From positions 2,283,501-2,347,500 of the forward strand of contig NZ_CALSBP010000002.1 in NCBI RefSeq assembly GCF_943373825.1: 64,000 bases of DNA, in the 5' to 3' direction. The stretch is from Aquimarina spinulae. Its GTDB lineage: Bacteria; Bacteroidota; Bacteroidia; Flavobacteriales; Flavobacteriaceae. Under the pieces are notes generated by a model. It was not told where the DNA came from. It did not search any database and saw nothing but the letters and a program-made list of their open reading frames with translations. Within the stretch, counting starts at the first letter, position 1, and the number at the start of each line of letters is the position of its first letter. This document shows, piece after piece, positions 1 through 64,000 of this stretch. The translations under genes and the position numbers were made by a program.

Positions 1-967
1 GATCCTCTCCTAACTCCTTTCGGATCATTTTTGAAGTCTTCACTAATATTTCTGACGCCAGGTCATAAAGCCCTTGTTCTTTGTATGAATTGGCCAGGTT
101 AACATTAACTTTTCTTAGTTTTAAATGACCTTCACCAAAAAAAGATTTTTCAATAGCTAATACTTTATTTTGATACTTGATTGCAGTATCAATTTCTCCC
201 TTAATATAATGATATACTCCCAAGTTACCAATAGAAAGACTTGTTTGTAAATTGTTTTCGCCAAAATATTCTTTTCTGATGTTAAGACTTTTTTCAAAAT
301 TATCACGTGCTTGTTCGAAATTCCATTTTCGGAGATGATAATGCCCCTTTATATCATAGATATCTGCTATTTTATAATGACTAGACCCATGATGTTTAGT
401 AATTAAAGCAAGTGCCTTTTCAACATTTTTTCTTACGTCTTCATACTTACCTTTATAAATATTTATCCTGGCCAAATTAATATAGAAATTGTATAAATCT
501 GAAGGGTATTGAAAAGCTAGTTTTTCTCGAATGTTTAATGCTTTTTTATAATATTCTTCGGCTTTTTTATTATTGGATTTTATGTAATAATAATAATCTC
601 CTAAATTATCCAGAACTTTTGATTTTTGCTGATCTAATTTATGAGTATAACATAAAGACAATGCCTGTCGCATAGAAGACATTGCCTTTTCATCTTCAAT
701 TAAAAAGATGTAGTTTGATGACAATCCGTTATAACAAGCTACAACACGTTCCTGGGCTTTGGCTTTTTCATAAATAGACAAAGCTTTTTTAAAATAAACG
801 ATAGAACTATCTGAATACCTATGTACCAATAACGAATCTGCTTTTTTATAATATTGAAAAGCTGGTAAAGTATCATTTGTGACTTGTGCATGAGTAGCCT
901 GTAACGATAGCATACACAAAATAATAGAGAAAAAGGAGGTTAGAAAAATCGATGATAATTTTTTCAT
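1..967 (-). CDS. TPR-repeat signal-peptide protein, truncated by window start
   Basis: The start codon is at 967, read leftwards, and the frame stays open to base 1, so the C-terminus is missing (about 322 codons visible). The N-terminus (MKKLSSIFLTSFFSIILCM...) is a signal peptide ending near THAQ. The rest is helical tetratricopeptide repeats, with recognisable units such as AIVYFKKALSIYEKA-like and YYKKALNIREKL-like segments and a kinesin-light-chain type 'LGDYYYY / NLGVYHYIKGEID' pattern. In flavobacteria such N-terminal TPR arrays usually precede a membrane segment and a histidine kinase or helix-turn-helix output domain; which one applies here cannot be seen. Periplasmic sensing or scaffolding is inferred. 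Confidence 0.85.
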   Translation of the reverse strand, partial: MKKLSSIFLTSFFSIILCMLSLQATHAQVTNDTLPAFQYYKKADSLLVHRYSDSSIVYFKKALSIYEKAKAQERVVACYNGLSSNYIFLIEDEKAMSSMRQALSLCYTHKLDQQKSKVLDNLGDYYYYIKSNNKKAEEYYKKALNIREKLAFQYPSDLYNFYINLARINIYKGKYEDVRKNVEKALALITKHHGSSHYKIADIYDIKGHYHLRKWNFEQARDNFEKSLNIRKEYFGENNLQTSLSIGNLGVYHYIKGEIDTAIKYQNKVLAIEKSFFGEGHLKLRKVNVNLANSYKEQGLYDLASEILVKTSKMIRKELGED

Positions 968-1210
968 AAGAGAGCTTTAATCGATAAACGTAATTATAGT
1001 TTTATATTTTATCACATACATAGTTCTATCTCTTTAAAGAGAAGTGTACTGTTCTAAAAAATAGATCACCTAATAAAAGTATGCTCCTCTTTTAGATGAT
1101 CTTTGGGTAGGATTGATAACAAAGATATAGGTTTATATCTTTTTAGTATTCATTTTTTGTTCTTGCCTATGAACAGATTTGATGTAGCGTTTACTTTATA
1201 ATGAACTCAT

Positions 1211-1243
1211 CTTAACTTTTTCTAGAAAATAGAAAAAGTTAAG
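1211..1243. repeat. Perfect 14-bp hairpin
   Basis: CTTAACTTTTTCTA at 1211-1224 and its exact reverse complement at 1230-1243 enclose a 5-base loop. There is no following T-run on the plus strand, so a terminator role is uncertain. It abuts the left part of a MITE fragment and contains GTTAAG, the inner end of that element's terminal repeat. Confidence 0.6.
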
Positions 1244-1376
1244 ATTTAAAATTTCTTGTCACACTGAGCCCTTCGATAAACCTGTCCTGAGTTTATCGAA
1301 GGGCTCAGGACAAGCTTGTCGAAGGGCTTTCAAGTCTGCGTTTTCAAATGTCTTGGACAAGCTACTATTGACGTAT
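1241..1376. mobile_element. Left part of an interrupted MITE copy with an added 18-bp palindrome
   Basis: Bases 1241-1270 are identical to 6012-6041 of the intact MITE. They are followed by an extra perfect palindrome: CTGAGCCCTTCGATAAAC (1264-1281) and its exact reverse complement (1291-1308). The MITE-like sequence then resumes (ctttcaa, tttcaaatgtctt) to about 1376. The left terminal repeat is lost. Confidence 0.6.
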
Positions 1377-1713
1377 TTAATAATGATTTATTTTTCATAA
1401 ACTTATATACTCATAAATTTCATCTAATTTCCTTTGATTCGGCTTTCTGTTCATTTTAGTTCACAAGGTTTTTATTTGATAATATTGAGTTCGTGAATCT
1501 ACGATTTCTTTGCTCGCCCGGCAGCAAACAGAAACAAAAGAAAAGGCACTTTTTCAAGGTATTTTTCAGTTGTACTGAAAACCAGTTTTGTGTTGCTAAA
1601 ATCTTTCCAAGGCTTCAAGATTTTCTAACGCAAAACAAATCTTATACTGGTGAAAAAGATTTTCAAAGCCCTGCTTTGGAACGTCAGCTTAAACACTGGA
1701 TAAAATATATTGG

Positions 1714-1755
1714 ATGTCTCTAGCTGACAATTATAAACTTAACTAAACGATATTG
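1714..1755. mobile_element. Right end of the interrupted MITE copy
   Basis: CTTAACTAAACGATATTG (1738-1755) matches the right terminal repeat of the intact MITE (6107-6124) with one C/T difference. The preceding gctgacaattataaa aligns with actgacaactaaaag before that repeat. About 340 bp of other sequence separates it from the left part, so this copy was either split by an insertion or the two ends are separate fragments. Confidence 0.6.
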
Positions 1756-1905
1756 CAGACTCAGGATGAAAGATATATGTACATCATCAACCATAGAAAC
1801 AATTTAAAAACGAAAAACTATGAAAGAGTAAATCCTATCATTGTAAACCAATACCAGGACAAATTAAAAGTTGTAGACTTAGGGCGATACCCCTTTACAA
1901 CACCC

Positions 1906-2080
1906 TTCGAAGCGTTACTGAAGTCCTTCGAAGACTGCCTTTATGGCCTCGAACCACAAAAATTATCACTTTTACCCCTCCTGCCAAGCCCTTTATGCCA
2001 TACGATATCAGCTCGAAGCCTGAATGTATCACTTCGAAGGGTCATCACCATCCCTCGAAGCATTAAAATATCAGCTCGAA
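1906..2080. repeat. Degenerate TCGAA-rich repeat stretch
   Basis: Seven TCGAA motifs lie at 1907, 1928, 1949, 2013, 2034, 2055 and 2076. The 13-mer ATATCAGCTCGAA occurs exactly twice (2005-2017 and 2068-2080), 63 bp apart. The spacing between successive motifs is mostly 21 bp or a multiple of it (21, 21, 64, 21, 21, 21). Confidence 0.5.
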
Positions 2081-2201
2081 CCATCATTTGATAGGGTACC
2101 CCCCATGTCGACAAGGGGGCACCCCCATATCGTGAAGGGTTGTATCGTCTTAAAAAAGCATCAAGAAACTATCCCATAAAAAACACCTGAACTTACATTG
2201 G

Positions 2202-2336
2202 TTCTCGATACATTTTGCTTCACTATGTTTCACAAAACACTCGAACAGACAATATTGCTTCAATTATCACAATGCACCCTACTGTCTCTTCGAGTGGTTT
2301 ATTTGTAGTGTAACGGAAAATAAATTGTATCGAGAA
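2202..2336. repeat. Palindromic repeat, family B, copy 1
   Basis: A 135-bp element with 11-bp outer inverted ends (TTCTCGATACA and TGTATCGAGAA) and an inner inverted pair CACTCGAA (2238-2245) / TTCGAGTG (2289-2296), so it can fold as a nested cruciform. A near-identical copy lies at 2661-2798, and a related half at 6771-6825. The pair brackets the GIY-YIG gene. Confidence 0.8.
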
Positions 2337-2362
2337 GCGTTTTAATTTGTAATCTTACCAAG

Positions 2363-2656
2363 GTGAAAATTTATTACGTATATATATTAAAATGCTCGGA
2401 TAAAACTTATTATACAGGAGTGACTTCTAATCTTGAAAAAAGATTATTTCAGCATCATTCAGGATGCTATAAGAATTCTTATACCTCATCAAGAAGACCA
2501 GTACATTTAGTCTTTTACTGTGAGTTTACCAATATTAATATCGCTATTGAAAAGGAAAAACAAATTAAAAAATGGTCTAAATTAAAAAAAGAAGCATTAA
2601 TAAATAATGAGTATGATAGGCTTCCTAATTTAAGCAAGAAGCATTTCAATAAGTGA
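2363..2656 (+). CDS. GIY-YIG nuclease family protein (single domain)
   Basis: A 97-residue protein consisting of one GIY-YIG domain. The signature is YYVYILKCSDKTYYTGVTSN near residues 4-23, followed by the arginine of the LEKRLFQHH helix and a KEKQIKKWS...KEALI segment typical of the small YhbQ/UPF0213-like group. It starts with GTG; no ATG is available upstream. Family members cut or nick DNA, but the targets of these short stand-alone proteins are mostly unknown. The gene sits exactly between two direct copies of a palindromic repeat, 26 bp after the first and 4 bp before the second, which suggests gene and repeats form one unit. Confidence 0.85.
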   Translation: MKIYYVYILKCSDKTYYTGVTSNLEKRLFQHHSGCYKNSYTSSRRPVHLVFYCEFTNINIAIEKEKQIKKWSKLKKEALINNEYDRLPNLSKKHFNK

Positions 2657-2660
2657 TCAG

Positions 2661-2798
2661 TTCTCGATACATTTTGCTTCACTATGTTTCACAAAACACT
2701 CGAACAGACAATAGTACTTCAATTATCACAATGTACACTACTGTCCCATCGAGTAATTTTATCAGTAGTGATAGCGGTTGATAAAATTGTATCGAGAA
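2661..2798. repeat. Palindromic repeat, family B, copy 2
   Basis: A 138-bp direct repeat of 2202-2336. The first 45 bases or so are nearly identical, and the right end again is TGTATCGAGAA. The inner inverted pair is degraded here (CACTCGAA against ATCGAGTA). It begins 4 bp after the GIY-YIG stop codon. Confidence 0.8.
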
Positions 2799-2815
2799 AC
2801 AGTTCGTGCTATACC

Positions 2816-3322
2816 TTATTCGCTTTTTTTAGCGATACCGCATTTTCTTCGGATAGTTCTTTCGGCGAGGGCTGCGACATTTCTGGCCCGATCCTCAGAG
2901 CCTCCGTCTTTAATAACCTCATTATATATGGTTTGGTTTTCTATAAGACCACGTAGGATACAGGTAAATCCTGGGCTGTCTTTACCTCTGTAAGGATTCT
3001 TTTTTTTGGGTTTTGCGATCAACTCCCCGAACAAGCGATCTTTTAATACGTTATCTTTTTGGACTTCTACTACCAACGTATATAGGACATTTTGATCTTC
3101 TGGATCCATATCATTCACCTTATCCATGGCATTAGAATATTCATCATTGGTGAAATTAAAATATGCATAGATGTCAAAGTAGTTGTTTTCTCCTTTTTCA
3201 TCTTCCTGCACTTCTTCTTCACTTTGTATTTCTTCTTCATTCTGGTACCCTTCTTCGCTTTCCTGGCTTACTCCTTTGATCACGGATACTAGTAATATTA
3301 TAAAAATGGGGAGCCTCTTCAT
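2816..3322 (-). CDS. Hypothetical secreted protein with acidic N-terminal segment
   Basis: A 168-residue protein with a signal peptide (MKRLPIFIILLVSVIKGVSQ) followed by a Glu-rich, low-complexity stretch (residues about 21-46). A soluble region with one conserved-looking segment, NPYRGKDSPGFTCILRGL, and two cysteines (FTCILR, RKCGIA) follows. I do not recognise the family. It is transcribed alone, leftwards, towards repeat copy B2. The ATG has no clear Shine-Dalgarno sequence, which is normal for the phylum. Exported location is well supported; function is unknown. Confidence 0.7.
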   Translation of the reverse strand: MKRLPIFIILLVSVIKGVSQESEEGYQNEEEIQSEEEVQEDEKGENNYFDIYAYFNFTNDEYSNAMDKVNDMDPEDQNVLYTLVVEVQKDNVLKDRLFGELIAKPKKKNPYRGKDSPGFTCILRGLIENQTIYNEVIKDGGSEDRARNVAALAERTIRRKCGIAKKSE

Positions 3323-3624
3323 TTGTTCTATAGTTTTAAATTAATTTAGGTATAATAAACGTTTGGCAACGCCCTTTTGTTACCTGCTTTCCTTATTTTT
3401 ATACTTTTATATAAAAACAGTATGCTTTTTCATTATATGCATAAATAAGGATTTTATTTTTGTTTACTAAATACGTGGCATGCTTTTTGGTTTTTATCAA
3501 ATAAATTACCTATTTTGAGGCAATTTTTAAGGTTATTTTAACAATAAAATAAATTTTATCGCGTTCTGATAACCGGTGTAATTAACCTATAAACTATAAT
3601 ACATTATTTTAACACCCAAACATT
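3323..3624. other. Divergent AT-rich intergenic region
   Basis: About 300 bp between two divergently read secreted-protein genes. It must carry both promoters, but apart from a weak TATTTTG at about 3512 I see no convincing -33/-7 pair and no RNA gene. Confidence 0.4.
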
Positions 3625-4023
3625 ATGAAAAAATTATTTCTACTTCTATTTGTGCTAGGCGCAGGATTATCAACTCAAGCTCAAGTAACTTGGGAAGAAA
3701 TGAGCAAAATTTATGATGAGGAATTATATCCTCTCGCAAAAGATGTTTCTGAAATGACAGATAAAGTAATTGCTAATGGCAATGTTGTTTCTATTGTGAA
3801 AGATACTGGTACGACTTCTGTTCAGAAGATACAAGATAAGTCTGTACCTGTTAAGTATTTTGACTACTACCTTCTTACTGCTAATGGCAGAAAAATAGGT
3901 CCATTAGAAGCTATGCAAGCTCACAAAGTGGTACATAAATTCTTAGACGTACTAAAACGAGTTAAAGAAAATGCATCCCAAGATAATACAAAAGAAATTG
4001 AAAACATACTTAATAGTTTATAA
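3625..4023 (+). CDS. Hypothetical secreted protein
   Basis: A 132-residue protein starting MKKLFLLLFVLGAGLSTQAQ, a clear signal peptide with a cleavage site after the AQA-type motif near residue 20. The mature part is small, mixed alpha/beta by eye, with no cysteine and no motif I know. It stands alone and ends in a strong terminator at 4037-4066. Periplasmic or surface location is likely; role unknown. Confidence 0.7.
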   Translation: MKKLFLLLFVLGAGLSTQAQVTWEEMSKIYDEELYPLAKDVSEMTDKVIANGNVVSIVKDTGTTSVQKIQDKSVPVKYFDYYLLTANGRKIGPLEAMQAHKVVHKFLDVLKRVKENASQDNTKEIENILNSL

Positions 4024-4036
4024 GTAAAATAAACTC

Positions 4037-4066
4037 AAAAAGAGCGACACAATGTGTCGCTCTTTT
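4037..4066. terminator. Bidirectional rho-independent terminator
   Basis: AAAAAGAGCGACACA / TGTGTCGCTCTTTTT forms a perfect stem without spacer, with A- and T-runs on both sides. It serves the rightward gene ending at 4023 and the leftward OmpA-family gene ending at 4087. Confidence 0.9.
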
Positions 4067-4086
4067 TGTTTCTAATTACTTCTTAC

Positions 4087-5046
4087 TTAAATATCATTCA
4101 ATAGCTTAGTGATTTCATCCAATTTTGGAGTTAGGATCACTTCGATTCGCCTGTTTTTACTTTTTCCTGTACTAGTATCATTAGAGGCTACGGGAGCAAA
4201 CTCTCCTCTACCTGCTGCAGTGATATTTTGTGGGTCAATTTTCTGGTTTTGTAATAAAATATTTACAATCGCAGTAGCTCTCTTGGTAGACAAATCCCAG
4301 TTGCCCGATAGCTGTCCGTTACCTGTGTACGGTACATTATCGGTATGCCCTTCTATCAAAACAGCGATATCGGTATTATCACCCAATACCCTACCTAATT
4401 GTTTTACTGCTTTTTGCCCTTGCGCTCCTACTGCCCAACTACCAGATTCAAACAGTAGTTTGTTTTCCATAGAAATATAGACTTTACCATTACGCTCTTC
4501 TACAGTAAGGCCTTTGCCTTCAAAATTTCGCAGTGCTTTGGATATTGCACTTTTAAGTGCCTGCATTTTGGCATCTTTGGCTGCAATTAACCCTTCTAAT
4601 TCATCTACTCGTTTAGAACGAGAAGCGAGGTCTCTCTGTAATGCATCCAAACGATTACGTTCTTCGGCCAGCGCTCTTTCTTTTTCTTCCAGTTGCTTTA
4701 GCAGTTCTCTGTTTTTCCTGCTATTGGCTGCAATCGCTGCCGAACTGTTTTTCTCTAATGCGTCATACGAGTCTTTTAGGTTTTCATAATTAGCCTGTGC
4801 CGCATTATATTTTCCTTGCAAATCATCTCTCTCGGCTTTAACCTTTTGATATTCGGCATCTAATTGCTCTAATGCCTTTCTAGTGGCATCACTTGTTTTT
4901 TCTAAAGCTGCTAATTCGTCTTTGGTTTTACGGTTTTCTCGCTTTAGACGAGCATACTTGCTTTCTAATTCTTTGTGTACTTTAGAAGAAACACAAGAAG
5001 TCATAAGAGTACCGACAAGTATAACAGATACGATTCTTTTTATCAT
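4087..5046 (-). CDS. OmpA-family peptidoglycan-associated lipoprotein with coiled coil
   Basis: A 319-residue protein with three parts. First is a lipoprotein signal with lipobox LMTSC (Cys18). Second is a long heptad-rich coiled coil (about 25-185, with many E/K/L/A residues). Third is a C-terminal OmpA/MotB-like domain (about 190-311) with the peptidoglycan-binding signatures GHTDNVPYTGNG, the NWDLSTKRA helix and NRRIEVILTP. The likely role is to tether the outer membrane to peptidoglycan across the periplasm. It is a single gene sharing a terminator with its convergent neighbour. In other flavobacteria such proteins are annotated simply as OmpA family; I assign no symbol. Confidence 0.9.
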   Translation of the reverse strand: MIKRIVSVILVGTLMTSCVSSKVHKELESKYARLKRENRKTKDELAALEKTSDATRKALEQLDAEYQKVKAERDDLQGKYNAAQANYENLKDSYDALEKNSSAAIAANSRKNRELLKQLEEKERALAEERNRLDALQRDLASRSKRVDELEGLIAAKDAKMQALKSAISKALRNFEGKGLTVEERNGKVYISMENKLLFESGSWAVGAQGQKAVKQLGRVLGDNTDIAVLIEGHTDNVPYTGNGQLSGNWDLSTKRATAIVNILLQNQKIDPQNITAAGRGEFAPVASNDTSTGKSKNRRIEVILTPKLDEITKLLNDI

Positions 5047-5115
5047 TTTATGTTGTTTATGGGGTTGTTTTAACTATAAAAATAAAGGAGCTTAAAAGTC
5101 GCCTAGTTATGATTT

Positions 5116-5138
5116 GCTTCGACAAGCTCAGCATGACA
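5116..5138. repeat. Short intergenic repeat, family C
   Basis: The sequence gcttcgacaagctcagcatg is the classic flavobacterial intergenic repeat core. It is related to the arms of the MITE at 5991-6124 (tcttcgacaggctcag) and to 1355-1376. It lies between the OmpA-family and exonuclease genes. Confidence 0.5.
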
Positions 5139-5192
5139 TACGTCATATTAATATTCTCCATTATCTAAAAAGCATTTTTTTTTAATTAAAAT

Positions 5193-5957
5193 CTACACAT
5201 CTAATTCGACTACAATAGGGCAGTGGTCGCTATGTTTAGCTTCTGATAGAATAACGGCTCTTTTTAAATTATCTTGTAAAGGTTGAGATACCATACCATA
5301 ATCCAAACGCCATCCTTTATTATTTGCCCTGGCATTAGCTCTGTAGCTCCACCATGAATATTGATGTGGCTCTGTATTAAAATGTCTAAAAGAATCTATA
5401 AAACCACTATCGATAAAATTACCGATCCACTCACGTTCTACCGGTAAAAATCCTGATACTTTTTTATTGCGTACCGGATCATGAATATCAATTGCTTTAT
5501 GACAGATGTTATAATCTCCTAGTATCACCAGGTTGGGATGTTCTTTTTTAAGTTCATTAATATAGGTCTGAAAATCTGCCATATATTTCAGCTTATGCTC
5601 CAAACGATCCATATTGGTGCCACTGGGTAGGTATAAACTCATTACCGATACTCCATTAAAATCAGCTCTTAGATTACGGCCTTCAAAATCCATATAATCA
5701 ATCCCAGTACCATACTCTACATGATCAGGTTTTGTTTTTGATAGAATAGCAACACCACTATATCCTTTTTTCTGAGCACTGTACCAGTAATTATGTGGAT
5801 ATCCGGCTTCTGAAAACAGATCGAGATCTAACTGTTCTTTATTTGCTTTTATTTCCTGAAGACAGATCACGTCGGGGTCAGTTTGTTGTAACCATTCTAA
5901 AAACCCCTTGTTTATTGCTGCTCTAATTCCGTTTACGTTATAGGAGACGATTTTCAT
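5193..5957 (-). CDS. xth: Exodeoxyribonuclease III (AP endonuclease)
   Basis: A 254-residue endonuclease/exonuclease/phosphatase-fold DNA repair enzyme that incises at abasic sites and removes 3'-blocking groups. The start is taken at the ATG at 5957 (MKIVSYNVNGIRAA), because the family begins exactly there; the frame extends 12 codons further upstream without a good start. Visible motifs are Asn7 of YNVNG, the metal ligand Glu35 (CLQEIK), LVILGDYNICH, the RLDYGMVS loop, and SDHCPIVVEL at the end. Length is normal. The MITE at 5991-6124 lies 33 bp upstream of the start and may carry or disturb the promoter. Confidence 0.95.
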   Translation of the reverse strand: MKIVSYNVNGIRAAINKGFLEWLQQTDPDVICLQEIKANKEQLDLDLFSEAGYPHNYWYSAQKKGYSGVAILSKTKPDHVEYGTGIDYMDFEGRNLRADFNGVSVMSLYLPSGTNMDRLEHKLKYMADFQTYINELKKEHPNLVILGDYNICHKAIDIHDPVRNKKVSGFLPVEREWIGNFIDSGFIDSFRHFNTEPHQYSWWSYRANARANNKGWRLDYGMVSQPLQDNLKRAVILSEAKHSDHCPIVVELDV

Positions 5958-5990
5958 ACTCAAAATACTATTTGGTTTACATAATTCAAA

Positions 5991-6124
5991 CAATGTCGTT
6001 TAGTTAAGGATAAGATTTAAAATTTCTTGTCACACTGAGCCTGTCGAAGTGCTTTCAAATCTGTTTTTTCAAATGTCTTCGACAGGCTCAGACTGACAAC
6101 TAAAAGCTTAACTAAACGACATTG
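5991..6124. mobile_element. MITE-like element with perfect 18-bp terminal inverted repeats
   Basis: CAATGTCGTTTAGTTAAG (5991-6008) is the exact reverse complement of CTTAACTAAACGACATTG (6107-6124). The 98 bp between them hold a second, imperfect palindrome (gagcctgtcgaagtgc... and tcttcgacaggctc). No reading frame lies inside. A second, interrupted copy is present at 1241-1755. I saw no clear target-site duplication; immediately outside are aaa (left) and ata (right). Confidence 0.85.
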
Positions 6125-6267
6125 ATAATTCAAATCTACCAATTATTAAAGAAAATAAAGCGTCATATCGATACATTTTAATCATCAATTATGAATTTAA
6201 ATTGGCATATAAATCCCATCATATTCTAATAAATTTTTATGATCTTTATAGTAAACAACCACAAATC

Positions 6268-6636
6268 ATGAAAAACATGCTTAAAACCGCCTGCTTACTT
6301 CTACTATTTAGTGCATATAATTGTGTTCCCGCCAAAGGTGTAAATTCTGAAAGTGCTACAACCACAAAAAATGATATTCAAATCTCGACATCAAAAGAAA
6401 TGATAGAAAAAGGATTTAGTAAAGGTACTATAGTAAGTAGTAAATCTGAGGGGTGTCCTTATATTCTAAATGTTGAAGAATATAAAGATAACCTGGATCC
6501 TATTAATCTTGGTGATTTTTATAAAGCCGAGGTTCCCAAACAGGTTTGGGTAAAATTTTCTAGCCTTAGAATGGCAAGTAGATGTAATAATGCTCGTCCG
6601 GTTTCTATTACAGAAATCAATACGCGTAAAGAATAA
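6268..6636 (+). CDS. Hypothetical lipoprotein
   Basis: The start is set at the ATG at 6268 (MKNMLKTACLLLLFSAYNC), which gives a normal lipoprotein signal with Cys19 as the lipidated residue. The frame is open 22 codons further upstream, but that stretch has no signal character. The 122-residue product has a Ser/Thr-rich linker, then a compact domain containing SKSEGCPYILNVEEY and a basic segment ending RPVSITEINTR. I do not recognise the family. It stands alone between two repeat elements. Confidence 0.65.
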   Translation: MKNMLKTACLLLLFSAYNCVPAKGVNSESATTTKNDIQISTSKEMIEKGFSKGTIVSSKSEGCPYILNVEEYKDNLDPINLGDFYKAEVPKQVWVKFSSLRMASRCNNARPVSITEINTRKE

Positions 6637-6685
6637 GCATATTATTTTAACCGGTTGTGCATTTTAGACTTTTTAATTCGAAATT

Positions 6686-6825
6686 CGTCAATTCGAGTGC
6701 TTCGATACTTCGGCGTAGCTCAGTACAGGCCGAAGAAGTGTATCGAGAATAGAGTTTTGAATCAAAAAAGCTATTCTCGATATATTTTGTCTCCATTCCA
6801 TTACTACAAAACACTCGAATTGACG
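6686..6825. repeat. Palindromic element related to family B, three nested hairpins
   Basis: The outer inverted pair is CGTCAATTCGAGTG (6686-6699) / CACTCGAATTGACG (6812-6825), a perfect 14 bp. Inside is an imperfect hairpin around cttcggc...gccgaag (about 6700-6748) and a perfect 12-bp pair TATCGAGAATAG (6741-6752) / CTATTCTCGATA (6771-6782). The right half (ttctcgatatattttg...acaaaacactcga) matches the left half of family B at 2202 and 2661. It lies at the 3' ends of two convergent genes. Confidence 0.75.
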
Positions 6826-6862
6826 CTTTTTTGTACTATTAGTTTCTCAAATGCACAATGTA

Positions 6863-9850
6863 TTATTGTACAACAAACCTCGTAGCGTCTGCTTTTCTTT
6901 TGTTACCAAATCGTGCAAAATAGACTCCTGATCTCGCATAGGACATATCCAGATCGTATACAAATCTACCATTAGCATCTTTTCTCACTATATTAGAAAC
7001 GATAACTTGTCCTAGAATGTTAAAAATATAAAGTCTCGTTTCGGTTTCTGGGCCAGAGTCTGATTTGGTAATCAAAAATTGGTTGTCAGGTTCTGTAATT
7101 ACAATCAATCCTGTATTTAACTCTTCATTTTCTCCTATCTCTACGGTATAATCATGAGTTGTTCCAAAATCCATCGAACCACAGGGATTATTAAGAGGAG
7201 CTCCGCTATTGGTATTAACATCTCCTGCACGAATTCTAAGCAAATGACTTCCTAACAAAGCATCAGCGGCAATTGAAACCGTAAAGTCCTGATCGGTATC
7301 AGCAGCTTCGATAATTTGATTATCAACCAAAAGTTCTGATTCTTCAAAAACGATATTGTCATTAAAATCAATCCACATAGATACTCGCTCTGATCCATTA
7401 TTATCTGCAAATCCAGTTTGTACGGTTAATGTATAGTTTCCTATAGATCGATTTAAATTGATAGTAAAGTCATTTGTAAAATCTTCATATCCTGTATCAC
7501 AGGTAATTTGAGTATTCGTAACATTTGCCAATTCGAAAGACTTAATTCCATCTCCAAATCGCGCACAATTTGCTGTAGGTTTACAAAACGCTCTTTCTAT
7601 TGTTCTGGTAATAGTATCATTAGTTGTATTTTGATCTGCTGCTAAAGCCGTTCCTAATAGAAATTCGAAAGTCCCCGTTCCTGTAATATCTACCAGAGTA
7701 GTAAATGTATAACTTGTTTCTGTTTGTGGTTGCAGGGTACCTGTAAAAACTTCTTCTACTCTGGTTCCATTATTTAAAGTATAAAAAACCGGAATATTAG
7801 TTTGCGCAGCAGAACCAAAATTATATAGTGTAATAACAACGGCTTCTGAAGAAGCTGTAATACCACTATCGAGAGCAGGAGATGTTAATTCTGCCACTCC
7901 TACATCAACAGAAAATAAATTATTGAGCGTTACCTCACTACAATCATTTTCGGGATTGATATCTCCCGCTGCATTAGTTTCTGCTGTTATAGTATACACT
8001 CTTTCTGTACTAAGATCTGCATTGGTAGCAAATGAAAAAGAAGCTGTTCTTAATGGTGCTATAGGACCTGCTAACAGCTCACTAACCGGGGGTCCTCCAT
8101 TAATAGAGTATGTAACCTGTATATTACTTTGAGCTGTAGTCCCAAAATTCTTAACGGTTACGGTAATGTTTTCAGAATTGGTAAAAGTGGCATCATTTCC
8201 TGGCGTGTCTATACTTACTACTCCTACATCGGTTGTAACTGCACCAGCCACTTTAAAAACTCCTACAACATTTCTTGAGTTGTCTCCTGTATTTTCAAAG
8301 TATTCTGCAATGTGCCAAAACGTTTGATCATCGACAGGGTCTACAGTAAGCTGTGCATAATCTCCGTATCGTTGTGGATCTCCTTCGCGTTGTATATCGG
8401 TTCCGATCTTGATATCTTGCTCTGCTACGGTCATCGTTCCTAATGGATCACCTGCAAGTCTACCGGTATATCGAATTGAAGCAAAACTATCTGCACTCGC
8501 CCCGGTACTTGTTGTACCCATTGTTGTGTACCCCATACCAATATTACCATAAATATCCATAGCCATACTCCCACACCAGGCACTTTTACCATCGGGAGAA
8601 GTATAGGTTCCTTCTTGAAATACGGTCCAGGGTTGACCATCTCCACTTTGTCGTAATTCGTACCAACGTATTCCTGCTACATCATCTGCATCTGCATCTA
8701 TATCTACGACATGATTAAGTACTACAGAGTTATAATTACAAAATCGCCTGTAATTACTGGCAAACATAACTGCCCCTTGCAATGCATCAATATTTCGATC
8801 GCTACCAGGTTGTGGTAAGTTACCAAAAGACCCGCCATCAAAAGTAGAGTCAAATGGTGTTACCGTAAGTTCTTCTGCTTCTGTAATTGTAGATTGACTG
8901 GGAGAAACCCAGTCTACATTAACTTTCCATAATTTTAAAATATCCTGATCAACACCTTCCCACTCATCATCCTGAAAATAAATAATTCTAGCATCACCAT
9001 CAGGAGGTAATGTTTTTCCTAAAGCATTAAATGATGCCGGACTGTAAAACCCTCCTATTCTAGCTCCAGGAAGTGGAAATCCCACCATTTTTACATTTTC
9101 TTGTTCTGCTCCTTGTAGCATTTTTTCTCTTTCGATTACAAATACGATCTCGCTGGTTTGTACCGAATTTTGATCTTTATTAGCTGTTACATAGTATCCA
9201 TCAGACCAAATTGAAAATTTTGTGTAATCAGGAAACCCTTCTGTATTAAATCGATAGGTATACCATCCGTCATTTACAGGATCTGGTCCTTGGCCTACAG
9301 CTACCAAAAATCCATCTGGAGTATTAGAAAACTGAGTGATTACAAATCGATCTGCAAAACTATCATAAAATACAATTGGATCTCCAAGAGTTTCTCCTGG
9401 GAATATATTGGCTAATGATGACGAAGCCACTAACTCATTACCACTTCTATCGTGTATTGCAAAAGCAAAGTTTTTGGCACTTACATAATGATTAGGACCA
9501 ACAGCTCCTGTAGGATCTGAAGGAGCTCTATTGCTAGAATTTGTCTCGAATGTAAGAGAAGGAGCTTTACCTGCTCTCATCATCTGATTGCTCTTTTGTT
9601 TTGCAAGTAAAGGATCCATTCCTTTTGGAAAACCTTTTCCCGGAACAATCTTATTTGCATCTGTTCTTCTAGGATTAATCTTACCTTCTCTTGGTTCACC
9701 CGGCAATAGTTTTTTCCCTGCCAATGGCCCTATTGCCCTCATATAAGTAGCAGTAGTTACCATACTGGCATTCATGGTTTCTTTCTTTTGTGAAAATCCA
9801 ATGGTAACAAAAAACAGAAAAGAAACTACTACAATTTTCTTTAATAGCAT
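6863..9850 (-). CDS. Large secreted protein with CARDB-like, GEVED and T9SS type A sorting domains
   Basis: 995 residues from the ATG at 9850 (MLLKKIVVVSFLFFVTIGFSQ); a TTG three codons upstream is less likely. A signal peptide is followed by a propeller-like region of about 450 residues (APSDPTGAVGPNHYV..., repeated 'fGNIGMGYTTMG' type segments). Two CARDB/Ig-like modules come next, each opening DVGV (near 545 and 650), then a GEVED-type domain (near 770-890: SMWIDFNDN, AGSDFGTTHDYTVEIG-like). The C-terminal T9SS type A sorting domain carries the ETRLYIFNILGQVI motif and ends in a basic stretch. It is probably exported by the type IX system and attached to the cell surface. Enzymatic activity, if any, is not evident. 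Confidence 0.85.
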   Translation of the reverse strand: MLLKKIVVVSFLFFVTIGFSQKKETMNASMVTTATYMRAIGPLAGKKLLPGEPREGKINPRRTDANKIVPGKGFPKGMDPLLAKQKSNQMMRAGKAPSLTFETNSSNRAPSDPTGAVGPNHYVSAKNFAFAIHDRSGNELVASSSLANIFPGETLGDPIVFYDSFADRFVITQFSNTPDGFLVAVGQGPDPVNDGWYTYRFNTEGFPDYTKFSIWSDGYYVTANKDQNSVQTSEIVFVIEREKMLQGAEQENVKMVGFPLPGARIGGFYSPASFNALGKTLPPDGDARIIYFQDDEWEGVDQDILKLWKVNVDWVSPSQSTITEAEELTVTPFDSTFDGGSFGNLPQPGSDRNIDALQGAVMFASNYRRFCNYNSVVLNHVVDIDADADDVAGIRWYELRQSGDGQPWTVFQEGTYTSPDGKSAWCGSMAMDIYGNIGMGYTTMGTTSTGASADSFASIRYTGRLAGDPLGTMTVAEQDIKIGTDIQREGDPQRYGDYAQLTVDPVDDQTFWHIAEYFENTGDNSRNVVGVFKVAGAVTTDVGVVSIDTPGNDATFTNSENITVTVKNFGTTAQSNIQVTYSINGGPPVSELLAGPIAPLRTASFSFATNADLSTERVYTITAETNAAGDINPENDCSEVTLNNLFSVDVGVAELTSPALDSGITASSEAVVITLYNFGSAAQTNIPVFYTLNNGTRVEEVFTGTLQPQTETSYTFTTLVDITGTGTFEFLLGTALAADQNTTNDTITRTIERAFCKPTANCARFGDGIKSFELANVTNTQITCDTGYEDFTNDFTINLNRSIGNYTLTVQTGFADNNGSERVSMWIDFNDNIVFEESELLVDNQIIEAADTDQDFTVSIAADALLGSHLLRIRAGDVNTNSGAPLNNPCGSMDFGTTHDYTVEIGENEELNTGLIVITEPDNQFLITKSDSGPETETRLYIFNILGQVIVSNIVRKDANGRFVYDLDMSYARSGVYFARFGNKRKADATRFVVQ

Positions 9851-10028
9851 AAGCAACAATTTATATTAAGACCTGGCTCTTTACTTAGAGACTAAAATAC
9901 AACTAAACTTCAAAATAAGACAGTTGTAAGGCACTTTATCCTAAGTATTGATAAAAAAACGGTTAATTTTAAAAAAAATTATCAATAATCATCAATGATT
10001 ATATTGTATTTCTGTTTTTATCAAAATA

Positions 10029-10057
10029 AAAAAACTGCCTCGTAATGAGGCAGCTTT
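10029..10057 (-). terminator. Rho-independent terminator of glyS
   Basis: Stem CTGCCTC (10035-10041) / GAGGCAG (10047-10053). Read leftwards it is followed by a run of seven Ts. It lies 26 bp past the glyS stop codon. Confidence 0.85.
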
Positions 10058-10082
10058 ACCAGGGAAAAAACCTATCCCAAAA

Positions 10083-11618
10083 TTATTTTAACCAATACTC
10101 GGCATCTGTTTTTTCAGAAATGATAGTCTTAAGCTCTGTAATCGCCACTCGTTTCTGTTCCATAGTATCCCGATCTCGTATGGTAACCATGTTATCTTTT
10201 TTAGTATCGTGATCTATTGTAATACAAAATGGAGTACCATTGGCATCTTGTCTTCTATATCGACGTCCAATAGCATCTTTTTCGTCATAAATAACATTAA
10301 ATTTCCATTTTAGATCATCAACAATCTGTTCTGCAATCTCTGGCAGGCCATCTTTTTTAACCAAAGGAAGTATTGCTGCTTTTACAGGCGCAACAACTGC
10401 TGGTAGTTTTAACACCACTCTACTACTACCATCTTCTAATTCTTCATCTTGTAATGCGGTAGAGAATACTGCAAGAAACATTCTATCTAATCCAACTGAC
10501 GTTTCGACAACATAAGGAACATAGCTTTCTTTTAACTCGGGATCAAAAAACTGTAATTTCTTACCTGAGTGTTCTTCATGGGCTTTAAGGTCAAAATCTG
10601 TTCTGGAGTGAATTCCTTCTAATTCTTTAAATCCAAATGGGAAATTAAACTCAATATCAGCTGCAGCATTTGCATAGTGTGCTAGTTTATCATGATCGTG
10701 AAAACGATAATTCTCTTTACCCAATCCTAGTGATAAATGCCAATGTAATCGGGTTTCTTTCCAGTATTCATACCATTTCATTTCCTCACCGGGGCGTACA
10801 AAGAATTGCATTTCCATTTGTTCAAACTCCCGCATTCTAAAAATAAATTGGCGCGCTACGATCTCATTTCTAAATGCTTTTCCGGTTTGAGCAATTCCAA
10901 ACGGTATTTTCATTCGTCCCGTTTTCTGAACATTCAGGAAATTCACAAAAATACCCTGAGCAGTCTCTGGCCTTAAGAATAAATCGGTAGCAGATTCTGC
11001 AGATGCTCCTAATTTAGTACCAAACATTAGATTAAATTGTCGCACCTCTGTCCAATTTTTGGAACCAGTATCCGGATCAGCAATTTCTAATTCTTCTATC
11101 AGTGCTTTTACATCTGCAAGATCTTCGTTATCCAAAGATTTTGCCATACGCTGTAAAACCTCTTCTTTTTTAGAAAGGTATTTTACCACTCTTGGATTAG
11201 TAGTTACAAATTGGGCTTCATCAAAATCATCTCCAAAGCGTTTTTTGGCTTTAGTGATTTCTTTTTGAGCTTTTTGATAAAGCTTCTCTGCATAATCCTC
11301 GATAAGTACGTCGGCTCTATATCTCTTTTTAGAATCTTTATTATCAATAAGTGGATCACTAAAGGCATCTACGTGACCCGAAGCTTTCCAGGTTGTAGGA
11401 TGCATAAATATTGCAGCATCAAGACCAACAATATTCTGGTGCATATTCACCATACTTTTCCACCAATATTCTCTTATATTTTTTTTAAGCTCTACTCCAT
11501 TTTGACCATAGTCATATACTGCACTTAATCCATCATAAATTTCACTAGAACCAAAAATATACCCATACTCCTTAGCATGGGCAATAACCTTTTTAAATTT
11601 ATCTTCTTGCTTTGCCAT
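10083..11618 (-). CDS. glyS: Glycyl-tRNA synthetase, single-chain dimeric type
   Basis: A 511-residue class II synthetase that charges tRNA-Gly. The class II core is visible: motif 2 region with FRNEIVARQFIFRMREFEQMEM, motif 3 region with SVGLDRMFLAVF, and the LFLRPETAQGIFVNF substrate loop. The C-terminal anticodon-binding domain (PVKAAILPLVKKDG...) is of the type shared with HisRS and ThrRS. This is the eukaryote/archaea-like alpha2 form used by Bacteroidota rather than the alpha2beta2 form. Start MAKQEDKFKK is the only sensible one. It is transcribed alone and ends in a good terminator. Confidence 0.97.
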   Translation of the reverse strand: MAKQEDKFKKVIAHAKEYGYIFGSSEIYDGLSAVYDYGQNGVELKKNIREYWWKSMVNMHQNIVGLDAAIFMHPTTWKASGHVDAFSDPLIDNKDSKKRYRADVLIEDYAEKLYQKAQKEITKAKKRFGDDFDEAQFVTTNPRVVKYLSKKEEVLQRMAKSLDNEDLADVKALIEELEIADPDTGSKNWTEVRQFNLMFGTKLGASAESATDLFLRPETAQGIFVNFLNVQKTGRMKIPFGIAQTGKAFRNEIVARQFIFRMREFEQMEMQFFVRPGEEMKWYEYWKETRLHWHLSLGLGKENYRFHDHDKLAHYANAAADIEFNFPFGFKELEGIHSRTDFDLKAHEEHSGKKLQFFDPELKESYVPYVVETSVGLDRMFLAVFSTALQDEELEDGSSRVVLKLPAVVAPVKAAILPLVKKDGLPEIAEQIVDDLKWKFNVIYDEKDAIGRRYRRQDANGTPFCITIDHDTKKDNMVTIRDRDTMEQKRVAITELKTIISEKTDAEYWLK

Positions 11619-11737
11619 TGCGCAAAAATAACTGAATTTAAATGAATTGAAAACGAATCTGATTTTGTTTTTTATAAAATCTTCATCTGTTGCTAATGCA
11701 GGGATTACTTATCGAAAGTAATTTCTGACAAAAGCAT

Positions 11738-11775
11738 AAAAAAACCGTCATATTTTAAGCAATATGACGGTTATT
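11738..11775 (-). terminator. Rho-independent terminator
   Basis: ACCGTCATATT / AATATGACGGT stem with a T-run on the minus strand. It follows the leftward coiled-coil protein gene ending at 11794. Confidence 0.9.
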
Positions 11776-11793
11776 AATTATATATCTAAAAAA

Positions 11794-12675
11794 TTATTTT
11801 AGTTCAAACTGAGTGTTTGAGATCATTTTTGGTCCAGAGAATACATTTACAATATAGTTTCCTTTAACTAATTCTCCTTCTGCTGTATCTACTAATACAC
11901 AAACATCTAGTGCTTCATTTTCGTAGAATACTTTATTAGTCCCACTATAAGTAAGTGTTGCACTATCAAAGTTTACAGCTATTTTATCTCCTATCAAAAC
12001 ATTACTAGGATTAACCACCTGTACATAAAGATTTTTATCTCCTTTTTCGGTTAATTTATTTGGTGCAAGTGTAAAACAAACTCTTACTTTTTCGGCTCTT
12101 TTTGCCCTAGTAGTAGTTGATATTTTACCACTGCCACGTACACGTACTCCTTCTGCTTTGATATTTGCCGCAGTAAGTGCCGAACCTCTTTCTACAATAT
12201 CAGCAAGTTTGCTGTTTTGAGTCTGTAAAGAGTCTGATAAGATTATTCTTTTATTTAATGCAACAGAAGTACTATCTAAATCTGTAGTTAATTGTGTATT
12301 TGCAACCGTTAAACTATCTGCAAGCTTAAACAATCTTTCACGTTCCTTCTTAAGTTTACCTACTTCTCTTCTGTAACGAGAGATCAAAGCCAGGTTAGCA
12401 TCATTATCTTTTACGCTATCCAATAGAACTACGATACGTTCTTTTGCCTTAAGTAAATGATCATCCATTACTTCATTAAGGGCAATAGCATTGTCATACT
12501 TTGTTATCAATTCTCCTAATTCACTTTCAATAAGATCCTTTTCTTGTTGCAAAATTGCTTTATTTTGCTTCTCTTCGTTGTAAAACTTATACGTAAATAT
12601 CCCTAGAATAAGTAACAGTGCTCCTAGAACACCGATAAGGATCTTAAGGGTTAAGTTATTGTTTTGAGTTGTCAT
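11794..12675 (-). CDS. Membrane-anchored coiled-coil protein, conserved in flavobacteria
   Basis: A 293-residue protein. The N-terminal transmembrane helix is at about 10-30 (LKILIGVLGALLLILGIFTY). A long coiled coil follows (about 32-165, heptads rich in L, E, K, D, with SRYRREVGKLKKERERL), then a globular C-terminal beta-rich domain (about 185-293) with VRVCFTLAPNKL and YIVNVFSGPKMI. Homologues in this phylum are often loosely called 'chromosome partitioning protein', which nothing in the sequence supports. Topology suggests a cytoplasmic anchor with the bulk in the periplasm. Function unknown. Confidence 0.7.
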   Translation of the reverse strand: MTTQNNNLTLKILIGVLGALLLILGIFTYKFYNEEKQNKAILQQEKDLIESELGELITKYDNAIALNEVMDDHLLKAKERIVVLLDSVKDNDANLALISRYRREVGKLKKERERLFKLADSLTVANTQLTTDLDSTSVALNKRIILSDSLQTQNSKLADIVERGSALTAANIKAEGVRVRGSGKISTTTRAKRAEKVRVCFTLAPNKLTEKGDKNLYVQVVNPSNVLIGDKIAVNFDSATLTYSGTNKVFYENEALDVCVLVDTAEGELVKGNYIVNVFSGPKMISNTQFELK

Positions 12676-12748
12676 AATTAAGATTTATAATTTTTGATGG
12701 TTATTTTAATAGCTAAATATAATAATTAATGTTAATCTCCCTAATAAA

Positions 12749-13429
12749 ATGCTAAGAGACTTAGCGTATTTATTCTACCCTATATATTGTGCTGCCTGTG
12801 ACAGTCCTTTATATGCGAATGAAAGGTTACTGTGTACTTCTTGTAGACACGAGCTTCCTTTGGGCAATTTTCATAACGTAAACGCAAAAAAAATTGAAAA
12901 AGTATTTTATGGCCGTGTCAAAATTGAAAATGCTACTGCTTTATTTGTATTTCATAAAGATAGCTTAGTACAAAATTTAATTCATAATCTAAAATATCGC
13001 GGAAGAGAAGAAATAGGAAAAGAACTGGGCAAATGGCTTGGTCAGGAACTAATTCAAACACCTGAATACCAGTTTATTGATTCTGTAATACCAGTTCCTT
13101 TACACAAAAGAAGATTACGGGAAAGAGGATATAATCAAGTAGGAAAATTCGGAGTCGAAATTGCCAAAAAACTAAATGCCGAATATATTGATTCTGTTTT
13201 GAAAAAAATTTCCTACAATAAAAAACAATCCAAACGCGGAAGAATTAGCAGATGGATAAACACTGTTGAAACATTCGGAGTTCAAAATGAGTCCTTACTT
13301 GTAAATAAGCATATTTTGTTGGTTGATGATATTGTTACGACAGGGGCTACCATAGAATCTTGTGTAAATGCATTAAAATCTATTCCTGGTATCAAAATAA
13401 GTGTCGCCACAATTGCTATAACAGAATAA
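12749..13429 (+). CDS. comF: ComF family phosphoribosyltransferase-like protein
   Basis: A 226-residue protein with an N-terminal zinc-ribbon (C14-x2-C17 ... C29-x2-C32, in YCAACDSP and LCTSCRHE) and a C-terminal type I PRTase fold. The PRPP-binding loop is ILLVDDIVTTGAT (near 188-200) and the conserved loop is VIPVPLHKRRLRERGYNQ. ComF/GntX proteins act in DNA uptake in naturally competent bacteria, with an ssDNA-handling role inferred; the PRTase activity itself is not well established. The gene is divergent from the coiled-coil protein and stands alone. No other competence gene is nearby. Confidence 0.9.
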   Translation: MLRDLAYLFYPIYCAACDSPLYANERLLCTSCRHELPLGNFHNVNAKKIEKVFYGRVKIENATALFVFHKDSLVQNLIHNLKYRGREEIGKELGKWLGQELIQTPEYQFIDSVIPVPLHKRRLRERGYNQVGKFGVEIAKKLNAEYIDSVLKKISYNKKQSKRGRISRWINTVETFGVQNESLLVNKHILLVDDIVTTGATIESCVNALKSIPGIKISVATIAITE

Positions 13430-13608
13430 TTAGAATAAGGTTTGATATACAATAAATTTACATTTGAAACCTTGTTATATAAACGCAATTGATCCAACAC
13501 ACTTCTATTTATAAGTCAATTTTGAATTAGCTGTTAAATAGACTTTTATTAAGTTTTTTGTTTTTTAAATATAGTTGTTTCTTTGTGTCCTAAAATTATT
13601 GCGGAGAT

Positions 13609-15222
13609 ATGAGCAAAAGAATACATATGATATTGCTTACCTTGGTATCACTTGTCATCGTGATTGGTTGTGCCAAAAAAGGTTCTATAACTGGTGGCCC
13701 CAAAGATGAGACTCCCCCGGTTTTTATAAAAGCTATGCCTCCCAATTTCTCTACAAATTTCGACAAAAAAGAGATCAGAATCTATTTTGATGAATATGTA
13801 AAATTAAAAGATCCTCAAAAACAAATTATCGTTTCTCCTCCTATGGATCCTAAACCAACCATTACTCCTTTGGGAGGGGCTAGTAAGTACATAAAAATTA
13901 AATTTCTCGATACCTTATTAGAAAACACAACCTACAGTATTAATTTTGGTGAAAGTGTAGTAGACAATAACGAAGAAAACCCTAATCCTTTTTTTAGGTA
14001 TGTTTTTTCTACAGGAGATTCCCTTGATTCATTAAGTATAAAAGGTATCGTTGGCGACGCTATTCAAAAAAAGGCAGATTCTTATATTACCGTAGCGTTG
14101 TATGAAATTGATGAAAACTACTCTGATTCACTAGTATATAAAACCGTTCCCAGATATATCACTAATACTTTAGATAGTTTAGCTTTTAGCTTACAGAATC
14201 TGAAAGAAGGAAAATTTAAGCTCATTGCGTTAAAAGATATTTCTAACAACTATACCTATGAGCCTAAACAGGATAAAATAGGGTTTTATGAAGAGATAAT
14301 ATCACTTCCTGAAGATACTGCCAAAGTTTTTAACCTTAACATATTTAAAGAAGTTTTGGATTTTAAGGCACTAAATCCTAAACAAGTCTCAAAAAACAAG
14401 CTTATTTTTCCATATGAAGGTGAAGTAGATAGCATGAAAATCAAGCTGCTAAGTGAAGCACCAGATACATTTGAAACTCGAATCTTTCCTGATAAAGACA
14501 AAGACACATTACATTATTGGTTTAGACCATTTTTTGAAGCCGATTCATTAATATTTGAAGTAACTAATGTCAAAAAATATCGAGATACTATACTTACCCG
14601 GTTTAAAGATCAATATAAAGATTCTCTCGTAGTATCCTCTGATATTGGAGCTACACTTCCACTTAATAAAGATTTTGTTTTTACCGCAAACACTGCTCTG
14701 GATAGTATTAATGAACAATTAATCTCTCTAACCGATAAGGATACACTCGAAATTCCTTTTTCTATCAAATTAGATATTGCAAAAAATGAAGCACAACTAG
14801 CTTTTGAAAAAGCTGAGAGTAATGCCTACACTTTACAGTTTTTACCAAACGCTATTAAAGATTTTACCGGCAACGTTAATGACACTATAAGAATCAATTT
14901 CAGAACAAAGAAATTAACAGATTATGGAACTATTTTCTTAACACTTCAGAAAGTAGAAGCTTATCCGATTTTGGTTCAAGTCACTAACGAACAAGAAGAA
15001 GTGATTTCAGAAAAAGTTGTGCAACGTCAGGAAACTTTGGTTTTTGATTATCTCGACCCGTCCAAATATTACATCAGAATCGTTTTTGACAGTAATAATA
15101 ATGGTAAATGGGACAGTGGTAATTTTTTAAAAGGAATACAACCCGAAGAAATCCGTTACTTTGCCGAACCCATTGATGTTAGAGCAAATTGGGAAATAAA
15201 GCAAACCTTTACATTAGATTAA
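13609..15222 (+). CDS. Ig-like domain-containing lipoprotein
   Basis: A 537-residue protein with a lipoprotein signal (lipobox VIGC, near residue 21, followed by AKKGSITGGPKDETPP). The start of the mature protein is the typical Bacteroidetes 'GGPKDETPP' sequence leading into a Big_5-type Ig-like fold (about 36-130: FSTNFDKKEIRIYFDEYV, YSINFGESVVDNNEENP). The remainder is beta-rich with repeated 'YxLQFLPNAIKDFTGN' and 'YYIRIVFDSNNNGKWDSG' segments. It probably sits in the outer membrane, facing the periplasm or surface. Its 3' end overlaps the convergent nitrilase gene by 9 bp. No precise function can be given. Confidence 0.85.
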   Translation: MSKRIHMILLTLVSLVIVIGCAKKGSITGGPKDETPPVFIKAMPPNFSTNFDKKEIRIYFDEYVKLKDPQKQIIVSPPMDPKPTITPLGGASKYIKIKFLDTLLENTTYSINFGESVVDNNEENPNPFFRYVFSTGDSLDSLSIKGIVGDAIQKKADSYITVALYEIDENYSDSLVYKTVPRYITNTLDSLAFSLQNLKEGKFKLIALKDISNNYTYEPKQDKIGFYEEIISLPEDTAKVFNLNIFKEVLDFKALNPKQVSKNKLIFPYEGEVDSMKIKLLSEAPDTFETRIFPDKDKDTLHYWFRPFFEADSLIFEVTNVKKYRDTILTRFKDQYKDSLVVSSDIGATLPLNKDFVFTANTALDSINEQLISLTDKDTLEIPFSIKLDIAKNEAQLAFEKAESNAYTLQFLPNAIKDFTGNVNDTIRINFRTKKLTDYGTIFLTLQKVEAYPILVQVTNEQEEVISEKVVQRQETLVFDYLDPSKYYIRIVFDSNNNGKWDSGNFLKGIQPEEIRYFAEPIDVRANWEIKQTFTLD

Positions 15223-15996
15223 TTTAAAATCATCTTTATCGTCGAGAAAAGGTAATTTATTTCTTGTTTTTTTGACATGAGAAATATCTAAGGTTGTATA
15301 CAAAATAGCCTCTCTCTCGATAGGGTTTTCTTCTAAAACCGAATTCCCTAAAACATCATATACTCCAGAATGACCATTGTATTCATATCCTTTACCATCT
15401 AGGCCTACGCGATTTACCCCGATACAATAACACATATTTTCGATAGCTCTGGCTTTTAGCAATGCATCCCACGCATCAATACGAGGTTTTGGCCAACTGG
15501 CTACATACAATAACACATCATATCCCGAAGTATTTCTCGCCCATACCGGAAACCTGAGATCATAACAAATTAGTGGTTTAATTTTCCAACCCTTATATTC
15601 TATAATTACATCTTTTTGCCCTGCAGTAAAAACGTCTTGTTCTTTGGCTAGTGTAAATAACTGGTGTTTATCATATACCTCACAGGCCCCATCCGGAAGC
15701 ATAAAAACCAATCGATTATAATAGTTTCCTTTTTCTTCAATAATAATACTGCCTACAATTGCACAATCTGCCGATTTGGCCATCTTTTCTAACCATTGCA
15801 ACGTATCTTCACCCATTTTTTCTGCTACTTCTATTACATTCATTGTAAAGCCTGTAGTAAACATTTCGGGTAAGATAATTAGATCTACTTTCTGGGATAT
15901 CGAATTAATTTTTTGAGTAAAAGCTGCACGATTTTGTACTGGGTTCTCCCATGCCAGATGAGATTGGATTAATGCGACATGTAAGTTTGTATTCAT
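15214..15996 (-). CDS. Nitrilase superfamily amidohydrolase (omega-amidase/YafV-like)
   Basis: A 260-residue carbon-nitrogen hydrolase with the Glu-Lys-Cys triad visible: Glu44 in IILPEMFTTGF, Lys in VYDKHQLF, Cys in KPLICYDLRFPVWAR. The R-F-P-W context and length fit the omega-amidase/2-oxoglutaramate amidase (YafV, Nit2) branch, which hydrolyses 2-oxoglutaramate or 2-oxosuccinamate in methionine-salvage or amino-acid transamination repair. The substrate is inferred from the family only. The stop codon lies inside the last three codons of the convergent lipoprotein gene, so the two transcripts overlap at their 3' ends. Confidence 0.88.
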   Translation of the reverse strand: MNTNLHVALIQSHLAWENPVQNRAAFTQKINSISQKVDLIILPEMFTTGFTMNVIEVAEKMGEDTLQWLEKMAKSADCAIVGSIIIEEKGNYYNRLVFMLPDGACEVYDKHQLFTLAKEQDVFTAGQKDVIIEYKGWKIKPLICYDLRFPVWARNTSGYDVLLYVASWPKPRIDAWDALLKARAIENMCYCIGVNRVGLDGKGYEYNGHSGVYDVLGNSVLEENPIEREAILYTTLDISHVKKTRNKLPFLDDKDDFKLI

Positions 15997-16223
15997 AACA
16001 CGAAAATAGTAAAAATCTTCATTTTTAATACTTATGTAATATACCGTTTACATAAATTTAGTGTTGTAAAATCTACTTCTATCAATAAACACCTTAAAAA
16101 CCATCACTTTTTTTAAGGGATTCACCACAAAGCTGTTTTCTTAACATGTATAGTATTTATTATCCCGTTATGTTTGAGATTACATAGAAAACCTGGATTA
16201 ATAAAAACTTAAAAACAATACTT

Positions 16224-16778
16224 ATGAAAAAAAACACTCTAGTAATCATCAGTTTTATTTTCTCTCTAATTTTAGCTTCTTGTGGAGGAAAAAATAATAC
16301 TACATCAAATGATAGTGAAGAAACAATAGCTGAAACTTCAGCTGTAGCTTCTTATGACCTATCAGAAAAAGGAATCCCTGCAATTATTGAAGGACCAATA
16401 GAAGCTACTATAGGAGAAGGAATGGGTGCTGGAGAAATTGATGGTATAAAAACAATAAGTTTAGGTATAACAAAGGATAAATTTAAGCTAGAGATAAATA
16501 TGGATAGTGCGCCTTCTGAAAGAACATTAGACGAACTTGTTGCTTTTCATAAGGAATTAAGTCAAGAAGAAGAGGGGTTTGAATTGATAAAAGAAGATTC
16601 AAATGGTTTTATTTACAAAACAACCGAGGATGGAGAAACTAATCACAATTTTAATTATGTTAAAATGAATGAAAAAGGAGATGCTTTAGAAATGACAACT
16701 GGATTTAGTTTGGTCAACTATACTTTAGAAGAGGTAGAAAAAATGTATGAAGCAGCTAAAAAAGCTACTTGGAAATAG
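16224..16778 (+). CDS. Hypothetical lipoprotein
   Basis: A 184-residue protein starting MKKNTLVIISFIFSLILASC, with Cys20 as lipidation site, followed by a Ser/Thr/Asn-rich linker. The mature domain (about 45-184) contains VVSYDLSEKGIPAIIEGP-like and GFIYKTTEDGETNHNFNY segments; I cannot name the family. It is monocistronic, with its own terminator at 16835-16878. Confidence 0.65.
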   Translation: MKKNTLVIISFIFSLILASCGGKNNTTSNDSEETIAETSAVASYDLSEKGIPAIIEGPIEATIGEGMGAGEIDGIKTISLGITKDKFKLEINMDSAPSERTLDELVAFHKELSQEEEGFELIKEDSNGFIYKTTEDGETNHNFNYVKMNEKGDALEMTTGFSLVNYTLEEVEKMYEAAKKATWK

Positions 16779-16834
16779 TTTTGTTACCAACAAAATCACC
16801 TGGTTGTGAAGCTTTACAGGGATAATAAATTTAT

Positions 16835-16878
16835 ATAAGATCGTCTAATAATTACTTTTTAGACGATCTTATTTTTTT
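16835..16878 (+). terminator. Rho-independent terminator
   Basis: ATAAGATCGTCTAA (16835-16848) pairs with TTAGACGATCTTAT (16859-16872), followed by a T-run. It ends the lipoprotein transcript upstream of ileS. Confidence 0.92.
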
Positions 16879-17051
16879 ATATCCAAATACAACACTTATA
16901 TCTACTTCTTTTCACCAACTAATTATTTTAATCCAGGCTAAAATCAAAAAGCAAAATAATATAACAACAAACTTTATGGTATTCTAGATAATCTCTATTC
17001 TTTTTTCCAGAAAATCCTTATTTTCGCACACTTAATAGAAAGAACGATCAA

Positions 17052-20000
17052 ATGAGCACGAAGTTTCCTGAATATAAAGGACTTGACTTACCTAAAGTAG
17101 CTGACGAAATACTGGATTTCTGGCAACAGAATACCATATTTGAAAAAAGTATTAGTGAACGAGATGGAGCAAAACCGTTTATCTTTTTTGAAGGCCCTCC
17201 TTCTGCAAATGGGTTACCGGGAATTCATCATGTAATGGCTCGTGCAATTAAAGATATTTTTTGTCGATATAAAACACAAAAAGGATATCAGGTACAACGT
17301 AAAGCCGGGTGGGATACACACGGACTTCCGATAGAACTTGGTGTAGAAAAAGAATTAGGAATTACCAAAGAAGATATTGGTAAAAAAATCACTGTAGAAG
17401 AGTATAACGAAGCTTGTAAAAAAGCCGTAATGCGTTATACCGATATCTGGAATGATCTTACTCAAAAAATAGGATATTGGGTAGATATGAGCGATCCATA
17501 TATTACCTATAAGTCCAAGTATATGGAAAGTGTATGGTGGTTGCTTTCTGAGATCTATAAAAAAGGATTATTATACAAAGGATATACGATACAGCCATAC
17601 TCTCCCAAAGCAGGTACAGGACTAAGTTCACACGAACTGAATCAACCAGGTACCTATCAAGATGTTACCGACACCACAGTTGTAGCTCAATTTAAAGCTA
17701 AAAATGAAACATTACCCTCATTTTTGCAGGAGATAGAAGAAGCTATTTACTTTTTGGCCTGGACGACAACTCCATGGACTCTTCCTTCGAATACAGCATT
17801 AACAGTAGGTCCTAAAATTGATTATGTAGTTGTAAAAACATTTAATCAATATACTTTTGAACCGATTCATGTTGTTCTTGCAAAAAATTTGGTAGGAAAG
17901 CAATTTGCTGGCAAATTTGTGCAGGCAGAAACCAAAGAAGAGCTTACAACTTTTAAAAAAGGAGACAAAAAGATTCCTTATTTCATCTTAAAAGAATGTA
18001 AAGGAGCAGATCTGGTCGATATTCGTTATGAGCAACTTATAGATTATGTACAACCTTATCATAATCCAGAGAATGCTTTTAGAATTATTGCCGGTGATTT
18101 TGTAACTACCGAAGACGGAACCGGAATAGTACATACTTCACCAACTTTTGGTGCAGATGATGCCTTTGTTGCTAAACAGGCAAAGCCAGAAGTACCAGCA
18201 TTATTAGTAATGGATGAAAATGATAATCTTGTACCTACTGTAGATTTACAAGGACGATTTATCCCACAAATGGGTGATTTGGGTGGTAAATATGTCAAAA
18301 ATGAGTATTACGATGATGGTGAAGCTCCAGAGAAATCTGTAGATGTAGAAATAGCCATTAAACTAAAAATAGAAAATAAAGCTTTTAAAGTCGAAAAATA
18401 TGTACACAGTTATCCAAATTGCTGGCGTACCGATAAACCTGTCTTATATTATCCTTTAGACTCCTGGTTTATCAAAGTAACCGATTTTAAAGATCGCATG
18501 CATGAGCTTAATTTGGGTATTAACTGGAAACCTAAAGCAACTGGTGAAGGCCGTTTTGGTAACTGGTTGGCTAATGCTAATGACTGGAATTTATCTCGAT
18601 CTCGATTCTGGGGAGTTCCATTACCGATCTGGAGAACAGAAGATGGTAAAGAAGAACTTATTATTGGCTCTGTCGAAGAATTAAAAGCTGAAATGACTAA
18701 GGCTGTTGATGCAGGAGTGCTCGATAAAGATATATTCTCAGATTTTGTTGTTGGCGATATGAGCGAAGAGAATTATGACAAAATCGATCTTCATAAAAAT
18801 GTAGTAGACAAAATTACCCTGGTATCTTCTTCGGGAAAACCAATGAAACGTGAGAGCGATCTTATTGATGTATGGTTTGACTCTGGATCAATGCCTTATG
18901 CACAATGGCATTATCCTTTTGAGAATAAAGAAAAGGTAGAAGCAGGAGGAAGAAAAGCCGATTTTATAGCCGAAGGAGTAGATCAAACTCGTGGATGGTT
19001 CTATACGCTACATGCTATAGGAACTATGATCTTTGATGATGTTGCCTATAAAAATGTAGTATCTAATGGTCTTGTATTAGATAAAAACGGCCAGAAAATG
19101 TCTAAAAGACTTGGTAATGCAGCTGATCCTTTCGAGACTTTAAAAACTTTTGGACCAGACGCTACCCGTTGGTATATGATTAGCAATGCTAATCCCTGGG
19201 ATAACTTGAAATTTGATGCTGAAGGAATTGCAGAGGTTCGACGTAAGTTTTTTGGTACACTATATAATACGTATTCATTCTTTACTTTATATGCTAATAT
19301 TGACAATTTCACGTATGCTGAGGCAGATATTCCATTAGCAGAACGTCCCGAGATTGATCGTTGGATTCTAAGTGAGCTACATACCTTGATCAAAAATGTA
19401 GACACCTATTATAATGATTATGAGCCTACCAAGGCAACCAGAGCAATCTCTGATTTTGTTCAGGAAAATTTAAGTAACTGGTTTGTACGCCTAAGTAGAA
19501 GAAGATACTGGAAAGGCGATTATCAAAAAGATAAAGTTTCTGCTTATCAAACATTATATACCTGTATGCTAACAATTGCTAAATTAGGAGCACCGGTAGC
19601 GCCATTTTTTATGGATCGATTATATAAAGATTTGGTAACGGGAACCAAAAAAGAAGCTTTTGAAAGTGTTCATTTGGCACATTTTCCTGAGTATAATCAG
19701 GATTTTGTAGATACATCTTTAGAACACAAGATGCAAAAAGCCCAGACCATATCTTCTTTGGCACTTTCTCTTCGTCAAAAAGAAAAAATCAAAGTTCGGC
19801 AGCCATTACAGCGAATTATGATTCCTGTGCTAAACGAAGCCGAAAAGAATGAAATCAATGACATTGCAGACCTTATAAAAAGTGAGGTTAATGTTAAAGA
19901 AATAGAGCTTATAGATGATGCATCAGGTATCCTGGTAAAGCAAATTAAGCCTAATTTTAAAACATTAGGCCCTCGCTTCGGAAAAGATATGAAGCTGATT

Positions 20001-20456
20001 GCCAACAAGATACAATCTTTCGATCAAGAAACTATTAAAATTCTTGAACAAACAGGGCATTTTGATGTAGAAATTAATGATAAAATTATTACATTAGGTA
20101 CCGATGATGTAGAGATAAGCTCTCAGGATATTGAAGGTTGGTTAGTAGCAAATTCTGGAGCTTTGACTGTAGCATTGGATGTAACGATAAGTCCTGAGCT
20201 TAAAAAAGAAGGAATCGCCAGAGAACTTATAAATCGTATTCAAAACATTCGTAAAGATAGTGGCCTTGAGGTGACTGATAAGATAAAAATTGTTTTTCAG
20301 GAAAATGAAGCCATTCAAGAAGCTATCGCCACTAATGAGAATTATATTAAAAATGAAACCTTAACCGAGACAATTGAATTTGCATCAGATGTAATAAATG
20401 GTACAGAAATTGCGTTTGACGACATTGCAACCCAATTGATAATAAAAAAACATTAA
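17052..20456 (+). CDS. ileS: Isoleucyl-tRNA synthetase
   Basis: A 1134-residue class I synthetase. The ATP-binding HIGH-like site is GIHHVMARAIKD near residue 57, and the KMSKS-like site is QKMSKRLGN near residue 680. The editing domain contains TTTPWTLPSNTALTVGP and EDGTGIVHTSPTFGADD. Length and the 'GIHH' variant fit the long, eukaryote-like IleRS of Bacteroidota, which lacks the C-terminal zinc finger of the E. coli enzyme. It is followed after 5 bp by the DksA homologue, so the two are cotranscribed. A near-consensus -7 element (TATTTTCG, 17020-17027) lies upstream. This type of IleRS is often linked to mupirocin resistance; that is family knowledge, not shown here. Confidence 0.97.
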   Translation: MSTKFPEYKGLDLPKVADEILDFWQQNTIFEKSISERDGAKPFIFFEGPPSANGLPGIHHVMARAIKDIFCRYKTQKGYQVQRKAGWDTHGLPIELGVEKELGITKEDIGKKITVEEYNEACKKAVMRYTDIWNDLTQKIGYWVDMSDPYITYKSKYMESVWWLLSEIYKKGLLYKGYTIQPYSPKAGTGLSSHELNQPGTYQDVTDTTVVAQFKAKNETLPSFLQEIEEAIYFLAWTTTPWTLPSNTALTVGPKIDYVVVKTFNQYTFEPIHVVLAKNLVGKQFAGKFVQAETKEELTTFKKGDKKIPYFILKECKGADLVDIRYEQLIDYVQPYHNPENAFRIIAGDFVTTEDGTGIVHTSPTFGADDAFVAKQAKPEVPALLVMDENDNLVPTVDLQGRFIPQMGDLGGKYVKNEYYDDGEAPEKSVDVEIAIKLKIENKAFKVEKYVHSYPNCWRTDKPVLYYPLDSWFIKVTDFKDRMHELNLGINWKPKATGEGRFGNWLANANDWNLSRSRFWGVPLPIWRTEDGKEELIIGSVEELKAEMTKAVDAGVLDKDIFSDFVVGDMSEENYDKIDLHKNVVDKITLVSSSGKPMKRESDLIDVWFDSGSMPYAQWHYPFENKEKVEAGGRKADFIAEGVDQTRGWFYTLHAIGTMIFDDVAYKNVVSNGLVLDKNGQKMSKRLGNAADPFETLKTFGPDATRWYMISNANPWDNLKFDAEGIAEVRRKFFGTLYNTYSFFTLYANIDNFTYAEADIPLAERPEIDRWILSELHTLIKNVDTYYNDYEPTKATRAISDFVQENLSNWFVRLSRRRYWKGDYQKDKVSAYQTLYTCMLTIAKLGAPVAPFFMDRLYKDLVTGTKKEAFESVHLAHFPEYNQDFVDTSLEHKMQKAQTISSLALSLRQKEKIKVRQPLQRIMIPVLNEAEKNEINDIADLIKSEVNVKEIELIDDASGILVKQIKPNFKTLGPRFGKDMKLIANKIQSFDQETIKILEQTGHFDVEINDKIITLGTDDVEISSQDIEGWLVANSGALTVALDVTISPELKKEGIARELINRIQNIRKDSGLEVTDKIKIVFQENEAIQEAIATNENYIKNETLTETIEFASDVINGTEIAFDDIATQLIIKKH

Positions 20457-20461
20457 GAAGT

Positions 20462-20845
20462 ATGGCAGAAGATATCAAAGTAAGGTACAGCGACGCTGAT
20501 TTAGCGATGTTTAAGGAAATCATCGTAGAGAAAATGGAAAAAGCACAGAAAGATTTAGAATTAATAAGAAGTGCTTACAAAAATGACGGAAATAACGGTA
20601 CAGATGACACTTCACCAACGTTCAAGGCATTTGAAGAAGGAAGTGAAACGATGTCTAAAGAAGCAAATACACAACTTGCAATTAGGCAGGAAAAGTTTGT
20701 ACGCGATTTAAAGAATGCTTTATTACGTATTGAAAACAAAACATATGGTATTTGTCGTGTAACAGGAAAATTAATTAATCCTGATCGATTAAAACTGGTT
20801 CCGCATGCTACATTAAGTATCGAAGCAAAAAATATGCAGAGTTAA
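20462..20845 (+). CDS. DksA/TraR family protein lacking the zinc cysteines
   Basis: A 127-residue DksA/TraR-type protein. There is an N-terminal helical region with a coiled coil (about 10-90) and a C-terminal globular part YGICRVTGKLINPDRLKLVPHAT. In classical DksA this region has four cysteines that bind zinc; here only Cys98 or so remains and the partner positions are Thr, Arg and His. The ...RLKLVPHAT core is nevertheless intact, as in other flavobacterial homologues. It probably binds the RNA polymerase secondary channel as a transcription modulator. It is in an operon with ileS. Confidence 0.9.
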   Translation: MAEDIKVRYSDADLAMFKEIIVEKMEKAQKDLELIRSAYKNDGNNGTDDTSPTFKAFEEGSETMSKEANTQLAIRQEKFVRDLKNALLRIENKTYGICRVTGKLINPDRLKLVPHATLSIEAKNMQS

Positions 20846-20875
20846 AACAAACAAATAATCTATAATTATAGATTT

Positions 20876-20917
20876 GACCTCACCGGTTTTTTAAACTAGT
20901 GAGGTCTTTTTTTTATC
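20876..20917 (+). terminator. Rho-independent terminator after ileS-dksA
   Basis: GACCTCAC...GTGAGGTC stem with imperfect extension and a run of eight Ts. It separates ileS-dksA from the sigma-factor module. Confidence 0.88.
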
Positions 20918-20981
20918 TTGTATGTAACCTTTTTAAAAAAACAAGGTATTAGTAATAGAACCCAACCAAAAGAGTAACATC

Positions 20982-21515
20982 TTGAAAAATCTAACTGACG
21001 AAGAATTAATGATTCTGGTATCCAATGGCAACCTGGATGTAATGAGTATCCTTTTTGAAAGATACCATATCAAAATCTTTAATTTCTTATTAAAAATGAC
21101 GAGAGATCGAGAGATCAGCCAGGACATTACACAAGAAGTCTTCTATAAAGCAATTAAATATAGAACTTCTTATAAAAAAGGAAAGTTTTCATCATGGATC
21201 TATACCATTGCCAGAAATATATTTAGCGATCATTATCAAAGTCAAAAAACAGTCGCTCAACGTTTCGAAAATATTGAATATAAAATAGAGCAAAAAGAAC
21301 AAGATCATATTGAAATAAAAGAGACTAGTGAAGAATTATACCGAGCATTAAATCAACTTAATAAAACCGATAAGGAGCTCGTTGTCATGAATAGGTATCA
21401 AGGAATAAAATACCAGGAAATAGCCGAGATTACAGGCTCTACAGCAGGAGCTGTAAAAACCAAAGTTCATCGGGCTATCCATAAATTAAAAGATTATTAT
21501 TTACAAAACATATAA
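20982..21515 (+). CDS. ECF-type RNA polymerase sigma factor
   Basis: A 177-residue sigma-70 family protein of the ECF group. Region 2 (about 20-85) includes LFERYHIKIFNFLLKMT, DITQEVFYKAIKY and FSSWIYTIARNIFSDHY. Region 4 (about 120-172) includes LNKTDKELVVMNRYQGIKYQEIAEITGSTAGAVKTKVHRAIHKL, quoted here only in part as YQEIAEITGSTAGAVKTKV. The start is a TTG, since no ATG lies upstream in frame. The stop is 5 bp before the anti-sigma gene, with DUF4097 proteins after it, so this is a self-contained regulon module. The sigma probably answers an envelope signal released by the membrane-bound anti-sigma factor. Confidence 0.93.
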   Translation: MKNLTDEELMILVSNGNLDVMSILFERYHIKIFNFLLKMTRDREISQDITQEVFYKAIKYRTSYKKGKFSSWIYTIARNIFSDHYQSQKTVAQRFENIEYKIEQKEQDHIEIKETSEELYRALNQLNKTDKELVVMNRYQGIKYQEIAEITGSTAGAVKTKVHRAIHKLKDYYLQNI

Positions 21516-21520
21516 TTGTT

Positions 21521-22315
21521 ATGAACTGTAAAGACATACAAAATCAACTGATCGATTATATAGATCATAATCTGGATCAGGAAACATATGAAAAGGTAGA
21601 AGCACATCTCAAAAATTGTAAGCAGTGCAAAACAGCCTTACAAGAACTTCAAACCGTTTTTGAAGCCGTACATCATACTTCTTCTCAAGAACTTCCGGAT
21701 AAAAGTTTACAAATGAACTTTGAAGAAATGTTGAGAAAAGAAAAAGAGATACTCAATGATCCTAAGATTGTATCCTTAAATCCAAAAACCAAAAGTTCAT
21801 GGAAAACAGCTTTACAGATCGCTGCAACCATTGCACTTGTTTTTTCTGGGTATTTCTACGGAAAACTAGAAAACACCGCATCACTTTCTGAGGAAATGGC
21901 GGTATTAGAAAAAGAAAAATATCAAATGAAGCAAACGATGACCATTTCTTTAATAGAAAATGAATCTGCGAGTAAACGCCTACAAGCGGTAAACTATGCA
22001 GAGGAATTTGAAAAACCCGGAAATGATATCCTTAATGCTTTAATCAATAAAATGCATTATGACGATCATAGCAATGTGCGATTAGCTGCAGCAGAAGCAC
22101 TGGCAAAATTTTCGGATTCTGAGATGGTTCGTAAAGCATTAATCAATGCCTTGGATATTGAACAAGATCCAGGTATACAAATTGAATTAATTCAAATATT
22201 AGTTTCTATTCAGGAAAAACGCGCAGTTCCTTCTATGGAAAAATTACTTCAGAATGAAGAAACACCCGATTATGTAAAAGATCAGGTAAAAATCGGGTTA
22301 CCAAATTTAATTTAA
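21521..22315 (+). CDS. Membrane anti-sigma factor with zinc-finger and C-terminal HEAT repeats
   Basis: A 264-residue protein. The N-terminal ZAS domain carries the H-x3-C-x2-C motif at His29, Cys33 and Cys36 (HLKNCKQC), the usual signature of zinc anti-sigma factors that bind an ECF sigma. A single transmembrane helix lies at about 90-108 (TALQIAATIALVFSGYFYG). The periplasmic part contains HEAT-like repeats (about 165-264: VRLAAAEALAKFSDSEMVRKA, then IQIELIQILVSIQEKRAVP). The HEAT repeats could bind a signal or partner. It lies between the sigma gene (5 bp) and the first DUF4097 gene (25 bp), in one operon. Confidence 0.9.
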   Translation: MNCKDIQNQLIDYIDHNLDQETYEKVEAHLKNCKQCKTALQELQTVFEAVHHTSSQELPDKSLQMNFEEMLRKEKEILNDPKIVSLNPKTKSSWKTALQIAATIALVFSGYFYGKLENTASLSEEMAVLEKEKYQMKQTMTISLIENESASKRLQAVNYAEEFEKPGNDILNALINKMHYDDHSNVRLAAAEALAKFSDSEMVRKALINALDIEQDPGIQIELIQILVSIQEKRAVPSMEKLLQNEETPDYVKDQVKIGLPNLI

Positions 22316-22340
22316 AAATTCAATCAAAAAACAAATAGTC

Positions 22341-23096
22341 ATGAAGAAAATAGCAATCGCATTACTAGTATTTATAGTAGTAGGAAATCTAACTGCACAA
22401 GATTACAAACACTCTCTACAAGGAATCAAAAAAGTAAAAATAGCCTCAGAATCTGGAGTTATAGCAAAGACTCACAGCCAAAATGAAGTATTGATCAAAG
22501 GAGAAGGAAGAGAAACTCCTGAAAAAGCCAGAGGATTAAAAGCAGTATATTCTGGCGGAAGCGATAACACTGGCATAGGAATCTATGTTCAAAAAGAAGG
22601 AGAAACACTTATTATTAGAAATCTCAAAGGTATGCATAGCGAAACCTTAGAGATTTACCTCCCAAAAGAGATCAACATTACGACAGAGAGCAGTAATCTG
22701 GGGAGCTTATCTTTTAGCGGGTTTTCTTCTGAAATAGAAGCAAGAACCAATGTAGGAGGTATTACATTAAAAAATGTTACTGGCCCCATTGTAGCTAAGA
22801 CTGCGACTGGCGAAATTAATATTGTATTCGACAAAGTAAGTCAAAGTTCACCTATTTCTATTGTATCTGCTACAGGAGCGATCGACGTAAGTCTGCCATC
22901 CAGTACTCCGGCAAACTTAGAATTAAAAACTTCTATGGGAGAAATCTATACCGATTTTGATATAAAATTTCCTGTTGAACATAAAAACATGAAGGTAATC
23001 AGTGGTAGAAGAGCTATAAACACCAAGCTAAATAACGGTGGCGTTGATATTACATTAAGGTCATCTACGGGAAATATTTACCTGAGAAAAAAATAA
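22341..23096 (+). CDS. DUF4097-type beta-repeat secreted protein
   Basis: A 251-residue protein with a signal peptide (MKKIAIALLVFIVVGNLTAQ). The rest is repeated beta strands with TATGEINI, SATGAIDVSLPSS and SSTGNIYLRKK segments, typical of the DUF4097 right-handed beta-repeat family. It is the third gene of the sigma/anti-sigma operon and probably a target of that sigma, possibly an envelope scaffold or sensor. No catalytic residues are evident. It resembles the next gene in fold and end (IYLRKK / IFIRKQ), so the pair may be an old duplication. Confidence 0.85.
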   Translation: MKKIAIALLVFIVVGNLTAQDYKHSLQGIKKVKIASESGVIAKTHSQNEVLIKGEGRETPEKARGLKAVYSGGSDNTGIGIYVQKEGETLIIRNLKGMHSETLEIYLPKEINITTESSNLGSLSFSGFSSEIEARTNVGGITLKNVTGPIVAKTATGEINIVFDKVSQSSPISIVSATGAIDVSLPSSTPANLELKTSMGEIYTDFDIKFPVEHKNMKVISGRRAINTKLNNGGVDITLRSSTGNIYLRKK

Positions 23097-23131
23097 TAGA
23101 GGTCATCAATTAATCAAAAAAAACAACGAAC

Positions 23132-23845
23132 ATGAAAACTGTATTAAAACTCATCCTGCTGTGTTTTGTTTCATTACAAATACAAGCACAAAAAGTAATC
23201 CAAAAAGAACTTACTACTTCTGCTGATCTAATCAAGGTAGAATTTAAATTTGCCCAAGACATCGTTATCAAAACATGGGATAAAAGCAACGTGTCATTAA
23301 AAGCCAACGTAAGTATTAATGGCGGAGAATTTGATGACTATTTTAACTTAAAAATAAAGAACACCTCATCTGTTCTGGACATATCATCTGATTATGGTGA
23401 TCTATTTGACAAGTGGAAGAAAGAACGTGGATCAAACAATAAAAACAATTGGGGGCCTTGTAATAATTTAGACATTGATGCTATGTACACCCTATATCTT
23501 CCAAAAAATTCTACACTAAGGGTAAAAAGTATTTCTGGAAATGTTGAGTCTGAAAACTATCAGGGAGAACTAATTGTAGATATTATTAGTGGAAATATTG
23601 ATATCAAAAACTATAACGGAGATCTTAATCTTAAAACCATAAGTGGAGATATTGATATTAATGTCTCAAAATCAAGATTAAAAGCCGAAACAGTTACCGG
23701 AATGATTTATTCTGATAAAGACATGAAATTTGATCACGGCAAAAACAGAGTAGTAGGAAGTAAGGTAACCGGTACTTTTGGAGATGTGAGAAGCGAACTA
23801 AAACTTGGAACCGTGAGTGGTAGCATATTCATTAGAAAGCAATAA
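23132..23845 (+). CDS. DUF4097-type beta-repeat secreted protein, second copy
   Basis: A 237-residue protein with a signal peptide (MKTVLKLILLCFVSLQIQAQ). Its beta-repeat body has successive VKSISGNVES, VDIISGNIDI, LKTISGDIDI and GTVSGSIFIRKQ units, a regular ten-or-so-residue 'xxISGxIxI' ladder. It is 35 bp downstream of the first DUF4097 gene and ends the operon at a strong terminator. Role as for its neighbour: envelope-associated, not catalytic as far as can be seen. Confidence 0.85.
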   Translation: MKTVLKLILLCFVSLQIQAQKVIQKELTTSADLIKVEFKFAQDIVIKTWDKSNVSLKANVSINGGEFDDYFNLKIKNTSSVLDISSDYGDLFDKWKKERGSNNKNNWGPCNNLDIDAMYTLYLPKNSTLRVKSISGNVESENYQGELIVDIISGNIDIKNYNGDLNLKTISGDIDINVSKSRLKAETVTGMIYSDKDMKFDHGKNRVVGSKVTGTFGDVRSELKLGTVSGSIFIRKQ

Positions 23846-23873
23846 ATACTACAAAAAATACCATTTTAGGTAT

Positions 23874-23927
23874 AAAAAGAGTTTAACGATATCAAACATT
23901 TTATAATGATATCGTTAAACTCTTTTT
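23874..23927 (+). terminator. Strong rho-independent terminator of the ECF operon
   Basis: A perfect 21-bp stem (AAAAAGAGTTTAACGATATCA at 23874-23894 with its complement at 23907-23927) followed by atg. It is almost symmetric, so it could work in both directions. Confidence 0.9.
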
Positions 23928-24121
23928 ATGTAGTTGGTACTGATAAAAGTATTTAGAGGCGAGTAAAATGATAAAAAAAAATCGAAGAAACCTTAATAAA
24001 TAAGAGGGATTAACACTATTTGCACATTTGAATTTGTCTTTCGGACTCTGCGAATTTGAGATTCACTAATAAAACACTATTTTTGTCCGTCGCTTTTAGC
24101 ACCCAAGCAAACCAGTACTAT

Positions 24122-24724
24122 ATGTCCTTAAAGAAATCTATTTTAGTTATAATTTTAGTGTTACTTATTGATCAGATCACCAAAATTTATATTAAAACTC
24201 ATTTTACTCTTCATGAAAGTGTAGAGGTATTTGGTTGGTTTCGTATCATATTTGTGGAAAACAAAGGCATGGCCTGGGGATTTGAACTTCCTGGGAATTA
24301 TGGCAAACTGGTTCTTACTCTATTTAGATTGGTGGCCATCACCGGTATCGGATATTGGTTGTATGATTCTGTTCGTAAAAACAATCCCACTATTCTTACT
24401 TTTTGTATTGCATTGATTTTTGCCGGTGCTTTTGGAAACATTATTGATTCTATATTTTATGGGATTTTATTTAGTGAAAGTACACCTGTAGAGATTGCAA
24501 GTTTCTTACCAGAAGGCGGTGGTTACGAAAGTGTTTTTTATGGTAAAGTGGTTGATATGATTCAGTTTACTTTCTATGATGATATTTTGCCAGATTGGAT
24601 TCCGTTTATGGGAGGCAAACATTTTTCATTCTTTGATCCTGTATTTAATATTGCTGATTCTGCAATAAGTATTGGTGTATTTCTATTGATTGTTTTTAAC
24701 AAAAAAGCATTTCCAAAAAAATAA
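24122..24724 (+). CDS. lspA: Lipoprotein signal peptidase (signal peptidase II)
   Basis: A 200-residue integral membrane aspartic protease that removes signal peptides from prolipoproteins. The start is set at the ATG at 24122 (MSLKKSILVIILVLLIDQITK); the 22 codons open upstream lack membrane character. The two catalytic aspartates are visible: Asp109 in AFGNIIDSIFYG and Asp179 in FNIADSAISIG. A conserved FVENKGMAWG loop and four membrane segments are also present. There is a periplasmic insertion of about 40 residues between the catalytic segments, common in Bacteroidota. Confidence 0.95.
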   Translation: MSLKKSILVIILVLLIDQITKIYIKTHFTLHESVEVFGWFRIIFVENKGMAWGFELPGNYGKLVLTLFRLVAITGIGYWLYDSVRKNNPTILTFCIALIFAGAFGNIIDSIFYGILFSESTPVEIASFLPEGGGYESVFYGKVVDMIQFTFYDDILPDWIPFMGGKHFSFFDPVFNIADSAISIGVFLLIVFNKKAFPKK

Positions 24725-24743
24725 AACAGATCTTAAACCCTAA

Positions 24744-25145
24744 CTAGATCAATATCCTCTCGAAGTCATTTAGCTTAATAGGTTTAGTAAGATAATCTGA
24801 TACTATATCAATAGATTTGGCACGTTCTATATCTCTAGAGTCTATTGAAGAACTCACTACATAAAGGTCAATTTTTTTTCTAATTTGATTTTTGATTTTA
24901 GAGAACTCATTCAAAAATTCCCAACCATCCATCACTGGCATATTAAGGTCCAAAAAGATAATCTGTGGTATCTCTTCGTTTTCTTCTTGCTGTAAAGATT
25001 GTAGAAAAAAATCTAAAGCTTCTTTACCGTTATTAAAAACTAAAACAGATTCTGATAGTTTTTTTAGTTCAATAATCTTACTTACCAGATTAATATAAAT
25101 AAGGTCATCATCAATAATACAAACGCTTTCTATATTTTGGGGCAT
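24744..25145 (-). CDS. Single-domain response regulator (CheY-like)
   Basis: A 133-residue receiver domain with no output domain. The phosphoacceptor is Asp66 in FLDLNMP, the acidic pocket is IIDDD (residues 11-14), the switch serines are SSS (98-100), and TKP (120-122) contains the conserved lysine. It would accept phosphate from a histidine kinase, none of which is encoded nearby, and signal by protein-protein contact. It is convergent with lspA, read leftwards and stands alone. Confidence 0.93.
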   Translation of the reverse strand: MPQNIESVCIIDDDLIYINLVSKIIELKKLSESVLVFNNGKEALDFFLQSLQQEENEEIPQIIFLDLNMPVMDGWEFLNEFSKIKNQIRKKIDLYVVSSSIDSRDIERAKSIDIVSDYLTKPIKLNDFERILI

Positions 25146-25214
25146 TTTTTATAGAGTACAAAATTAAAGATATCGAAATATACAAAAGTATTTCTTAATT
25201 TAGGAAACCTCTAT

Positions 25215-25784
25215 TTATTTCTTAATCGAATACATTTTTGTTGGAGTAACACAAAAATCAAGCGGTATATCTGCAGTAGTTACATTTTCTATTTCTTCTT
25301 CAGCAGAAAAAAAAGAAAGGCCGATTTTTAAAGTATTAGGATTACATTTTGCCAAAAATTTATCATAAAATCCTTTTCCGTAACCTACTCTATTTCCATT
25401 TTGATCAAATGCTAGTAGTGGTACAAAAACTACTTCTATTTTATCTTCGGGAATCGGGATTCCATCAACTGGCTCAGGAATTCCCCAGGAATTTACTTTT
25501 AATGCAGTAGTGTCTGTGAGTAAAAAATGCTGTAATGTATTGTCCTTAAAATTACTTTTTGACACGATTACGTTTTTATCCTTTCCCAAGAGAATATTCA
25601 ACAAAAACTCTGTATTGATTTCTTTCTTTTGATGAATAGATAGAAAAATATGATAATACGACTTTTCCCAAACAGGTAGCTCGAGTAATCGGTTTGCGAT
25701 ATCAATACTTAAGTTCTCAACTTCTTCGTTACTTAAATGAGACCTAAGGGTTTTATATTTAGTACGCAGTTCTTTTTTATTCAT
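25215..25784 (-). CDS. 5-formyltetrahydrofolate cyclo-ligase
   Basis: A 189-residue enzyme converting 5-formyl-THF to 5,10-methenyl-THF with ATP, a step in folate repair. The family signature RVGYGKGFYDKFL is present, with the usual N-terminal MNKKELRTKYKTLRSHLS. It is the last gene of a leftward operon and its start overlaps the end of the aspartoacylase-like gene by 8 bp, pointing to translational coupling. No functional link with the RimK genes upstream is obvious. Confidence 0.93.
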   Translation of the reverse strand: MNKKELRTKYKTLRSHLSNEEVENLSIDIANRLLELPVWEKSYYHIFLSIHQKKEINTEFLLNILLGKDKNVIVSKSNFKDNTLQHFLLTDTTALKVNSWGIPEPVDGIPIPEDKIEVVFVPLLAFDQNGNRVGYGKGFYDKFLAKCNPNTLKIGLSFFSAEEEIENVTTADIPLDFCVTPTKMYSIKK

Positions 25785-26757
25785 TTACTAATTCTTTGGT
25801 TATACGAAAAATAGCATCTCCTTTATACACAATCGAGGATTCATTTACATTGATAACATATCCTTCATTATTTGCTTTAACCACATGTCTCATTTTACCA
25901 TAAGGGTCTGTAATTGTTGCCATAACCTCTCCTTTTTCTATATGTTTACCAATGGGTACTTTAATATGTAATAAACCACTGTATTTTGCGCGCATCCATA
26001 CACTTTTAATAACAATCTGAGTATCAGAATCACGAACTGGAGCTTCGAATTCGACTTTGAGCATTCCCAGATAGTCCAAGATTCGCATAGTCCCCTGCAC
26101 TCCTTCTCTTGCTATTTCTTTGCTACTGTTTTGAGATTTTCCTCCTTCAAACAATAATATATCTTTTCCTTTCTTGGCACAAGTAGCTCGATATGACCCC
26201 TCTAGATTCTTAGACAAAAGAGTAAATGGGGCATTAAAAATCTTTGCTAACCCTATCAATCTTTCATTCTTGGGATCCACTCTGATATGCGGAGCATTAA
26301 ATCTACTGGCTCCCCCGGTATGAAAATCTAAACAAAAATCTGCCGCTGGTAAAATCTCATTTATAAATTGATAGGCAAAACGACTGGCTAGAGACCCATT
26401 TTTGGTTCCTGGAAAAACCCTGTTAAGATCCCGACCATCGGGAAAAAAACGATCCATACTTAAAAACCCAAATACATTAAGTACAGGGATACATATAACA
26501 CTACCTTTTGCAGGTTTATTGATTTTTCTAGCAATGATTTGCCTCACAACTTCTACTCCATTAATCTCATCTCCATGAATTCCTGCTGTAATAAGTACTA
26601 TAGGGCCTGGGTTTTTTGATCTTTCTATAATTATCGGTATTTCTACTTTAGTAGAAGTATATAACTTAGCTATATTAAAATTTATAGTTGTACTCGTACC
26701 AGGTAATACTTCTTTACCAAGAATATTAAGTATATTTTTTTCTGTTACTTTGGTCAT
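25777..26757 (-). CDS. Succinylglutamate desuccinylase/aspartoacylase family protein
   Basis: A 326-residue zinc carboxypeptidase-like amidohydrolase. The start is placed at 26757 (MTKVTEKNILNIL), 4 bp after the rimK stop; another ATG at 26778 would overlap rimK by 17 bp. Zinc-binding motifs visible are HGDEINGVE (His, Glu) and the LDFHTG histidine, and DGRDLNRVFPG carries the substrate arginine. Members cleave N-acyl or gamma/alpha-amide bonds of acidic amino acids. Its place next to RimK and a retropepsin suggests it trims glutamate residues added by RimK; that is inference. Confidence 0.88.
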   Translation of the reverse strand: MTKVTEKNILNILGKEVLPGTSTTINFNIAKLYTSTKVEIPIIIERSKNPGPIVLITAGIHGDEINGVEVVRQIIARKINKPAKGSVICIPVLNVFGFLSMDRFFPDGRDLNRVFPGTKNGSLASRFAYQFINEILPAADFCLDFHTGGASRFNAPHIRVDPKNERLIGLAKIFNAPFTLLSKNLEGSYRATCAKKGKDILLFEGGKSQNSSKEIAREGVQGTMRILDYLGMLKVEFEAPVRDSDTQIVIKSVWMRAKYSGLLHIKVPIGKHIEKGEVMATITDPYGKMRHVVKANNEGYVINVNESSIVYKGDAIFRITKELVNE

Positions 26758-26761
26758 TGTG

Positions 26762-27634
26762 TTATAAACTTCTTTCAATATAACGAATAATGGTTTTTGC
26801 GATATCTTTTCCTGTAGCGTTTTCTATACCTTCTAATCCGGGAGAAGAATTAACTTCGAGAATAAGAGGCCCTCTATCACTTTGTAGCATATCTACACCT
26901 GCTACGCCCATTTTTAAAGCTTTCGCCGCCTTTATAGCCGCTTGTTCTTCTTCTTCACTAAGAGTAATCACTGATGCACTACCTCCTCTATGTAAATTAG
27001 ATCGAAACTCACCTTCTTTCCCTTGTCTTTTCATAGCTCCAACGACCCGCTCATCAACAACAAGAACTCTAATATCTGCTCCTTTGGCTTCTTTTATAAA
27101 TTCTTGTACAATTACACGAGCCTGTAGTCCATTAAACGCTTCTAACACAGATTCTGCAGCCGTTTTGGTTTCGGCCAATACAACACCTAACCCCTGAGTA
27201 CCTTCTAGTAATTTAATAATTAGAGGGGCTCCCCCTACATGAGATATCACTTCAGAAACATCTTTAGAATAATTGGTAAATACTGTTTTGGGAAGTCCCA
27301 ACCCTGCTTTAGATAATATTTGTAAACTTCTTAGTTTATCTCTCGATTGTAGTAATGCCTGTGACTTAAGTGTAGTAAATACATTCATTAACTCAAACTG
27401 GCGTACTACTGCAGTCCCATAAAAAGTGATAGAAGCTCCAATTCTGGGAATCACAGCATCTACATGATCTAATTTTTTACCTCGATAATAAATTTCAGGC
27501 TTTTGTTTTTCAATAATAATATCACAATTAAGAGGGTCTATCACCTGTACATTATGCTTGCGCTTTACTGCTGCTTGAACCAAGGCATTAGTAGAATACA
27601 AACTCGTACCACGAGACAAGATTTTAATGTTCAT
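26762..27634 (-). CDS. rimK: RimK-type ATP-grasp alpha-L-glutamate ligase
   Basis: A 290-residue ATP-grasp ligase. N-terminal preATP domain ([18 protein letters not shown]), ATP-grasp domain with [15 protein letters not shown] loop, [19 protein letters not shown], and the metal-binding end [25 protein letters not shown]. Characterised RimK adds glutamates to the C-terminus of ribosomal protein S6 and can make poly-alpha-glutamate. Its start codon shares one base with the stop of the protease gene (TAATG), so the two are translationally coupled. The conserved neighbourhood supports a protein-glutamylation role. Confidence 0.94.
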
Positions 27635-28110
27635 TACAAATTTTGATTATAAGACTGATTTTCTAATTGGGGGTCAACTAAAAACTTACCGCTTAAAAAT
27701 TTGCGTCCAATCAATACCGGAAAACGCATATCATCGCGAGAAGACAATGTGAGGGTTATGGGGTGCGTTTTATCAAATACAATAATCTGTGTCCTAATGG
27801 CATATCGTACTTCTACTTTTCCATTATTACTTTTTACTGCTGTAATATCGTAATTTTTAAATGTAAATTTTTTACCATTATATTCTGAATGCGTTGCATC
27901 AAGAAGACTGCATTGCAATGTTTGATCAATCTCTCTGATATCGATACAATGAATAGATGAAGTATATGCCCCAGTATCGATTTTGGCATCGATACCTTTT
28001 AGCTCTAAAAGAGGAAAATCCACTTTATCAGTTCTGCCGATTATTTTCTTTTCTTTCTCCAAAAGATATGATTGATATTTGCTACTAATGTAATAAAAAT
28101 CAATAAGCAT
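27634..28110 (-). CDS. Retropepsin-like protease of the RimK cluster (RimB/COG4067-type)
   Basis: A 158-residue protein with the retropepsin active-site motif [11 protein letters not shown] (Asp45-Thr46-Gly47) and a second conserved region [15 protein letters not shown]. These proteins were long annotated 'ATP-dependent zinc protease' but resemble retroviral-type aspartic proteases. They are usually next to RimK and thought to process or regulate it or its substrate. It starts the four-gene leftward operon. The first ~20 residues before [13 protein letters not shown] may be an over-extension; the family usually begins just before that motif. Confidence 0.88.
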
Positions 28111-28227
28111 TGTATTACATCCTCTCTATTTAATAGAAAACCATAACACGAACAGTAATTAACAAAAATTTAAACCCCCAATATTTGCATTACAATTCAG
28201 GTAAACCCTTAACTTTACCATTAGAAT

Positions 28228-30027
28228 ATGCAAGAAGCTACTTTAGACATACAAATTAAAATATTACCTACCAGCCCTGGAGTATATCAATATTATGATA
28301 AAGACGACACATTGCTTTATGTAGGAAAAGCAAAGAACTTAAAAAAAAGAGTTTCTTCTTACTTTACAAAAAATCACGATAACTATAAAACTAAGGTTCT
28401 TGTAAAGAAAATTTATACTATAAAACATATTGTTGTCGAAACAGAAACAGATGCTCTGTTACTAGAAAACAATCTGATTAAAAAATATTTACCCAGGTTC
28501 AATGTCATGCTCAAAGATGATAAGACATATCCATGGATTTGTATCAAAAAAGAGCGTTTCTCAAGGATATTTCTTACTCGTAATCTTATCAAAGATGGCT
28601 CAGAATATTATGGCCCTTATACTTCGGTAAAAACAGTACATGTGCTTTTGGATCTTATCAAAGAACTATATCAGCTTAGAACATGCACTTATGATTTATC
28701 TCAGGAAAAAATAAATAATGGAAAATATAAAGTTTGTTTAGAGTATCATCTGGGCAATTGCAAAGGGCCTTGCGAAGGATTACAAGATGAAAAAGAATAT
28801 CTCGAAAACCTTGAAGCTATTCGTCAAATTGTGAAAGGAAATTTTAAAGATTCTCTAAATCGTTTTAGGAATCAAATGATGATACATGCAGAGAAAATGG
28901 AGTTTGAAGATGCCCAGCGAATTAAGGAAAAAATACAAATACTAGAAAACTATCAGGCAAGATCAACCGTAGTGAATCCTAAGATAAGTAATGTCGATGT
29001 GTTTTCTATCATATCAGATGAATCCTATGGGTATATAAATTTTCTTCAACTGTCCTATGGTGCTATAATTAGATCTCACACTACAGAAGTTAAAAAGAAA
29101 TTGGACGAATCTGATAAAGAACTTTTAGAACTTGCCATTATCGAACTCAGGCAACGTTTTAACTCTACATCCAAAGAAATATTTGTTCCTTTTAATGTAG
29201 AAGTAGGAGAAGGTCTAAAAATCACAATACCACAATTAGGTGATAAAAAAAAGATCGTAGACCTATCTTTAAGAAATGCAAAATACCATAGACAAGAACG
29301 TTTTAAGCAAATCAAGATCATGGACCCAGATCGGCATATAAAACGTCTGATGGCACAAATGAAAAAAGACTTAAGGCTACCCGAAGAGCCAAGACATATA
29401 GAATGTTTTGATAATTCGAATATTCAAGGGACTAATCCTGTTGCCGCCTGTGTAGTATTTAAAAATGGAAAACCCAGCAAGAAAGAGTACAGAAAATTTA
29501 ATATAAAAACAGTAGAAGGTGCTAATGATTTTGCTTCTATGGAAGAAGTTGTATATCGACGTTACAAACGATTAACCGAAGAGGACCAGCCATTACCACA
29601 ACTAGTAATTGTAGACGGAGGAAAAGGGCAGCTTTCTTCAGGGTTAAAAGCTCTGGACACATTAGGCTTAAGAGGAAAAATAACCATAATTGGTATTGCC
29701 AAGCGACTAGAAGAGATTTACTATCCCGGTGATTCTATACCATTATATTTAGACAAAAAATCAGAGTCTCTAAAGGTTATACAACATTTACGAAATGAAG
29801 CACATCGATTCGGAATCACCTTCCATAGACAAAAAAGAAGCAAAGCTGCTTTGGATACCGAATTAGATTTAATTCCTGGGATTGGAGAAAAAACCGTTAT
29901 AGAATTATTAAAAACCTTTAGATCTGTAAAAAGAATAAGTGAAGCTTCTAAACACGAATTAAGTGAAGTGATTGGAGATTCACGCGCAACCAAAGTGTAC
30001 AATTATTATCTTTCTAAAAAAGAATAA
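28228..30027 (+). CDS. uvrC: UvrABC system protein C (excinuclease subunit)
   Basis: A 599-residue nucleotide-excision-repair nuclease. N-terminal GIY-YIG domain (GVYQYYDKDDTLLYVGKAKN) makes the 3' incision. The UvrB-binding UVR motif (KMEFEDAQRIKEKIQILE) is near 220. The RNase H-like domain with HIECFDNSNIQG and VIVDGGKGQL makes the 5' incision. A C-terminal helix-hairpin-helix (LIPGIGEKTVIELLKTF) binds DNA. A -7-like element (aatatttgc, near 28180) lies upstream. The stop is 2 bp before the patatin gene, so both share a transcript. Confidence 0.97.
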   Translation: MQEATLDIQIKILPTSPGVYQYYDKDDTLLYVGKAKNLKKRVSSYFTKNHDNYKTKVLVKKIYTIKHIVVETETDALLLENNLIKKYLPRFNVMLKDDKTYPWICIKKERFSRIFLTRNLIKDGSEYYGPYTSVKTVHVLLDLIKELYQLRTCTYDLSQEKINNGKYKVCLEYHLGNCKGPCEGLQDEKEYLENLEAIRQIVKGNFKDSLNRFRNQMMIHAEKMEFEDAQRIKEKIQILENYQARSTVVNPKISNVDVFSIISDESYGYINFLQLSYGAIIRSHTTEVKKKLDESDKELLELAIIELRQRFNSTSKEIFVPFNVEVGEGLKITIPQLGDKKKIVDLSLRNAKYHRQERFKQIKIMDPDRHIKRLMAQMKKDLRLPEEPRHIECFDNSNIQGTNPVAACVVFKNGKPSKKEYRKFNIKTVEGANDFASMEEVVYRRYKRLTEEDQPLPQLVIVDGGKGQLSSGLKALDTLGLRGKITIIGIAKRLEEIYYPGDSIPLYLDKKSESLKVIQHLRNEAHRFGITFHRQKRSKAALDTELDLIPGIGEKTVIELLKTFRSVKRISEASKHELSEVIGDSRATKVYNYYLSKKE

Positions 30028-30029
30028 GC

Positions 30030-32312
30030 GTGGCCAGACACAATACATTAAGATTTTTTTTATCCGGGATACTACTTTTAGTGTTCCTTATTCCTAATAT
30101 AATTTGGTCGCAAGAAAAACAACCCTCAGAGATTCATGATGATCCCGCTATAGAAGATGTAAAAATAGGATTAGTCTTAAGCGGAGGTGGTGCAAAAGGA
30201 CTTGCTCATATTGGCGCTCTAAAAATAATAGAAGATGCGGGAGTACGTATCGATTACATTGGTGGTACCAGCATGGGAGCTATTGTAGGAGCTTTATATG
30301 CCTCTGGATATCGTGCAGCAGAACTCGACTCTATCTTTAGAACTGTTGACTTTGATGCATTTATACAAGATGAACTTCCGAGAAGTGCCAAAACTTTTTA
30401 TGAACGAGAAGACTCAGAAAAATATGCAGTAACTCTTCCTTTTGATAAATTTAAAATAGGTTTACCCAAAGGGTTATCTAAAGGGCAGAATTTTTATAAC
30501 CAATTCTCGCGATTTACAGCTCATGTAAGTGAAGTACGCGATTTTAACAATCTCCCAATCCCCTTTTTCTGTATGGCGACTAATATTGAAACCGGAGAAC
30601 AAGTACTTCTGGACAAAGGATACTTGCCCGATGCTGTTGCTGCCAGTGGTGCATTACCCTCTGTTTTTAGCCCAGTAGAATTAAATGGAATTTTAATGAC
30701 AGATGGAGGAGTGACCAATAACTATCCTGTTAAAGAAATTAAAGAAAAAGGAGCCGAAATAGTTATAGGGATTGATGTACAAGACAGTTTAATGTCTAGA
30801 GACCAGCTAACTTCGGTAACCGATATCATGCTTCAAATAAATAACTTCAGAACTTATGAAGCTATGAAAAACAAAGTTTCTGAAACAGATTTATACATTA
30901 AACCTTCGATAACAGATTTTTCGGTAATATCTTTTGACCAGGCTGATAAAATCATTGCTAATGGAGAAAAAGCTGCATTTGCAAACTATGAAAAGCTCAA
31001 AGCAATTGCAATGCGTCAAAAACCTGGACCAAAGAACCCTGTAATTGCTAAAAGCTCAGAAAACATATTGGTAAGCAGTTTAGCCATTTCGGGAAATGAA
31101 AGATATACAAGAGCCTACATCAAAGGGAAGCTAAAACTAAAAACTCCTAGTGTTACAACTTACGGAAAATTAAATGAAGGCATTAACAACTTATCTGCAA
31201 CAGGAAACTTTGATCGTGTAAGCCACAAACTTATCGATACAAAAGATGGTAAACACCTAATACTTAATGTAAAAGAGAGTGACAACAAAATGTTATTACG
31301 TTTTGCACTTCATTATGATGATCTATATCAAACTGCAGCCTTAATTAATGTTACTAGAAAAAGCCTATTATTTGACAATGATGTATTTTCTGCCGATGCA
31401 GCTTTAGGTGATAACATTCGTTATAATCTGGACTACTATATTGATAAAGGTTTTTATTGGAGTACCGGAATAAAATTTCGTTATACCAATTTTAAAAAAG
31501 CAATTGATTTTGATTTTATAGGAAGGTTTGGAGAAATCCCGGATTTAGATATTAATACCATTGATGTAGACTATGCCGACTATAATGCGCAAATCTATGC
31601 AGAAACCTTATTACAACAAACCTTTTCTGTTGGCTTGGGTGCAGAGTACAAACGCCTTAGTATTATTTCTGAAACATTTGGAGAAGATGAAAATCAAATT
31701 CCAAGAACTGTATTTGAAGATAGTGATTATTGGAGTGCCTTTGGATATATTAAATTAGATACATATGACAATAAATATTTTCCGAAGCGAGGATTTTTAT
31801 TTGAAGGAGATATTCATACTTATCTTTTTTCTTCTGACTTTACTGAAAGTTTTGATGAATTCTCAATTACCAAAGCGCAACTAGGGTTCGCTACACCTTT
31901 ATATAATGCACTTTCTATGAATATTAGCCTAGAGGCGGGTACTAAAATTGGAAATACTTCCCTAAGTTCTCTCGATTTTTTACTTGGAGGTTTTGGCGCT
32001 AAAACCATTAATAATTTTATTCCTTTTTATGGATATGATTTTTTTGGAATGACAGGACAAAGTTTTGTAAAAGCCTTACTATCTGTAGATTATGAGATAT
32101 TTAAAAAGAACCATATTAACGCATCTGCCAACTTTGCAAATGTAGGCAATAAACTATTTAGTACCGGAAAATGGTTTGAAGATCCAGAATTTTCTGGATA
32201 TGCCTTGGGGTATGGCCTAGATACCTTTGCTGGACCAATACAAGTCAAATATTCTTACTCCCCAGAACTAGACGAAAGTAGCTGGTTTTTTAGCATCGGT
32301 TTTTGGTTTTAA
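30030..32312 (+). CDS. Patatin-like phospholipase with POTRA and outer-membrane barrel (PlpD-like)
   Basis: A 760-residue protein with GTG start, 2 bp after uvrC. Signal peptide (about 1-27), then a patatin hydrolase domain: oxyanion loop SGGGAKG (near 51), nucleophile Ser81 in GGTSMG, and catalytic Asp in TDGGVTNNYP near residue 225. A POTRA-like module (LAISGNERYTRAYIKGKL...) follows near 345-400, then a C-terminal beta-barrel (about 410-760) ending in a terminal aromatic (SIGFWF). This architecture is that of type Vd, single-chain patatin secretion proteins, with the enzyme presented at the cell surface; lipid hydrolysis is inferred. Confidence 0.92.
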   Translation: MARHNTLRFFLSGILLLVFLIPNIIWSQEKQPSEIHDDPAIEDVKIGLVLSGGGAKGLAHIGALKIIEDAGVRIDYIGGTSMGAIVGALYASGYRAAELDSIFRTVDFDAFIQDELPRSAKTFYEREDSEKYAVTLPFDKFKIGLPKGLSKGQNFYNQFSRFTAHVSEVRDFNNLPIPFFCMATNIETGEQVLLDKGYLPDAVAASGALPSVFSPVELNGILMTDGGVTNNYPVKEIKEKGAEIVIGIDVQDSLMSRDQLTSVTDIMLQINNFRTYEAMKNKVSETDLYIKPSITDFSVISFDQADKIIANGEKAAFANYEKLKAIAMRQKPGPKNPVIAKSSENILVSSLAISGNERYTRAYIKGKLKLKTPSVTTYGKLNEGINNLSATGNFDRVSHKLIDTKDGKHLILNVKESDNKMLLRFALHYDDLYQTAALINVTRKSLLFDNDVFSADAALGDNIRYNLDYYIDKGFYWSTGIKFRYTNFKKAIDFDFIGRFGEIPDLDINTIDVDYADYNAQIYAETLLQQTFSVGLGAEYKRLSIISETFGEDENQIPRTVFEDSDYWSAFGYIKLDTYDNKYFPKRGFLFEGDIHTYLFSSDFTESFDEFSITKAQLGFATPLYNALSMNISLEAGTKIGNTSLSSLDFLLGGFGAKTINNFIPFYGYDFFGMTGQSFVKALLSVDYEIFKKNHINASANFANVGNKLFSTGKWFEDPEFSGYALGYGLDTFAGPIQVKYSYSPELDESSWFFSIGFWF

Positions 32313-32398
32313 AAAATTATACTGCGAAAGAATAGAAATATTTACGATATTTGTAATGTTATGAACTTGTTTTGGCAGGATTTATTATTATTACTACA

Positions 32399-32431
32399 CT
32401 ACCTTATTAAGCGCAATCCCGAATAAGGTAG
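32399..32431. repeat. 10-bp perfect inverted repeat upstream of hmgA
   Basis: CTACCTTATT (32399-32408) and its exact reverse complement (32422-32431), with a 13-base loop. It lies about 45 bp upstream of the hmgA promoter element and could be an operator or a weak terminator of the patatin gene; there is no T-run. Confidence 0.45.
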
Positions 32432-32446
32432 ATCTGCTGTTTATTA

Positions 32447-32484
32447 TTGTCTTATCAAAAAAAGTAGTTAATATTTTAAATTTG
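32447..32484 (+). promoter_or_regulatory. Putative hmgA promoter
   Basis: TAAATTTG (32477-32484) is an exact TAnnTTTG -7 element, with TTG at 32447-32449; the 27-bp spacing is longer than usual. The TAAATTTGC sits 8 bp before the ATG, so the transcript would be leaderless or nearly so. Confidence 0.5.
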
Positions 32485-32491
32485 CAACATC

Positions 32492-33649
32492 ATGCCTTTT
32501 TATCATACTCTTGGGGAAATCCCTCCAAAACGTCACACCATCTTTAAAAAACCAGATGGTAATTTATATTATGAACAATTATTTGGAACAATTGGTTTTG
32601 ACGGAATGTCGACCAACTTATACCATTGTCATAGACCAACACAAGTAAAAGAAATCAAAGGAAGCTATAGTGTAGCTCCCAAAGTAGCTATAAAAAACAA
32701 TATCAAATCTTATAGATTTCACGGTTTCAAAGTGGATCCAGAAAAGGATTATCTACAAAGTAGAAAAAATGTATTAACCAATAGTAATGCAAGCATTATT
32801 TTATCTGCTCCGCAGGAATCCACTACCGATTATTTTTATAAAAATACTGATGCCGACGAATTAATTTTTATTCATCGTGGAAGCGGAAAGTTTCGAAGTC
32901 ACTTAGGTAATCTCGATTTTAAATATGGAGACTATATTTTAATTCCCAGAGGAACTATTTACAAACTCGATTTTGATACTTCTGATAATCGATTGTTTAT
33001 TGTAGAATCAAGAAGACCAATTTATACTCCAAAAAGATACCGTAACTGGTTTGGGCAATTACTAGAACATTCTCCGTTTTGCGAACGTGACATTAGGGTT
33101 CCTTATGAATTAGAAACTAATGATGAAAAAGGAGATTTTTTAATTAAAGTAAAAAAGCAGGACGAAATTTTTGATATGATCTATGCAACACATCCATTTG
33201 ATGTAGTAGGATATGATGGATTTAATTTCCCCTATGCTTTTTCGATACACGACTTTGAACCTATTACTGGTAGAATACATCAACCGCCACCAGTGCACCA
33301 AACATTCGAGACAGATGCTTTTGTAATTTGTTCTTTCGTACCAAGATTATATGATTACCACCCAGAGAGTATTCCTGCACCCTATAATCATAGTAATATA
33401 GATAGTGATGAAGTGTTATACTATGTAGATGGTGATTTTATGAGTAGAAATGATATTGATGCAGGGCATATTTCCTTACATCCTGCCGGGATACCGCACG
33501 GTCCTCATCCCGGGGCAGTAGAACGAAGTATTGGAAAAACCAAAACCGATGAATTAGCTGTTATGGTGGACACCTTCAAACCTCTTATGGTTACCGAAGA
33601 GGCTATGAAAATAGCCGACGAAGATTACCATAAATCCTGGCTTGAGTAA
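32492..33649 (+). CDS. hmgA: Homogentisate 1,2-dioxygenase
   Basis: A 385-residue cupin-type ring-cleaving dioxygenase that opens homogentisate to maleylacetoacetate in tyrosine degradation. Visible: N-terminal MPFYHTLGEIPPKRHT with the 'YEQLFGTIGFDGMSTNLYH' start of the fold, and the iron-binding C-terminal region with HPAGIPHGPHPGAVE and VMVDTFKPL. Length fits the short bacterial/Bacteroidetes branch. It is followed by hppD and an FAH-like gene, which together cover the pathway from 4-hydroxyphenylpyruvate to fumarylacetoacetate cleavage; a maleylacetoacetate isomerase is not seen here. Confidence 0.95.
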   Translation: MPFYHTLGEIPPKRHTIFKKPDGNLYYEQLFGTIGFDGMSTNLYHCHRPTQVKEIKGSYSVAPKVAIKNNIKSYRFHGFKVDPEKDYLQSRKNVLTNSNASIILSAPQESTTDYFYKNTDADELIFIHRGSGKFRSHLGNLDFKYGDYILIPRGTIYKLDFDTSDNRLFIVESRRPIYTPKRYRNWFGQLLEHSPFCERDIRVPYELETNDEKGDFLIKVKKQDEIFDMIYATHPFDVVGYDGFNFPYAFSIHDFEPITGRIHQPPPVHQTFETDAFVICSFVPRLYDYHPESIPAPYNHSNIDSDEVLYYVDGDFMSRNDIDAGHISLHPAGIPHGPHPGAVERSIGKTKTDELAVMVDTFKPLMVTEEAMKIADEDYHKSWLE

Positions 33650-33835
33650 CCTTTAGAAAATGTTTTATAACCAAAATAGCTTTAAAAAAGATAATTTGTT
33701 ATGCTAAATTACAGGAAAGATATTACAGCGCATTTAAGAGCCATGTGGTAATGTTTTTAAACTAAACGATTCGAGAAAATTATAAATACCTTTTTCTCAT
33801 TGATTTATTTTTTAACTATATTATTTAAAAACATT

Positions 33836-34975
33836 ATGTCGACCAATATAACACCTCAGAACTTAGAAAAAATAGTTCCTCAAGCAGAAGATTTCTTGCC
33901 GCTATTAGGAACAGATTATGTAGAACTCTATGTGGGTAATGCCAAACAAGCTGCCTACTATTATCAAGCAGCATGGGGTTTTCAAATTATTGCCTATGCC
34001 GGATTAGAAACAGGACGTAAGGATAGCGTTTCTTATGTACTACAACAAGATAAAATACGATTGGTTCTTACTTCTCCCCTACAACCAGATGGAGATATTA
34101 ATAAACATATAAATGCTCATGGTGATGCCGTAAAAGTAGTTGCTCTATGGGTTGATGATGCTACCAAAAGCTATCAAGAAACTGTAAAAAGAGGTGCTAA
34201 ATCTTATATGGAACCCACCGTCGAAGAAGATGAAAACGGTCGTGTTGTATTCTCAGGAATCCACACTTACGGAGAAACTGTACACATTTTTGTAGAACGA
34301 AAAAATTATAATGGTGTATTCTTGCCTGGTTATATGGCTTGGAACAAGCCTTATAAAACAGAAACTACAGGTCTTAAGTTTATTGACCATATGGTGGGTA
34401 ATGTAGGATGGAATGAGATGAACAAATGGTGCGAGTTTTATGCCAAAGTTATGGGATTTGCACAATTAGTATCTTTTGATGATAAAGATATTTCTACAGA
34501 ATACACAGCCTTAATGAGTAAGGTAATGAGCAATGGCAACGGACGTATCAAGTTTCCAATAAACGAACCTGCCGAAGGAAGAAAAAAATCTCAAATTGAA
34601 GAATATATCGATTTTTATAATGGTGCCGGAGTACAACACATAGCATTAGCTACCGATAATATTATTGAAACCGTTTCTGCACTTCAGAATCGAGGGATAG
34701 AATTTCTTACTGTTCCTGCCAGTTATTATGAAACTGTTTTGGATCGAGTTGGCGAAATCGACGAAGATCTTGCACCACTTAAAGAATTAGGAATTCTTAT
34801 CGATCGGGATGATGAAGGGTATCTGCTTCAGATTTTTACCAAACCAGTCTTAGATCGCCCAACAATGTTTTTTGAAATTATACAACGTAAAGGAGCTCAA
34901 TCCTTTGGTAAAGGTAATTTTAAAGCATTGTTCGAAGCTATCGAGAGAGAACAAGAGCAAAGAGGTACACTATAG
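33836..34975 (+). CDS. hppD: 4-hydroxyphenylpyruvate dioxygenase
   Basis: A 379-residue Fe(II) VOC-fold dioxygenase that makes homogentisate from 4-hydroxyphenylpyruvate. The start is placed at the ATG at 33836 (MSTNITPQNLEKIV); the frame is open 12 codons upstream but a hydrophobic MIYFLTILFKN start does not fit a cytoplasmic enzyme. Iron-ligand regions are LKFIDHMVGNVG, GVQHIALATDN and the C-terminal MFFEIIQRKGAQSFGKGNFKAL. It is the second gene of the hmgA-hppD-FAH set but about 186 bp from hmgA, so it may also have its own promoter. Confidence 0.95.
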   Translation: MSTNITPQNLEKIVPQAEDFLPLLGTDYVELYVGNAKQAAYYYQAAWGFQIIAYAGLETGRKDSVSYVLQQDKIRLVLTSPLQPDGDINKHINAHGDAVKVVALWVDDATKSYQETVKRGAKSYMEPTVEEDENGRVVFSGIHTYGETVHIFVERKNYNGVFLPGYMAWNKPYKTETTGLKFIDHMVGNVGWNEMNKWCEFYAKVMGFAQLVSFDDKDISTEYTALMSKVMSNGNGRIKFPINEPAEGRKKSQIEEYIDFYNGAGVQHIALATDNIIETVSALQNRGIEFLTVPASYYETVLDRVGEIDEDLAPLKELGILIDRDDEGYLLQIFTKPVLDRPTMFFEIIQRKGAQSFGKGNFKALFEAIEREQEQRGTL

Positions 34976-35027
34976 AATGCCTTAACACCACATTTTAAGA
35001 AAATAGACTTATTATTTTCTTGCCATT

Positions 35028-35069
35028 TATATACCAATTATTTAGAACTCATCTTTTAATTGGTATATA
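35028..35069. repeat. 13-bp perfect inverted repeat between hppD and the FAH-like gene
   Basis: TATATACCAATTA (35028-35040) pairs exactly with TAATTGGTATATA (35057-35069), with a 16-base loop and no T-run after it. It may be an RNA hairpin that stabilises the hppD message or an operator for the downstream gene. Confidence 0.5.
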
Positions 35070-35174
35070 ATGTATGGTATAATATTTCTAAAAATCAAAC
35101 AAAAGTTTCTCATACAAATAGTTTCCTAAAAAGTAAATTATTATGAGTTATAAACTTTCAAGAAAAACAATACA

Positions 35175-36167
35175 ATGAAATTAGCAACAATAAAAAATAA
35201 TAGCCGAGACGGACAACTAGTTGTAGTAAGCAGAGATTTAACCAAAGCTGTAAAAGTTCCTGAAATTGCTCAAACCATGCAGGAAGCTTTGGATAATTGG
35301 GATGATATCTCTCCTAAACTAGAAAAGGTGTACGACCAGTTACAAAATAATACATTACCAAATACTTTTGATTTTGATCCAACAGAAGCCATGGCCGCAA
35401 TCCCCAGAGCATATCATTGGGCAGATGGTAGTGCCTATGTTACTCACGTAGAATTAGTAAGAAAAGCCAGAAATGCCGAATTACCAGAAACGTTCTGGAC
35501 TGATCCCTTAATGTATATGGGAGCTTCTGATGCGTTTATTGGAGCAAATGAAGATATTAAAATTGAAAAAGAAGAATGGGGAATAGATTTTGAATCTGAA
35601 GTCGCTGTAATAACAGATGATGTTCCTGCTGGTGTAAGTGCAAAAAATGCTCAAAAACACATTAAACTTGTAGCAATCATTAATGATGTTTCATTAAGAA
35701 ATTTAATCCCTAATGAGTTAGCTAAACAATTTGGGTTCTATCAATCAAAGCCATGGACTACATTTTCTCCAGTAGTAGTTACGCCAGATGAACTAGATGA
35801 TGCCTGGAGTAATGCTAAAGTACATCTACCATTGACCTCTACATTAAATTCTAAAGTTATAGGATCGCCCAATGCCGGAATCGATATGACTTTTGATTTT
35901 GGCCAATTAATTGCTCATGCTGCTAAATCAAGATCTTTAATGGCAGGGTCGGTAATAGGATCAGGTACCGTTGCAAATCAAGGAAGTCCTAATGGATCAA
36001 GCTGTTTGGCAGAAGTTAGATGTTTAGAAATTATAAAAAACGGTAAACCATCTACTCCTTTTATGAGTTTTGAAGATCGTATAGAAATCGAAATGAAAAA
36101 TAAAGAAGGAGAGACTATTTTTGGAAAAATAGATCAGGTAGTAAAACAATACGAGCCTATAAATTAA
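35175..36167 (+). CDS. Fumarylacetoacetate hydrolase family protein
   Basis: A 330-residue FAH-family hydrolase. The N-terminal domain is about 1-100 and the catalytic metal-binding domain has DFESEVAVITDDVP (acidic metal ligands) and LRNLIPNELAKQFGFYQSKP, GTVANQGSPNGSSCLAEVRCLE. It follows hmgA and hppD, so fumarylacetoacetase (cleaving fumarylacetoacetate to fumarate and acetoacetate) is the natural role. At 330 residues it is shorter than the ~420-residue eukaryotic enzyme, as is usual in Bacteroidota. Confidence 0.9.
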   Translation: MKLATIKNNSRDGQLVVVSRDLTKAVKVPEIAQTMQEALDNWDDISPKLEKVYDQLQNNTLPNTFDFDPTEAMAAIPRAYHWADGSAYVTHVELVRKARNAELPETFWTDPLMYMGASDAFIGANEDIKIEKEEWGIDFESEVAVITDDVPAGVSAKNAQKHIKLVAIINDVSLRNLIPNELAKQFGFYQSKPWTTFSPVVVTPDELDDAWSNAKVHLPLTSTLNSKVIGSPNAGIDMTFDFGQLIAHAAKSRSLMAGSVIGSGTVANQGSPNGSSCLAEVRCLEIIKNGKPSTPFMSFEDRIEIEMKNKEGETIFGKIDQVVKQYEPIN

Positions 36168-36390
36168 GTAAATTATAGATATACTATTTTTAATCAAAAA
36201 ACGAATCAGTCTATCCTGTGAGAAATAGATCAAATCTTTTTTCAGACTTATGACTGTTCTTGGTTAAAAAAGCAACCAAAATATACTCTTTTTATCAATT
36301 AAAGCTATTTTTTGATTTTTGAGAAAAATGCATTTTTCACAGCAAACGATATAAACTTTTGTTAAATTTCACAATAAAAAAACGTTTTCG

Positions 36391-36422
36391 TTTGATAATT
36401 ATTCAAAAAAAGTCCATTTTTG
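36391..36422 (+). promoter_or_regulatory. Putative promoter of a small RNA
   Basis: TTTG (36391-36394), a 20-bp spacer and cATTTTTG (36415-36422, one mismatch to TAnnTTTG). The predicted start of transcription is near 36428. No gene follows for 230 bp, but a hairpin and a strong terminator do. Confidence 0.55.
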
Positions 36423-36427
36423 CAAAT

Positions 36428-36538
36428 ATAGGTGGAGTGGTTACTGCCTATATCTAAAACAATAATTATTCTCATAATTTAAGTTTTTAGTTGGTTAATA
36501 AAAGTAAAGAAGAGAGCTGTGGTGGCTCTCTTTTTTTG
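36428..36538 (+). ncRNA. Candidate small non-coding RNA
   Basis: About 110 nt with no reading frame. The 5' hairpin ATATAGG (36426-36432) / CCTATAT (36447-36453) and the terminator hairpin AGAGAGC / GCTCTCT (36511-36528) followed by seven Ts are both clear. Its own promoter-like sequence lies just upstream. It matches no RNA family I recognise; its identity is inferred only from promoter, structure and terminator. Confidence 0.5.
36511..36538 (+). terminator. Rho-independent terminator of the candidate small RNA
   Basis: AGAGAGC TGTGGT GGCTCTCT stem-loop followed by TTTTTTTG. It is over 340 bp after the FAH-like gene, so it is better explained by a separate transcript than by that gene. Confidence 0.85.
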
Positions 36539-36653
36539 TTTATATTTTTAGATTAGATAACAACATTCATTTTTATCTCTTCATATTAAATAGTATTTTT
36601 GGAATGGATATTGTAATTAATAGGTATATCAAATAATAACAATGCCCTAAACT

Positions 36654-37433
36654 ATGAAAAAGTATATTATAATATTGCTTTTGATAACAAGTATAGTTCC
36701 TGCTTTTGCTCAGGATAGCCATAAAGCATTCGATTCTGGAGAATGGTTTAAGTTTAGAATTCATTATGGCCTTTTTACAGCTAGTTATGCTACACTTGAA
36801 ATTAAAAAAGAAAAGTTAAATGGGAAACCGGTACATCATATAATTGGTACAGGTAAATCATCTGGTTTTTTAAGCGTCTTTTTTAAAGTAGAAGACTATT
36901 ATGAAACTTATATTGATATCAATAGAGTAAAACCATATCGTTTTATTCGAAAAATAAATGAAGGAGGACATACCAAGAATATAGAAATTAACTTCGATCA
37001 TAATGAAAACAAAGCATTAGTTTTCAACAAAAAGCACAATACAAAAAAATCTTACCCTATACAATCTGATGTACAGGATATGATGTCTTCTTTTTACTAC
37101 TTGCGTAATAATATTAATACATCTTCTCTAAAAAAAGGAGACGAACAGTATGTAAATATGTTTTTTGATAATGAAAGCTATCGTTTTAAGTTAAAATTCT
37201 TAGGGCGAGAAGTAATTAAAACCAAAATGGGTAAAATTGCATGTTTAAAATTTAGACCCTATGTTCAGGCAGATAGAGTTTTTAAAGAAGAAGAAAGTAT
37301 GACTGTATGGGTTAGTGATGATGACAATCGAATGCCTGTAAGAATAAAAGCTGACATCCTAGTTGGTTCGATAAAAGCAGATTTAGATGCATTTAAAGGA
37401 CTTAAACACCCATTTAAAATTATAGTAGATTAA
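36654..37433 (+). CDS. DUF3108 domain secreted protein
   Basis: A 259-residue protein with a signal peptide (MKKYIIILLLITSIVPAFAQ). The body is a beta-rich DUF3108 domain (YGLFTASYATLEIKKEKLNG, SVFFKVEDYYETYID, KFRPYVQADRVFKEEESMTVW). These proteins are outer-membrane or periplasmic and of unknown function. The stop codon shares its last base with the start of the tryptophan dioxygenase-like gene (TAATG), so it heads an operon of four genes ending with pgi. Confidence 0.85.
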   Translation: MKKYIIILLLITSIVPAFAQDSHKAFDSGEWFKFRIHYGLFTASYATLEIKKEKLNGKPVHHIIGTGKSSGFLSVFFKVEDYYETYIDINRVKPYRFIRKINEGGHTKNIEINFDHNENKALVFNKKHNTKKSYPIQSDVQDMMSSFYYLRNNINTSSLKKGDEQYVNMFFDNESYRFKLKFLGREVIKTKMGKIACLKFRPYVQADRVFKEEESMTVWVSDDDNRMPVRIKADILVGSIKADLDAFKGLKHPFKIIVD

Positions 37434-38398
37434 TGAATGAATCTATACAACCAGAGATCGCCGAAAAAATAAAGCAACTAGAAAAAAAATTTAAAAATTC
37501 TGGCCAGGATTTGGGATCATATTTAGATGGCCTGCTTCATGATCGATATTTAACCTATTGGGATTATATACATTTAGACACTTTATTAAGTTTACAAATC
37601 CCTAGAACACATTTTCCCGATGAAGAAATTTTTATCACTTATCATCAAATTACAGAGCTCTATTTTAAACTAATTATACACGAGCTAAAGCAAATTATTG
37701 ATGATAAATTACAAAATGCAGCGTTTTTTACCGCTAAAATTGATCGGGTAAATCGTTATTTTAGAGTCCTGATCAATTCTTTTGATGTCATGATTAGAGG
37801 AATGGACAGAGAACAGTTTCTTAAGTATAGAATGTCTCTTCTACCTGCAAGTGGTTTTCAATCTGTACAATTCAGGTTGATCGAGATATATTCGACCCCT
37901 CTGGCAAACCTTGTAAGTACCAAAGAAAGAGATCTATTTTCTGAAAAAGATGTCCTCGAAGAAGTATTCGAGCATTTATACTGGAAATCTGGTGCTACCG
38001 ATAAAGAAACAGGTGAAAAAACACTTACCCTTAAGCAATTCGAATATCGATATACTCCAAGAATGATGCGTATTGCTAACCAAGTACAACACAGTACTAT
38101 TTTTCATAAATACCTCGAACTACCAGAAAAAGAGCAAAATAATGTGCTCCTTATCGAAGCATTACGTACTTTTGACACTAATGTGAATGTTAACTGGTTA
38201 TTAATGCACATGGGTGCCGCCTATAGGTATCTCAATAAAGAGAAGGGTGAAGTTTTGGCTACCGGAGGAACAAACTGGAAAAGTTTCTTACCTCCAAGTT
38301 TTCAAAGGATCATGTTTTTTCCTAATCTTTGGACCAAAGAAGAAAAAGAAAACTGGGGTCAACAATGGGTTACTCATCAATTTAATACCGCAAAATAA
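37433..38398 (+). CDS. Tryptophan 2,3-dioxygenase family protein
   Basis: A 321-residue all-helical heme dioxygenase homologue. The distal histidine lies in YWDYIHLDTLLSLQ and the proximal region in WLLMHMGAAYRYL...ATGGTNWKSFLPP. The middle has FITYHQITELYFKLIIHELKQI, typical of the family. Canonical TDO converts tryptophan to N-formylkynurenine; this flavobacterial branch is more divergent (GTGG replaced by ATGG), so activity should be regarded as likely but unproven. It is translationally coupled to the DUF3108 gene and 12 bp from the M23 peptidase gene. Confidence 0.85.
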   Translation: MNESIQPEIAEKIKQLEKKFKNSGQDLGSYLDGLLHDRYLTYWDYIHLDTLLSLQIPRTHFPDEEIFITYHQITELYFKLIIHELKQIIDDKLQNAAFFTAKIDRVNRYFRVLINSFDVMIRGMDREQFLKYRMSLLPASGFQSVQFRLIEIYSTPLANLVSTKERDLFSEKDVLEEVFEHLYWKSGATDKETGEKTLTLKQFEYRYTPRMMRIANQVQHSTIFHKYLELPEKEQNNVLLIEALRTFDTNVNVNWLLMHMGAAYRYLNKEKGEVLATGGTNWKSFLPPSFQRIMFFPNLWTKEEKENWGQQWVTHQFNTAK

Positions 38399-38410
38399 AA
38401 TAGTCGTCAG

Positions 38411-39673
38411 TTGAAGCAAATAGGTTATTTACTACTTATAGCGGTAGTATTATTTTCATGTCAGAAAGAAAAAAAAGAAGCAAAAATTATTGTTCCTGAA
38501 GTTATTGAGGAAGAAAAAGCACCTCCTATCATAACCGAATTCGGTTATGTCCTAAATGATTTTAATGTTGTGAAAGACACCATACGTCCCGGAGATAGTT
38601 TTGGTGCTATTATGGATACTCATGGCATAAGTAGAACTAAAGTATTCGAGATCACAAATACTATTAAAGATACTTTTAATGTAGCCAGAATCCAGGCAGG
38701 AAAACCTTATATGCTTCTTAAATCAAAAGATACTACAGAAAAAGCGCAGGTATTTGTATATCAAAATAACAAAATCGATTATACTGTGATCGATTTTAGA
38801 GATAGTATTATTGCCAAAAAAAGTAAAAAACCGGTAACACTGGTTGAAAAAACTGCTTCAGGAATTATAAACAGCAGTTTAATGCAAACATTTGATGATA
38901 TGGATCTCAATTTTTTGGTTGCATATAACATGGCAGATATTTATGCCTGGACTATTGATTTTACTAGATTACAGGCAGGAGATAGATTTAAGGTAGTTTA
39001 TACCGAGAAATTTATTGATGACACTATTCCTGCTGGAGTTGACCAAATTAAAGCATCGTATTTTGAGCACAGAGGTAAACCAATCTATGCCTTTAGGTTT
39101 ATGGATGATTCTATTAACAATTCTATAGATTATTATGATGAAAAAGCTAATAATCTGCGAAGAGCGTTTCTTACCGCTCCGGTAAAATTTAGTAGAATTT
39201 CTTCTAGATATAATCTTAAACGCAGAATCAAATACTATGGTAATAAAGTAAGGCCGCATCGAGGTACTGATTTTGCCGCTCCTATAGGCACGCCGATATT
39301 AGCCACTTCAGACGGAGTCGTAACCAAATCTGAACGAAGAGGTGGAAATGGTAAATATGTAAAAATAAGACATAACGCTACTTATGACACTCAATACCTA
39401 CATATGAGTAGACAAGCTGTAAAAGTAGGTGAGTTTGTAAAACAAGGAGATGTTATAGGATATATTGGGATGACCGGTAATACCGGAGGTCCCCATGTAT
39501 GTTACAGATTCTGGAAAAACGGAAAAGAAGTAGATCCGTTTAAACAAGATCTTCCGGCTTCAAAACCACTAGCCGATAGTCTTAAACAAAGGTTTCATAA
39601 CCACATTCAACCTTTAAAGACCGAATTAGATAGTATTTCTTTTAAACCACAAAAACCACAGGAAATTTTATAG
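38411..39673 (+). CDS. M23 family metallopeptidase, lipoprotein
   Basis: A 420-residue protein with TTG start, lipoprotein signal (LFSCQKEKKE, Cys near 17) and a C-terminal LytM/M23 domain (about 280-400): HRGTDFAAPIGTPI (His, Asp ligands), QYLHMSRQAVKVG and GNTGGPHVCYRFWKNG. The last HxH motif reads HxC, so one zinc ligand is a cysteine, as I recall for this flavobacterial group. It probably acts as an envelope peptidoglycan endopeptidase or its regulator. It lies between TDO and pgi in one operon (gaps of 12 and 3 bp). Confidence 0.88.
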   Translation: MKQIGYLLLIAVVLFSCQKEKKEAKIIVPEVIEEEKAPPIITEFGYVLNDFNVVKDTIRPGDSFGAIMDTHGISRTKVFEITNTIKDTFNVARIQAGKPYMLLKSKDTTEKAQVFVYQNNKIDYTVIDFRDSIIAKKSKKPVTLVEKTASGIINSSLMQTFDDMDLNFLVAYNMADIYAWTIDFTRLQAGDRFKVVYTEKFIDDTIPAGVDQIKASYFEHRGKPIYAFRFMDDSINNSIDYYDEKANNLRRAFLTAPVKFSRISSRYNLKRRIKYYGNKVRPHRGTDFAAPIGTPILATSDGVVTKSERRGGNGKYVKIRHNATYDTQYLHMSRQAVKVGEFVKQGDVIGYIGMTGNTGGPHVCYRFWKNGKEVDPFKQDLPASKPLADSLKQRFHNHIQPLKTELDSISFKPQKPQEIL

Positions 39674-39676
39674 ATC

Positions 39677-41323
39677 ATGACATTACCAACTATTAACCCA
39701 ACCACCACAAAAGCCTGGGAAGCATTACAATCTCATTACAAAACTATAAAAGACACACATCTTAAAAATCTTTTCGAAAAACAGCCAGATCGTGCTACTG
39801 CCTTGTCGATCGAATGGAAGGATTTTTATGTAGATTATTCTAAAAACAGAATCGATAAGACTACAAAAAAATTGTTATTAGATCTGGCTAGAGAAGTAAA
39901 ACTTGATGAAGCCATACAACGTTATTTTGACGGAAGCACTATCAATGAAACAGAAAATAGAGCTGTTCTACACACGGCTCTTAGAACGCCATCAACATAT
40001 CAAGTTACCATTGATGGTAAAAATATAATTTCAGAAGTTACAAACGTAAAAGAAAAAATAAAGTCCTTTAGCCATCAGGTTATTTCAGGAAATCTTAAAG
40101 GATATACAGGTAAAGCTTTTACCGATATTGTAAATATTGGTATTGGAGGGTCTGACCTTGGCCCTACTATGATTACAGAGTCCTTAGCTTATTATAAGAA
40201 TCACCTTAACCTACATTTTATTTCTAATGTAGATGGAGATCATGTTCATCAAAACTTAAAAAATTTAAACCCAGAGACTACTTTATTTGTGGTTGTATCT
40301 AAAACCTTTTCTACTCAAGAAACGATATCCAATGCTACAACAGCAAGAAATTGGTTCACCAAAAATGCACCAAAAGAAGCGGTAGGAAACCATTTTGTAG
40401 CCGTATCAAGTAATATTTCTAATGTGACCAACTTTGGGATTGCAGAAGAAAATATCTTCCCACTATGGGATTGGGTTGGTGGTCGTTTTTCTTTATGGAG
40501 CGCAGTTGGGCTATCTATATGTTTATCTATAGGTTATGAAAATTTTGAAGCTCTGCTAGCAGGTGCTCATGAAATGGATGAGCATTTTAAGAATACTCCT
40601 TTTGAAGAAAATATTCCAGTAATTTTAGGAATGCTTAGTATATGGTATAATAATTTTTTTAATGCAGAAAGTGAAGCTATTATCCCGTATTCTCAATATT
40701 TGCATAGATTACCGGCATACCTGCAGCAAGGTATTATGGAAAGTAACGGAAAAAGTATTGATCGCAATGGTAATCCTATTAACTACCAAACGGGTACGAT
40801 TATCTGGGGTGAACCAGGCACCAATGCCCAACATGCCTTTTTTCAATTGATTCATCAAGGGACAAAATTGATTCCAGCAGAGTTTATTGGCTTTAAGCAC
40901 TCTTTATTTGGGGATCAGGATCATCAAAATAAATTAATGGCCAACTTTTTTGCACAAACAGAAGCCTTGATGAATGGTAAAACACAAGAAGAAGTGCTTC
41001 AGGAATTAAATGCAATAAATAGCTCTGAAGAAAGACTGAAAAAACTATTACCTTTTAAAGTATTTGCAGGTAACAAACCTACTACTACTATTTTAATTAA
41101 CACCCTTACTCCTAAAAACTTAGGAGCATTAGTATCAATGTATGAACAACGTATTTTTGTTCAAGGTATCATATGGAATATTTTTAGCTATGATCAATGG
41201 GGTGTAGAATTAGGTAAGCAATTGGCTACTACTATCTTATCAGAAATCGATACTCATGAGGTTAAAAAACATGATTCGTCAACAAATACGCTTTTACAAC
41301 GGTATTTAAAGAAATCTGAATAA
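39677..41323 (+). CDS. pgi: Glucose-6-phosphate isomerase
   Basis: A 548-residue glycolytic isomerase (glucose 6-phosphate to fructose 6-phosphate). Signature motifs are [60 protein letters not shown] and [13 protein letters not shown] with the catalytic Glu/His regions of the E. coli-type enzyme. It is the last gene of the four-gene operon and is followed by a strong terminator. Confidence 0.97.
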
Positions 41324-41348
41324 TAAATCTATTTTCAGGGAATAAAAA

Positions 41349-41403
41349 AATAAGTTTCAAATCAATTTGTAATCATAAATTGATTTGAAACTTATTCTCT
41401 TTT
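41349..41403 (+). terminator. Strong rho-independent terminator after pgi
   Basis: A perfect 20-bp stem (AATAAGTTTCAAATCAATTT at 41349-41368 with its complement at 41377-41396), 8-base loop and downstream CTCTTTTT. Confidence 0.92.
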
Positions 41404-41783
41404 TGGTGCTAGTAATATGTTAATATTAATCTATTTAGCGTCTATTTTTCATACTCTGGACGTTTTTTTTACTTAATGTTGCAAGATTGTATCAATTTTT
41501 AATTAACAATTTATTAGTTAATAACTTTTTAATATCTTCAATTAATTAATAATCAATCTGGTACAAAAAAAAATTATCTTAAAAACTATAATACAAATCT
41601 GTATAAAATTTAACATTTTAATAAACTATGCACGCATAAAGATTCGTTCTTTTGCGAAGATTATTAACTCTATCAAATATTTACGAAACTGGATACGATT
41701 TAAATGATTTTCAAACCTTTTAGTGTCATTATTTTAATCGTTAAGAGTTTCATGAGACAATTAAAAACAATTAAAACACACTC
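41404..41783. other. AT-rich upstream region of the TonB receptor gene
   Basis: About 380 bp, very AT-rich, with AATTAATTAATAATC-type tracts. It should contain the receptor's promoter and a long 5' leader, but the only promoter-like string is TTCTTTTGC near 41648, which does not match TAnnTTTG exactly. No RNA structure or gene is evident. Confidence 0.4.
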
Positions 41784-44700
41784 ATGAAAAAGATTACATT
41801 TTTATTTGTTGTAATCCTTATGGCAGTCGTTGGGGAAACGTTTGCGCAAGGGGTAACCAAATCTTCCATTAATGGTAAGATAACTGATAATACAGGACAA
41901 GCTCTTCCTGGTGCCAATGTAGTTGCGATCCACACTCCATCTGGAACAAAATATGGTGCAATTACCGATTTTGATGGCTTTTACAGAATAGCAAATATGA
42001 GAACTGGTGGACCTTACAAGGTTACTATCTCTTATGTTGGTTTTAAGGATTATGTAAAAGACAATACTTTTCTTCAATTAGGGGACTCGCAAAATATCAG
42101 CACTCAAATGATTGAAGAAGCTAGTGCACTTGAACAAGTTATAATTACGGTAACTAACAATAGTGTTTTTGATTCTGGTAAAACAGGTACAGAAACTACG
42201 GTGACAGAGAGGCAAATTAATTCTTTACCTTCGGTATCAAGATCTGTTGCCGACTTTGTAAGAATTACTCCTCAAGCTCAAATAACTGAAGGAGACGATG
42301 GTTTTTCTGTTTCTTTAGCTGGGCAAAATAACAGATACAATGCTTTGTATATCGACGGGGGAGTAAGTAATGATGTATTTGGTCTTGCTGGATCAGGTAC
42401 CGATGGTGGTCAAACAGGAGTAAACCCATTCTCAATCGATGCGATTGAAACTTTTCAAATTAACATTGCTCCTTTTGATGTAAGACAATCAGGATTCTCT
42501 GGAGGTGCTATAAATGCAATCACTCGATCAGGAACAAATAACATAGAAGGATCTGCCTATACGTATTTTAGAAACGAAAGTCTTACAGGAAAAACTCCTC
42601 CAGATTTAGTAGGAACTGGAGAATCAAGAGAAAAATTATCTGATTACTCTGCAAAAATTTATGGTGCTCGTATTGGTGGTCCAATCATAAAAGACAAATT
42701 ATTTTACTTTGTTAATTATGAGAGAGAAGAACAAGAAACTCCACAGCCATTTAACTTTAGCAACTACCAAGGAAATGCTACTTTGGCTGATGTTCAAAAT
42801 CTATCTAATTTCTTACAGACTACATATGGTTATGATACTGGTGGGTTTGACAATAACACAAGAACATTAGACAGTGATAAGTTAACTGTTAAATTAGATT
42901 GGAATATTAATGATAACCATCAATTAAGTGTAAAGCACAATTTTGTAAAGGCTGATAATTTAGAAGCAAGAAATAGTGGTAACAGAAATATTGGTTTTAT
43001 TAATGGTTCTGAGCTTTTTAAAAGTACTAAAAATGAAACTACTTTAGAATTTAGTTCGTCTATAGGAAGCTGGGCTTCTAATAACTTGCTTATTGGTTAT
43101 AAATCGGTAAGAGATGATCGTGATCCTTCTGGTAATCCGTTTCCAACTGTTGATATTCGTGATGGTGGAGGAACAATTTCTTTTGGAGCAGAACCATTTT
43201 CTACTGCAAACTTATTAGATCAGGATATTGTTAATATAGCTAATAATTTTGAGATTTATAGCGGTAAACATACTGTAACCATAGGTACTCAACATGAGTT
43301 TTCAAAAATTAAAAACTTATTTTTCGCTTTTAATTACGGAGATTACACCTTTAATAGTTTAAATGATTTCTTTAATGGTATTATTGATGAATATCAAAAA
43401 GGATATTCTCTAGTAGGAGGTACTGCTGTAGGTGATGAGTCTTCTGGAGCATCCGAATTTAAATTATACCAACCAAGTTTTTATGTTCAGGATGAAATAA
43501 GCGTAACTGATAATTTTAAACTAACAGCTGGATTAAGAGTTGATGTTCCTATTTTTGATGCGGGTGCTGAAAATGCTGATTTTAATGATAGAACTATTCC
43601 TCTTCTTGAAGCTGCAGGAAAAGATCTTCAAGGAGCAAGAGTAGGTGAAAAAATTAGACCTTCTGCACATTTATCTCCTCGTGTTGGATTTAACTGGGAT
43701 GTAAAAAATGACAAGACTACTCAAGTACGTGGTGGTTTTGGTATTTTTACTTCAAGAATCCCATTAGTATGGCCAGGTGGTTCATATAACAATAATGGTA
43801 TTACTGGTGGATTTACTGGCGGATTTAATCTAGATCCTTCTACAATAACTTTTAACCCAAATGTTAACCAACAACCTGTAGCCGTAGCACCAGGAACTGG
43901 AGAAACAGCAGGAAATATCGACATTTTCACTCCTGATCTAAAATTACCTCAGGTAATGAAATATAATATCGCTGTTGATCAAAAATTACCGCTTTGGGGA
44001 TTAATTGCAAGTGCAGACTTTTTATACACAGATGTTATTACTAATATTTATTATCAAAACTTAAATATTCGTGGACCAGAAGGAACTTTAAATGGTGCTG
44101 ATAACAGACCGTACTACAGTGATAGTTTCGGAGATCGAATCGATAACACTTATGGAAGAATAATTCTTGGAACCAATACTGGTGAAGGATTCTCTTATAA
44201 TACATCTTTTACCCTAAGAAAACCTTTTGACAACGGATTTCAAGGAAGTGTATCCTATTCTTATGGTGAATCAGAATCCATTTTTGATGGTACTTCTTCA
44301 CAAAACAGCTCACAGTGGAGAAATATCCAAACGGTAAATGGTAAGAACTCTAACATCCCAAGATCAAGATCTGATTTTTCACAAGGATCTCGTTTTTCTG
44401 CTAATGTTAGTTATGAAAAAGAATACCTAGGGTTTATGAAATCAACAATTGCATTATTTTATGAAGGTACACAAGGCACCCCTCACTCTTTTGTTTACAG
44501 AGAAGGTAGAGACCTTTTAAATGATGATTCTAGAGATAACGCTCTTATCTACATCCCGTCAAACGCAAGTGAAATTAACCTTGTTCCTTTTAGAGATAGT
44601 GACGGAGACATCATCCCAGGATCAGCTACTCCTGCAGAACAGTGGGCTTCATTAGATGCTTTTATAGAAGGAAATGATTATTTAAGAAAAAGAAGAGGAG

Positions 44701-45038
44701 GATATGCAGAACGTAATGGAGATAGAGGTCCTTGGAGTCATGCTATTGACTTAAAATTCTTACAGGATTTTTATATCAAAACTGGAGAAAAGAAAAATAC
44801 GCTTCAGCTTTCTCTTGATATTTTCAACTTTACTAATCTTTTAAATAAAGATTGGGGAAAACGTAAATTTATCCCTGGAAATATTGCATTAATCGAAACG
44901 GTAAGAGGGGGAACAGCAGATCCTGAGTTTACCTTTGATGCTAGCTCTTTTGAAGACGGAATTGAACAAATAGATGACAATGGCCTTCAATCATCTAGAT
45001 GGCAAATGCAAGTAGGATTACGTTATATATTCAACTAA
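41784..45038 (+). CDS. TonB-dependent receptor with carboxypeptidase-like domain (Oar-like)
   Basis: A 1084-residue outer-membrane receptor. Signal peptide about 1-22; a CarboxypepD_reg-like domain (28-110: SSINGKITDNTGQALPGANV, FYRIANMRTGGPYKVTISYVG); a plug domain (about 120-235: SVARSVADFVRITPQAQ-like, IETFQINIAPFDVRQSGFSG, GGAINAITRSGTNN); then a 22-strand barrel ending in RWQMQVGLRYIFN with a terminal aromatic. It imports a TonB-energised substrate that cannot be named. No SusD partner is next to it, so this is not a glycan-utilisation pair. Monocistronic, with a terminator at 45061. Confidence 0.95.
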   Translation: MKKITFLFVVILMAVVGETFAQGVTKSSINGKITDNTGQALPGANVVAIHTPSGTKYGAITDFDGFYRIANMRTGGPYKVTISYVGFKDYVKDNTFLQLGDSQNISTQMIEEASALEQVIITVTNNSVFDSGKTGTETTVTERQINSLPSVSRSVADFVRITPQAQITEGDDGFSVSLAGQNNRYNALYIDGGVSNDVFGLAGSGTDGGQTGVNPFSIDAIETFQINIAPFDVRQSGFSGGAINAITRSGTNNIEGSAYTYFRNESLTGKTPPDLVGTGESREKLSDYSAKIYGARIGGPIIKDKLFYFVNYEREEQETPQPFNFSNYQGNATLADVQNLSNFLQTTYGYDTGGFDNNTRTLDSDKLTVKLDWNINDNHQLSVKHNFVKADNLEARNSGNRNIGFINGSELFKSTKNETTLEFSSSIGSWASNNLLIGYKSVRDDRDPSGNPFPTVDIRDGGGTISFGAEPFSTANLLDQDIVNIANNFEIYSGKHTVTIGTQHEFSKIKNLFFAFNYGDYTFNSLNDFFNGIIDEYQKGYSLVGGTAVGDESSGASEFKLYQPSFYVQDEISVTDNFKLTAGLRVDVPIFDAGAENADFNDRTIPLLEAAGKDLQGARVGEKIRPSAHLSPRVGFNWDVKNDKTTQVRGGFGIFTSRIPLVWPGGSYNNNGITGGFTGGFNLDPSTITFNPNVNQQPVAVAPGTGETAGNIDIFTPDLKLPQVMKYNIAVDQKLPLWGLIASADFLYTDVITNIYYQNLNIRGPEGTLNGADNRPYYSDSFGDRIDNTYGRIILGTNTGEGFSYNTSFTLRKPFDNGFQGSVSYSYGESESIFDGTSSQNSSQWRNIQTVNGKNSNIPRSRSDFSQGSRFSANVSYEKEYLGFMKSTIALFYEGTQGTPHSFVYREGRDLLNDDSRDNALIYIPSNASEINLVPFRDSDGDIIPGSATPAEQWASLDAFIEGNDYLRKRRGGYAERNGDRGPWSHAIDLKFLQDFYIKTGEKKNTLQLSLDIFNFTNLLNKDWGKRKFIPGNIALIETVRGGTADPEFTFDASSFEDGIEQIDDNGLQSSRWQMQVGLRYIFN

Positions 45039-45060
45039 GAAATTTATAAATCAAATATCA

Positions 45061-45094
45061 AAAACCTCATTCGAAGATCGAATGAGGTTTTTTT
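45061..45094 (+). terminator. Rho-independent terminator
   Basis: AAAACCTCATTCGA / TCGAATGAGGTTTT perfect stem with a 3-base loop and T-run, ending the TonB receptor transcript. Confidence 0.92.
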
Positions 45095-45303
45095 ATGCTC
45101 TCAATTTCTGCTCTTTATTATTATCTATACCTAAATGAATAATAAACCATCACAAACCTCGTTGTAAATTTCTGATATTGAAACATTTATAGCAGTCTAT
45201 TTTTTTTTCAAAAAAACACTGTTTTATTTGTAAGTATCCCTATATGATAACGACAGTAAAAAATCCAACTTTAACATATATATATTAACACAAAAACAAT
45301 ACT

Positions 45304-46356
45304 ATGAAAAACTTACTTCAATGGGGGTTAGTCCTTGCAATATGTGTAGGGTGTAAAAACGATTCTAAACAAAAAGACAAAGATTACGTCCCTGTTTCCT
45401 CAATAGGAAATAAGGCGGTTGCAGTATCAGAACTTGACAAAAAAGCTCGAAAAACTTTTGGTGTATTACCCAAAATAGCAGAAAACCCAGAAAATCCTAT
45501 AACCCATGAGAAAATAACTCTGGGTAAAACACTTTATTATGACAAACGACTTTCTAAAGACAATACACAAAGTTGCAATACCTGCCATAATCTAAAAACA
45601 TATGGAGTTGACAATCAATCTTTTTCGATAGGTAATGATGGTAAACCAGGAGGGCGTAACTCTCCTACAACTCTAAATGCCGCACTACATATGGCTCAAT
45701 TTTGGGATGGGCGAGAACCCGATGTAGAAGCACAAGCCGGAGGTCCTATATTAAATCCAATAGAAATGGCAATGCCTAGCGAAACAGTAGTAGTAGATCG
45801 AATATCAAAAATCGAAGAATACGTTGAGCTTTTTGCCAAAGCTTTTCCAGAAGAGAAAGCCCCTATAACCTACAGAAACATAGAAAAGGCCATTGGTGCT
45901 TTTGAACGAAAATTAATTACTCCTTCTAAGTTCGACAAATACATGGCTGGCGATGGTTCTGCATTAAACAAATATGAAAAGAAAGGTATGGAAACTTTTA
46001 TAAGTGTTGGTTGCATTACCTGCCATACAGGGGCACTACTAGGAGGTAATATGTATCAAAAATTTGGGCTTACTGTAAATTATTGGGAGTATACAAACAG
46101 TGAAAAAATAGATAACGGTAGATTTGATCTCACTAAAAATGAAGTCGATAAATACGTCTTTAAGGTTCCTTCGTTACTTAATATTGAAAAAACAGCACCT
46201 TACTTTCATGATGGTAGTGTTAAAGATCTTAAAAAAGCCATTTCAATTATGGGAGAAACTCAGTTAAATCAAAAATTAAATCCACAGCAAGTTAACGAGA
46301 TTTATTTATTTTTAGAAACCTTAACAGGAGAGGTTCCGCAGGAAGCTTTAGAATAA
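45304..46356 (+). CDS. Di-heme cytochrome-c peroxidase family lipoprotein (CCP/MauG)
   Basis: A 350-residue protein. N-terminal lipobox LAICVGC (Cys17). Two c-type heme-binding motifs: Cys91-x2-Cys94-His95 (SCNTCHNL) and Cys237-x2-Cys240-His241 (GCITCHTG). The MauG/CCP signatures KTLYYDKRLSKDNTQSC and APYFHDGSVKDL (sixth-ligand region) are present. It would reduce peroxide, or oxidise another substrate, at the periplasmic face of a membrane. The adjacent 4-TM protein at 46506 may be a membrane partner, but the 149-bp gap with a terminator-like hairpin argues for separate transcripts. Confidence 0.92.
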   Translation: MKNLLQWGLVLAICVGCKNDSKQKDKDYVPVSSIGNKAVAVSELDKKARKTFGVLPKIAENPENPITHEKITLGKTLYYDKRLSKDNTQSCNTCHNLKTYGVDNQSFSIGNDGKPGGRNSPTTLNAALHMAQFWDGREPDVEAQAGGPILNPIEMAMPSETVVVDRISKIEEYVELFAKAFPEEKAPITYRNIEKAIGAFERKLITPSKFDKYMAGDGSALNKYEKKGMETFISVGCITCHTGALLGGNMYQKFGLTVNYWEYTNSEKIDNGRFDLTKNEVDKYVFKVPSLLNIEKTAPYFHDGSVKDLKKAISIMGETQLNQKLNPQQVNEIYLFLETLTGEVPQEALE

Positions 46357-46436
46357 AACTAATATATCTAAACTTATTATGAGTAACAATAAGTACAAAT
46401 AGACCAGACACTTTCTAGAATAAGTCTAAATAAAGA

Positions 46437-46467
46437 CTCCTATCCTACTAGGATGAGGCTTTTTTAT
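46437..46467 (+). terminator. Probable rho-independent terminator
   Basis: cctatccta / taggatgagg hairpin with one bulge, followed by TTTTTT. It lies between the peroxidase gene and the membrane-protein gene. Confidence 0.6.
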
Positions 46468-46505
46468 GCATTATATGTACCTTTGAATAAACTAAACACA
46501 TCATT

Positions 46506-46946
46506 ATGTACGAAGCTATTCAAATCGTCCATTCGTATTGGGCTTACCTTGTTGTTCTTATCGTTACACTAGCAACTATTAATGCCCTTGCTGGGTTTTT
46601 TACCAAAAGAGAATATGCTCCTAAAGACTTTAGAGTTTCTCTATTTGCACTTATTGTTACTCATATTCAGCTTTTAATAGGTATTATTATTTTCTTTGTA
46701 TCTCCTCTGGTAGTTTGGTTCTCAGGAACTCACAAAATGGGAGAAATTATGAAAGATGCTACTTTACGATTATATAATGTAGAACACCCTATGGTAATGA
46801 TCTTAACCATTGTTTTTATCACAATGGGATACTCTAAACATAAAAAGAAACTTACTTCTACACCTAAATTTAAAACACTGGCTATTTTCTATACCATTGC
46901 CTGGATTCTTATGCTATCGAGAATACCTTGGGCACAATGGTTTTAA
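46506..46946 (+). CDS. Four-transmembrane protein, possibly cytochrome b-like
   Basis: A 146-residue protein with four predicted transmembrane helices (about 10-31, 46-70, 92-110, 122-145). Histidines occur within or next to helices (His9, one in the second helix 'LIVTHIQLLIG', His95), which would suit heme b coordination. Flavobacterial homologues are often called cytochrome B; I see no stronger motif. It follows a di-heme peroxidase, so a role in electron delivery is possible but speculative. Confidence 0.65.
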   Translation: MYEAIQIVHSYWAYLVVLIVTLATINALAGFFTKREYAPKDFRVSLFALIVTHIQLLIGIIIFFVSPLVVWFSGTHKMGEIMKDATLRLYNVEHPMVMILTIVFITMGYSKHKKKLTSTPKFKTLAIFYTIAWILMLSRIPWAQWF

Positions 46947-47082
46947 AAGTAATTTAGTTATAATACTAAATTAGACTCATAAAATCTATAATGCTTGTCA
47001 TTCTGGTTTGCGGTAGAATGGCAAGTTTAATTAGTATAAAAGCAAAATCGTTATATACATAATCACGATTAACTCCTAATCT

Positions 47083-47505
47083 CTATACTCCATAAGCTGT
47101 TAAAACCAGTTTTCTTGGGCCTCCGTAATTTCTATGCTCACAGAGATAAATACCTTGCCATGTTCCTAGATTTAATTCTCCGTTAGTAACAGGAACCAAA
47201 ACAGAAGCCCCCATCAATGAAGCTTTAATATGAGCAGGCATATCATCAGGACCCTCATAGGTATGTATATAATAAGAAGCATTTTCTGGAACCATAACAT
47301 TCATATGACTTTCAAAATCCTGTCGTACTGTAGGGTCTGCATTCTCATTTATAGTAAGACTAGCAGATGTATGCTTAATAAACACCTGTAACTGACCTAC
47401 CTGTATTTGCTTTATCTCATTTATTTCGGCAAGAATTTTAGAAGTAATCAAGTGAAATCCTCTGGGATATGATGGTAATTGTATTTCTTTTTGAAAAAAT
47501 CTCAT
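47083..47505 (-). CDS. YjbQ-family secondary thiamine-phosphate synthase-like protein
   Basis: A 140-residue UPF0047/YjbQ protein. The start is taken at 47505 (MRFFQKEIQLPSY), as in other family members; an ATG 6 codons upstream is less likely. Signatures: VFIKHTSASLTINENADPTV, the MPENASYYIHTYEGPDDMPAH segment, ASLMGASVLVPVTNGEL, and GTWQGIYLCEHRNYGGPRK. The family has weak thiamine-phosphate synthase activity in E. coli; its true role is unsettled. Monocistronic, read leftwards. Confidence 0.93.
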   Translation of the reverse strand: MRFFQKEIQLPSYPRGFHLITSKILAEINEIKQIQVGQLQVFIKHTSASLTINENADPTVRQDFESHMNVMVPENASYYIHTYEGPDDMPAHIKASLMGASVLVPVTNGELNLGTWQGIYLCEHRNYGGPRKLVLTAYGV

Positions 47506-47682
47506 GGTATTGTCCCGGTACAACTCGGAATTCCTTTAATTAATATTTAATCTACTTTGGCAGGTGCTATCAAACTGAGTAAAGCTCTTTATTTACTGGC
47601 AATTTAATACAAATTTTACAGTTATAATACCCTGTATTTACCCTAACTCTAATACCTTTACAATTTAAAATTATAAATTACT

Positions 47683-48495
47683 ATGGATCTATCACAAATC
47701 AAAATGGTTGCTACAGATATGGATGGCACACTTCTTAACACTAATGGTGAAGTTAGCCGTCGTTTTTTTGAACTTTTTGAAGAGTTAAATAGCCTGGGTG
47801 TAACCTTTGTTGCTGCTAGTGGAAGACAATACTATAGTATTATTGATAAACTAAAACCAATTAAAGATGATATCTATGTCATTGCCGAAAACGGAGCTCT
47901 GACTATGCAACAAGACAAAGAACTTCAGACTACAGAGATCGATCGCGAAACGTATCTGGAATTACTTGATATCACTAAAAAATTACAAGGCTCACAAGTA
48001 ATAGTTTGTGGAAGAAAACGAGGGTATATTGAAGATTACGGGCAAGATTTTATCGATATGTTTAATGAATATTATTATCGATATGAAATTGTGAAAGATC
48101 TCGCAGAAGTAATCGATGATCAATATCTCAAAATTGCGATTTGCAATCAAAAAGGAGCAGAAGAATACCTCTATCCTGCTTTAAAACATCTAGAGAACAA
48201 ATTGAAAGTAAAAGTATCTGGAGAAATCTGGCTAGACCTTTCTCATAACCTTGCCAATAAAGGCCATGCACTACAACAATTGCAAAAAAATAATAATATA
48301 TTACCAGAAGAGACTATGGTTTTTGGAGACTACAACAATGACCTCGAAATGATGACCAAAGCAACATATAGCTTTGCTATGGAAAATGCCCATCCAAACG
48401 TAAAGGCAATTGCCAATTACTCAACAAAAAGTAATAATGACAATGGTGTAGAATATATGCTACATAAGATGATTGAAGCCAAAAAAGCTAACTAA
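47683..48495 (+). CDS. HAD superfamily Cof-type phosphatase
   Basis: A 270-residue HAD hydrolase of the Cof/IIB type. Motif I VATDMDGTLLN (nucleophile Asp12, acid/base Asp14), motif II near VTFVAASGRQY, a cap domain with LDLSHNLANKGHALQQL (Lys motif III) and motif IV MVFGDYNNDLEMM. It dephosphorylates phosphosugars or other small phosphate esters; substrate unknown. It is convergent with the metallopeptidase lipoprotein gene (gap of 5 bp). Confidence 0.92.
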   Translation: MDLSQIKMVATDMDGTLLNTNGEVSRRFFELFEELNSLGVTFVAASGRQYYSIIDKLKPIKDDIYVIAENGALTMQQDKELQTTEIDRETYLELLDITKKLQGSQVIVCGRKRGYIEDYGQDFIDMFNEYYYRYEIVKDLAEVIDDQYLKIAICNQKGAEEYLYPALKHLENKLKVKVSGEIWLDLSHNLANKGHALQQLQKNNNILPEETMVFGDYNNDLEMMTKATYSFAMENAHPNVKAIANYSTKSNNDNGVEYMLHKMIEAKKAN

Positions 48496-48500
48496 ATCTG

Positions 48501-49574
48501 CTATTTTATGTTAGCCTGAGAAATATCAATCTCTATAGTAGCTCTTTCTCCTGTTGCCTGCCAAAAATTAAAGAAAAAATTACCCCAATCAGGAGTTCCT
48601 TTTTTAGTAAAGTTATCTAGATCTTTATTGATAGCTGTAATCCTTTCATCACTTAATTTTGAAGTAGAAATAACCACAGTAATCCCTTTAAAGCTTTTCT
48701 GAGAATTCTCTTCAGAAGGTACGCGGGCTCCATTCTTTGTAATAAGATCTGCTGCTGTAAAAGTTGTAATTTTATCTGCTGTAAATTTACCTCCACCTGC
48801 TACTGCTTGTGGATTTTCAGCCACTTGAACCGATTCGAGTTCGCTTTCTTTTATTAATCCCATAAGGTATAATTCTAAATTACCATACGCAAGCGTGTTT
48901 CCTCCATTGGCAAAAGTGCCAAATCCATCTTCACCATCTATTTTTCCTTGATAATTACCGCCTCCTAAATCAATAAGCTCGTCAAAACCACCAAGTTGTC
49001 CTCCTACGCTAGAATATCCCCAGTGACCACCAACTGTGGTTGGGATAAAATTATAATTTGCCCAATAATGCATGATTTCATGTAAAAAGGGACCGTTTTT
49101 AATATATTCTGTTCTAGGCATATGAATAACACTCTTTAATACACCTTTAGAACCATACGATGCAGTATTATCATAAATAGATGATCCCACACCTTCTATA
49201 TCATTTTTAACTTTTTGATTTACTCCATAATACAAACCATTAGGCTGTTCGGTTTCAACAGAGAGTATAAAAATAAAATCAAAATTGTCATTTAAATACT
49301 CATATACCTTTTTAGACACCATAGCAAAATCGCCGTTTCCGGCAATAAACTTATTGTAATCCGCTTCCGATAAAACATAGTTTATAAGCTTACTGTCTTT
49401 ACCTAAAATAAAATCTTCTGCAAAAACAGTCTGTTCTCCCAATGGATCTGGGTCAACTCCAGTATCGGTAGGATCTGTAGTATCATCATCTTTGCTACAA
49501 GAAAGAAAACAAAAAACAAAGAAAGCTATAAAAGATAAGATTTTTAAACTCTGCTTTAATTGGGGCTTTAGCAT
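48501..49574 (-). CDS. Lipoprotein zinc metallopeptidase-like protein (HExxH)
   Basis: A 357-residue protein. The start is placed at 49574 (MLKPQLKQSL), which gives a clean lipoprotein signal with Cys26 (FCFLSCSKDDD); the frame is open 22 codons further upstream. After an Asp/Thr/Pro-rich linker comes a domain with zinc-protease motif HEIMH (His165, Glu166, His169) followed by YWANYN. I cannot place it in a named peptidase family, and the third zinc ligand is not obvious. It probably acts in the periplasm or on the outer-membrane face. Confidence 0.75.
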   Translation of the reverse strand: MLKPQLKQSLKILSFIAFFVFCFLSCSKDDDTTDPTDTGVDPDPLGEQTVFAEDFILGKDSKLINYVLSEADYNKFIAGNGDFAMVSKKVYEYLNDNFDFIFILSVETEQPNGLYYGVNQKVKNDIEGVGSSIYDNTASYGSKGVLKSVIHMPRTEYIKNGPFLHEIMHYWANYNFIPTTVGGHWGYSSVGGQLGGFDELIDLGGGNYQGKIDGEDGFGTFANGGNTLAYGNLELYLMGLIKESELESVQVAENPQAVAGGGKFTADKITTFTAADLITKNGARVPSEENSQKSFKGITVVISTSKLSDERITAINKDLDNFTKKGTPDWGNFFFNFWQATGERATIEIDISQANIK

Positions 49575-49680
49575 GATATAAATTCTTAAGTTATAAAAAA
49601 ACAACGCTATAACAGACACTTTATTTGAATTACACAACAAATAAATTAAACCTATTTACAAGGAACTAATAACCGAATCT

Positions 49681-51477
49681 CTAATCATTTAGTTTTAATA
49701 CTGCCATAAATGCTTCCTGAGGAATCTCTACATTTCCTACCTGGCGCATTCGTTTCTTTCCTTTTTTCTGCTTTTCTAATAATTTACGTTTACGAGAAAT
49801 ATCACCACCATAACATTTGGCTGTTACATCTTTACGAAGAGCTTTTACGGTTTCACGAGCAATAAATTTTGCTCCAATTGCTGCCTGTATTGGGATATCA
49901 AATTGTTGGCGAGGGATTAATTCTTTTAATTTCTCACAAATCTTTTTACCAATATCATAAGCATTATCTTTATGTAATAATGCAGATAACGCATCTACAA
50001 TATTTCCGTTAAGTAATATATCAACCTTCACCAGTTTAGAAGAACGTAAACCAATCGGCGCATAATCAAATGATGCATATCCTTTTGATACTGTTTTTAA
50101 ACGATCATAAAAATCAAATACGATCTCTGCCAATGGCATATCAAAGGTAAGTTCTACTCGTTCTGTAGTTAAATACGTTTGATTAGTAATCTCTCCTCGT
50201 TTCTCAATACATAAAGACATTACGGATCCTACAAAATCAGATTTGGTAATAATAGAAGCTTTGATATACGGTTCTTCTACTCTGTTCATAGAAGAAGGGT
50301 CTGGTAAATCAGATGGGTTATTTACAATTATGACATCATCAGGGTTTTTATTGGTAAACGCATGATAAGATACATTAGGTACCGTAGTGATCACGGTCAT
50401 GTTAAATTCACGCTCCAGTCGTTCCTGGATAATCTCCATATGTAACATCCCCAGGAATCCACATCTAAAACCAAAACCTAGTGCTGCTGAACTCTCTGGC
50501 ACAAACACCAAAGAAGCATCATTAAGTTGTAATTTTTCCATAGAATTACGAAGCTCTTCATAATCTTCTGTATCTACAGGATAAATCCCTGCAAATACCA
50601 TGGGTTTTACATCCTCAAAACCTTCAATAGCATTTTGTGTAGGTGTTTTGGCATCTGTAATCGTATCTCCTACTTTTACTTCGCGTGCATCTTTAATACC
50701 TGTAATAAGATATCCTACATCTCCTGTTTTGATTACCTGTTTAGGTTCCTGATTTAATTTTAATGTTCCTACCTCATCAGCAGAATAGTTTTTCCCGGTA
50801 GCCACAAACTTAATCTGTTGCCCCTTTTTAATTTCACCATTAACTACCTTAAAATATGTTTCTACACCTCTAAACGAGTTATATACCGAATCAAAAATCA
50901 GGGCTTGTAATGGCTCTTCAGGATTTCCTTCTGGTGGCGGAACACGTTCTATGATGGCGGTAAGAATTTCTTCTATACCTATTCCCGTTTTAGCACTTGC
51001 AGGAATTACTTCTTCGGCATCACACCCCAAGAGATCTACAATATCATCAGTTACTTCTTCTGGATTAGCACTTGGTAAGTCTACTTTATTGAGTACCGGA
51101 ATAATTTCCAGATCATTTTCGAGAGCCAGATATAAATTAGAAATTGTCTGCGCCTGTATACTTTGTGCTGCATCTACAATTAGTAGTGCTCCTTCACAGG
51201 CTGCAATAGAACGAGAAACCTCATAAGAAAAATCAACATGACCCGGAGTATCAATAAGATTAAGGATATACTCCTCTCCTTTATGTTTATATTCCATCTG
51301 GATTGCATGACTCTTGATCGTAATCCCACGTTCACGCTCCAAATCCATACTATCAAGTAATTGTGCTTGCGCTTCACGAGCGGTTACTGATCCGGTAAAG
51401 TCCAATAATCGATCTGCCAGTGTACTCTTGCCGTGATCAATATGTGCAATAATGCAAAAATTTCTAATATTTTTCAT
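49681..51477 (-). CDS. lepA: Elongation factor 4 (LepA), translational GTPase
   Basis: A 598-residue translational GTPase. G1 HIDHGKSTL (near 12-20), G2 [10 protein letters not shown]3 DTPGHVDF, G4 NKVD, then domain II, and the LepA-specific C-terminal domain ([19 protein letters not shown]). It back-translocates or rescues stalled ribosomes. Length and motifs are complete. The start lies at 51477, followed upstream by 347 bp of intergenic sequence with repeats. Monocistronic, leftward. Confidence 0.97.
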
Positions 51478-51539
51478 GTAGTCTCTCTCTTGTATACCAT
51501 CAAATCTAACATAATCATTTATAAAGGTATATCAATCAT

Positions 51540-51670
51540 TTTTAAATACCCATTATGGGTTTCATTCTTCTTTTCAATACGTTTTGGGCATGACCCATCA
51601 TTACATTATGGGTCGGGCTATCCGCGCTACATGGTAGCTTACTCCTATCCCTCACGCAATTTTCATCCTC
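51540..51670. repeat. Intergenic repeat-like sequence upstream of lepA
   Basis: Sequence with a GACCCAT (51592-51598) / ATGGGTC (51608-51614) hairpin, followed by cgggctatccgcgctacatg and a tcctatccctcacgc end. I recall similar 'gggctatccgc...atccctcacgc' strings as dispersed flavobacterial intergenic repeats. No gene is inside. Confidence 0.45.
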
Positions 51671-51754
51671 TTAATGACTTGCAAATATAATCGATTTTAG
51701 AAGGTTTATACTATCTCTCCCAGTATTTTTAGATCTTACCTATTTCAAAAAAAC

Positions 51755-51789
51755 AAGACTTCGCAGATCATAGAGATCTGCAAGGTCTT
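51755..51789. repeat. Imperfect inverted repeat before dusB
   Basis: AAGACttcGCAGATC (51755-51769) against GATCTGCaagGTCTT (51775-51789), a 15-bp stem with three mismatches and a 5-base loop. A T-run on the minus strand (ttgtttttttg) lies to its left. It lies between divergent genes, so it is not a clear gene-end terminator. It may be a repeat or a cis-regulatory hairpin. Confidence 0.5.
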
Positions 51790-51799
51790 AAAGAATTTG

Positions 51800-51807
51800 T
51801 ATTTTTG
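51800..51807 (+). promoter_or_regulatory. Putative dusB -7 element
   Basis: TATTTTTG exactly matches TAnnTTTG, 17 bp before the GTG start. No good -33 TTG at usual spacing is visible, so support is partial. Confidence 0.45.
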
Positions 51808-51824
51808 CCAAAAAAAGATTTGCT

Positions 51825-52817
51825 GTGGCCAAGATAGGAAACATAGATGTAGGAGAATTCCCATTGTTATTAGCCCCAATGGAAGATGTAAGTGATCCTC
51901 CTTTTCGTGCATTGTGCAAAGAGCAAGGTGCCGATGTAGTGTATACAGAATTTATTTCTAGTGAAGGGCTAATTCGTGATGCTGCCAAAAGTGTTATGAA
52001 ACTTGATATTTATGAAAAGGAACGTCCGGTTGGTATTCAGATTTTTGGAGCCAACTTGGATTCAATGCTTAAATCTGTTGAGATTGTAGAAGCATCGGGC
52101 CCTGATATTATTGATATTAATTTTGGGTGCCCTGTAAAAAAAGTAGTAAGTAAAGGTGCAGGAGCAGGGATTCTTAAAGATATTGACCTCATGGTTTCTC
52201 TTACCGAAGCTATGGTTAAACACACCAAATTACCCGTTACTATAAAAACACGATTGGGTTGGGATCACAATTCTATCAGGATTGTAGAAGTTGCAGAACG
52301 GTTACAGGATGTAGGAGCCAAAGCCATTTCTATTCATGGTCGTACACGAGCACAGATGTATAAAGGTAATGCAGATTGGAAACCTATTGCCGAAGTAAAA
52401 AACAATCCGAGAATGCACATTCCTGTATTTGGTAATGGCGATGTAGATACTCCCGAGCGTGCTATGGAAATGAGAGATCAATACGGTCTTGATGGGGCCA
52501 TGATTGGTCGTGCCAGTATTGGTTATCCCTGGTTTTTCAAAGAAGTAAAACACTTCTTTAAAACCGGCGAACATTTACCACCACCAACTATAGAAGAACG
52601 AGTAAATGCAGCTCGTAGACACTTACAAATGGCAATCGATTGGAAAGGTGAAAAACTAGGTGTTTTTGAAACCCGTAGACATTATACCAATTACTTTAAA
52701 GGAATACCTCATTTTAAAGAATACCGAACCAAAATGGTAACTAGTGATCTCTCCCAGGATGTATTTGCTGCTTTTGATGAAGTACAGTCCACATTTTCAG
52801 GATTTGAGTTCGTATAA
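51825..52817 (+). CDS. dusB: tRNA-dihydrouridine synthase
   Basis: A 330-residue flavoenzyme that reduces uridine to dihydrouridine in tRNA D-loops. FMN-barrel signatures: APMEDVSDPPFRALC, DINFGCPVKKVVSKGAGAG (catalytic Cys in FGCP), KTRLGWDHN, SIHGRTRAQMYKGNADW, VFGNGDVDTPERA and DGAMIGRASIGYPWFF. It starts with GTG; the usual DusB start is a few residues in front of the first beta strand, as here. Monocistronic, divergent from lepA. Confidence 0.94.
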   Translation: MAKIGNIDVGEFPLLLAPMEDVSDPPFRALCKEQGADVVYTEFISSEGLIRDAAKSVMKLDIYEKERPVGIQIFGANLDSMLKSVEIVEASGPDIIDINFGCPVKKVVSKGAGAGILKDIDLMVSLTEAMVKHTKLPVTIKTRLGWDHNSIRIVEVAERLQDVGAKAISIHGRTRAQMYKGNADWKPIAEVKNNPRMHIPVFGNGDVDTPERAMEMRDQYGLDGAMIGRASIGYPWFFKEVKHFFKTGEHLPPPTIEERVNAARRHLQMAIDWKGEKLGVFETRRHYTNYFKGIPHFKEYRTKMVTSDLSQDVFAAFDEVQSTFSGFEFV

Positions 52818-52905
52818 TTTTTTTTATTCCGAACCTAATTCACAAGATATTTTATAGCATAGTTTTCAGAATAATACAACGTATTGCTTTAAATTTTAGA
52901 AGAGG

Positions 52906-54108
52906 TCAATTCACTAACTTCTGATTAATCCTGCTAGAGGCCAATAAAGAAGCTATAAAACCGATAATAGTAATCGTAAAAAAGACTACAACAAAGCTAA
53001 TTACAGTAATACGAGTCGGATACGGTAATGAGGGGGTAATCATTAATAATCCAAATTGTTGTTGTAATACGATAAGTATAAACCCTAATAACAAACCTAA
53101 TATTGTGCCCAAAACGGTCATAAGCGAACCTTGAAACAAAAATATTTTTCTAATACTAGGCAGAGAAGCCCCTACATTATAGAGCGTTTTTACATTGCTT
53201 TTCTTATCAATAATCATCATAATAATAGCTCCAGCAACATTAAACAAAGCAATAATAGCAATTAACGTAATCACCAGATAGGATACTAAGTTTTCAGTAT
53301 TCAACATCTTATACAGTGTATCGTTAAGTTGCATTCTGTTTTTTACAATCACATTATGATCAAAAATCTGTTGTAATCCTTTTATCACCACTTCTTCATT
53401 AGCTTGTGGTAATAGTTTAAGCTCTATATGAGTCACTTTATCTTCTGGTAATTTCAACAATTTGCGTACTAATCCTGTAGTTGCAAAAATGTATTTTTTA
53501 TCAAGTTCTTCATTTACGCTATACACCCCAATATTTACAGCTTTCTCTGATCTAAATGCTTTTGAAGGATCACTGGGAATACCTTTACCTGGCTTTGGCA
53601 CATAAATACTAAGCAGATTTGTATAGGTTTGCTCTACTCCCATATTAAGTTCTCTGCTAATTCCATTACCCGCAACGATCTGGAAATCATTATCGGTTAA
53701 CCAATCCCCAAATACCAGTATACTATCGGTGTGAATAACATTGTGATAATTAGCATCTACCCCTTTGATATAGGACATCTTTTGTTTACCCACAAACTCT
53801 AAGAAAACACGCTCTTCTACTATTTCAGAAAAATGAGCAACTCCTTCAAGTTTAGCTAGCTTTTCTTTTTGAGTATCGGTGAATGTAAATGTCTTTCCGC
53901 CTGACGGAAAAACCTTAAGATCGGGATCAAAATATGAAGAAAATTGAAGGCTAAAATCCTTAAGCCCCGCAAATCCTGATAACACAAGAAATAATGCCAT
54001 CGCTCCTATGACCACGCCAGTTGCAGCAATAATTGTAATAATATTAATGGCGTTGCTACTACCAGGAGAAAACAAGTATCGCTTTGCGATGTAGTATGAA
54101 AAATTCAA
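52906..54108 (-). CDS. ABC transporter permease of the FtsX/LolC-E type
   Basis: A 400-residue membrane protein. N-terminal transmembrane helix (about 20-45), a large periplasmic MacB-PCD-type domain (about 50-260) and three C-terminal helices (about 275-300, 325-350, 370-390) of the FtsX permease fold. The architecture fits lipoprotein-releasing LolC/LolE, i.e. shuttling lipoproteins from the inner membrane, but the ATPase LolD is not nearby. The rbfA gene lies 119 bp upstream and is read the same way; in other Bacteroidota the two are neighbours. Confidence 0.88.
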   Translation of the reverse strand: MNFSYYIAKRYLFSPGSSNAINIITIIAATGVVIGAMALFLVLSGFAGLKDFSLQFSSYFDPDLKVFPSGGKTFTFTDTQKEKLAKLEGVAHFSEIVEERVFLEFVGKQKMSYIKGVDANYHNVIHTDSILVFGDWLTDNDFQIVAGNGISRELNMGVEQTYTNLLSIYVPKPGKGIPSDPSKAFRSEKAVNIGVYSVNEELDKKYIFATTGLVRKLLKLPEDKVTHIELKLLPQANEEVVIKGLQQIFDHNVIVKNRMQLNDTLYKMLNTENLVSYLVITLIAIIALFNVAGAIIMMIIDKKSNVKTLYNVGASLPSIRKIFLFQGSLMTVLGTILGLLLGFILIVLQQQFGLLMITPSLPYPTRITVISFVVVFFTITIIGFIASLLASSRINQKLVN

Positions 54109-54227
54109 ATCCTTATGATGAGCATTAGATATGTATGAAATTTTAATTCTGCAATAAAGATAAGAGAAAAGAAAATTCTATTTCTTCTACTTTCTATGAT
54201 TTTTCTATTTGTGAGGACTGCTAAAAA

Positions 54228-54620
54228 TTACTTCTTTTTACGTTTTTCGAGAAGTTCGGGATTATTTATAGGATCTTCTTTACCCTTTACAGCCTCTTCT
54301 ATATTAGAAATATACTCGAGAGAATCGTCAATAAAATAGGATAATTCTGGCATACGACGTAACTGATTTTTAGTACGTTGTGCTACCTGATGTTTTATTT
54401 GTGATTTTACCTGGTTTACTTCTTTTAATACTCTTTCTCCTTCCTGATGTGGGAAGACGCTCATATATACTTTTGCAATAGAAAGATCTGTAGTTACGCT
54501 TACTTTGGTAACGGAAACCAAAATCCCCTGTACTCCCGCTTCACGTAATGCAAGTTGTATCACATCGGCTACATCGCGTTGTAATACTCCTCCAATTTTT
54601 TTCTGTCTGTTTGTTTCCAT
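54228..54620 (-). CDS. rbfA: Ribosome-binding factor A
   Basis: A 130-residue KH-like RNA-binding protein needed for 30S maturation. The start is set at 54620 (METNRQKKIGGVLQRDVADVI), where the family begins, not the longer frame to 54731. Signatures: QRDVADVIQ, GILVSVTKVSVTTDLSIAKVYMSVFP and the acidic end. A TACTTTTG -7 element lies directly in front of the ATG (see promoter entry), so the transcript would be leaderless. It is divergent from mce and shares a short promoter region. Confidence 0.93.
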   Translation of the reverse strand: METNRQKKIGGVLQRDVADVIQLALREAGVQGILVSVTKVSVTTDLSIAKVYMSVFPHQEGERVLKEVNQVKSQIKHQVAQRTKNQLRRMPELSYFIDDSLEYISNIEEAVKGKEDPINNPELLEKRKKK

Positions 54621-54651
54621 GGTGCAAAAGTACAATTTATATGTATTTTTG
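54617..54651. promoter_or_regulatory. Divergent rbfA/mce promoter region with two TAnnTTTG elements
   Basis: On the minus strand TACTTTTG is followed by CACCATG, placing the -7 element 4 bp before the rbfA start codon. On the plus strand TATTTTTG (54644-54651) precedes mce. The -33 boxes are not clear. It resembles the CGNR/ABM intergenic region at 59187-59257, which has TACTTTGCACCATG. Confidence 0.55.
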
Positions 54652-54674
54652 CGACATAGTGATAAAAGTATATT

Positions 54675-55106
54675 ATGAACCACATCAATAAAATAGAACA
54701 CCTGGGTATTGCAGTTAAAGATATTGAGCAAGCAAATACATTATACGAGAAACTTTTGGGAGTCGCTCCTTATAAGCAAGAAGCCGTAGAAAGCGAAGCT
54801 GTAATCACCTCTTTTTTTAAGGTGGGAGATAGTAAAATAGAATTACTGGCCAGTACCCGGGAGGATGGACCTATCGGAAAATTTATTGCCAAAAAGGGAG
54901 AAGGTATTCATCACATCGCTTTTGATGTCGATAATATCGAATTAGAACTGGATCGATTAGAAAAAGAAGGGTTTCAATTAATCAATAAGGTGCCTAAACC
55001 TGGCGCTGATAACAAATTAGTTGCTTTTCTACATCCTAAAAGCACAAATGGGGTCTTGATAGAGTTATGCCAGGAAAAACCTATTGATCAGGATATTACA
55101 AAATAA
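54675..55106 (+). CDS. mce: Methylmalonyl-CoA epimerase
   Basis: A 143-residue VOC-fold epimerase interconverting (2R)- and (2S)-methylmalonyl-CoA. Metal-ligand motifs are KIEHLGIAVKDIE (His), GIHHIAFDVDN (His) and VLIELCQ (Glu). Length and order fit Mce rather than a glyoxalase. It works with methylmalonyl-CoA mutase in propionate or branched-chain metabolism, but that enzyme is not in the window. Divergent from rbfA. Confidence 0.92.
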   Translation: MNHINKIEHLGIAVKDIEQANTLYEKLLGVAPYKQEAVESEAVITSFFKVGDSKIELLASTREDGPIGKFIAKKGEGIHHIAFDVDNIELELDRLEKEGFQLINKVPKPGADNKLVAFLHPKSTNGVLIELCQEKPIDQDITK

Positions 55107-55206
55107 ATACTATCGTTTTTATAGCTCTTTTTTCCTTTTTTAAAGAAGAATCAAAGCCTTTATCTGGTTTAAGAATGAAAGACAATTAAAATAATAGAAA
55201 AAAATG

Positions 55207-55237
55207 TTGGCGTGTTTATATCAAATCCTTAAATTTG
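55207..55237 (+). promoter_or_regulatory. Promoter of the tRNA gene
   Basis: TTGG (55207-55210), a 19-bp spacer and TAAATTTG (55230-55237): a good match to the Bacteroidota sigma-A consensus. The -7 element ends 12 bp before the tRNA, as expected for a tRNA promoter. Confidence 0.8.
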
Positions 55238-55249
55238 CCCTCCGTTTTA

Positions 55250-55323
55250 GGTCCCATAGCTCAGCTGGTTAGAGCACCTGACTCATAATCAGGGGGTCCT
55301 TGGTTCGAGCCCAAGTGGGACCA
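55250..55323 (+). tRNA. tRNA with CAT anticodon (Met or Ile2)
   Basis: A complete cloverleaf: acceptor GGTCCCA / TGGGACC, D-stem GCTC / GAGC, anticodon stem CCTGA-CTCATAA-TCAGG, T-arm CTTGG-TTCGAGC-CCAAG. The discriminator base is A and no CCA is encoded. The CAT anticodon can belong to elongator tRNA-Met or to the lysidine-modified tRNA-Ile2; sequence alone does not decide. Confidence 0.95.
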
Positions 55324-55330
55324 CCTAGTT

Positions 55331-55366
55331 AAAAAGCTGTTTCTTGTATTAGAAACAGCTTTTTTT
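55331..55366 (+). terminator. Rho-independent terminator of the tRNA
   Basis: AAAAAGCTGTTTCT / AGAAACAGCTTTTT stem with a 6-base loop and T-run, 8 bp after the tRNA. Confidence 0.9.
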
Positions 55367-55503
55367 GTGCACTCATGATACTATATCTTTATTTATAAGC
55401 TCGCTTTTTACAAAACCCGTGTGCTATATGGCATATTTCAAACTGTTAAGCCACTGATCATAGGATTATTCTACTACTTTTGACTCACAAAAAAGGATAT
55501 GCT

Positions 55504-57183
55504 ATGTGGCTAAGATGTTATAAAATTACTTTGCTTTTTTTGATTTCTTGTATAGGATATGGGCAATCATATAAAGTGCCGGATTCCTTGAGAAAGAAAA
55601 CATATGAGGAATTAGAAATTGACTTTAACAACAATATTGAAATAAACTCTTCCAAAACAGGTTTATTTGCTGAAGCATATATATCAAAAAGTAAAAAAGA
55701 GAACAACATTTTTGAAATTGCTAATGGGTATTATCTTTTTTGTAGACTTAATGACGATAATCCTAAAATTACTTTACAATATGCAGACTCAATTATTGCA
55801 ATAACCAAAGATAGTTCTTACAAAAAGTATCCTACAAGAGGGTATCTCTATAAAGGGTTCTCATTAAAGTCCCAAGGAAAATACAATAAAGCATTAGAAG
55901 CCTATTTAACTGGTCTTCATTATGCAAAATCAAAGGATGATTTAATAAATTTTATTGCTATAAAACATAATATAGCGATATTAAAAGATGTGTTGGGTAA
56001 TTATGATGAAGCCTTAAAAGAATATAGAGAAAATTTAACATTTATAAAAATGCAGGATACTATATTCAAATATAGGCCTCACCATATTGCCACTATTTTC
56101 AGAATGTCATATACTTTTAATAACCTTGAAATGCTTGATTCTGCACATTTTTATGTAAAAAAAGGAATTGACCTTTCTTTATCTGGAAAAAAGAAATATT
56201 ATTATCCCGCTTTATTGATTAGTGTTAGTGTAAATAGTTATAAAAGAGGGAAATATAGTGTAGCTATTGATAGTCTGAAGAAAGCTATTAAGTTAATAGA
56301 TAGAAAAACAGTTGCATATACGTATCTAGGGAAAAGTTTATTGAAACTAAAAAAACAAGATGAAGCTTTACTGTATTTAAAAAAAGTGGATTCTATAACT
56401 CATACCTTCAATTATTCACCTGAAACACGAGATGCTTTTACTATATTGATTGATCATTATAAAACTATTAAGGATAAAAATAATCAACTTAGGTTATTGA
56501 AAAAATTAATAACATTGGATAGTGTTACAGATAAAAAATACAATAGGTTAAGTATTAATTTAGTAAAAAACTATGATACAGCTAAGTTAATTAAAGAACG
56601 TGACAATATCATCGCTACCCTAGAAAAAGAAAACACCAAAATCTCATCCCAAAACATCATCATATCGATATTTTTGGCAGTAAGCATGTTGGGTTTTGGA
56701 TATTATTATCACCGGCAACGTTTGTATAAAAAACGCTTCTTAAAACTACTCGATACAACTACTAATCCTGATCAAAAAAAAGAGCCTTCTAATGATGTAT
56801 CAGCGTCACCATCCATTAATAAAGAAACAATAAACCATCTGCTAGATCGACTACAACAATTCGAAGAAAAGCAAGGCTATCTAAAATCAAATCTTAATGC
56901 CAAAGATCTTGCAAAAAGTTTTGGATCTAATTCTAGTTACCTTTCTAAAGTGGTCAATACCTTTAAAGAAAAAAGTTTTAGTAGTTATGTCAATGATCTG
57001 CGTATCAATTATGTAATTGATAAACTACGTGAAGATTCTATTTTTAGAAAATATACCGTAAAAGCTATCGCACAAGAAATTGGTTTTAATAATGCCGAAG
57101 CCTTTTCTAAGGCATTCTATAAAAAAACAGGAATCTATCCTTCATATTTTATAAAAGAACTAGAGAAACAGCAGTCGATATAA
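55504..57183 (+). CDS. TPR-containing AraC-type transcriptional regulator, membrane-anchored
   Basis: 559 residues. The start is at 55504, with AAAAAGGATATGC just before the ATG as a Shine-Dalgarno-like sequence; the frame is open a little further up. Domains: signal peptide (about 1-20), a tetratricopeptide array (about 40-360) with YNKALEAYLTGLHYAK and YDEALKEYRENL repeats, one transmembrane helix (ISIFLAVSMLGFGYYYH, near 390), then an AraC/XylS helix-turn-helix at the end (about 450-559: LNAKDLAKSFGSNSSYLSKVV and VKAIAQEIGFNNAEAFSKAF). It probably senses a periplasmic or surface cue and regulates transcription while anchored. No obvious target gene is next to it. Confidence 0.92.
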   Translation: MWLRCYKITLLFLISCIGYGQSYKVPDSLRKKTYEELEIDFNNNIEINSSKTGLFAEAYISKSKKENNIFEIANGYYLFCRLNDDNPKITLQYADSIIAITKDSSYKKYPTRGYLYKGFSLKSQGKYNKALEAYLTGLHYAKSKDDLINFIAIKHNIAILKDVLGNYDEALKEYRENLTFIKMQDTIFKYRPHHIATIFRMSYTFNNLEMLDSAHFYVKKGIDLSLSGKKKYYYPALLISVSVNSYKRGKYSVAIDSLKKAIKLIDRKTVAYTYLGKSLLKLKKQDEALLYLKKVDSITHTFNYSPETRDAFTILIDHYKTIKDKNNQLRLLKKLITLDSVTDKKYNRLSINLVKNYDTAKLIKERDNIIATLEKENTKISSQNIIISIFLAVSMLGFGYYYHRQRLYKKRFLKLLDTTTNPDQKKEPSNDVSASPSINKETINHLLDRLQQFEEKQGYLKSNLNAKDLAKSFGSNSSYLSKVVNTFKEKSFSSYVNDLRINYVIDKLREDSIFRKYTVKAIAQEIGFNNAEAFSKAFYKKTGIYPSYFIKELEKQQSI

Positions 57184-57188
57184 GAAAA

Positions 57189-57467
57189 TCACGTTACACT
57201 AATTTCATCTCCTATAGCAATGGTAAAATCTTTGCTATCAATAAGCTTAAAATATCTTCCAAACCAGATTTTTCGCTCTGATAATCGATATTGTGATAAG
57301 ATTTTAAAAAGTTCTTCGCCTTTTTCTTTCGTTTCTTGATTTACTGTTCTTACTGTACACTTAGCACATGATAGAGTTTCAAGATAAAAAACAAATATTT
57401 TTAATAACAAGAGGCCAGTATTTTCAGAATTATAATTAAGGTCAAAATTTATAAATGCAAATGTCAA
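57189..57467 (-). pseudogene. C-terminal remnant of a MOSC-domain protein
   Basis: The readable part from about 57368 leftwards encodes LSCAKCTVRTVNQETKEKGE, then ILSQYR, KIWFGRYFK and IAIGDEISV, which match the end of the MOSC molybdenum-cofactor sulfurase C-terminal fold (CxRC/CxxC-TVDPETGEKG and GDEV-type ends). The N-terminal half of the domain is missing; the 33 residues before it (MTFAFINFDLN...) look unrelated. A full MOSC protein would need about 100-150 more residues. It is therefore best read as a gene fragment, though a short active ORF cannot be excluded. Confidence 0.65.
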
Positions 57468-57644
57468 AATTTATAAATCCTTACTTACCCTCCTTGTAAT
57501 AAGCAGATGATAGCTTTTATCTTTATCTCGAATCAATGATGACTTTACAATTTCTCAAACCATTATTTTATTTAGATTCTTTTGAGTAAAGGAAATTATG
57601 ATGTCATAAAATATTTTTAATCATAAAACATTAATTTTTTAATC

Positions 57645-57848
57645 ATGAAAAAATCACTTTTAAACTTAGGAAGATTTTTACACAGAGACGAACAAAAACA
57701 CATTAAAGGAGGGCATATGGACATGTCCTCAGATAATTGTAAAGATGAATGTGAAACTTCTGCAGACTGTCCAAGTGGTCAAGCTTGCCATACATTTGAT
57801 CAATCTAAATCTTGTCCTTCACATCCAAAAGTTAAAATTTGTATGTAA
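57645..57848 (+). CDS. GG-leader, six-cysteine secreted peptide (natural-product-precursor-like)
   Basis: A 67-residue peptide. The leader MKKSLLNLGRFLHRDEQKHI followed by KGG (residues 1-23) closely matches the Bacteroidetes double-glycine leader (LGxxLxxxEQKxIxGG) cleaved by peptidase-containing ABC transporters. The core of 44 residues (from His24) has cysteines at 32, 36, 42, 48, 57 and 66, probably forming three disulfides. No processing transporter, maturation enzyme or immunity gene is next to it; a DMT permease is convergent downstream. Secreted bacteriocin- or signal-like function is inferred from the leader alone. Confidence 0.8.
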   Translation: MKKSLLNLGRFLHRDEQKHIKGGHMDMSSDNCKDECETSADCPSGQACHTFDQSKSCPSHPKVKICM

Positions 57849-57856
57849 GCATTTTG

Positions 57857-57886
57857 AAAGATTGCCTGAGTTTCAGGCAATCTTTT
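57857..57886. terminator. Bidirectional rho-independent terminator
   Basis: AAAGATTGCCTGA / TCAGGCAATCTTT stem with a 3-base loop and flanking A- and T-runs. It serves the rightward peptide gene and overlaps the end of the leftward DMT gene. Confidence 0.88.
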
Positions 57887-58778
57887 AGCTTTTCTTTTTA
57901 GTAAACCCAAATAATAATAGACCAATAATTACAACTCCTCCTCCTATAAGCTGCTCGGCATATAATGTTTCCCCAAAAGGAAACGCAAGTAACACCGCAA
58001 AAAACGGAATAAGATTCATAAACAATGTCGAGGTTGTTGCTCCCAATTTAACGACACAGAAATAAAATGCCGTATATGCAATTCCGGTTCCTAATATCCC
58101 CATAAATAAGATACTACCCCAAAAAGATATATCGGCAGGAACATCGGTTGTTATAAATTCTGGTAGTGAGAAAACCGCAAACAAAACAAAGGCCATGAGC
58201 GAGGTAATCGTGGTCATCACAACAGCATCTACATGAGGAAGGTATTTACTTACAATGACCTGAGAAAGTGAGAATACAATAGCCATACCCATGATATAAA
58301 CATCCCCTATTTCGAACTGCAATTCTGCCAGTTTACTAAAATCTCCTTTTACCAAAATAATCGCCACTCCAAAAAAACTAATCGCAATAGCAATCCATTG
58401 TATTAATTTCACTTTTTTTCTTTGCAATAAAAAAGTAAAAACAGCAGTAATTGCAGGGCTTGTTGCAATAATAAGAGATCCATTTACAGCACTGGTAGTT
58501 TTTAATCCCAGATTAAAAAAGTATATGGTTAAAAAGATTCCGAAAAAGGAAGTAAGAAACATATACCACCATTCTTTTGCAGAAAATCTGAGTTTGAATA
58601 ACGAGTTCCCAAATCTTATATACACAAGAAGAAACAACGAGACAACTCCAAAGAAAAATCGCAAAGCAGCCACACTTACGGGAGAATAAAACTCTAAAGC
58701 TATTTTTACCACATGAAAATTAGCTGCCCAAAAAAGCATGGTTAGTATCAAAAACAGAAACGTAATTATTTTAGTCAT
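57885..58778 (-). CDS. EamA-type DMT-superfamily transporter
   Basis: A 297-residue membrane protein with ten transmembrane segments in two EamA halves (about 1-140 and 150-290). Typical features are an N-terminal FWAANFHVVKIALEFYSP segment, the RFFFGV helix and the LLFGFTKKKS end. It likely exports an amino acid or other small metabolite; the substrate is not determined. It is convergent with the GG-leader peptide gene and read towards it, so it is not in the same operon. Confidence 0.9.
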   Translation of the reverse strand: MTKIITFLFLILTMLFWAANFHVVKIALEFYSPVSVAALRFFFGVVSLFLLVYIRFGNSLFKLRFSAKEWWYMFLTSFFGIFLTIYFFNLGLKTTSAVNGSLIIATSPAITAVFTFLLQRKKVKLIQWIAIAISFFGVAIILVKGDFSKLAELQFEIGDVYIMGMAIVFSLSQVIVSKYLPHVDAVVMTTITSLMAFVLFAVFSLPEFITTDVPADISFWGSILFMGILGTGIAYTAFYFCVVKLGATTSTLFMNLIPFFAVLLAFPFGETLYAEQLIGGGVVIIGLLLFGFTKKKS

Positions 58779-58844
58779 TATAGATATATGTTATTTATGG
58801 TTGGGTTCATTAAGGAGTTTTTTAAACTGAAATTATCCCTTATT

Positions 58845-59165
58845 TTAAAAAACAAAGGTCTCAAAATGCTGTACTTCTTCTTCGAACTCCAGAAGAAAAT
58901 CCTTATCTCTATCGTAATATTTTGCTTTGGTATAATCCTCTCCAGCAAAAGTTTTAATACTCTCATAATCTTTCCATTTGGTCACTGTCCATACATGGCA
59001 GATATCATCTTCAAATCTTCTTAAAATTTCTACACCTAGTATTCCATCAACAGATTTATAATCTGCAACACCACTTTCTATTAAGTATCGCAAATATTCC
59101 TCGGCATCTTCGGCATTAATTTTCCCATGCCATTTTCTTGTAATTACACTTGATTTATAATTCAT
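58845..59165 (-). CDS. Antibiotic biosynthesis monooxygenase-fold (ABM) protein
   Basis: A 106-residue ABM-domain (dimeric alpha/beta barrel) protein. The start is placed at 59165 (MNYKSSVITRKWHGKI), since the open frame upstream has no signal or domain character. Signatures: ITRKWHGKINAEDAEEYLRYL, GVEILRRFEDDICHVWTVTKW, and YDRDKDFLLEFEEEVQHFE. Members catalyse cofactor-light oxygenation or act as heme-degrading or isomerising proteins. It is divergent from the CGNR regulator, sharing a short promoter region with an inverted repeat. Confidence 0.82.
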   Translation of the reverse strand: MNYKSSVITRKWHGKINAEDAEEYLRYLIESGVADYKSVDGILGVEILRRFEDDICHVWTVTKWKDYESIKTFAGEDYTKAKYYDRDKDFLLEFEEEVQHFETFVF

Positions 59166-59186
59166 ACTACTAAAATTAATTACACT

Positions 59187-59257
59187 GGTGCAAATATAAG
59201 ATAATATTTTTACTACCAAAACTTGTTTTACTGGTTATAATTATTTTACTTTGCACC
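59187..59257. promoter_or_regulatory. Divergent promoter region with inverted operator-like repeat
   Basis: GGTGCAAA (59187-59194) is an exact reverse complement of TTTGCACC (59250-59257), and the latter ends right at the CGNR ATG. On the minus strand TTTG (59220-59217), an 18-bp spacer and TATATTTG (59198-59191) form a good promoter for the ABM gene. The plus-strand TACTTTGC is a -7-like element directly in front of the CGNR start. The two arms overlap both promoters, suiting an autoregulatory operator. Confidence 0.65.
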
Positions 59258-59848
59258 ATGAATAATGTAGAACATATACAAAACAGCCTTTTAGACGGAG
59301 GAAATCTATCTCTCAATTTTATCAATACGATTAAAGACAGGCTGGTTGCAGATCCTATAGACTACCTTACCGGGAAAGAGGAATGGATTGCCTGGTTAAA
59401 ACGCGTTGATATTTTAGAAAATGAAACATCAAACTTTGATGAAGCTAGTTTTAATCTAAAGGAAGTTATAAGGAAAAGAGAATTTTTGCATCGTGTATTT
59501 CAAGGACTTGTTTTTCAAAGAGAAATCAAAGAAAAAGATCTTAAATGTTTTGATACACTCTTACAAAAAATCAGAAGATCCACTAAAATTTTTGTGGTAG
59601 ACAATAAGCCTCAAGAACACTTGGAGATAGACCCAAATGATCTAAATAGCTATATCTTAAAAATTGGAAAAGCGGCTCATGAACTATTGATGTCTGAAGA
59701 AATAGATCGGGTAAAAGAATGTGGTAATTGCGGTTGGATTTACTTCGATTCGAGTAAAAACAAATGTAGAAAATGGTGCAATATGGATACTTGTGGTAAC
59801 GAAGTAAAAGCCAGAAAATATTATGAAAGCAAAAAAAACAAAGTATAA
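59258..59848 (+). CDS. CGNR zinc-finger (ABATE-domain) regulator
   Basis: A 196-residue protein with an N-terminal ABATE-type domain (about 1-140: NSLLDGGNLSLNFINTI, WLKRVDIL) and a C-terminal CGNR zinc finger: CGNCGWIYFDSSKNKC, then RKWCNMDTCGNEVKAR, with four or more cysteines. The family is thought to act as stress-linked transcription regulators. It is immediately followed by RidA (12 bp) and divergent from the ABM gene, so it probably controls this cluster. The ATG follows a -7 element by 4 bp, so the mRNA may be leaderless. Confidence 0.88.
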   Translation: MNNVEHIQNSLLDGGNLSLNFINTIKDRLVADPIDYLTGKEEWIAWLKRVDILENETSNFDEASFNLKEVIRKREFLHRVFQGLVFQREIKEKDLKCFDTLLQKIRRSTKIFVVDNKPQEHLEIDPNDLNSYILKIGKAAHELLMSEEIDRVKECGNCGWIYFDSSKNKCRKWCNMDTCGNEVKARKYYESKKNKV

Positions 59849-59860
59849 AACTATATAAAA

Positions 59861-60250
59861 ATGAAAAATAGAAAAAACATTTCGTCTGGTAGCCCCTGGG
59901 AAGATATTGTAGGATACTCCAGAGCTGTAAAAGCAGGGAATATCATCGAGGTTTCTGGTACTACCGCTACCGGTAAAGATGGTGATATTATTGGTATAGA
60001 CGACCCTTATCTTCAGACCAAAACAATTATAGAAACTGCTAAAAATGTTTTGGAAGATATGGGATATAGTTTAGACAATGTGATACGAACAAGAATTTAT
60101 ACTACCGATATATCTCAATGGGAAGCTATAGGAAAAGCACATGGAGAATATTTTGGCACTATAAAGCCCACTACCGCAATGGTAGAAATAGCCAAACTAA
60201 TTAATCCTGATATGTTGGTAGAAATAGAATTTACAGCCATAGCAGATTAA
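59861..60250 (+). CDS. RidA/YjgF-YER057c-UK114 family protein lacking the canonical arginine
   Basis: A 129-residue Rid-family protein. Signatures: SPWEDIVGYSRAVKAGNIIEVSG, NVIRTRIYTTDISQWEAIG, and the end KPTTAMVEIAKL...MLVEIEF. In classical RidA the KPAR segment carries an arginine essential for enamine/imine deamination; here that position is Thr (KPTT), so the usual deaminase activity is doubtful. Located 12 bp after the regulator, in one operon. A second Rid protein at 63251 keeps the arginine. Confidence 0.9.
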   Translation: MKNRKNISSGSPWEDIVGYSRAVKAGNIIEVSGTTATGKDGDIIGIDDPYLQTKTIIETAKNVLEDMGYSLDNVIRTRIYTTDISQWEAIGKAHGEYFGTIKPTTAMVEIAKLINPDMLVEIEFTAIAD

Positions 60251-60301
60251 TTATACAAAAATGAATTAAAAATTAGTACTAACCCTTAAATACTCATAAT
60301 T

Positions 60302-60445
60302 ATGAATTGTAATGTAGAATGTTTACCTAATGATTGTTCAGTAGTAAGAGAAAAGAGCACTACCAAAATTTTTATTCAATCCATTACCGATTGGTTAAAA
60401 ACTTTTAGAATCCCCGGAGCCGAAGATGCTTCAAGATTTAAATAG
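60302..60445 (+). CDS. Candidate small peptide gene (47 residues)
   Basis: An ATG frame of 47 codons in the 357-bp gap between RidA and the hydratase. The peptide begins MNCNVECLPNDCSVV (three cysteines in the first 12 residues) and ends ...TDWLKTFRIPGAEDASRFK. It has no signal peptide and no clear ribosome-binding site. It might be a genuine small gene of the cluster, a peptide precursor, or a degraded start of a lost gene. No known family comes to mind. Confidence 0.35.
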   Translation: MNCNVECLPNDCSVVREKSTTKIFIQSITDWLKTFRIPGAEDASRFK

Positions 60446-60511
60446 TGTCAATTTCAACAATCTATATGATATGAAATAGACCACATAAATCATCTTAATT
60501 TATAAAAAAAG

Positions 60512-60617
60512 AGATCAAATAGATGGTCAAAAATTAGAGATAACGAATCTGCCGAGTCATTATATTTTAGAGATCCTGATAAAAAATTTAATTGAAATAA
60601 GTATTTATGAAAGATAA
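60512..60617 (+). pseudogene. Remnant of a VOC-family (glyoxalase-like) gene end, frameshifted
   Basis: One frame from 60512 reads ...WSKIRDNESAESLYFRDPDK; if one A is removed from the run of six As at 60581-60586 it continues NLIEISIYER and stops at 60615-60617. SLYFRDPDxNLIEI is the typical end of vicinal-oxygen-chelate proteins. No earlier part of such a gene can be read. The remnant overlaps the hydratase start (60607) by 11 bp. Confidence 0.5.
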
Positions 60618-61389
60618 AATCTACAACTCAAAAGCTCTATTATACAGGTCAGAAATGATGGCAGCATACAGGAAAGAGGTCTCACTACCATATCTGTCAG
60701 ATTTTGATGTAGTATTAACTTCGGATGAAGCTTATCAGATTCAGAAACATTTGGTACAGAAAGTATCAGAAAATGATACTATAGTTGCTTACGAAGCTGG
60801 TATGACTTCTGAAGGTTCTCAGAAAAAATTTGGGGCAACTCAACCACTTGCAGCAGCACGATTTACTTCTGGACTTTATTTCGACACTACAGAAATTAAA
60901 CTCTCTGAATTTCAAAATCCAATTCTCGAAACAGAAATCGGTTACCGAATGAAATCAAAAATCACAAAAAAAGTAACTTTAGGTACAGTAAAAGGATTGG
61001 TGAAAGAAATTATACCTATGATCGAAATCCCGGATATTAAACATCCAGATATGTCCAGGTTAACTCAAAAAGATATGATTGCTACTAATGGTGCAGGCGC
61101 TGTAATTATTCAAGGAAAACCAGTGAATCCAGATGTAAATATTAATGAAGAAATCATAACCCTAGCATTGGGTAAAGAAGAAATTAGCAGAGGAAAAGGA
61201 AGTGACGCTATGGGAGACCAATGGACATCACTAGTATGGTTAATCAATAAGACCTTGGATCAAGGATACCCAATTACGCCAGAACACATCCTTATGACTG
61301 GTACAGTTGGGCAAATAGTACCACTAACCAAAGGTTCTTATACTGCCCTATATGGATCCCTGGGAACGATTGAATTTACAGTGGTCTAG
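60607..61389 (+). CDS. 2-keto-4-pentenoate hydratase (MhpD) family protein
   Basis: A 260-residue fumarylacetoacetate-hydrolase-fold protein of the MhpD/DmpE type. Visible: YEAGMTSEGSQKKFG near 60, metal ligands in ILETEIGYRM (Glu-x-Glu), IEIPDIKHPD, ATNGAGAVIIQG and GQIVPLTKGSYTALYGSLGTIEF. The family adds water to 2-oxo-4-enoates, or in a sister branch decarboxylates 4-oxalocrotonate. With Rid proteins nearby it would suit an aminomuconate-like pathway, but upstream ring-cleavage genes are not present. Confidence 0.88.
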   Translation: MKDKIYNSKALLYRSEMMAAYRKEVSLPYLSDFDVVLTSDEAYQIQKHLVQKVSENDTIVAYEAGMTSEGSQKKFGATQPLAAARFTSGLYFDTTEIKLSEFQNPILETEIGYRMKSKITKKVTLGTVKGLVKEIIPMIEIPDIKHPDMSRLTQKDMIATNGAGAVIIQGKPVNPDVNINEEIITLALGKEEISRGKGSDAMGDQWTSLVWLINKTLDQGYPITPEHILMTGTVGQIVPLTKGSYTALYGSLGTIEFTVV

Positions 61390-61477
61390 ACAGGTGCATA
61401 GAGTGGGTAGGTAAAGAATCTCCATACTACTCAAAAAGACATTGATCGTTTTATAGCGATTTAACAAAAACAGGAGC

Positions 61478-62380
61478 ATGAAAAAATTTACCGTATATCA
61501 AATAGATGCTTTCACCAAAGAAAAATTTAAAGGAAACCCTGCAGGAGTTATAATTAACGCAACAGGATTAGATGATACTCAAATGCTGGCTATCGCACGA
61601 GAATTAAATAACTCTGAAACAGCATTTATCTTCCCCTCTGATGGCAAAGACAATGATGGTGTTATACGATATTTTACACCTACAGTAGAGGTTCCTATTT
61701 GTGGTCACGCAACTATTGCTGCTATGTATGCCAAAGCCATATCCGAAAATCTGAATTCTTGTGTATTAAGGATGAAAACCAAAGTAGGGGTTTTACCATT
61801 TACTATCTATAAAAAAGATGATGATTATAAAATAGAAATGACACAAGGCTCTATCAGTTTTGAGCCACCTTTTAGTATAGAAATTCAACATCAAATTATA
61901 GCTGCACTTGGGCTAAAAAGTGCTGATATAGATGAAAAATGTCCTATTCAAATTGCTTCTACAGGACATTCTAAAGTAATGATAGGCATCAAAAATAATA
62001 AAACACTTAATGCTCTTAAACCCAATAATAGCAAGCTTAGTGAACTCAGCAAAATAATTGGATGTAATGGGTATTATGTTTTTACGTTTGATTCTACTGA
62101 TAAGGATTGTTTGATCGATGGGCGCATGTTTGCTCCTGCTATAGGTATAAATGAAGACCCCGTTACTGGGAATGCTAATGGTCCTTTAGGTGCTTATTTA
62201 ATTCATCATGAATTGGTTACATATAACGGTAAAGAATTTACGTTTAAAATCAAACAAGGTGAAAAAATGAAGCGCACAGGCTATATGAATGTTCATGTGA
62301 CCTGTGCACATAATCGACCAAAACAAGTACAAATTACAGGCAATGCAATAGTTGTATTTAAAACCACAATAACTATATGA
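61478..62380 (+). CDS. PhzF-family isomerase
   Basis: A 300-residue PhzF/diaminopimelate-epimerase-fold protein. Typical features: FKGNPAGVIIN at the start, the catalytic Glu in NNSETAFIF, the CGHATIAAMYAK motif, and NEDPVTGNANGPLGAYL near the end. PhzF isomerases move double bonds (phenazine dihydro-hydroxyanthranilate isomerase) or epimerise; substrate cannot be told. The stop overlaps the start of a second PhzF gene by 4 bp (ATGA), so the two are coupled and probably work as partners or on successive steps. Confidence 0.92.
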   Translation: MKKFTVYQIDAFTKEKFKGNPAGVIINATGLDDTQMLAIARELNNSETAFIFPSDGKDNDGVIRYFTPTVEVPICGHATIAAMYAKAISENLNSCVLRMKTKVGVLPFTIYKKDDDYKIEMTQGSISFEPPFSIEIQHQIIAALGLKSADIDEKCPIQIASTGHSKVMIGIKNNKTLNALKPNNSKLSELSKIIGCNGYYVFTFDSTDKDCLIDGRMFAPAIGINEDPVTGNANGPLGAYLIHHELVTYNGKEFTFKIKQGEKMKRTGYMNVHVTCAHNRPKQVQITGNAIVVFKTTITI

Positions 62381-63216
62381 AAACAACAAAAATTCAAAAA
62401 ATAGCAGCTTTCTCTTATAACAATACAGGAGGAAATCCTGCAGGTGTTGTAATAACAGATAAAATGCCGAAAGAAGAAGAAATGTTTAGCATTGCTAAAG
62501 AAGTGGGATTCTCTGAAACTGCTTTTTTACACCCTAAAGATAACGGATGGCGTATTCGGTATTTTTCTCCTGAAATAGAAGTCGATTTTTGTGGTCATGC
62601 TACCATTGCCACAGGAGCAGGCCTGGGACAAAGCCATGGAGAAGGAACATACAAGCTGTTTTTAAACAACGGAGAAATTAGTGTTGCCGTTAAAAAAACC
62701 ACGGGAAATGATTTTAAAGTAACATTACAATCACCAGAAACTTGGTCAAAACCTGCGCCGCAAACTGTTATAGATGATGTTCTTGATTTATTTAACCTTC
62801 CTGTTTCGGCACTTCATGCAGATTTTCCGATTCGATATGCTTTTGCAGGAGCCAAACACCTTATTCTTGTAGTAAATGATCGAAAAACGATAGCCGATAT
62901 GAAGTATAAATTCGAAAAAACCAAAACTCTTATGCTTAAAGAAAGCCTGGTCACTATAAGCTTATTGTGGTTAGATGACAATAATGTATTTCATTCCAGA
63001 AACGCATTTGCCTCAGGAGGAGTATATGAAGATCCTGCTACAGGAGCTGCTGCTGCGGCTTTAGCTGGTTATTTACGTGATATAAATTGGAAAGGAAATA
63101 ATAAATTCGAAATCATCCAGGGAGAAGATATGGGATCTCCATCACGACTAATAGTAGAATACACTCCTACAATAGGATCTAGCATAAAAATATCAGGAAG
63201 TACACGGGATATTTAG
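62377..63216 (+). CDS. PhzF-family isomerase, second copy
   Basis: A 279-residue PhzF-fold protein. Signatures: NNTGGNPAGVVITDKMP, GFSETAFLHPKDN (catalytic Glu), DFCGHATIATGAGLG and YEDPATGAAAAALAGYL. Only distantly similar to its upstream partner, so not a recent duplication. It overlaps that gene by four bases. Followed after 34 bp by a second RidA-like gene. Confidence 0.92.
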   Translation: MKTTKIQKIAAFSYNNTGGNPAGVVITDKMPKEEEMFSIAKEVGFSETAFLHPKDNGWRIRYFSPEIEVDFCGHATIATGAGLGQSHGEGTYKLFLNNGEISVAVKKTTGNDFKVTLQSPETWSKPAPQTVIDDVLDLFNLPVSALHADFPIRYAFAGAKHLILVVNDRKTIADMKYKFEKTKTLMLKESLVTISLLWLDDNNVFHSRNAFASGGVYEDPATGAAAAALAGYLRDINWKGNNKFEIIQGEDMGSPSRLIVEYTPTIGSSIKISGSTRDI

Positions 63217-63250
63217 ACAAAAATCTGAACAACCAACTCAAATAAAAAAC

Positions 63251-63625
63251 ATGAAGACAAATGAAGCATTAAACATACCCAAAAGTAATGGACACTATGC
63301 TATGTGGGTAGAACATAAAGGCTCCCTTTATTTAAGCGGGCAATTACCAATACATCCAATCACCAAAGAAGTACCTGCAGGTATCGAAGCACAAACAAAA
63401 TTATTATTACAGAATATAGAACTCACGCTAAAAAAAGCCGGAAGCAGTAAAAATCATATCATTAGAAATGAGATTTTTATTAATGATGTTGCACATTGGT
63501 CAACAATAGATAAAGTATATGCTGATTTTTTTGGAGATCATAAACCCGCCAGAGCAGTAGTTGGTAATGCCGAATTACATCTCGGTTGCCTCATTGAAAT
63601 CATAACAACAGCAGCAATAATCTAA
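63251..63625 (+). CDS. RidA family protein, with conserved arginine
   Basis: A 124-residue Rid protein: LYLSGQLPIHPITKEVPAG, HIIRNEIFINDVAHWSTID and HKPARAVVGNAELHLGCLIEI. Unlike the first Rid gene (59861) it keeps the PAR arginine needed for enamine/imine hydrolysis. It lies 34 bp after the second PhzF and 17 bp before the M29 aminopeptidase gene, in one operon. Confidence 0.9.
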   Translation: MKTNEALNIPKSNGHYAMWVEHKGSLYLSGQLPIHPITKEVPAGIEAQTKLLLQNIELTLKKAGSSKNHIIRNEIFINDVAHWSTIDKVYADFFGDHKPARAVVGNAELHLGCLIEIITTAAII

Positions 63626-63642
63626 TAATCAATACTAAAAAA

Positions 63643-64000
63643 ATGAATTCATCTATATTAAAAAAATACGCAGATCTATTGGTACATTACTCCCTTGATA
63701 TACAACCGGGAGATAAATTATTTATTCAAACTACAACACTTGCAGAACCATTAGTGCGAGAAGTTTTTAGAACTGCTATCAAAGCCGGAGCACATGTAGA
63801 ATACCAATTGGAGTTTAGTGAAGCTCATAAAATTAAAATTGATAATTCTGAAGAAAAGCAATTAAACCAACCTCCTGTATTATACGCACATGCGATGGAG
63901 CATTTTGATGCTTATCTTAAAATTATGGCTCCTCATAATCTCATCGAAAATCAAAATATAGATACTCAAAAACAACGAAAGCACAAAGAAACTTTAAAAC
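63643..64000 (+). CDS. M29 family aminopeptidase, truncated by window end
   Basis: The frame runs from the ATG at 63643 to the end of the window (about 119 codons). The visible start (LKKYADLLVHYSLDIQPGDK, LVREVFRTAIKAGAHV, YAHAMEHFDAYLKIMAPHN) is the N-terminal domain of the M29 (thermophilic aminopeptidase/AmpS) group; the metal-binding C-terminal part lies outside. Role: removal of N-terminal residues, or an amidase-like step within the cluster. Confidence 0.82.
   Translation, partial: MNSSILKKYADLLVHYSLDIQPGDKLFIQTTTLAEPLVREVFRTAIKAGAHVEYQLEFSEAHKIKIDNSEEKQLNQPPVLYAHAMEHFDAYLKIMAPHNLIENQNIDTQKQRKHKETLK

Follow-up and report, generated by a model that had tools for sequence, protein, structure and literature searches.

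We asked whether a group of genes at the end of the 64,000-nucleotide stretch of Aquimarina spinulae DNA analysed here (the window) forms one inherited unit, and what chemistry such a unit might carry out. An ABM-like gene lies divergent from a series in the order CGNR–RidA1–47-aa peptide–hydratase-like–PhzFa–PhzFb–RidA2–M29, and the open reading frames, order and strands listed in the initial annotation were all borne out. The CGNR/ABATE protein, the two Ribonuc_L-PSP (Rid) proteins, the two PhzF proteins and the M29 protein each scored above their Pfam cut-offs. The cluster had been said to run past the window; it does, though by no more than the 743 bases needed to complete M29. M29 is the last gene of the unit, and 3' of it, on the other strand, are a 112-aa gene and then riboflavin synthase. 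No description of a pathway with this exact order was found in the portions of CC-licensed PMC papers covered, in agreement with the initial annotation, and the gene order appears to be new as far as the literature search went. Rfam returned no RNA element at the gathering threshold (gaps, L003:1-9100), and PADLOC matched a defence system in none of five proteins.

Gene content and the predicted divergent promoters

The claim that the region between the two arms carries an inverted-repeat operator was not upheld. The 9-bp repeat (arms at 59186-59194 and 59250-59258) is weak, as dinucleotide shuffling of the 95-base region gave one as long in 107 of 2000 trials, and GGTGCAAA occurred four times in the window against 1.73 expected, a count equalled in 7 of 100 shuffles. 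The repeat also decays in relatives, with one outer base changed in L007 and L008 and both arms changed in L072. Each arm has four bases in common with a predicted -7 box; the remaining five (CACCA) have no promoter explanation. Using the -7 consensus TAnnTTTG (available text of PMC9723704), promoters were predicted for the ABM arm (59191..59219, minus strand; TTG, 18 bases, TATATTTG) and for the CGNR arm (59223..59253, plus strand; TTG, 20 bases, TTACTTTG; five of the six specified bases of the consensus). With the latter, transcription would begin close to the ATG of CGNR.

The ABM-like protein of the minus-strand arm (58845..59165, 106 aa) had been called an ABM-fold monooxygenase, a name that could not be kept: its Pfam ABM match is sub-threshold (E 0.017; 15.7 bits against a cut-off of 23.1) and no curated match supports the activity. 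Its plasmid relatives are annotated as "antibiotic biosynthesis monooxygenase" or hypothetical, and its dN/dS across six genomes was 0.10. An EamA/DMT-type exporter gene absent from the initial annotation (57885..58778, minus strand; Pfam EamA 1.9e-39) follows ABM on its strand at a distance of 66 bases, adjoins it in L005-L008 and L072, and is possibly the second gene of the divergent arm. The EamA protein matches the NCBIfam 2A78 amine/amino-acid transporter model below its cut-off.

The plus-strand arm opens with a 196-aa CGNR zinc-finger/ABATE regulator (59258..59848; Pfam zf-CGNR 5.4e-13, ABATE 3.3e-7), which has a dN/dS of 0.025 and is 100% identical in G024. RidA1 (59861..60250, plus strand; Pfam 4.2e-27) lacks the catalytic arginine and RidA2 (63251..63625, plus strand; Pfam 3.9e-27) carries it, as initially described: alignment gave KPTTAMV in five of six genomes and KPATAMV in one for RidA1, and KPARAVV for RidA2, with arginine at the TdcF Arg105 position. 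According to the available text of PMC4433059, an Arg-to-Ala change in RidA proteins almost abolishes imine hydrolysis, and arginine-less Rid proteins are mostly without an assigned role. For the plasmid relatives, one record of 12 for RidA1 (H36) and one of 101 for CGNR (H48) were covered, and neither has an annotated PhzF adjoining.

Downstream of RidA1 lies an orphan peptide of 47 aa (60302..60445, plus strand) with three invariant Cys and an invariant PGAEDASR near the C-terminus. A protein search yielded two relatives; 33 of its 47 positions are invariant in seven rows (six distinct), both ends are conserved, and its dN/dS of 0.21 is frame-dependent. The peptide is an orphan under purifying selection inside the core (defined below) and the most novel component of the unit. 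Between it and the hydratase-like gene, a string IDHINHL...YFRDPD, presumably resembling the VOC family, was considered as a VOC/glyoxalase remnant and treated as non-coding. It has an in-frame stop within the window, was located by tblastn in L005 (87%), L006 (92%) and L008 (49%) but not in L007, and the stretch contains insertions and deletions in the DNA alignment.

The HpcG/MhpD-fold protein that follows (60607..61389, plus strand), initially named an MhpD-type hydratase, keeps the fold and three characteristic glutamates and has lost the family lysine. Its predicted structure (an 11-sequence AlphaFold model with pLDDT 90.6, against 28.7 for the single-sequence model) matched 2eb6 in Foldseek at 1.3e-24 and 1sv6 with a TM of 0.89. 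By PDB sequence it is also related to MhpD/HpcG, and it matches 8ih6, a decarboxylase-hydratase complex of Pseudomonas AP-3. E108, E110 and E140, which we take to be metal ligands, are invariant in 11 rows. The lysine before GLT is replaced by Glu63 in all five operon copies and is Lys in all six other rows, as it is in 1sv6 and 2eb4, and the best NCBIfam equivalog score was 71.1 bits against a cut-off of 350. An HpaH-like protein of the same genome keeps the lysine and sits elsewhere, beside what is presumably an HpcH-like aldolase.

The two PhzF genes, PhzFa (61478..62380, plus strand; YddE-type; NCBIfam PRK10281 445 bits, cut-off 386) and PhzFb (62377..63216, plus strand; Pfam 2.2e-54), overlap by 4 bases. 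They score 307.1 and 150.7 bits against a TIGR00654 cut-off of 76.2, and SETAF, CGHATIA and EDPxTG motifs can be read in both from the sequence alone; the catalytic residues of PhzF are Glu, His and Asp. PhzFb has at least 7998 relatives at E ≤ 1e-20, out of 7999 candidates scored. To our knowledge, PhzF proteins that act outside phenazine synthesis mostly lack an assigned role. Of 14 annotated plasmid stretches around PhzFb relatives, six place a DMT- or LysE-type exporter next to the relative; four of these six come from one Rhodococcus lineage. The terminal M29 metallopeptidase (63643..64000, plus strand, the first 119 of 366 aa; end at L003:7244; Pfam Peptidase_M29 1.5e-87) is aminopeptidase-like, in line with its initial naming, with 294.5 bits against a Pfam cut-off of 27 and a match to PepS/AmpS at about 1e-19. 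E227, E292, H319, Y326, H338 and D340, presumably the metal and catalytic residues, are invariant in all seven rows.

Inheritance and variation within Aquimarina

Among 66 genomes of the genus, five hold the full order, which is therefore co-inherited and not scattered; a sixth (G024) has a core only, ABM/CGNR/RidA1/peptide/PhzFb, and a seventh retains an M29 fragment. CGNR, the peptide and PhzFb each occur in the same six genomes, at identities of at least 85% for the peptide and at least 89% for the other two, and RidA1, ABM and EamA adjoin them in all six loci read. By this distribution the unit is modular and clade-restricted as well as co-inherited. dN/dS was at or below 0.21 for every gene computed (EamA left out).

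Two of the five full loci (L005/L006) carry an additional class-V PLP gene, which is missing from the other four of the six genomes. The nearest solved sequence to its product is the cystine C-S lyase 1elq (3.7e-17), and NCBIfam desulfurase models matched below cut-off. In the available text of PMC4433059, cysteine desulfurase genes cluster with RidA, which the PLP gene of L005/L006 matches.

The chromosomal site itself varies. In G019, a gene we take to encode an epimerase adjoins the 112-aa gene, with no open reading frame of at least 80 aa between them; the 112-aa gene has other neighbours in G059, G006, G016 and G017. An EamA relative with 77% identity stands at the same site in G022 (L165) without ABM, CGNR, Rid or PhzF, and EamA may for this reason be an older neighbour at the site. 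Searches with PhzFb found no further locus of the set, returning one of 397 genomes in the family (its own) and two of 395 in the phylum (its own and G536, at 44%). The hydratase-like protein had matches in 16 further genomes of 395 in the order, all at ≤30% identity; its lipoprotein-like relatives (42-44%) in G054 (L015/L074) and L009 have unrelated surroundings, on contigs that end close by.

Competing explanations for the gene set

Our preferred reading, held tentatively and with confidence short of even, is a clade-specific, CGNR-regulated divergent unit (Rid, PhzF and an exporter, with or without a PLP lyase) that would dispose of a reactive enamine/imine metabolite bearing an amino group and export either that metabolite or a product of it, rather than an aromatic pathway. 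It draws on gene content, conservation and residue states, and each reaction is inferred from protein families; the enamine and double-bond chemistry proposed initially is plausible. The CGNR protein would control both arms through the facing promoters. One source of enamines could be a PLP enzyme (the in-unit cystine-lyase/cysteine-desulfurase-like protein in two of six genomes, in the rest perhaps one encoded outside the unit); another could be amino acids that the M29 peptidase releases. RidA2 would hydrolyse the enamines, one or both PhzF proteins would shift a proton or double bond and so yield a tautomer of lower reactivity, and the EamA exporter would remove the product. For RidA1, the 47-aa peptide and the hydratase-like protein without its lysine, a binding role or an altered chemistry is more probable than standard catalysis. 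The joint core in the same six genomes, the low dN/dS values and the arginine of RidA2 support this reading, as do the match of the L005/L006 PLP gene to published RidA clusters, the exporters beside plasmid PhzFb relatives, and the pLA3 set and MocR regulons described below. Against it stand the absence of the PLP gene from four of six genomes, the missing arginine of RidA1, a regulator that is not MocR, and the plasmid stretches around PhzFb relatives, where Rid adjoins in 1 of 14 and M29 in 0 of 14; the EamA relative in G022 lowered our confidence slightly. At nine Bacteroidota loci, moreover, the genes flanking M29 relatives are unrelated ones, among which neither Rid, PhzF and CGNR nor the hydratase-like gene is represented.

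These M29 neighbourhoods favour the main rival, possible though rather doubtful, that the locus is a variable chromosomal site at which loosely related genes have gathered. The core (ABM, CGNR, RidA1, peptide, PhzFb and perhaps EamA) would then cooperate, and the hydratase-like gene, PhzFa, RidA2 and M29 would be loose additions. G024, with the core alone, takes the basal position in the rooted tree of the flanks (the grouping of the other genomes has a support of 39 only), and the site differs among G019, G022, G059, G006, G016 and G017. However, the order and the PhzFa/PhzFb overlap are kept in all five full loci, and the genes beyond the core have dN/dS of 0.04 to 0.20, indicating purifying selection. 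The unit could also serve the biosynthesis of a natural product or self-protection against one. Natural-product clusters include genes of the PhzF, Rid, ABM-like and exporter kinds, and in one version of this idea the short, Cys-bearing, core-linked peptide, under selection, would be a precursor or scaffold that M29 trims. We consider this unlikely, since no NRPS, PKS, radical SAM, YcaO or LanB was among the unit's Pfam hits, G024 keeps the peptide without M29, and the peptide is conserved at both ends rather than one. More speculative still, and quite improbable, is that the peptide serves as a Cys-bearing carrier or precursor whose bound intermediate is acted on by Rid, PhzF and the lysine-less hydratase-fold protein and exported by EamA, a peptide-borne enamine pathway not described before.

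The catabolism of an amino- or nitro-aromatic compound suggested initially, with Rid as a 2-aminomuconate-type deaminase, PhzF as an isomerase and the hydratase acting on a 2-oxo-enoate, now seems improbable. RidA1 matches the 2-aminomuconate deaminase structure 6izh (6.6e-9), the real deaminase AmnE is a Rid protein (available text of PMC6742747), and the 8ih6 match points the same way. Yet the unit holds no ring-cleaving dioxygenase by Pfam or NCBIfam, as had been seen, nor a semialdehyde dehydrogenase, 4-oxalocrotonate decarboxylase or aldolase, and none of these was recognised by eye among the open reading frames read around it (within the window, those past position 42000). The hydratase-like protein has Glu63 for the lysine that the HpaH-like protein elsewhere in the genome retains, and the G024 core is without this gene. 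We find it hardly credible that M29 could be a ring-opening dioxygenase of the NicX type in disguise, which would complete a heterocycle pathway. By sequence, any relation to NicX is remote at best (7cn3, E 1.2), the iron ligands of NicX are His265, Ser302, His318 and Asp320 (available text of PMC7910607), and the candidate was rejected on sequence and residues: with its PepS/AmpS match and invariant peptidase-type Glu and Tyr, M29 is aminopeptidase-like, not NicX-like.

If the unit serves only metabolite housekeeping, or is an accretion, its value is modest. In Aquimarina the unit exists in full, core-only and fragment forms and both with and without the PLP gene, and this natural variation makes a joint function of PhzF and Rid testable; the core peptide is unusual, and so is the hydratase-fold protein with its Lys-to-Glu change.

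Likeness to known systems

Like the modified meta-cleavage pathway for 2-aminophenol (amn), the unit combines Rid with an MhpD/4-oxalocrotonate-decarboxylase-fold protein, but it lacks the ring-opening and downstream enzymes and the hydratase-like lysine is lost. PhzFa resembles Escherichia coli YddE, passing the PRK10281 equivalog cut-off and matching PDB 1qy9 at 2.2e-83; the PDB lists YddE as an uncharacterized isomerase, so that the likeness gives no substrate for PhzFa. On plasmid pLA3 of Novosphingobium pentaromativorans (L079), EamA, PhzF, RidA and RidA stand side by side. There, however, a LysR gene lies upstream, the PhzF, of the PhzFb family, is 44% identical, and no CGNR, M29, second PhzF or hydratase-like gene is annotated in the 10.8 kb shown.

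The enamine/imine disposal reading finds counterparts in two described groupings. In MocR/PdxQ-type regulons, a PhzF-like isomerase is linked to DMT or LysE exporters and, in one regulon type, to CsdA-type desulfurases, and RidA occurs in five MocR regulogs (available text of PMC5320631). The Aquimarina unit has CGNR/ABATE instead of MocR, and M29 is absent from the text of that paper, as are the hydratase-like gene and the peptide from the portion covered. The metabolite-damage clusters of Rid and PLP enzymes share with two of the six Aquimarina genomes an Arg-bearing Rid accompanied by a cysteine-desulfurase/lyase-like gene; the words phenazine and aminopeptidase are absent from the main text of PMC4433059 as available, and the arginine-less second Rid, PhzF, M29 and the peptide are features by which the Aquimarina unit extends beyond the clusters described there.

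Gene content and distribution of the unit

Over the window beyond bases 1-42000 (host genome, 6.24 Mb), ORF lists placed EamA (57885-58778) and an ABM-like gene (58845-59165) on the minus strand, divergent from plus-strand CGNR (59258-59848), RidA1 (59861-60250), a 47-aa peptide (60302-60445), a hydratase-like gene (60607-61389), PhzFa (61478-62380), PhzFb (62377-63216), RidA2 (63251-63625) and M29 (366 aa, from 63643). The order from ABM to M29 proposed in the initial annotation was therefore recovered, whereas the predicted continuation beyond the window reaches only to the end of M29 (position 7244 of L003, the extending stretch). Genome extension placed downstream a 112-aa gene and what we take to be riboflavin synthase on the opposite strand, and the unit therefore ends at M29; a gene presumed to be pdxA lies further on. 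Near EamA, a 67-aa peptide (57645-57848, plus strand) has a leader, LLNLGRFLHRDEQKHIKGG, presumably of the double-glycine type, and a tail with Cys; it is identical in locus L005, has a 20-aa leader match in L008 and has no match in the L006 and L007 stretches.

Five proteins were searched across 66 genomes of the genus (strong match, ≥85%), giving strong matches for the hydratase-like protein and M29 in five genomes each and for PhzFb, the peptide and CGNR in six each; the remaining five (RidA1, RidA2, PhzFa, ABM and EamA) were compared within loci. One matching genome, G064, belongs to the window's own species, and G017 additionally holds an M29 fragment (90%, two stops). Gene order is identical in the five full loci (window and L005-L008), with an additional class-V PLP gene (367 aa) between the hydratase-like gene and PhzFa in L005 and L006, and G024 (locus L072) holds only EamA, ABM, CGNR, RidA1, the peptide and PhzFb. 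The genes are thus co-inherited among relatives. In a tree of three flanking genes, the seven genomes form a single clade with a support of 100. G024 is basal in it, but support for how the remaining six group is 39, so the core in G024 may be ancestral or left over.

Genome G019 has an empty site, where a flanking epimerase gene adjoins the 112-aa gene with no ORF ≥80 aa between them. About 6 kb from the G017 fragment are PAPS-reductase-like and AAA/SMC-like genes (L073:997-4259), which to us resemble Dnd-type genes; the region seems to exchange genes. Beside the 112-aa gene of G059 are ClpV-, baseplate- and sheath-like genes (L163, reverse complement, ~2542-9568), which we assume are probably a contractile (type VI-like) system.

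Protein families and residue states

CGNR/ABATE, RidA1, RidA2, PhzFa, PhzFb and M29 scored above Pfam cut-offs, and PhzFa also passed the YddE-type equivalog cut-off. The divergent gene's assignment to ABM monooxygenases was not supported by Pfam, its score being under the cut-off. M29 matched PepS, AmpS and aminopeptidase T (E from 1.3e-19 to 1.8e-13) and NicX at E 1.2, and retains what we take to be peptidase ligands.

The window genome has a second Rid gene (45% identical to RidA2), whose 89-aa product is without the C-terminal part bearing the arginine; its neighbors appear to be a MarR-like gene and one resembling threonine dehydratase, the classical partner of RidA (Rid and dehydratase-like genes at L004:9547-9816 and 9924-10865). 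Alignments bore out an arginine-less RidA1 and an arginine-bearing RidA2. As reported by Niehaus et al. (PMC4433059), an Arg-to-Ala change nearly abolished imine hydrolysis, and serine occupies that position in ~10% of RidA proteins.

The hydratase-like protein had no Pfam match at E≤0.001, only sub-cut-off NCBIfam matches, and four closest named matches, all from Aquimarina. Its predicted model (pLDDT 90.6) resembled HpcG, MhpD and 4-oxalocrotonate decarboxylase. In an 11-row alignment E108, E110 and E140 are invariant and Glu63 aligns with a lysine, presumably catalytic, of six other rows; PDB alignments place lysine there in MhpD and HpcG as well. The MhpD-type label thus stands for fold and glutamates, but not for the lysine or NCBIfam score. 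Lipoprotein-like relatives (L015:1417-2244 and L009:1076-1909) keep the lysine, carry an N-terminal signal by eye and are probably a secreted branch of the fold. Another HpaH-like gene of this genome (L023; G000:C2:745291-745980), with neighbors we read as an HpcH-like aldolase and a FAH-family gene, probably marks the organism's real lower aromatic pathway.

Intergenic region and peptide

The repeat proposed as an operator exists (9 bp, the longest in the ABM-CGNR gap; 59186-59194 and 59250-59258), but 107 of 2000 shuffles gave an equal length and the arms are altered elsewhere (second arm TTTGCACT in L007 and L008; TAGTGCAAA and TTTGCATGA in L072). TTG, the flavobacterial −33 element, lies 18 bases upstream of a minus-strand box (TATATTTG, 59198-59191) and 20 bases upstream of a plus-strand box (TTACTTTG, 59246-59253). 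Each arm shares its TTTG with one box, the leftover CACCA being unexplained by a promoter. PMC9723704 gives the flavobacterial −7 box as TAnnTTTG at −12 to −5. Perfect TTG-N16-21-TAnnTTTG occurs ten times in the whole window (both strands), so a single promoter-like match proves nothing. The predicted CGNR promoter (59246-59258) would start the mRNA at about the ATG, nearly leaderless if the start codon is right; leaderless mRNAs are put at 5.5% in PMC9723704. A regulator site overlapping the predicted boxes is possible.

Pooled pairwise dN/dS, skipping pairs of unequal length (PhzFb in L008), was 0.025 for CGNR, 0.043 for M29, 0.047 for RidA1, 0.091 for RidA2, 0.100 for PhzFb, 0.101 for ABM, 0.135 for the PLP gene (two genomes), 0.188 for PhzFa, 0.196 for the hydratase-like gene (its L008 stretch begins seven codons early, taking in upstream bases) and 0.206 for the peptide. 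A second count on five peptide sequences put pN/pS at 0.24 for the peptide's frame, against 1.33 and 0.71 for the two alternative forward frames and 1.12, 1.29 and 0.31 for the reverse frames, the last taken as the usual third-position mirror; variable columns at codon positions 1/2/3 numbered 6/8/16. The peptide had no match in Pfam, NCBIfam or PADLOC, and two relatives among 5.8 billion proteins in a search detecting only shared short exact words.

Candidate functions and relation to known systems

The protein family of PhzFb is very large (at least 7998 relatives at E≤1e-20, from 7999 scored candidates), yet PhzFb is scarce in sampled Bacteroidota (2/395 and 1/397 genomes, its own included). 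Among PhzF plasmid records (16 of 17 surveyed, H6 omitted; 3 to 5 kb each side), 14 stretches were annotated, H10 and H17 having no features. A DMT- or LysE-type exporter adjoins PhzF in six (H7, H11, H13, H14, H15 and H16; four are one Rhodococcus lineage, and in H13 the exporter is on the opposite strand), Rid in one (H7) and M29 in none of the 14. M29 relatives (E≤1e-40) occur in 62/395 phylum genomes; at nine loci examined other set members were absent at E≤1e-3, except for a distant (23%) class-V PLP gene at L123, and four stretches taken from the 18 M29 plasmid records likewise had no set member annotated.

The best-connected parts of the unit are the exporter, PhzF and Rid, plus, in two genomes, the PLP protein, whose nearest solved structure is a cystine C-S lyase. 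In published gene-context studies, cysteine desulfurase is among the PLP enzymes linked with Rid (PMC4433059), and both DMT exporters and CsdA desulfurases are associated with PhzF-like proteins (PMC5320631). On these parts and contexts we tentatively favor, at somewhat below even chances, a unit that would dispose of a reactive enamine/imine metabolite and export it, over the aromatic catabolism initially suggested. The strongest rival, itself rather unlikely, is that the genes simply accreted at a variable site: G022 has an EamA relative (77%) there without the rest of the unit, so EamA may predate it, which made accretion slightly more credible and disposal with export slightly less so. Consistent with the initial annotation, no description of this gene set was found in the accessible CC-licensed PMC literature; the families of its parts are already known, and the arrangement and the peptide appear to be new.
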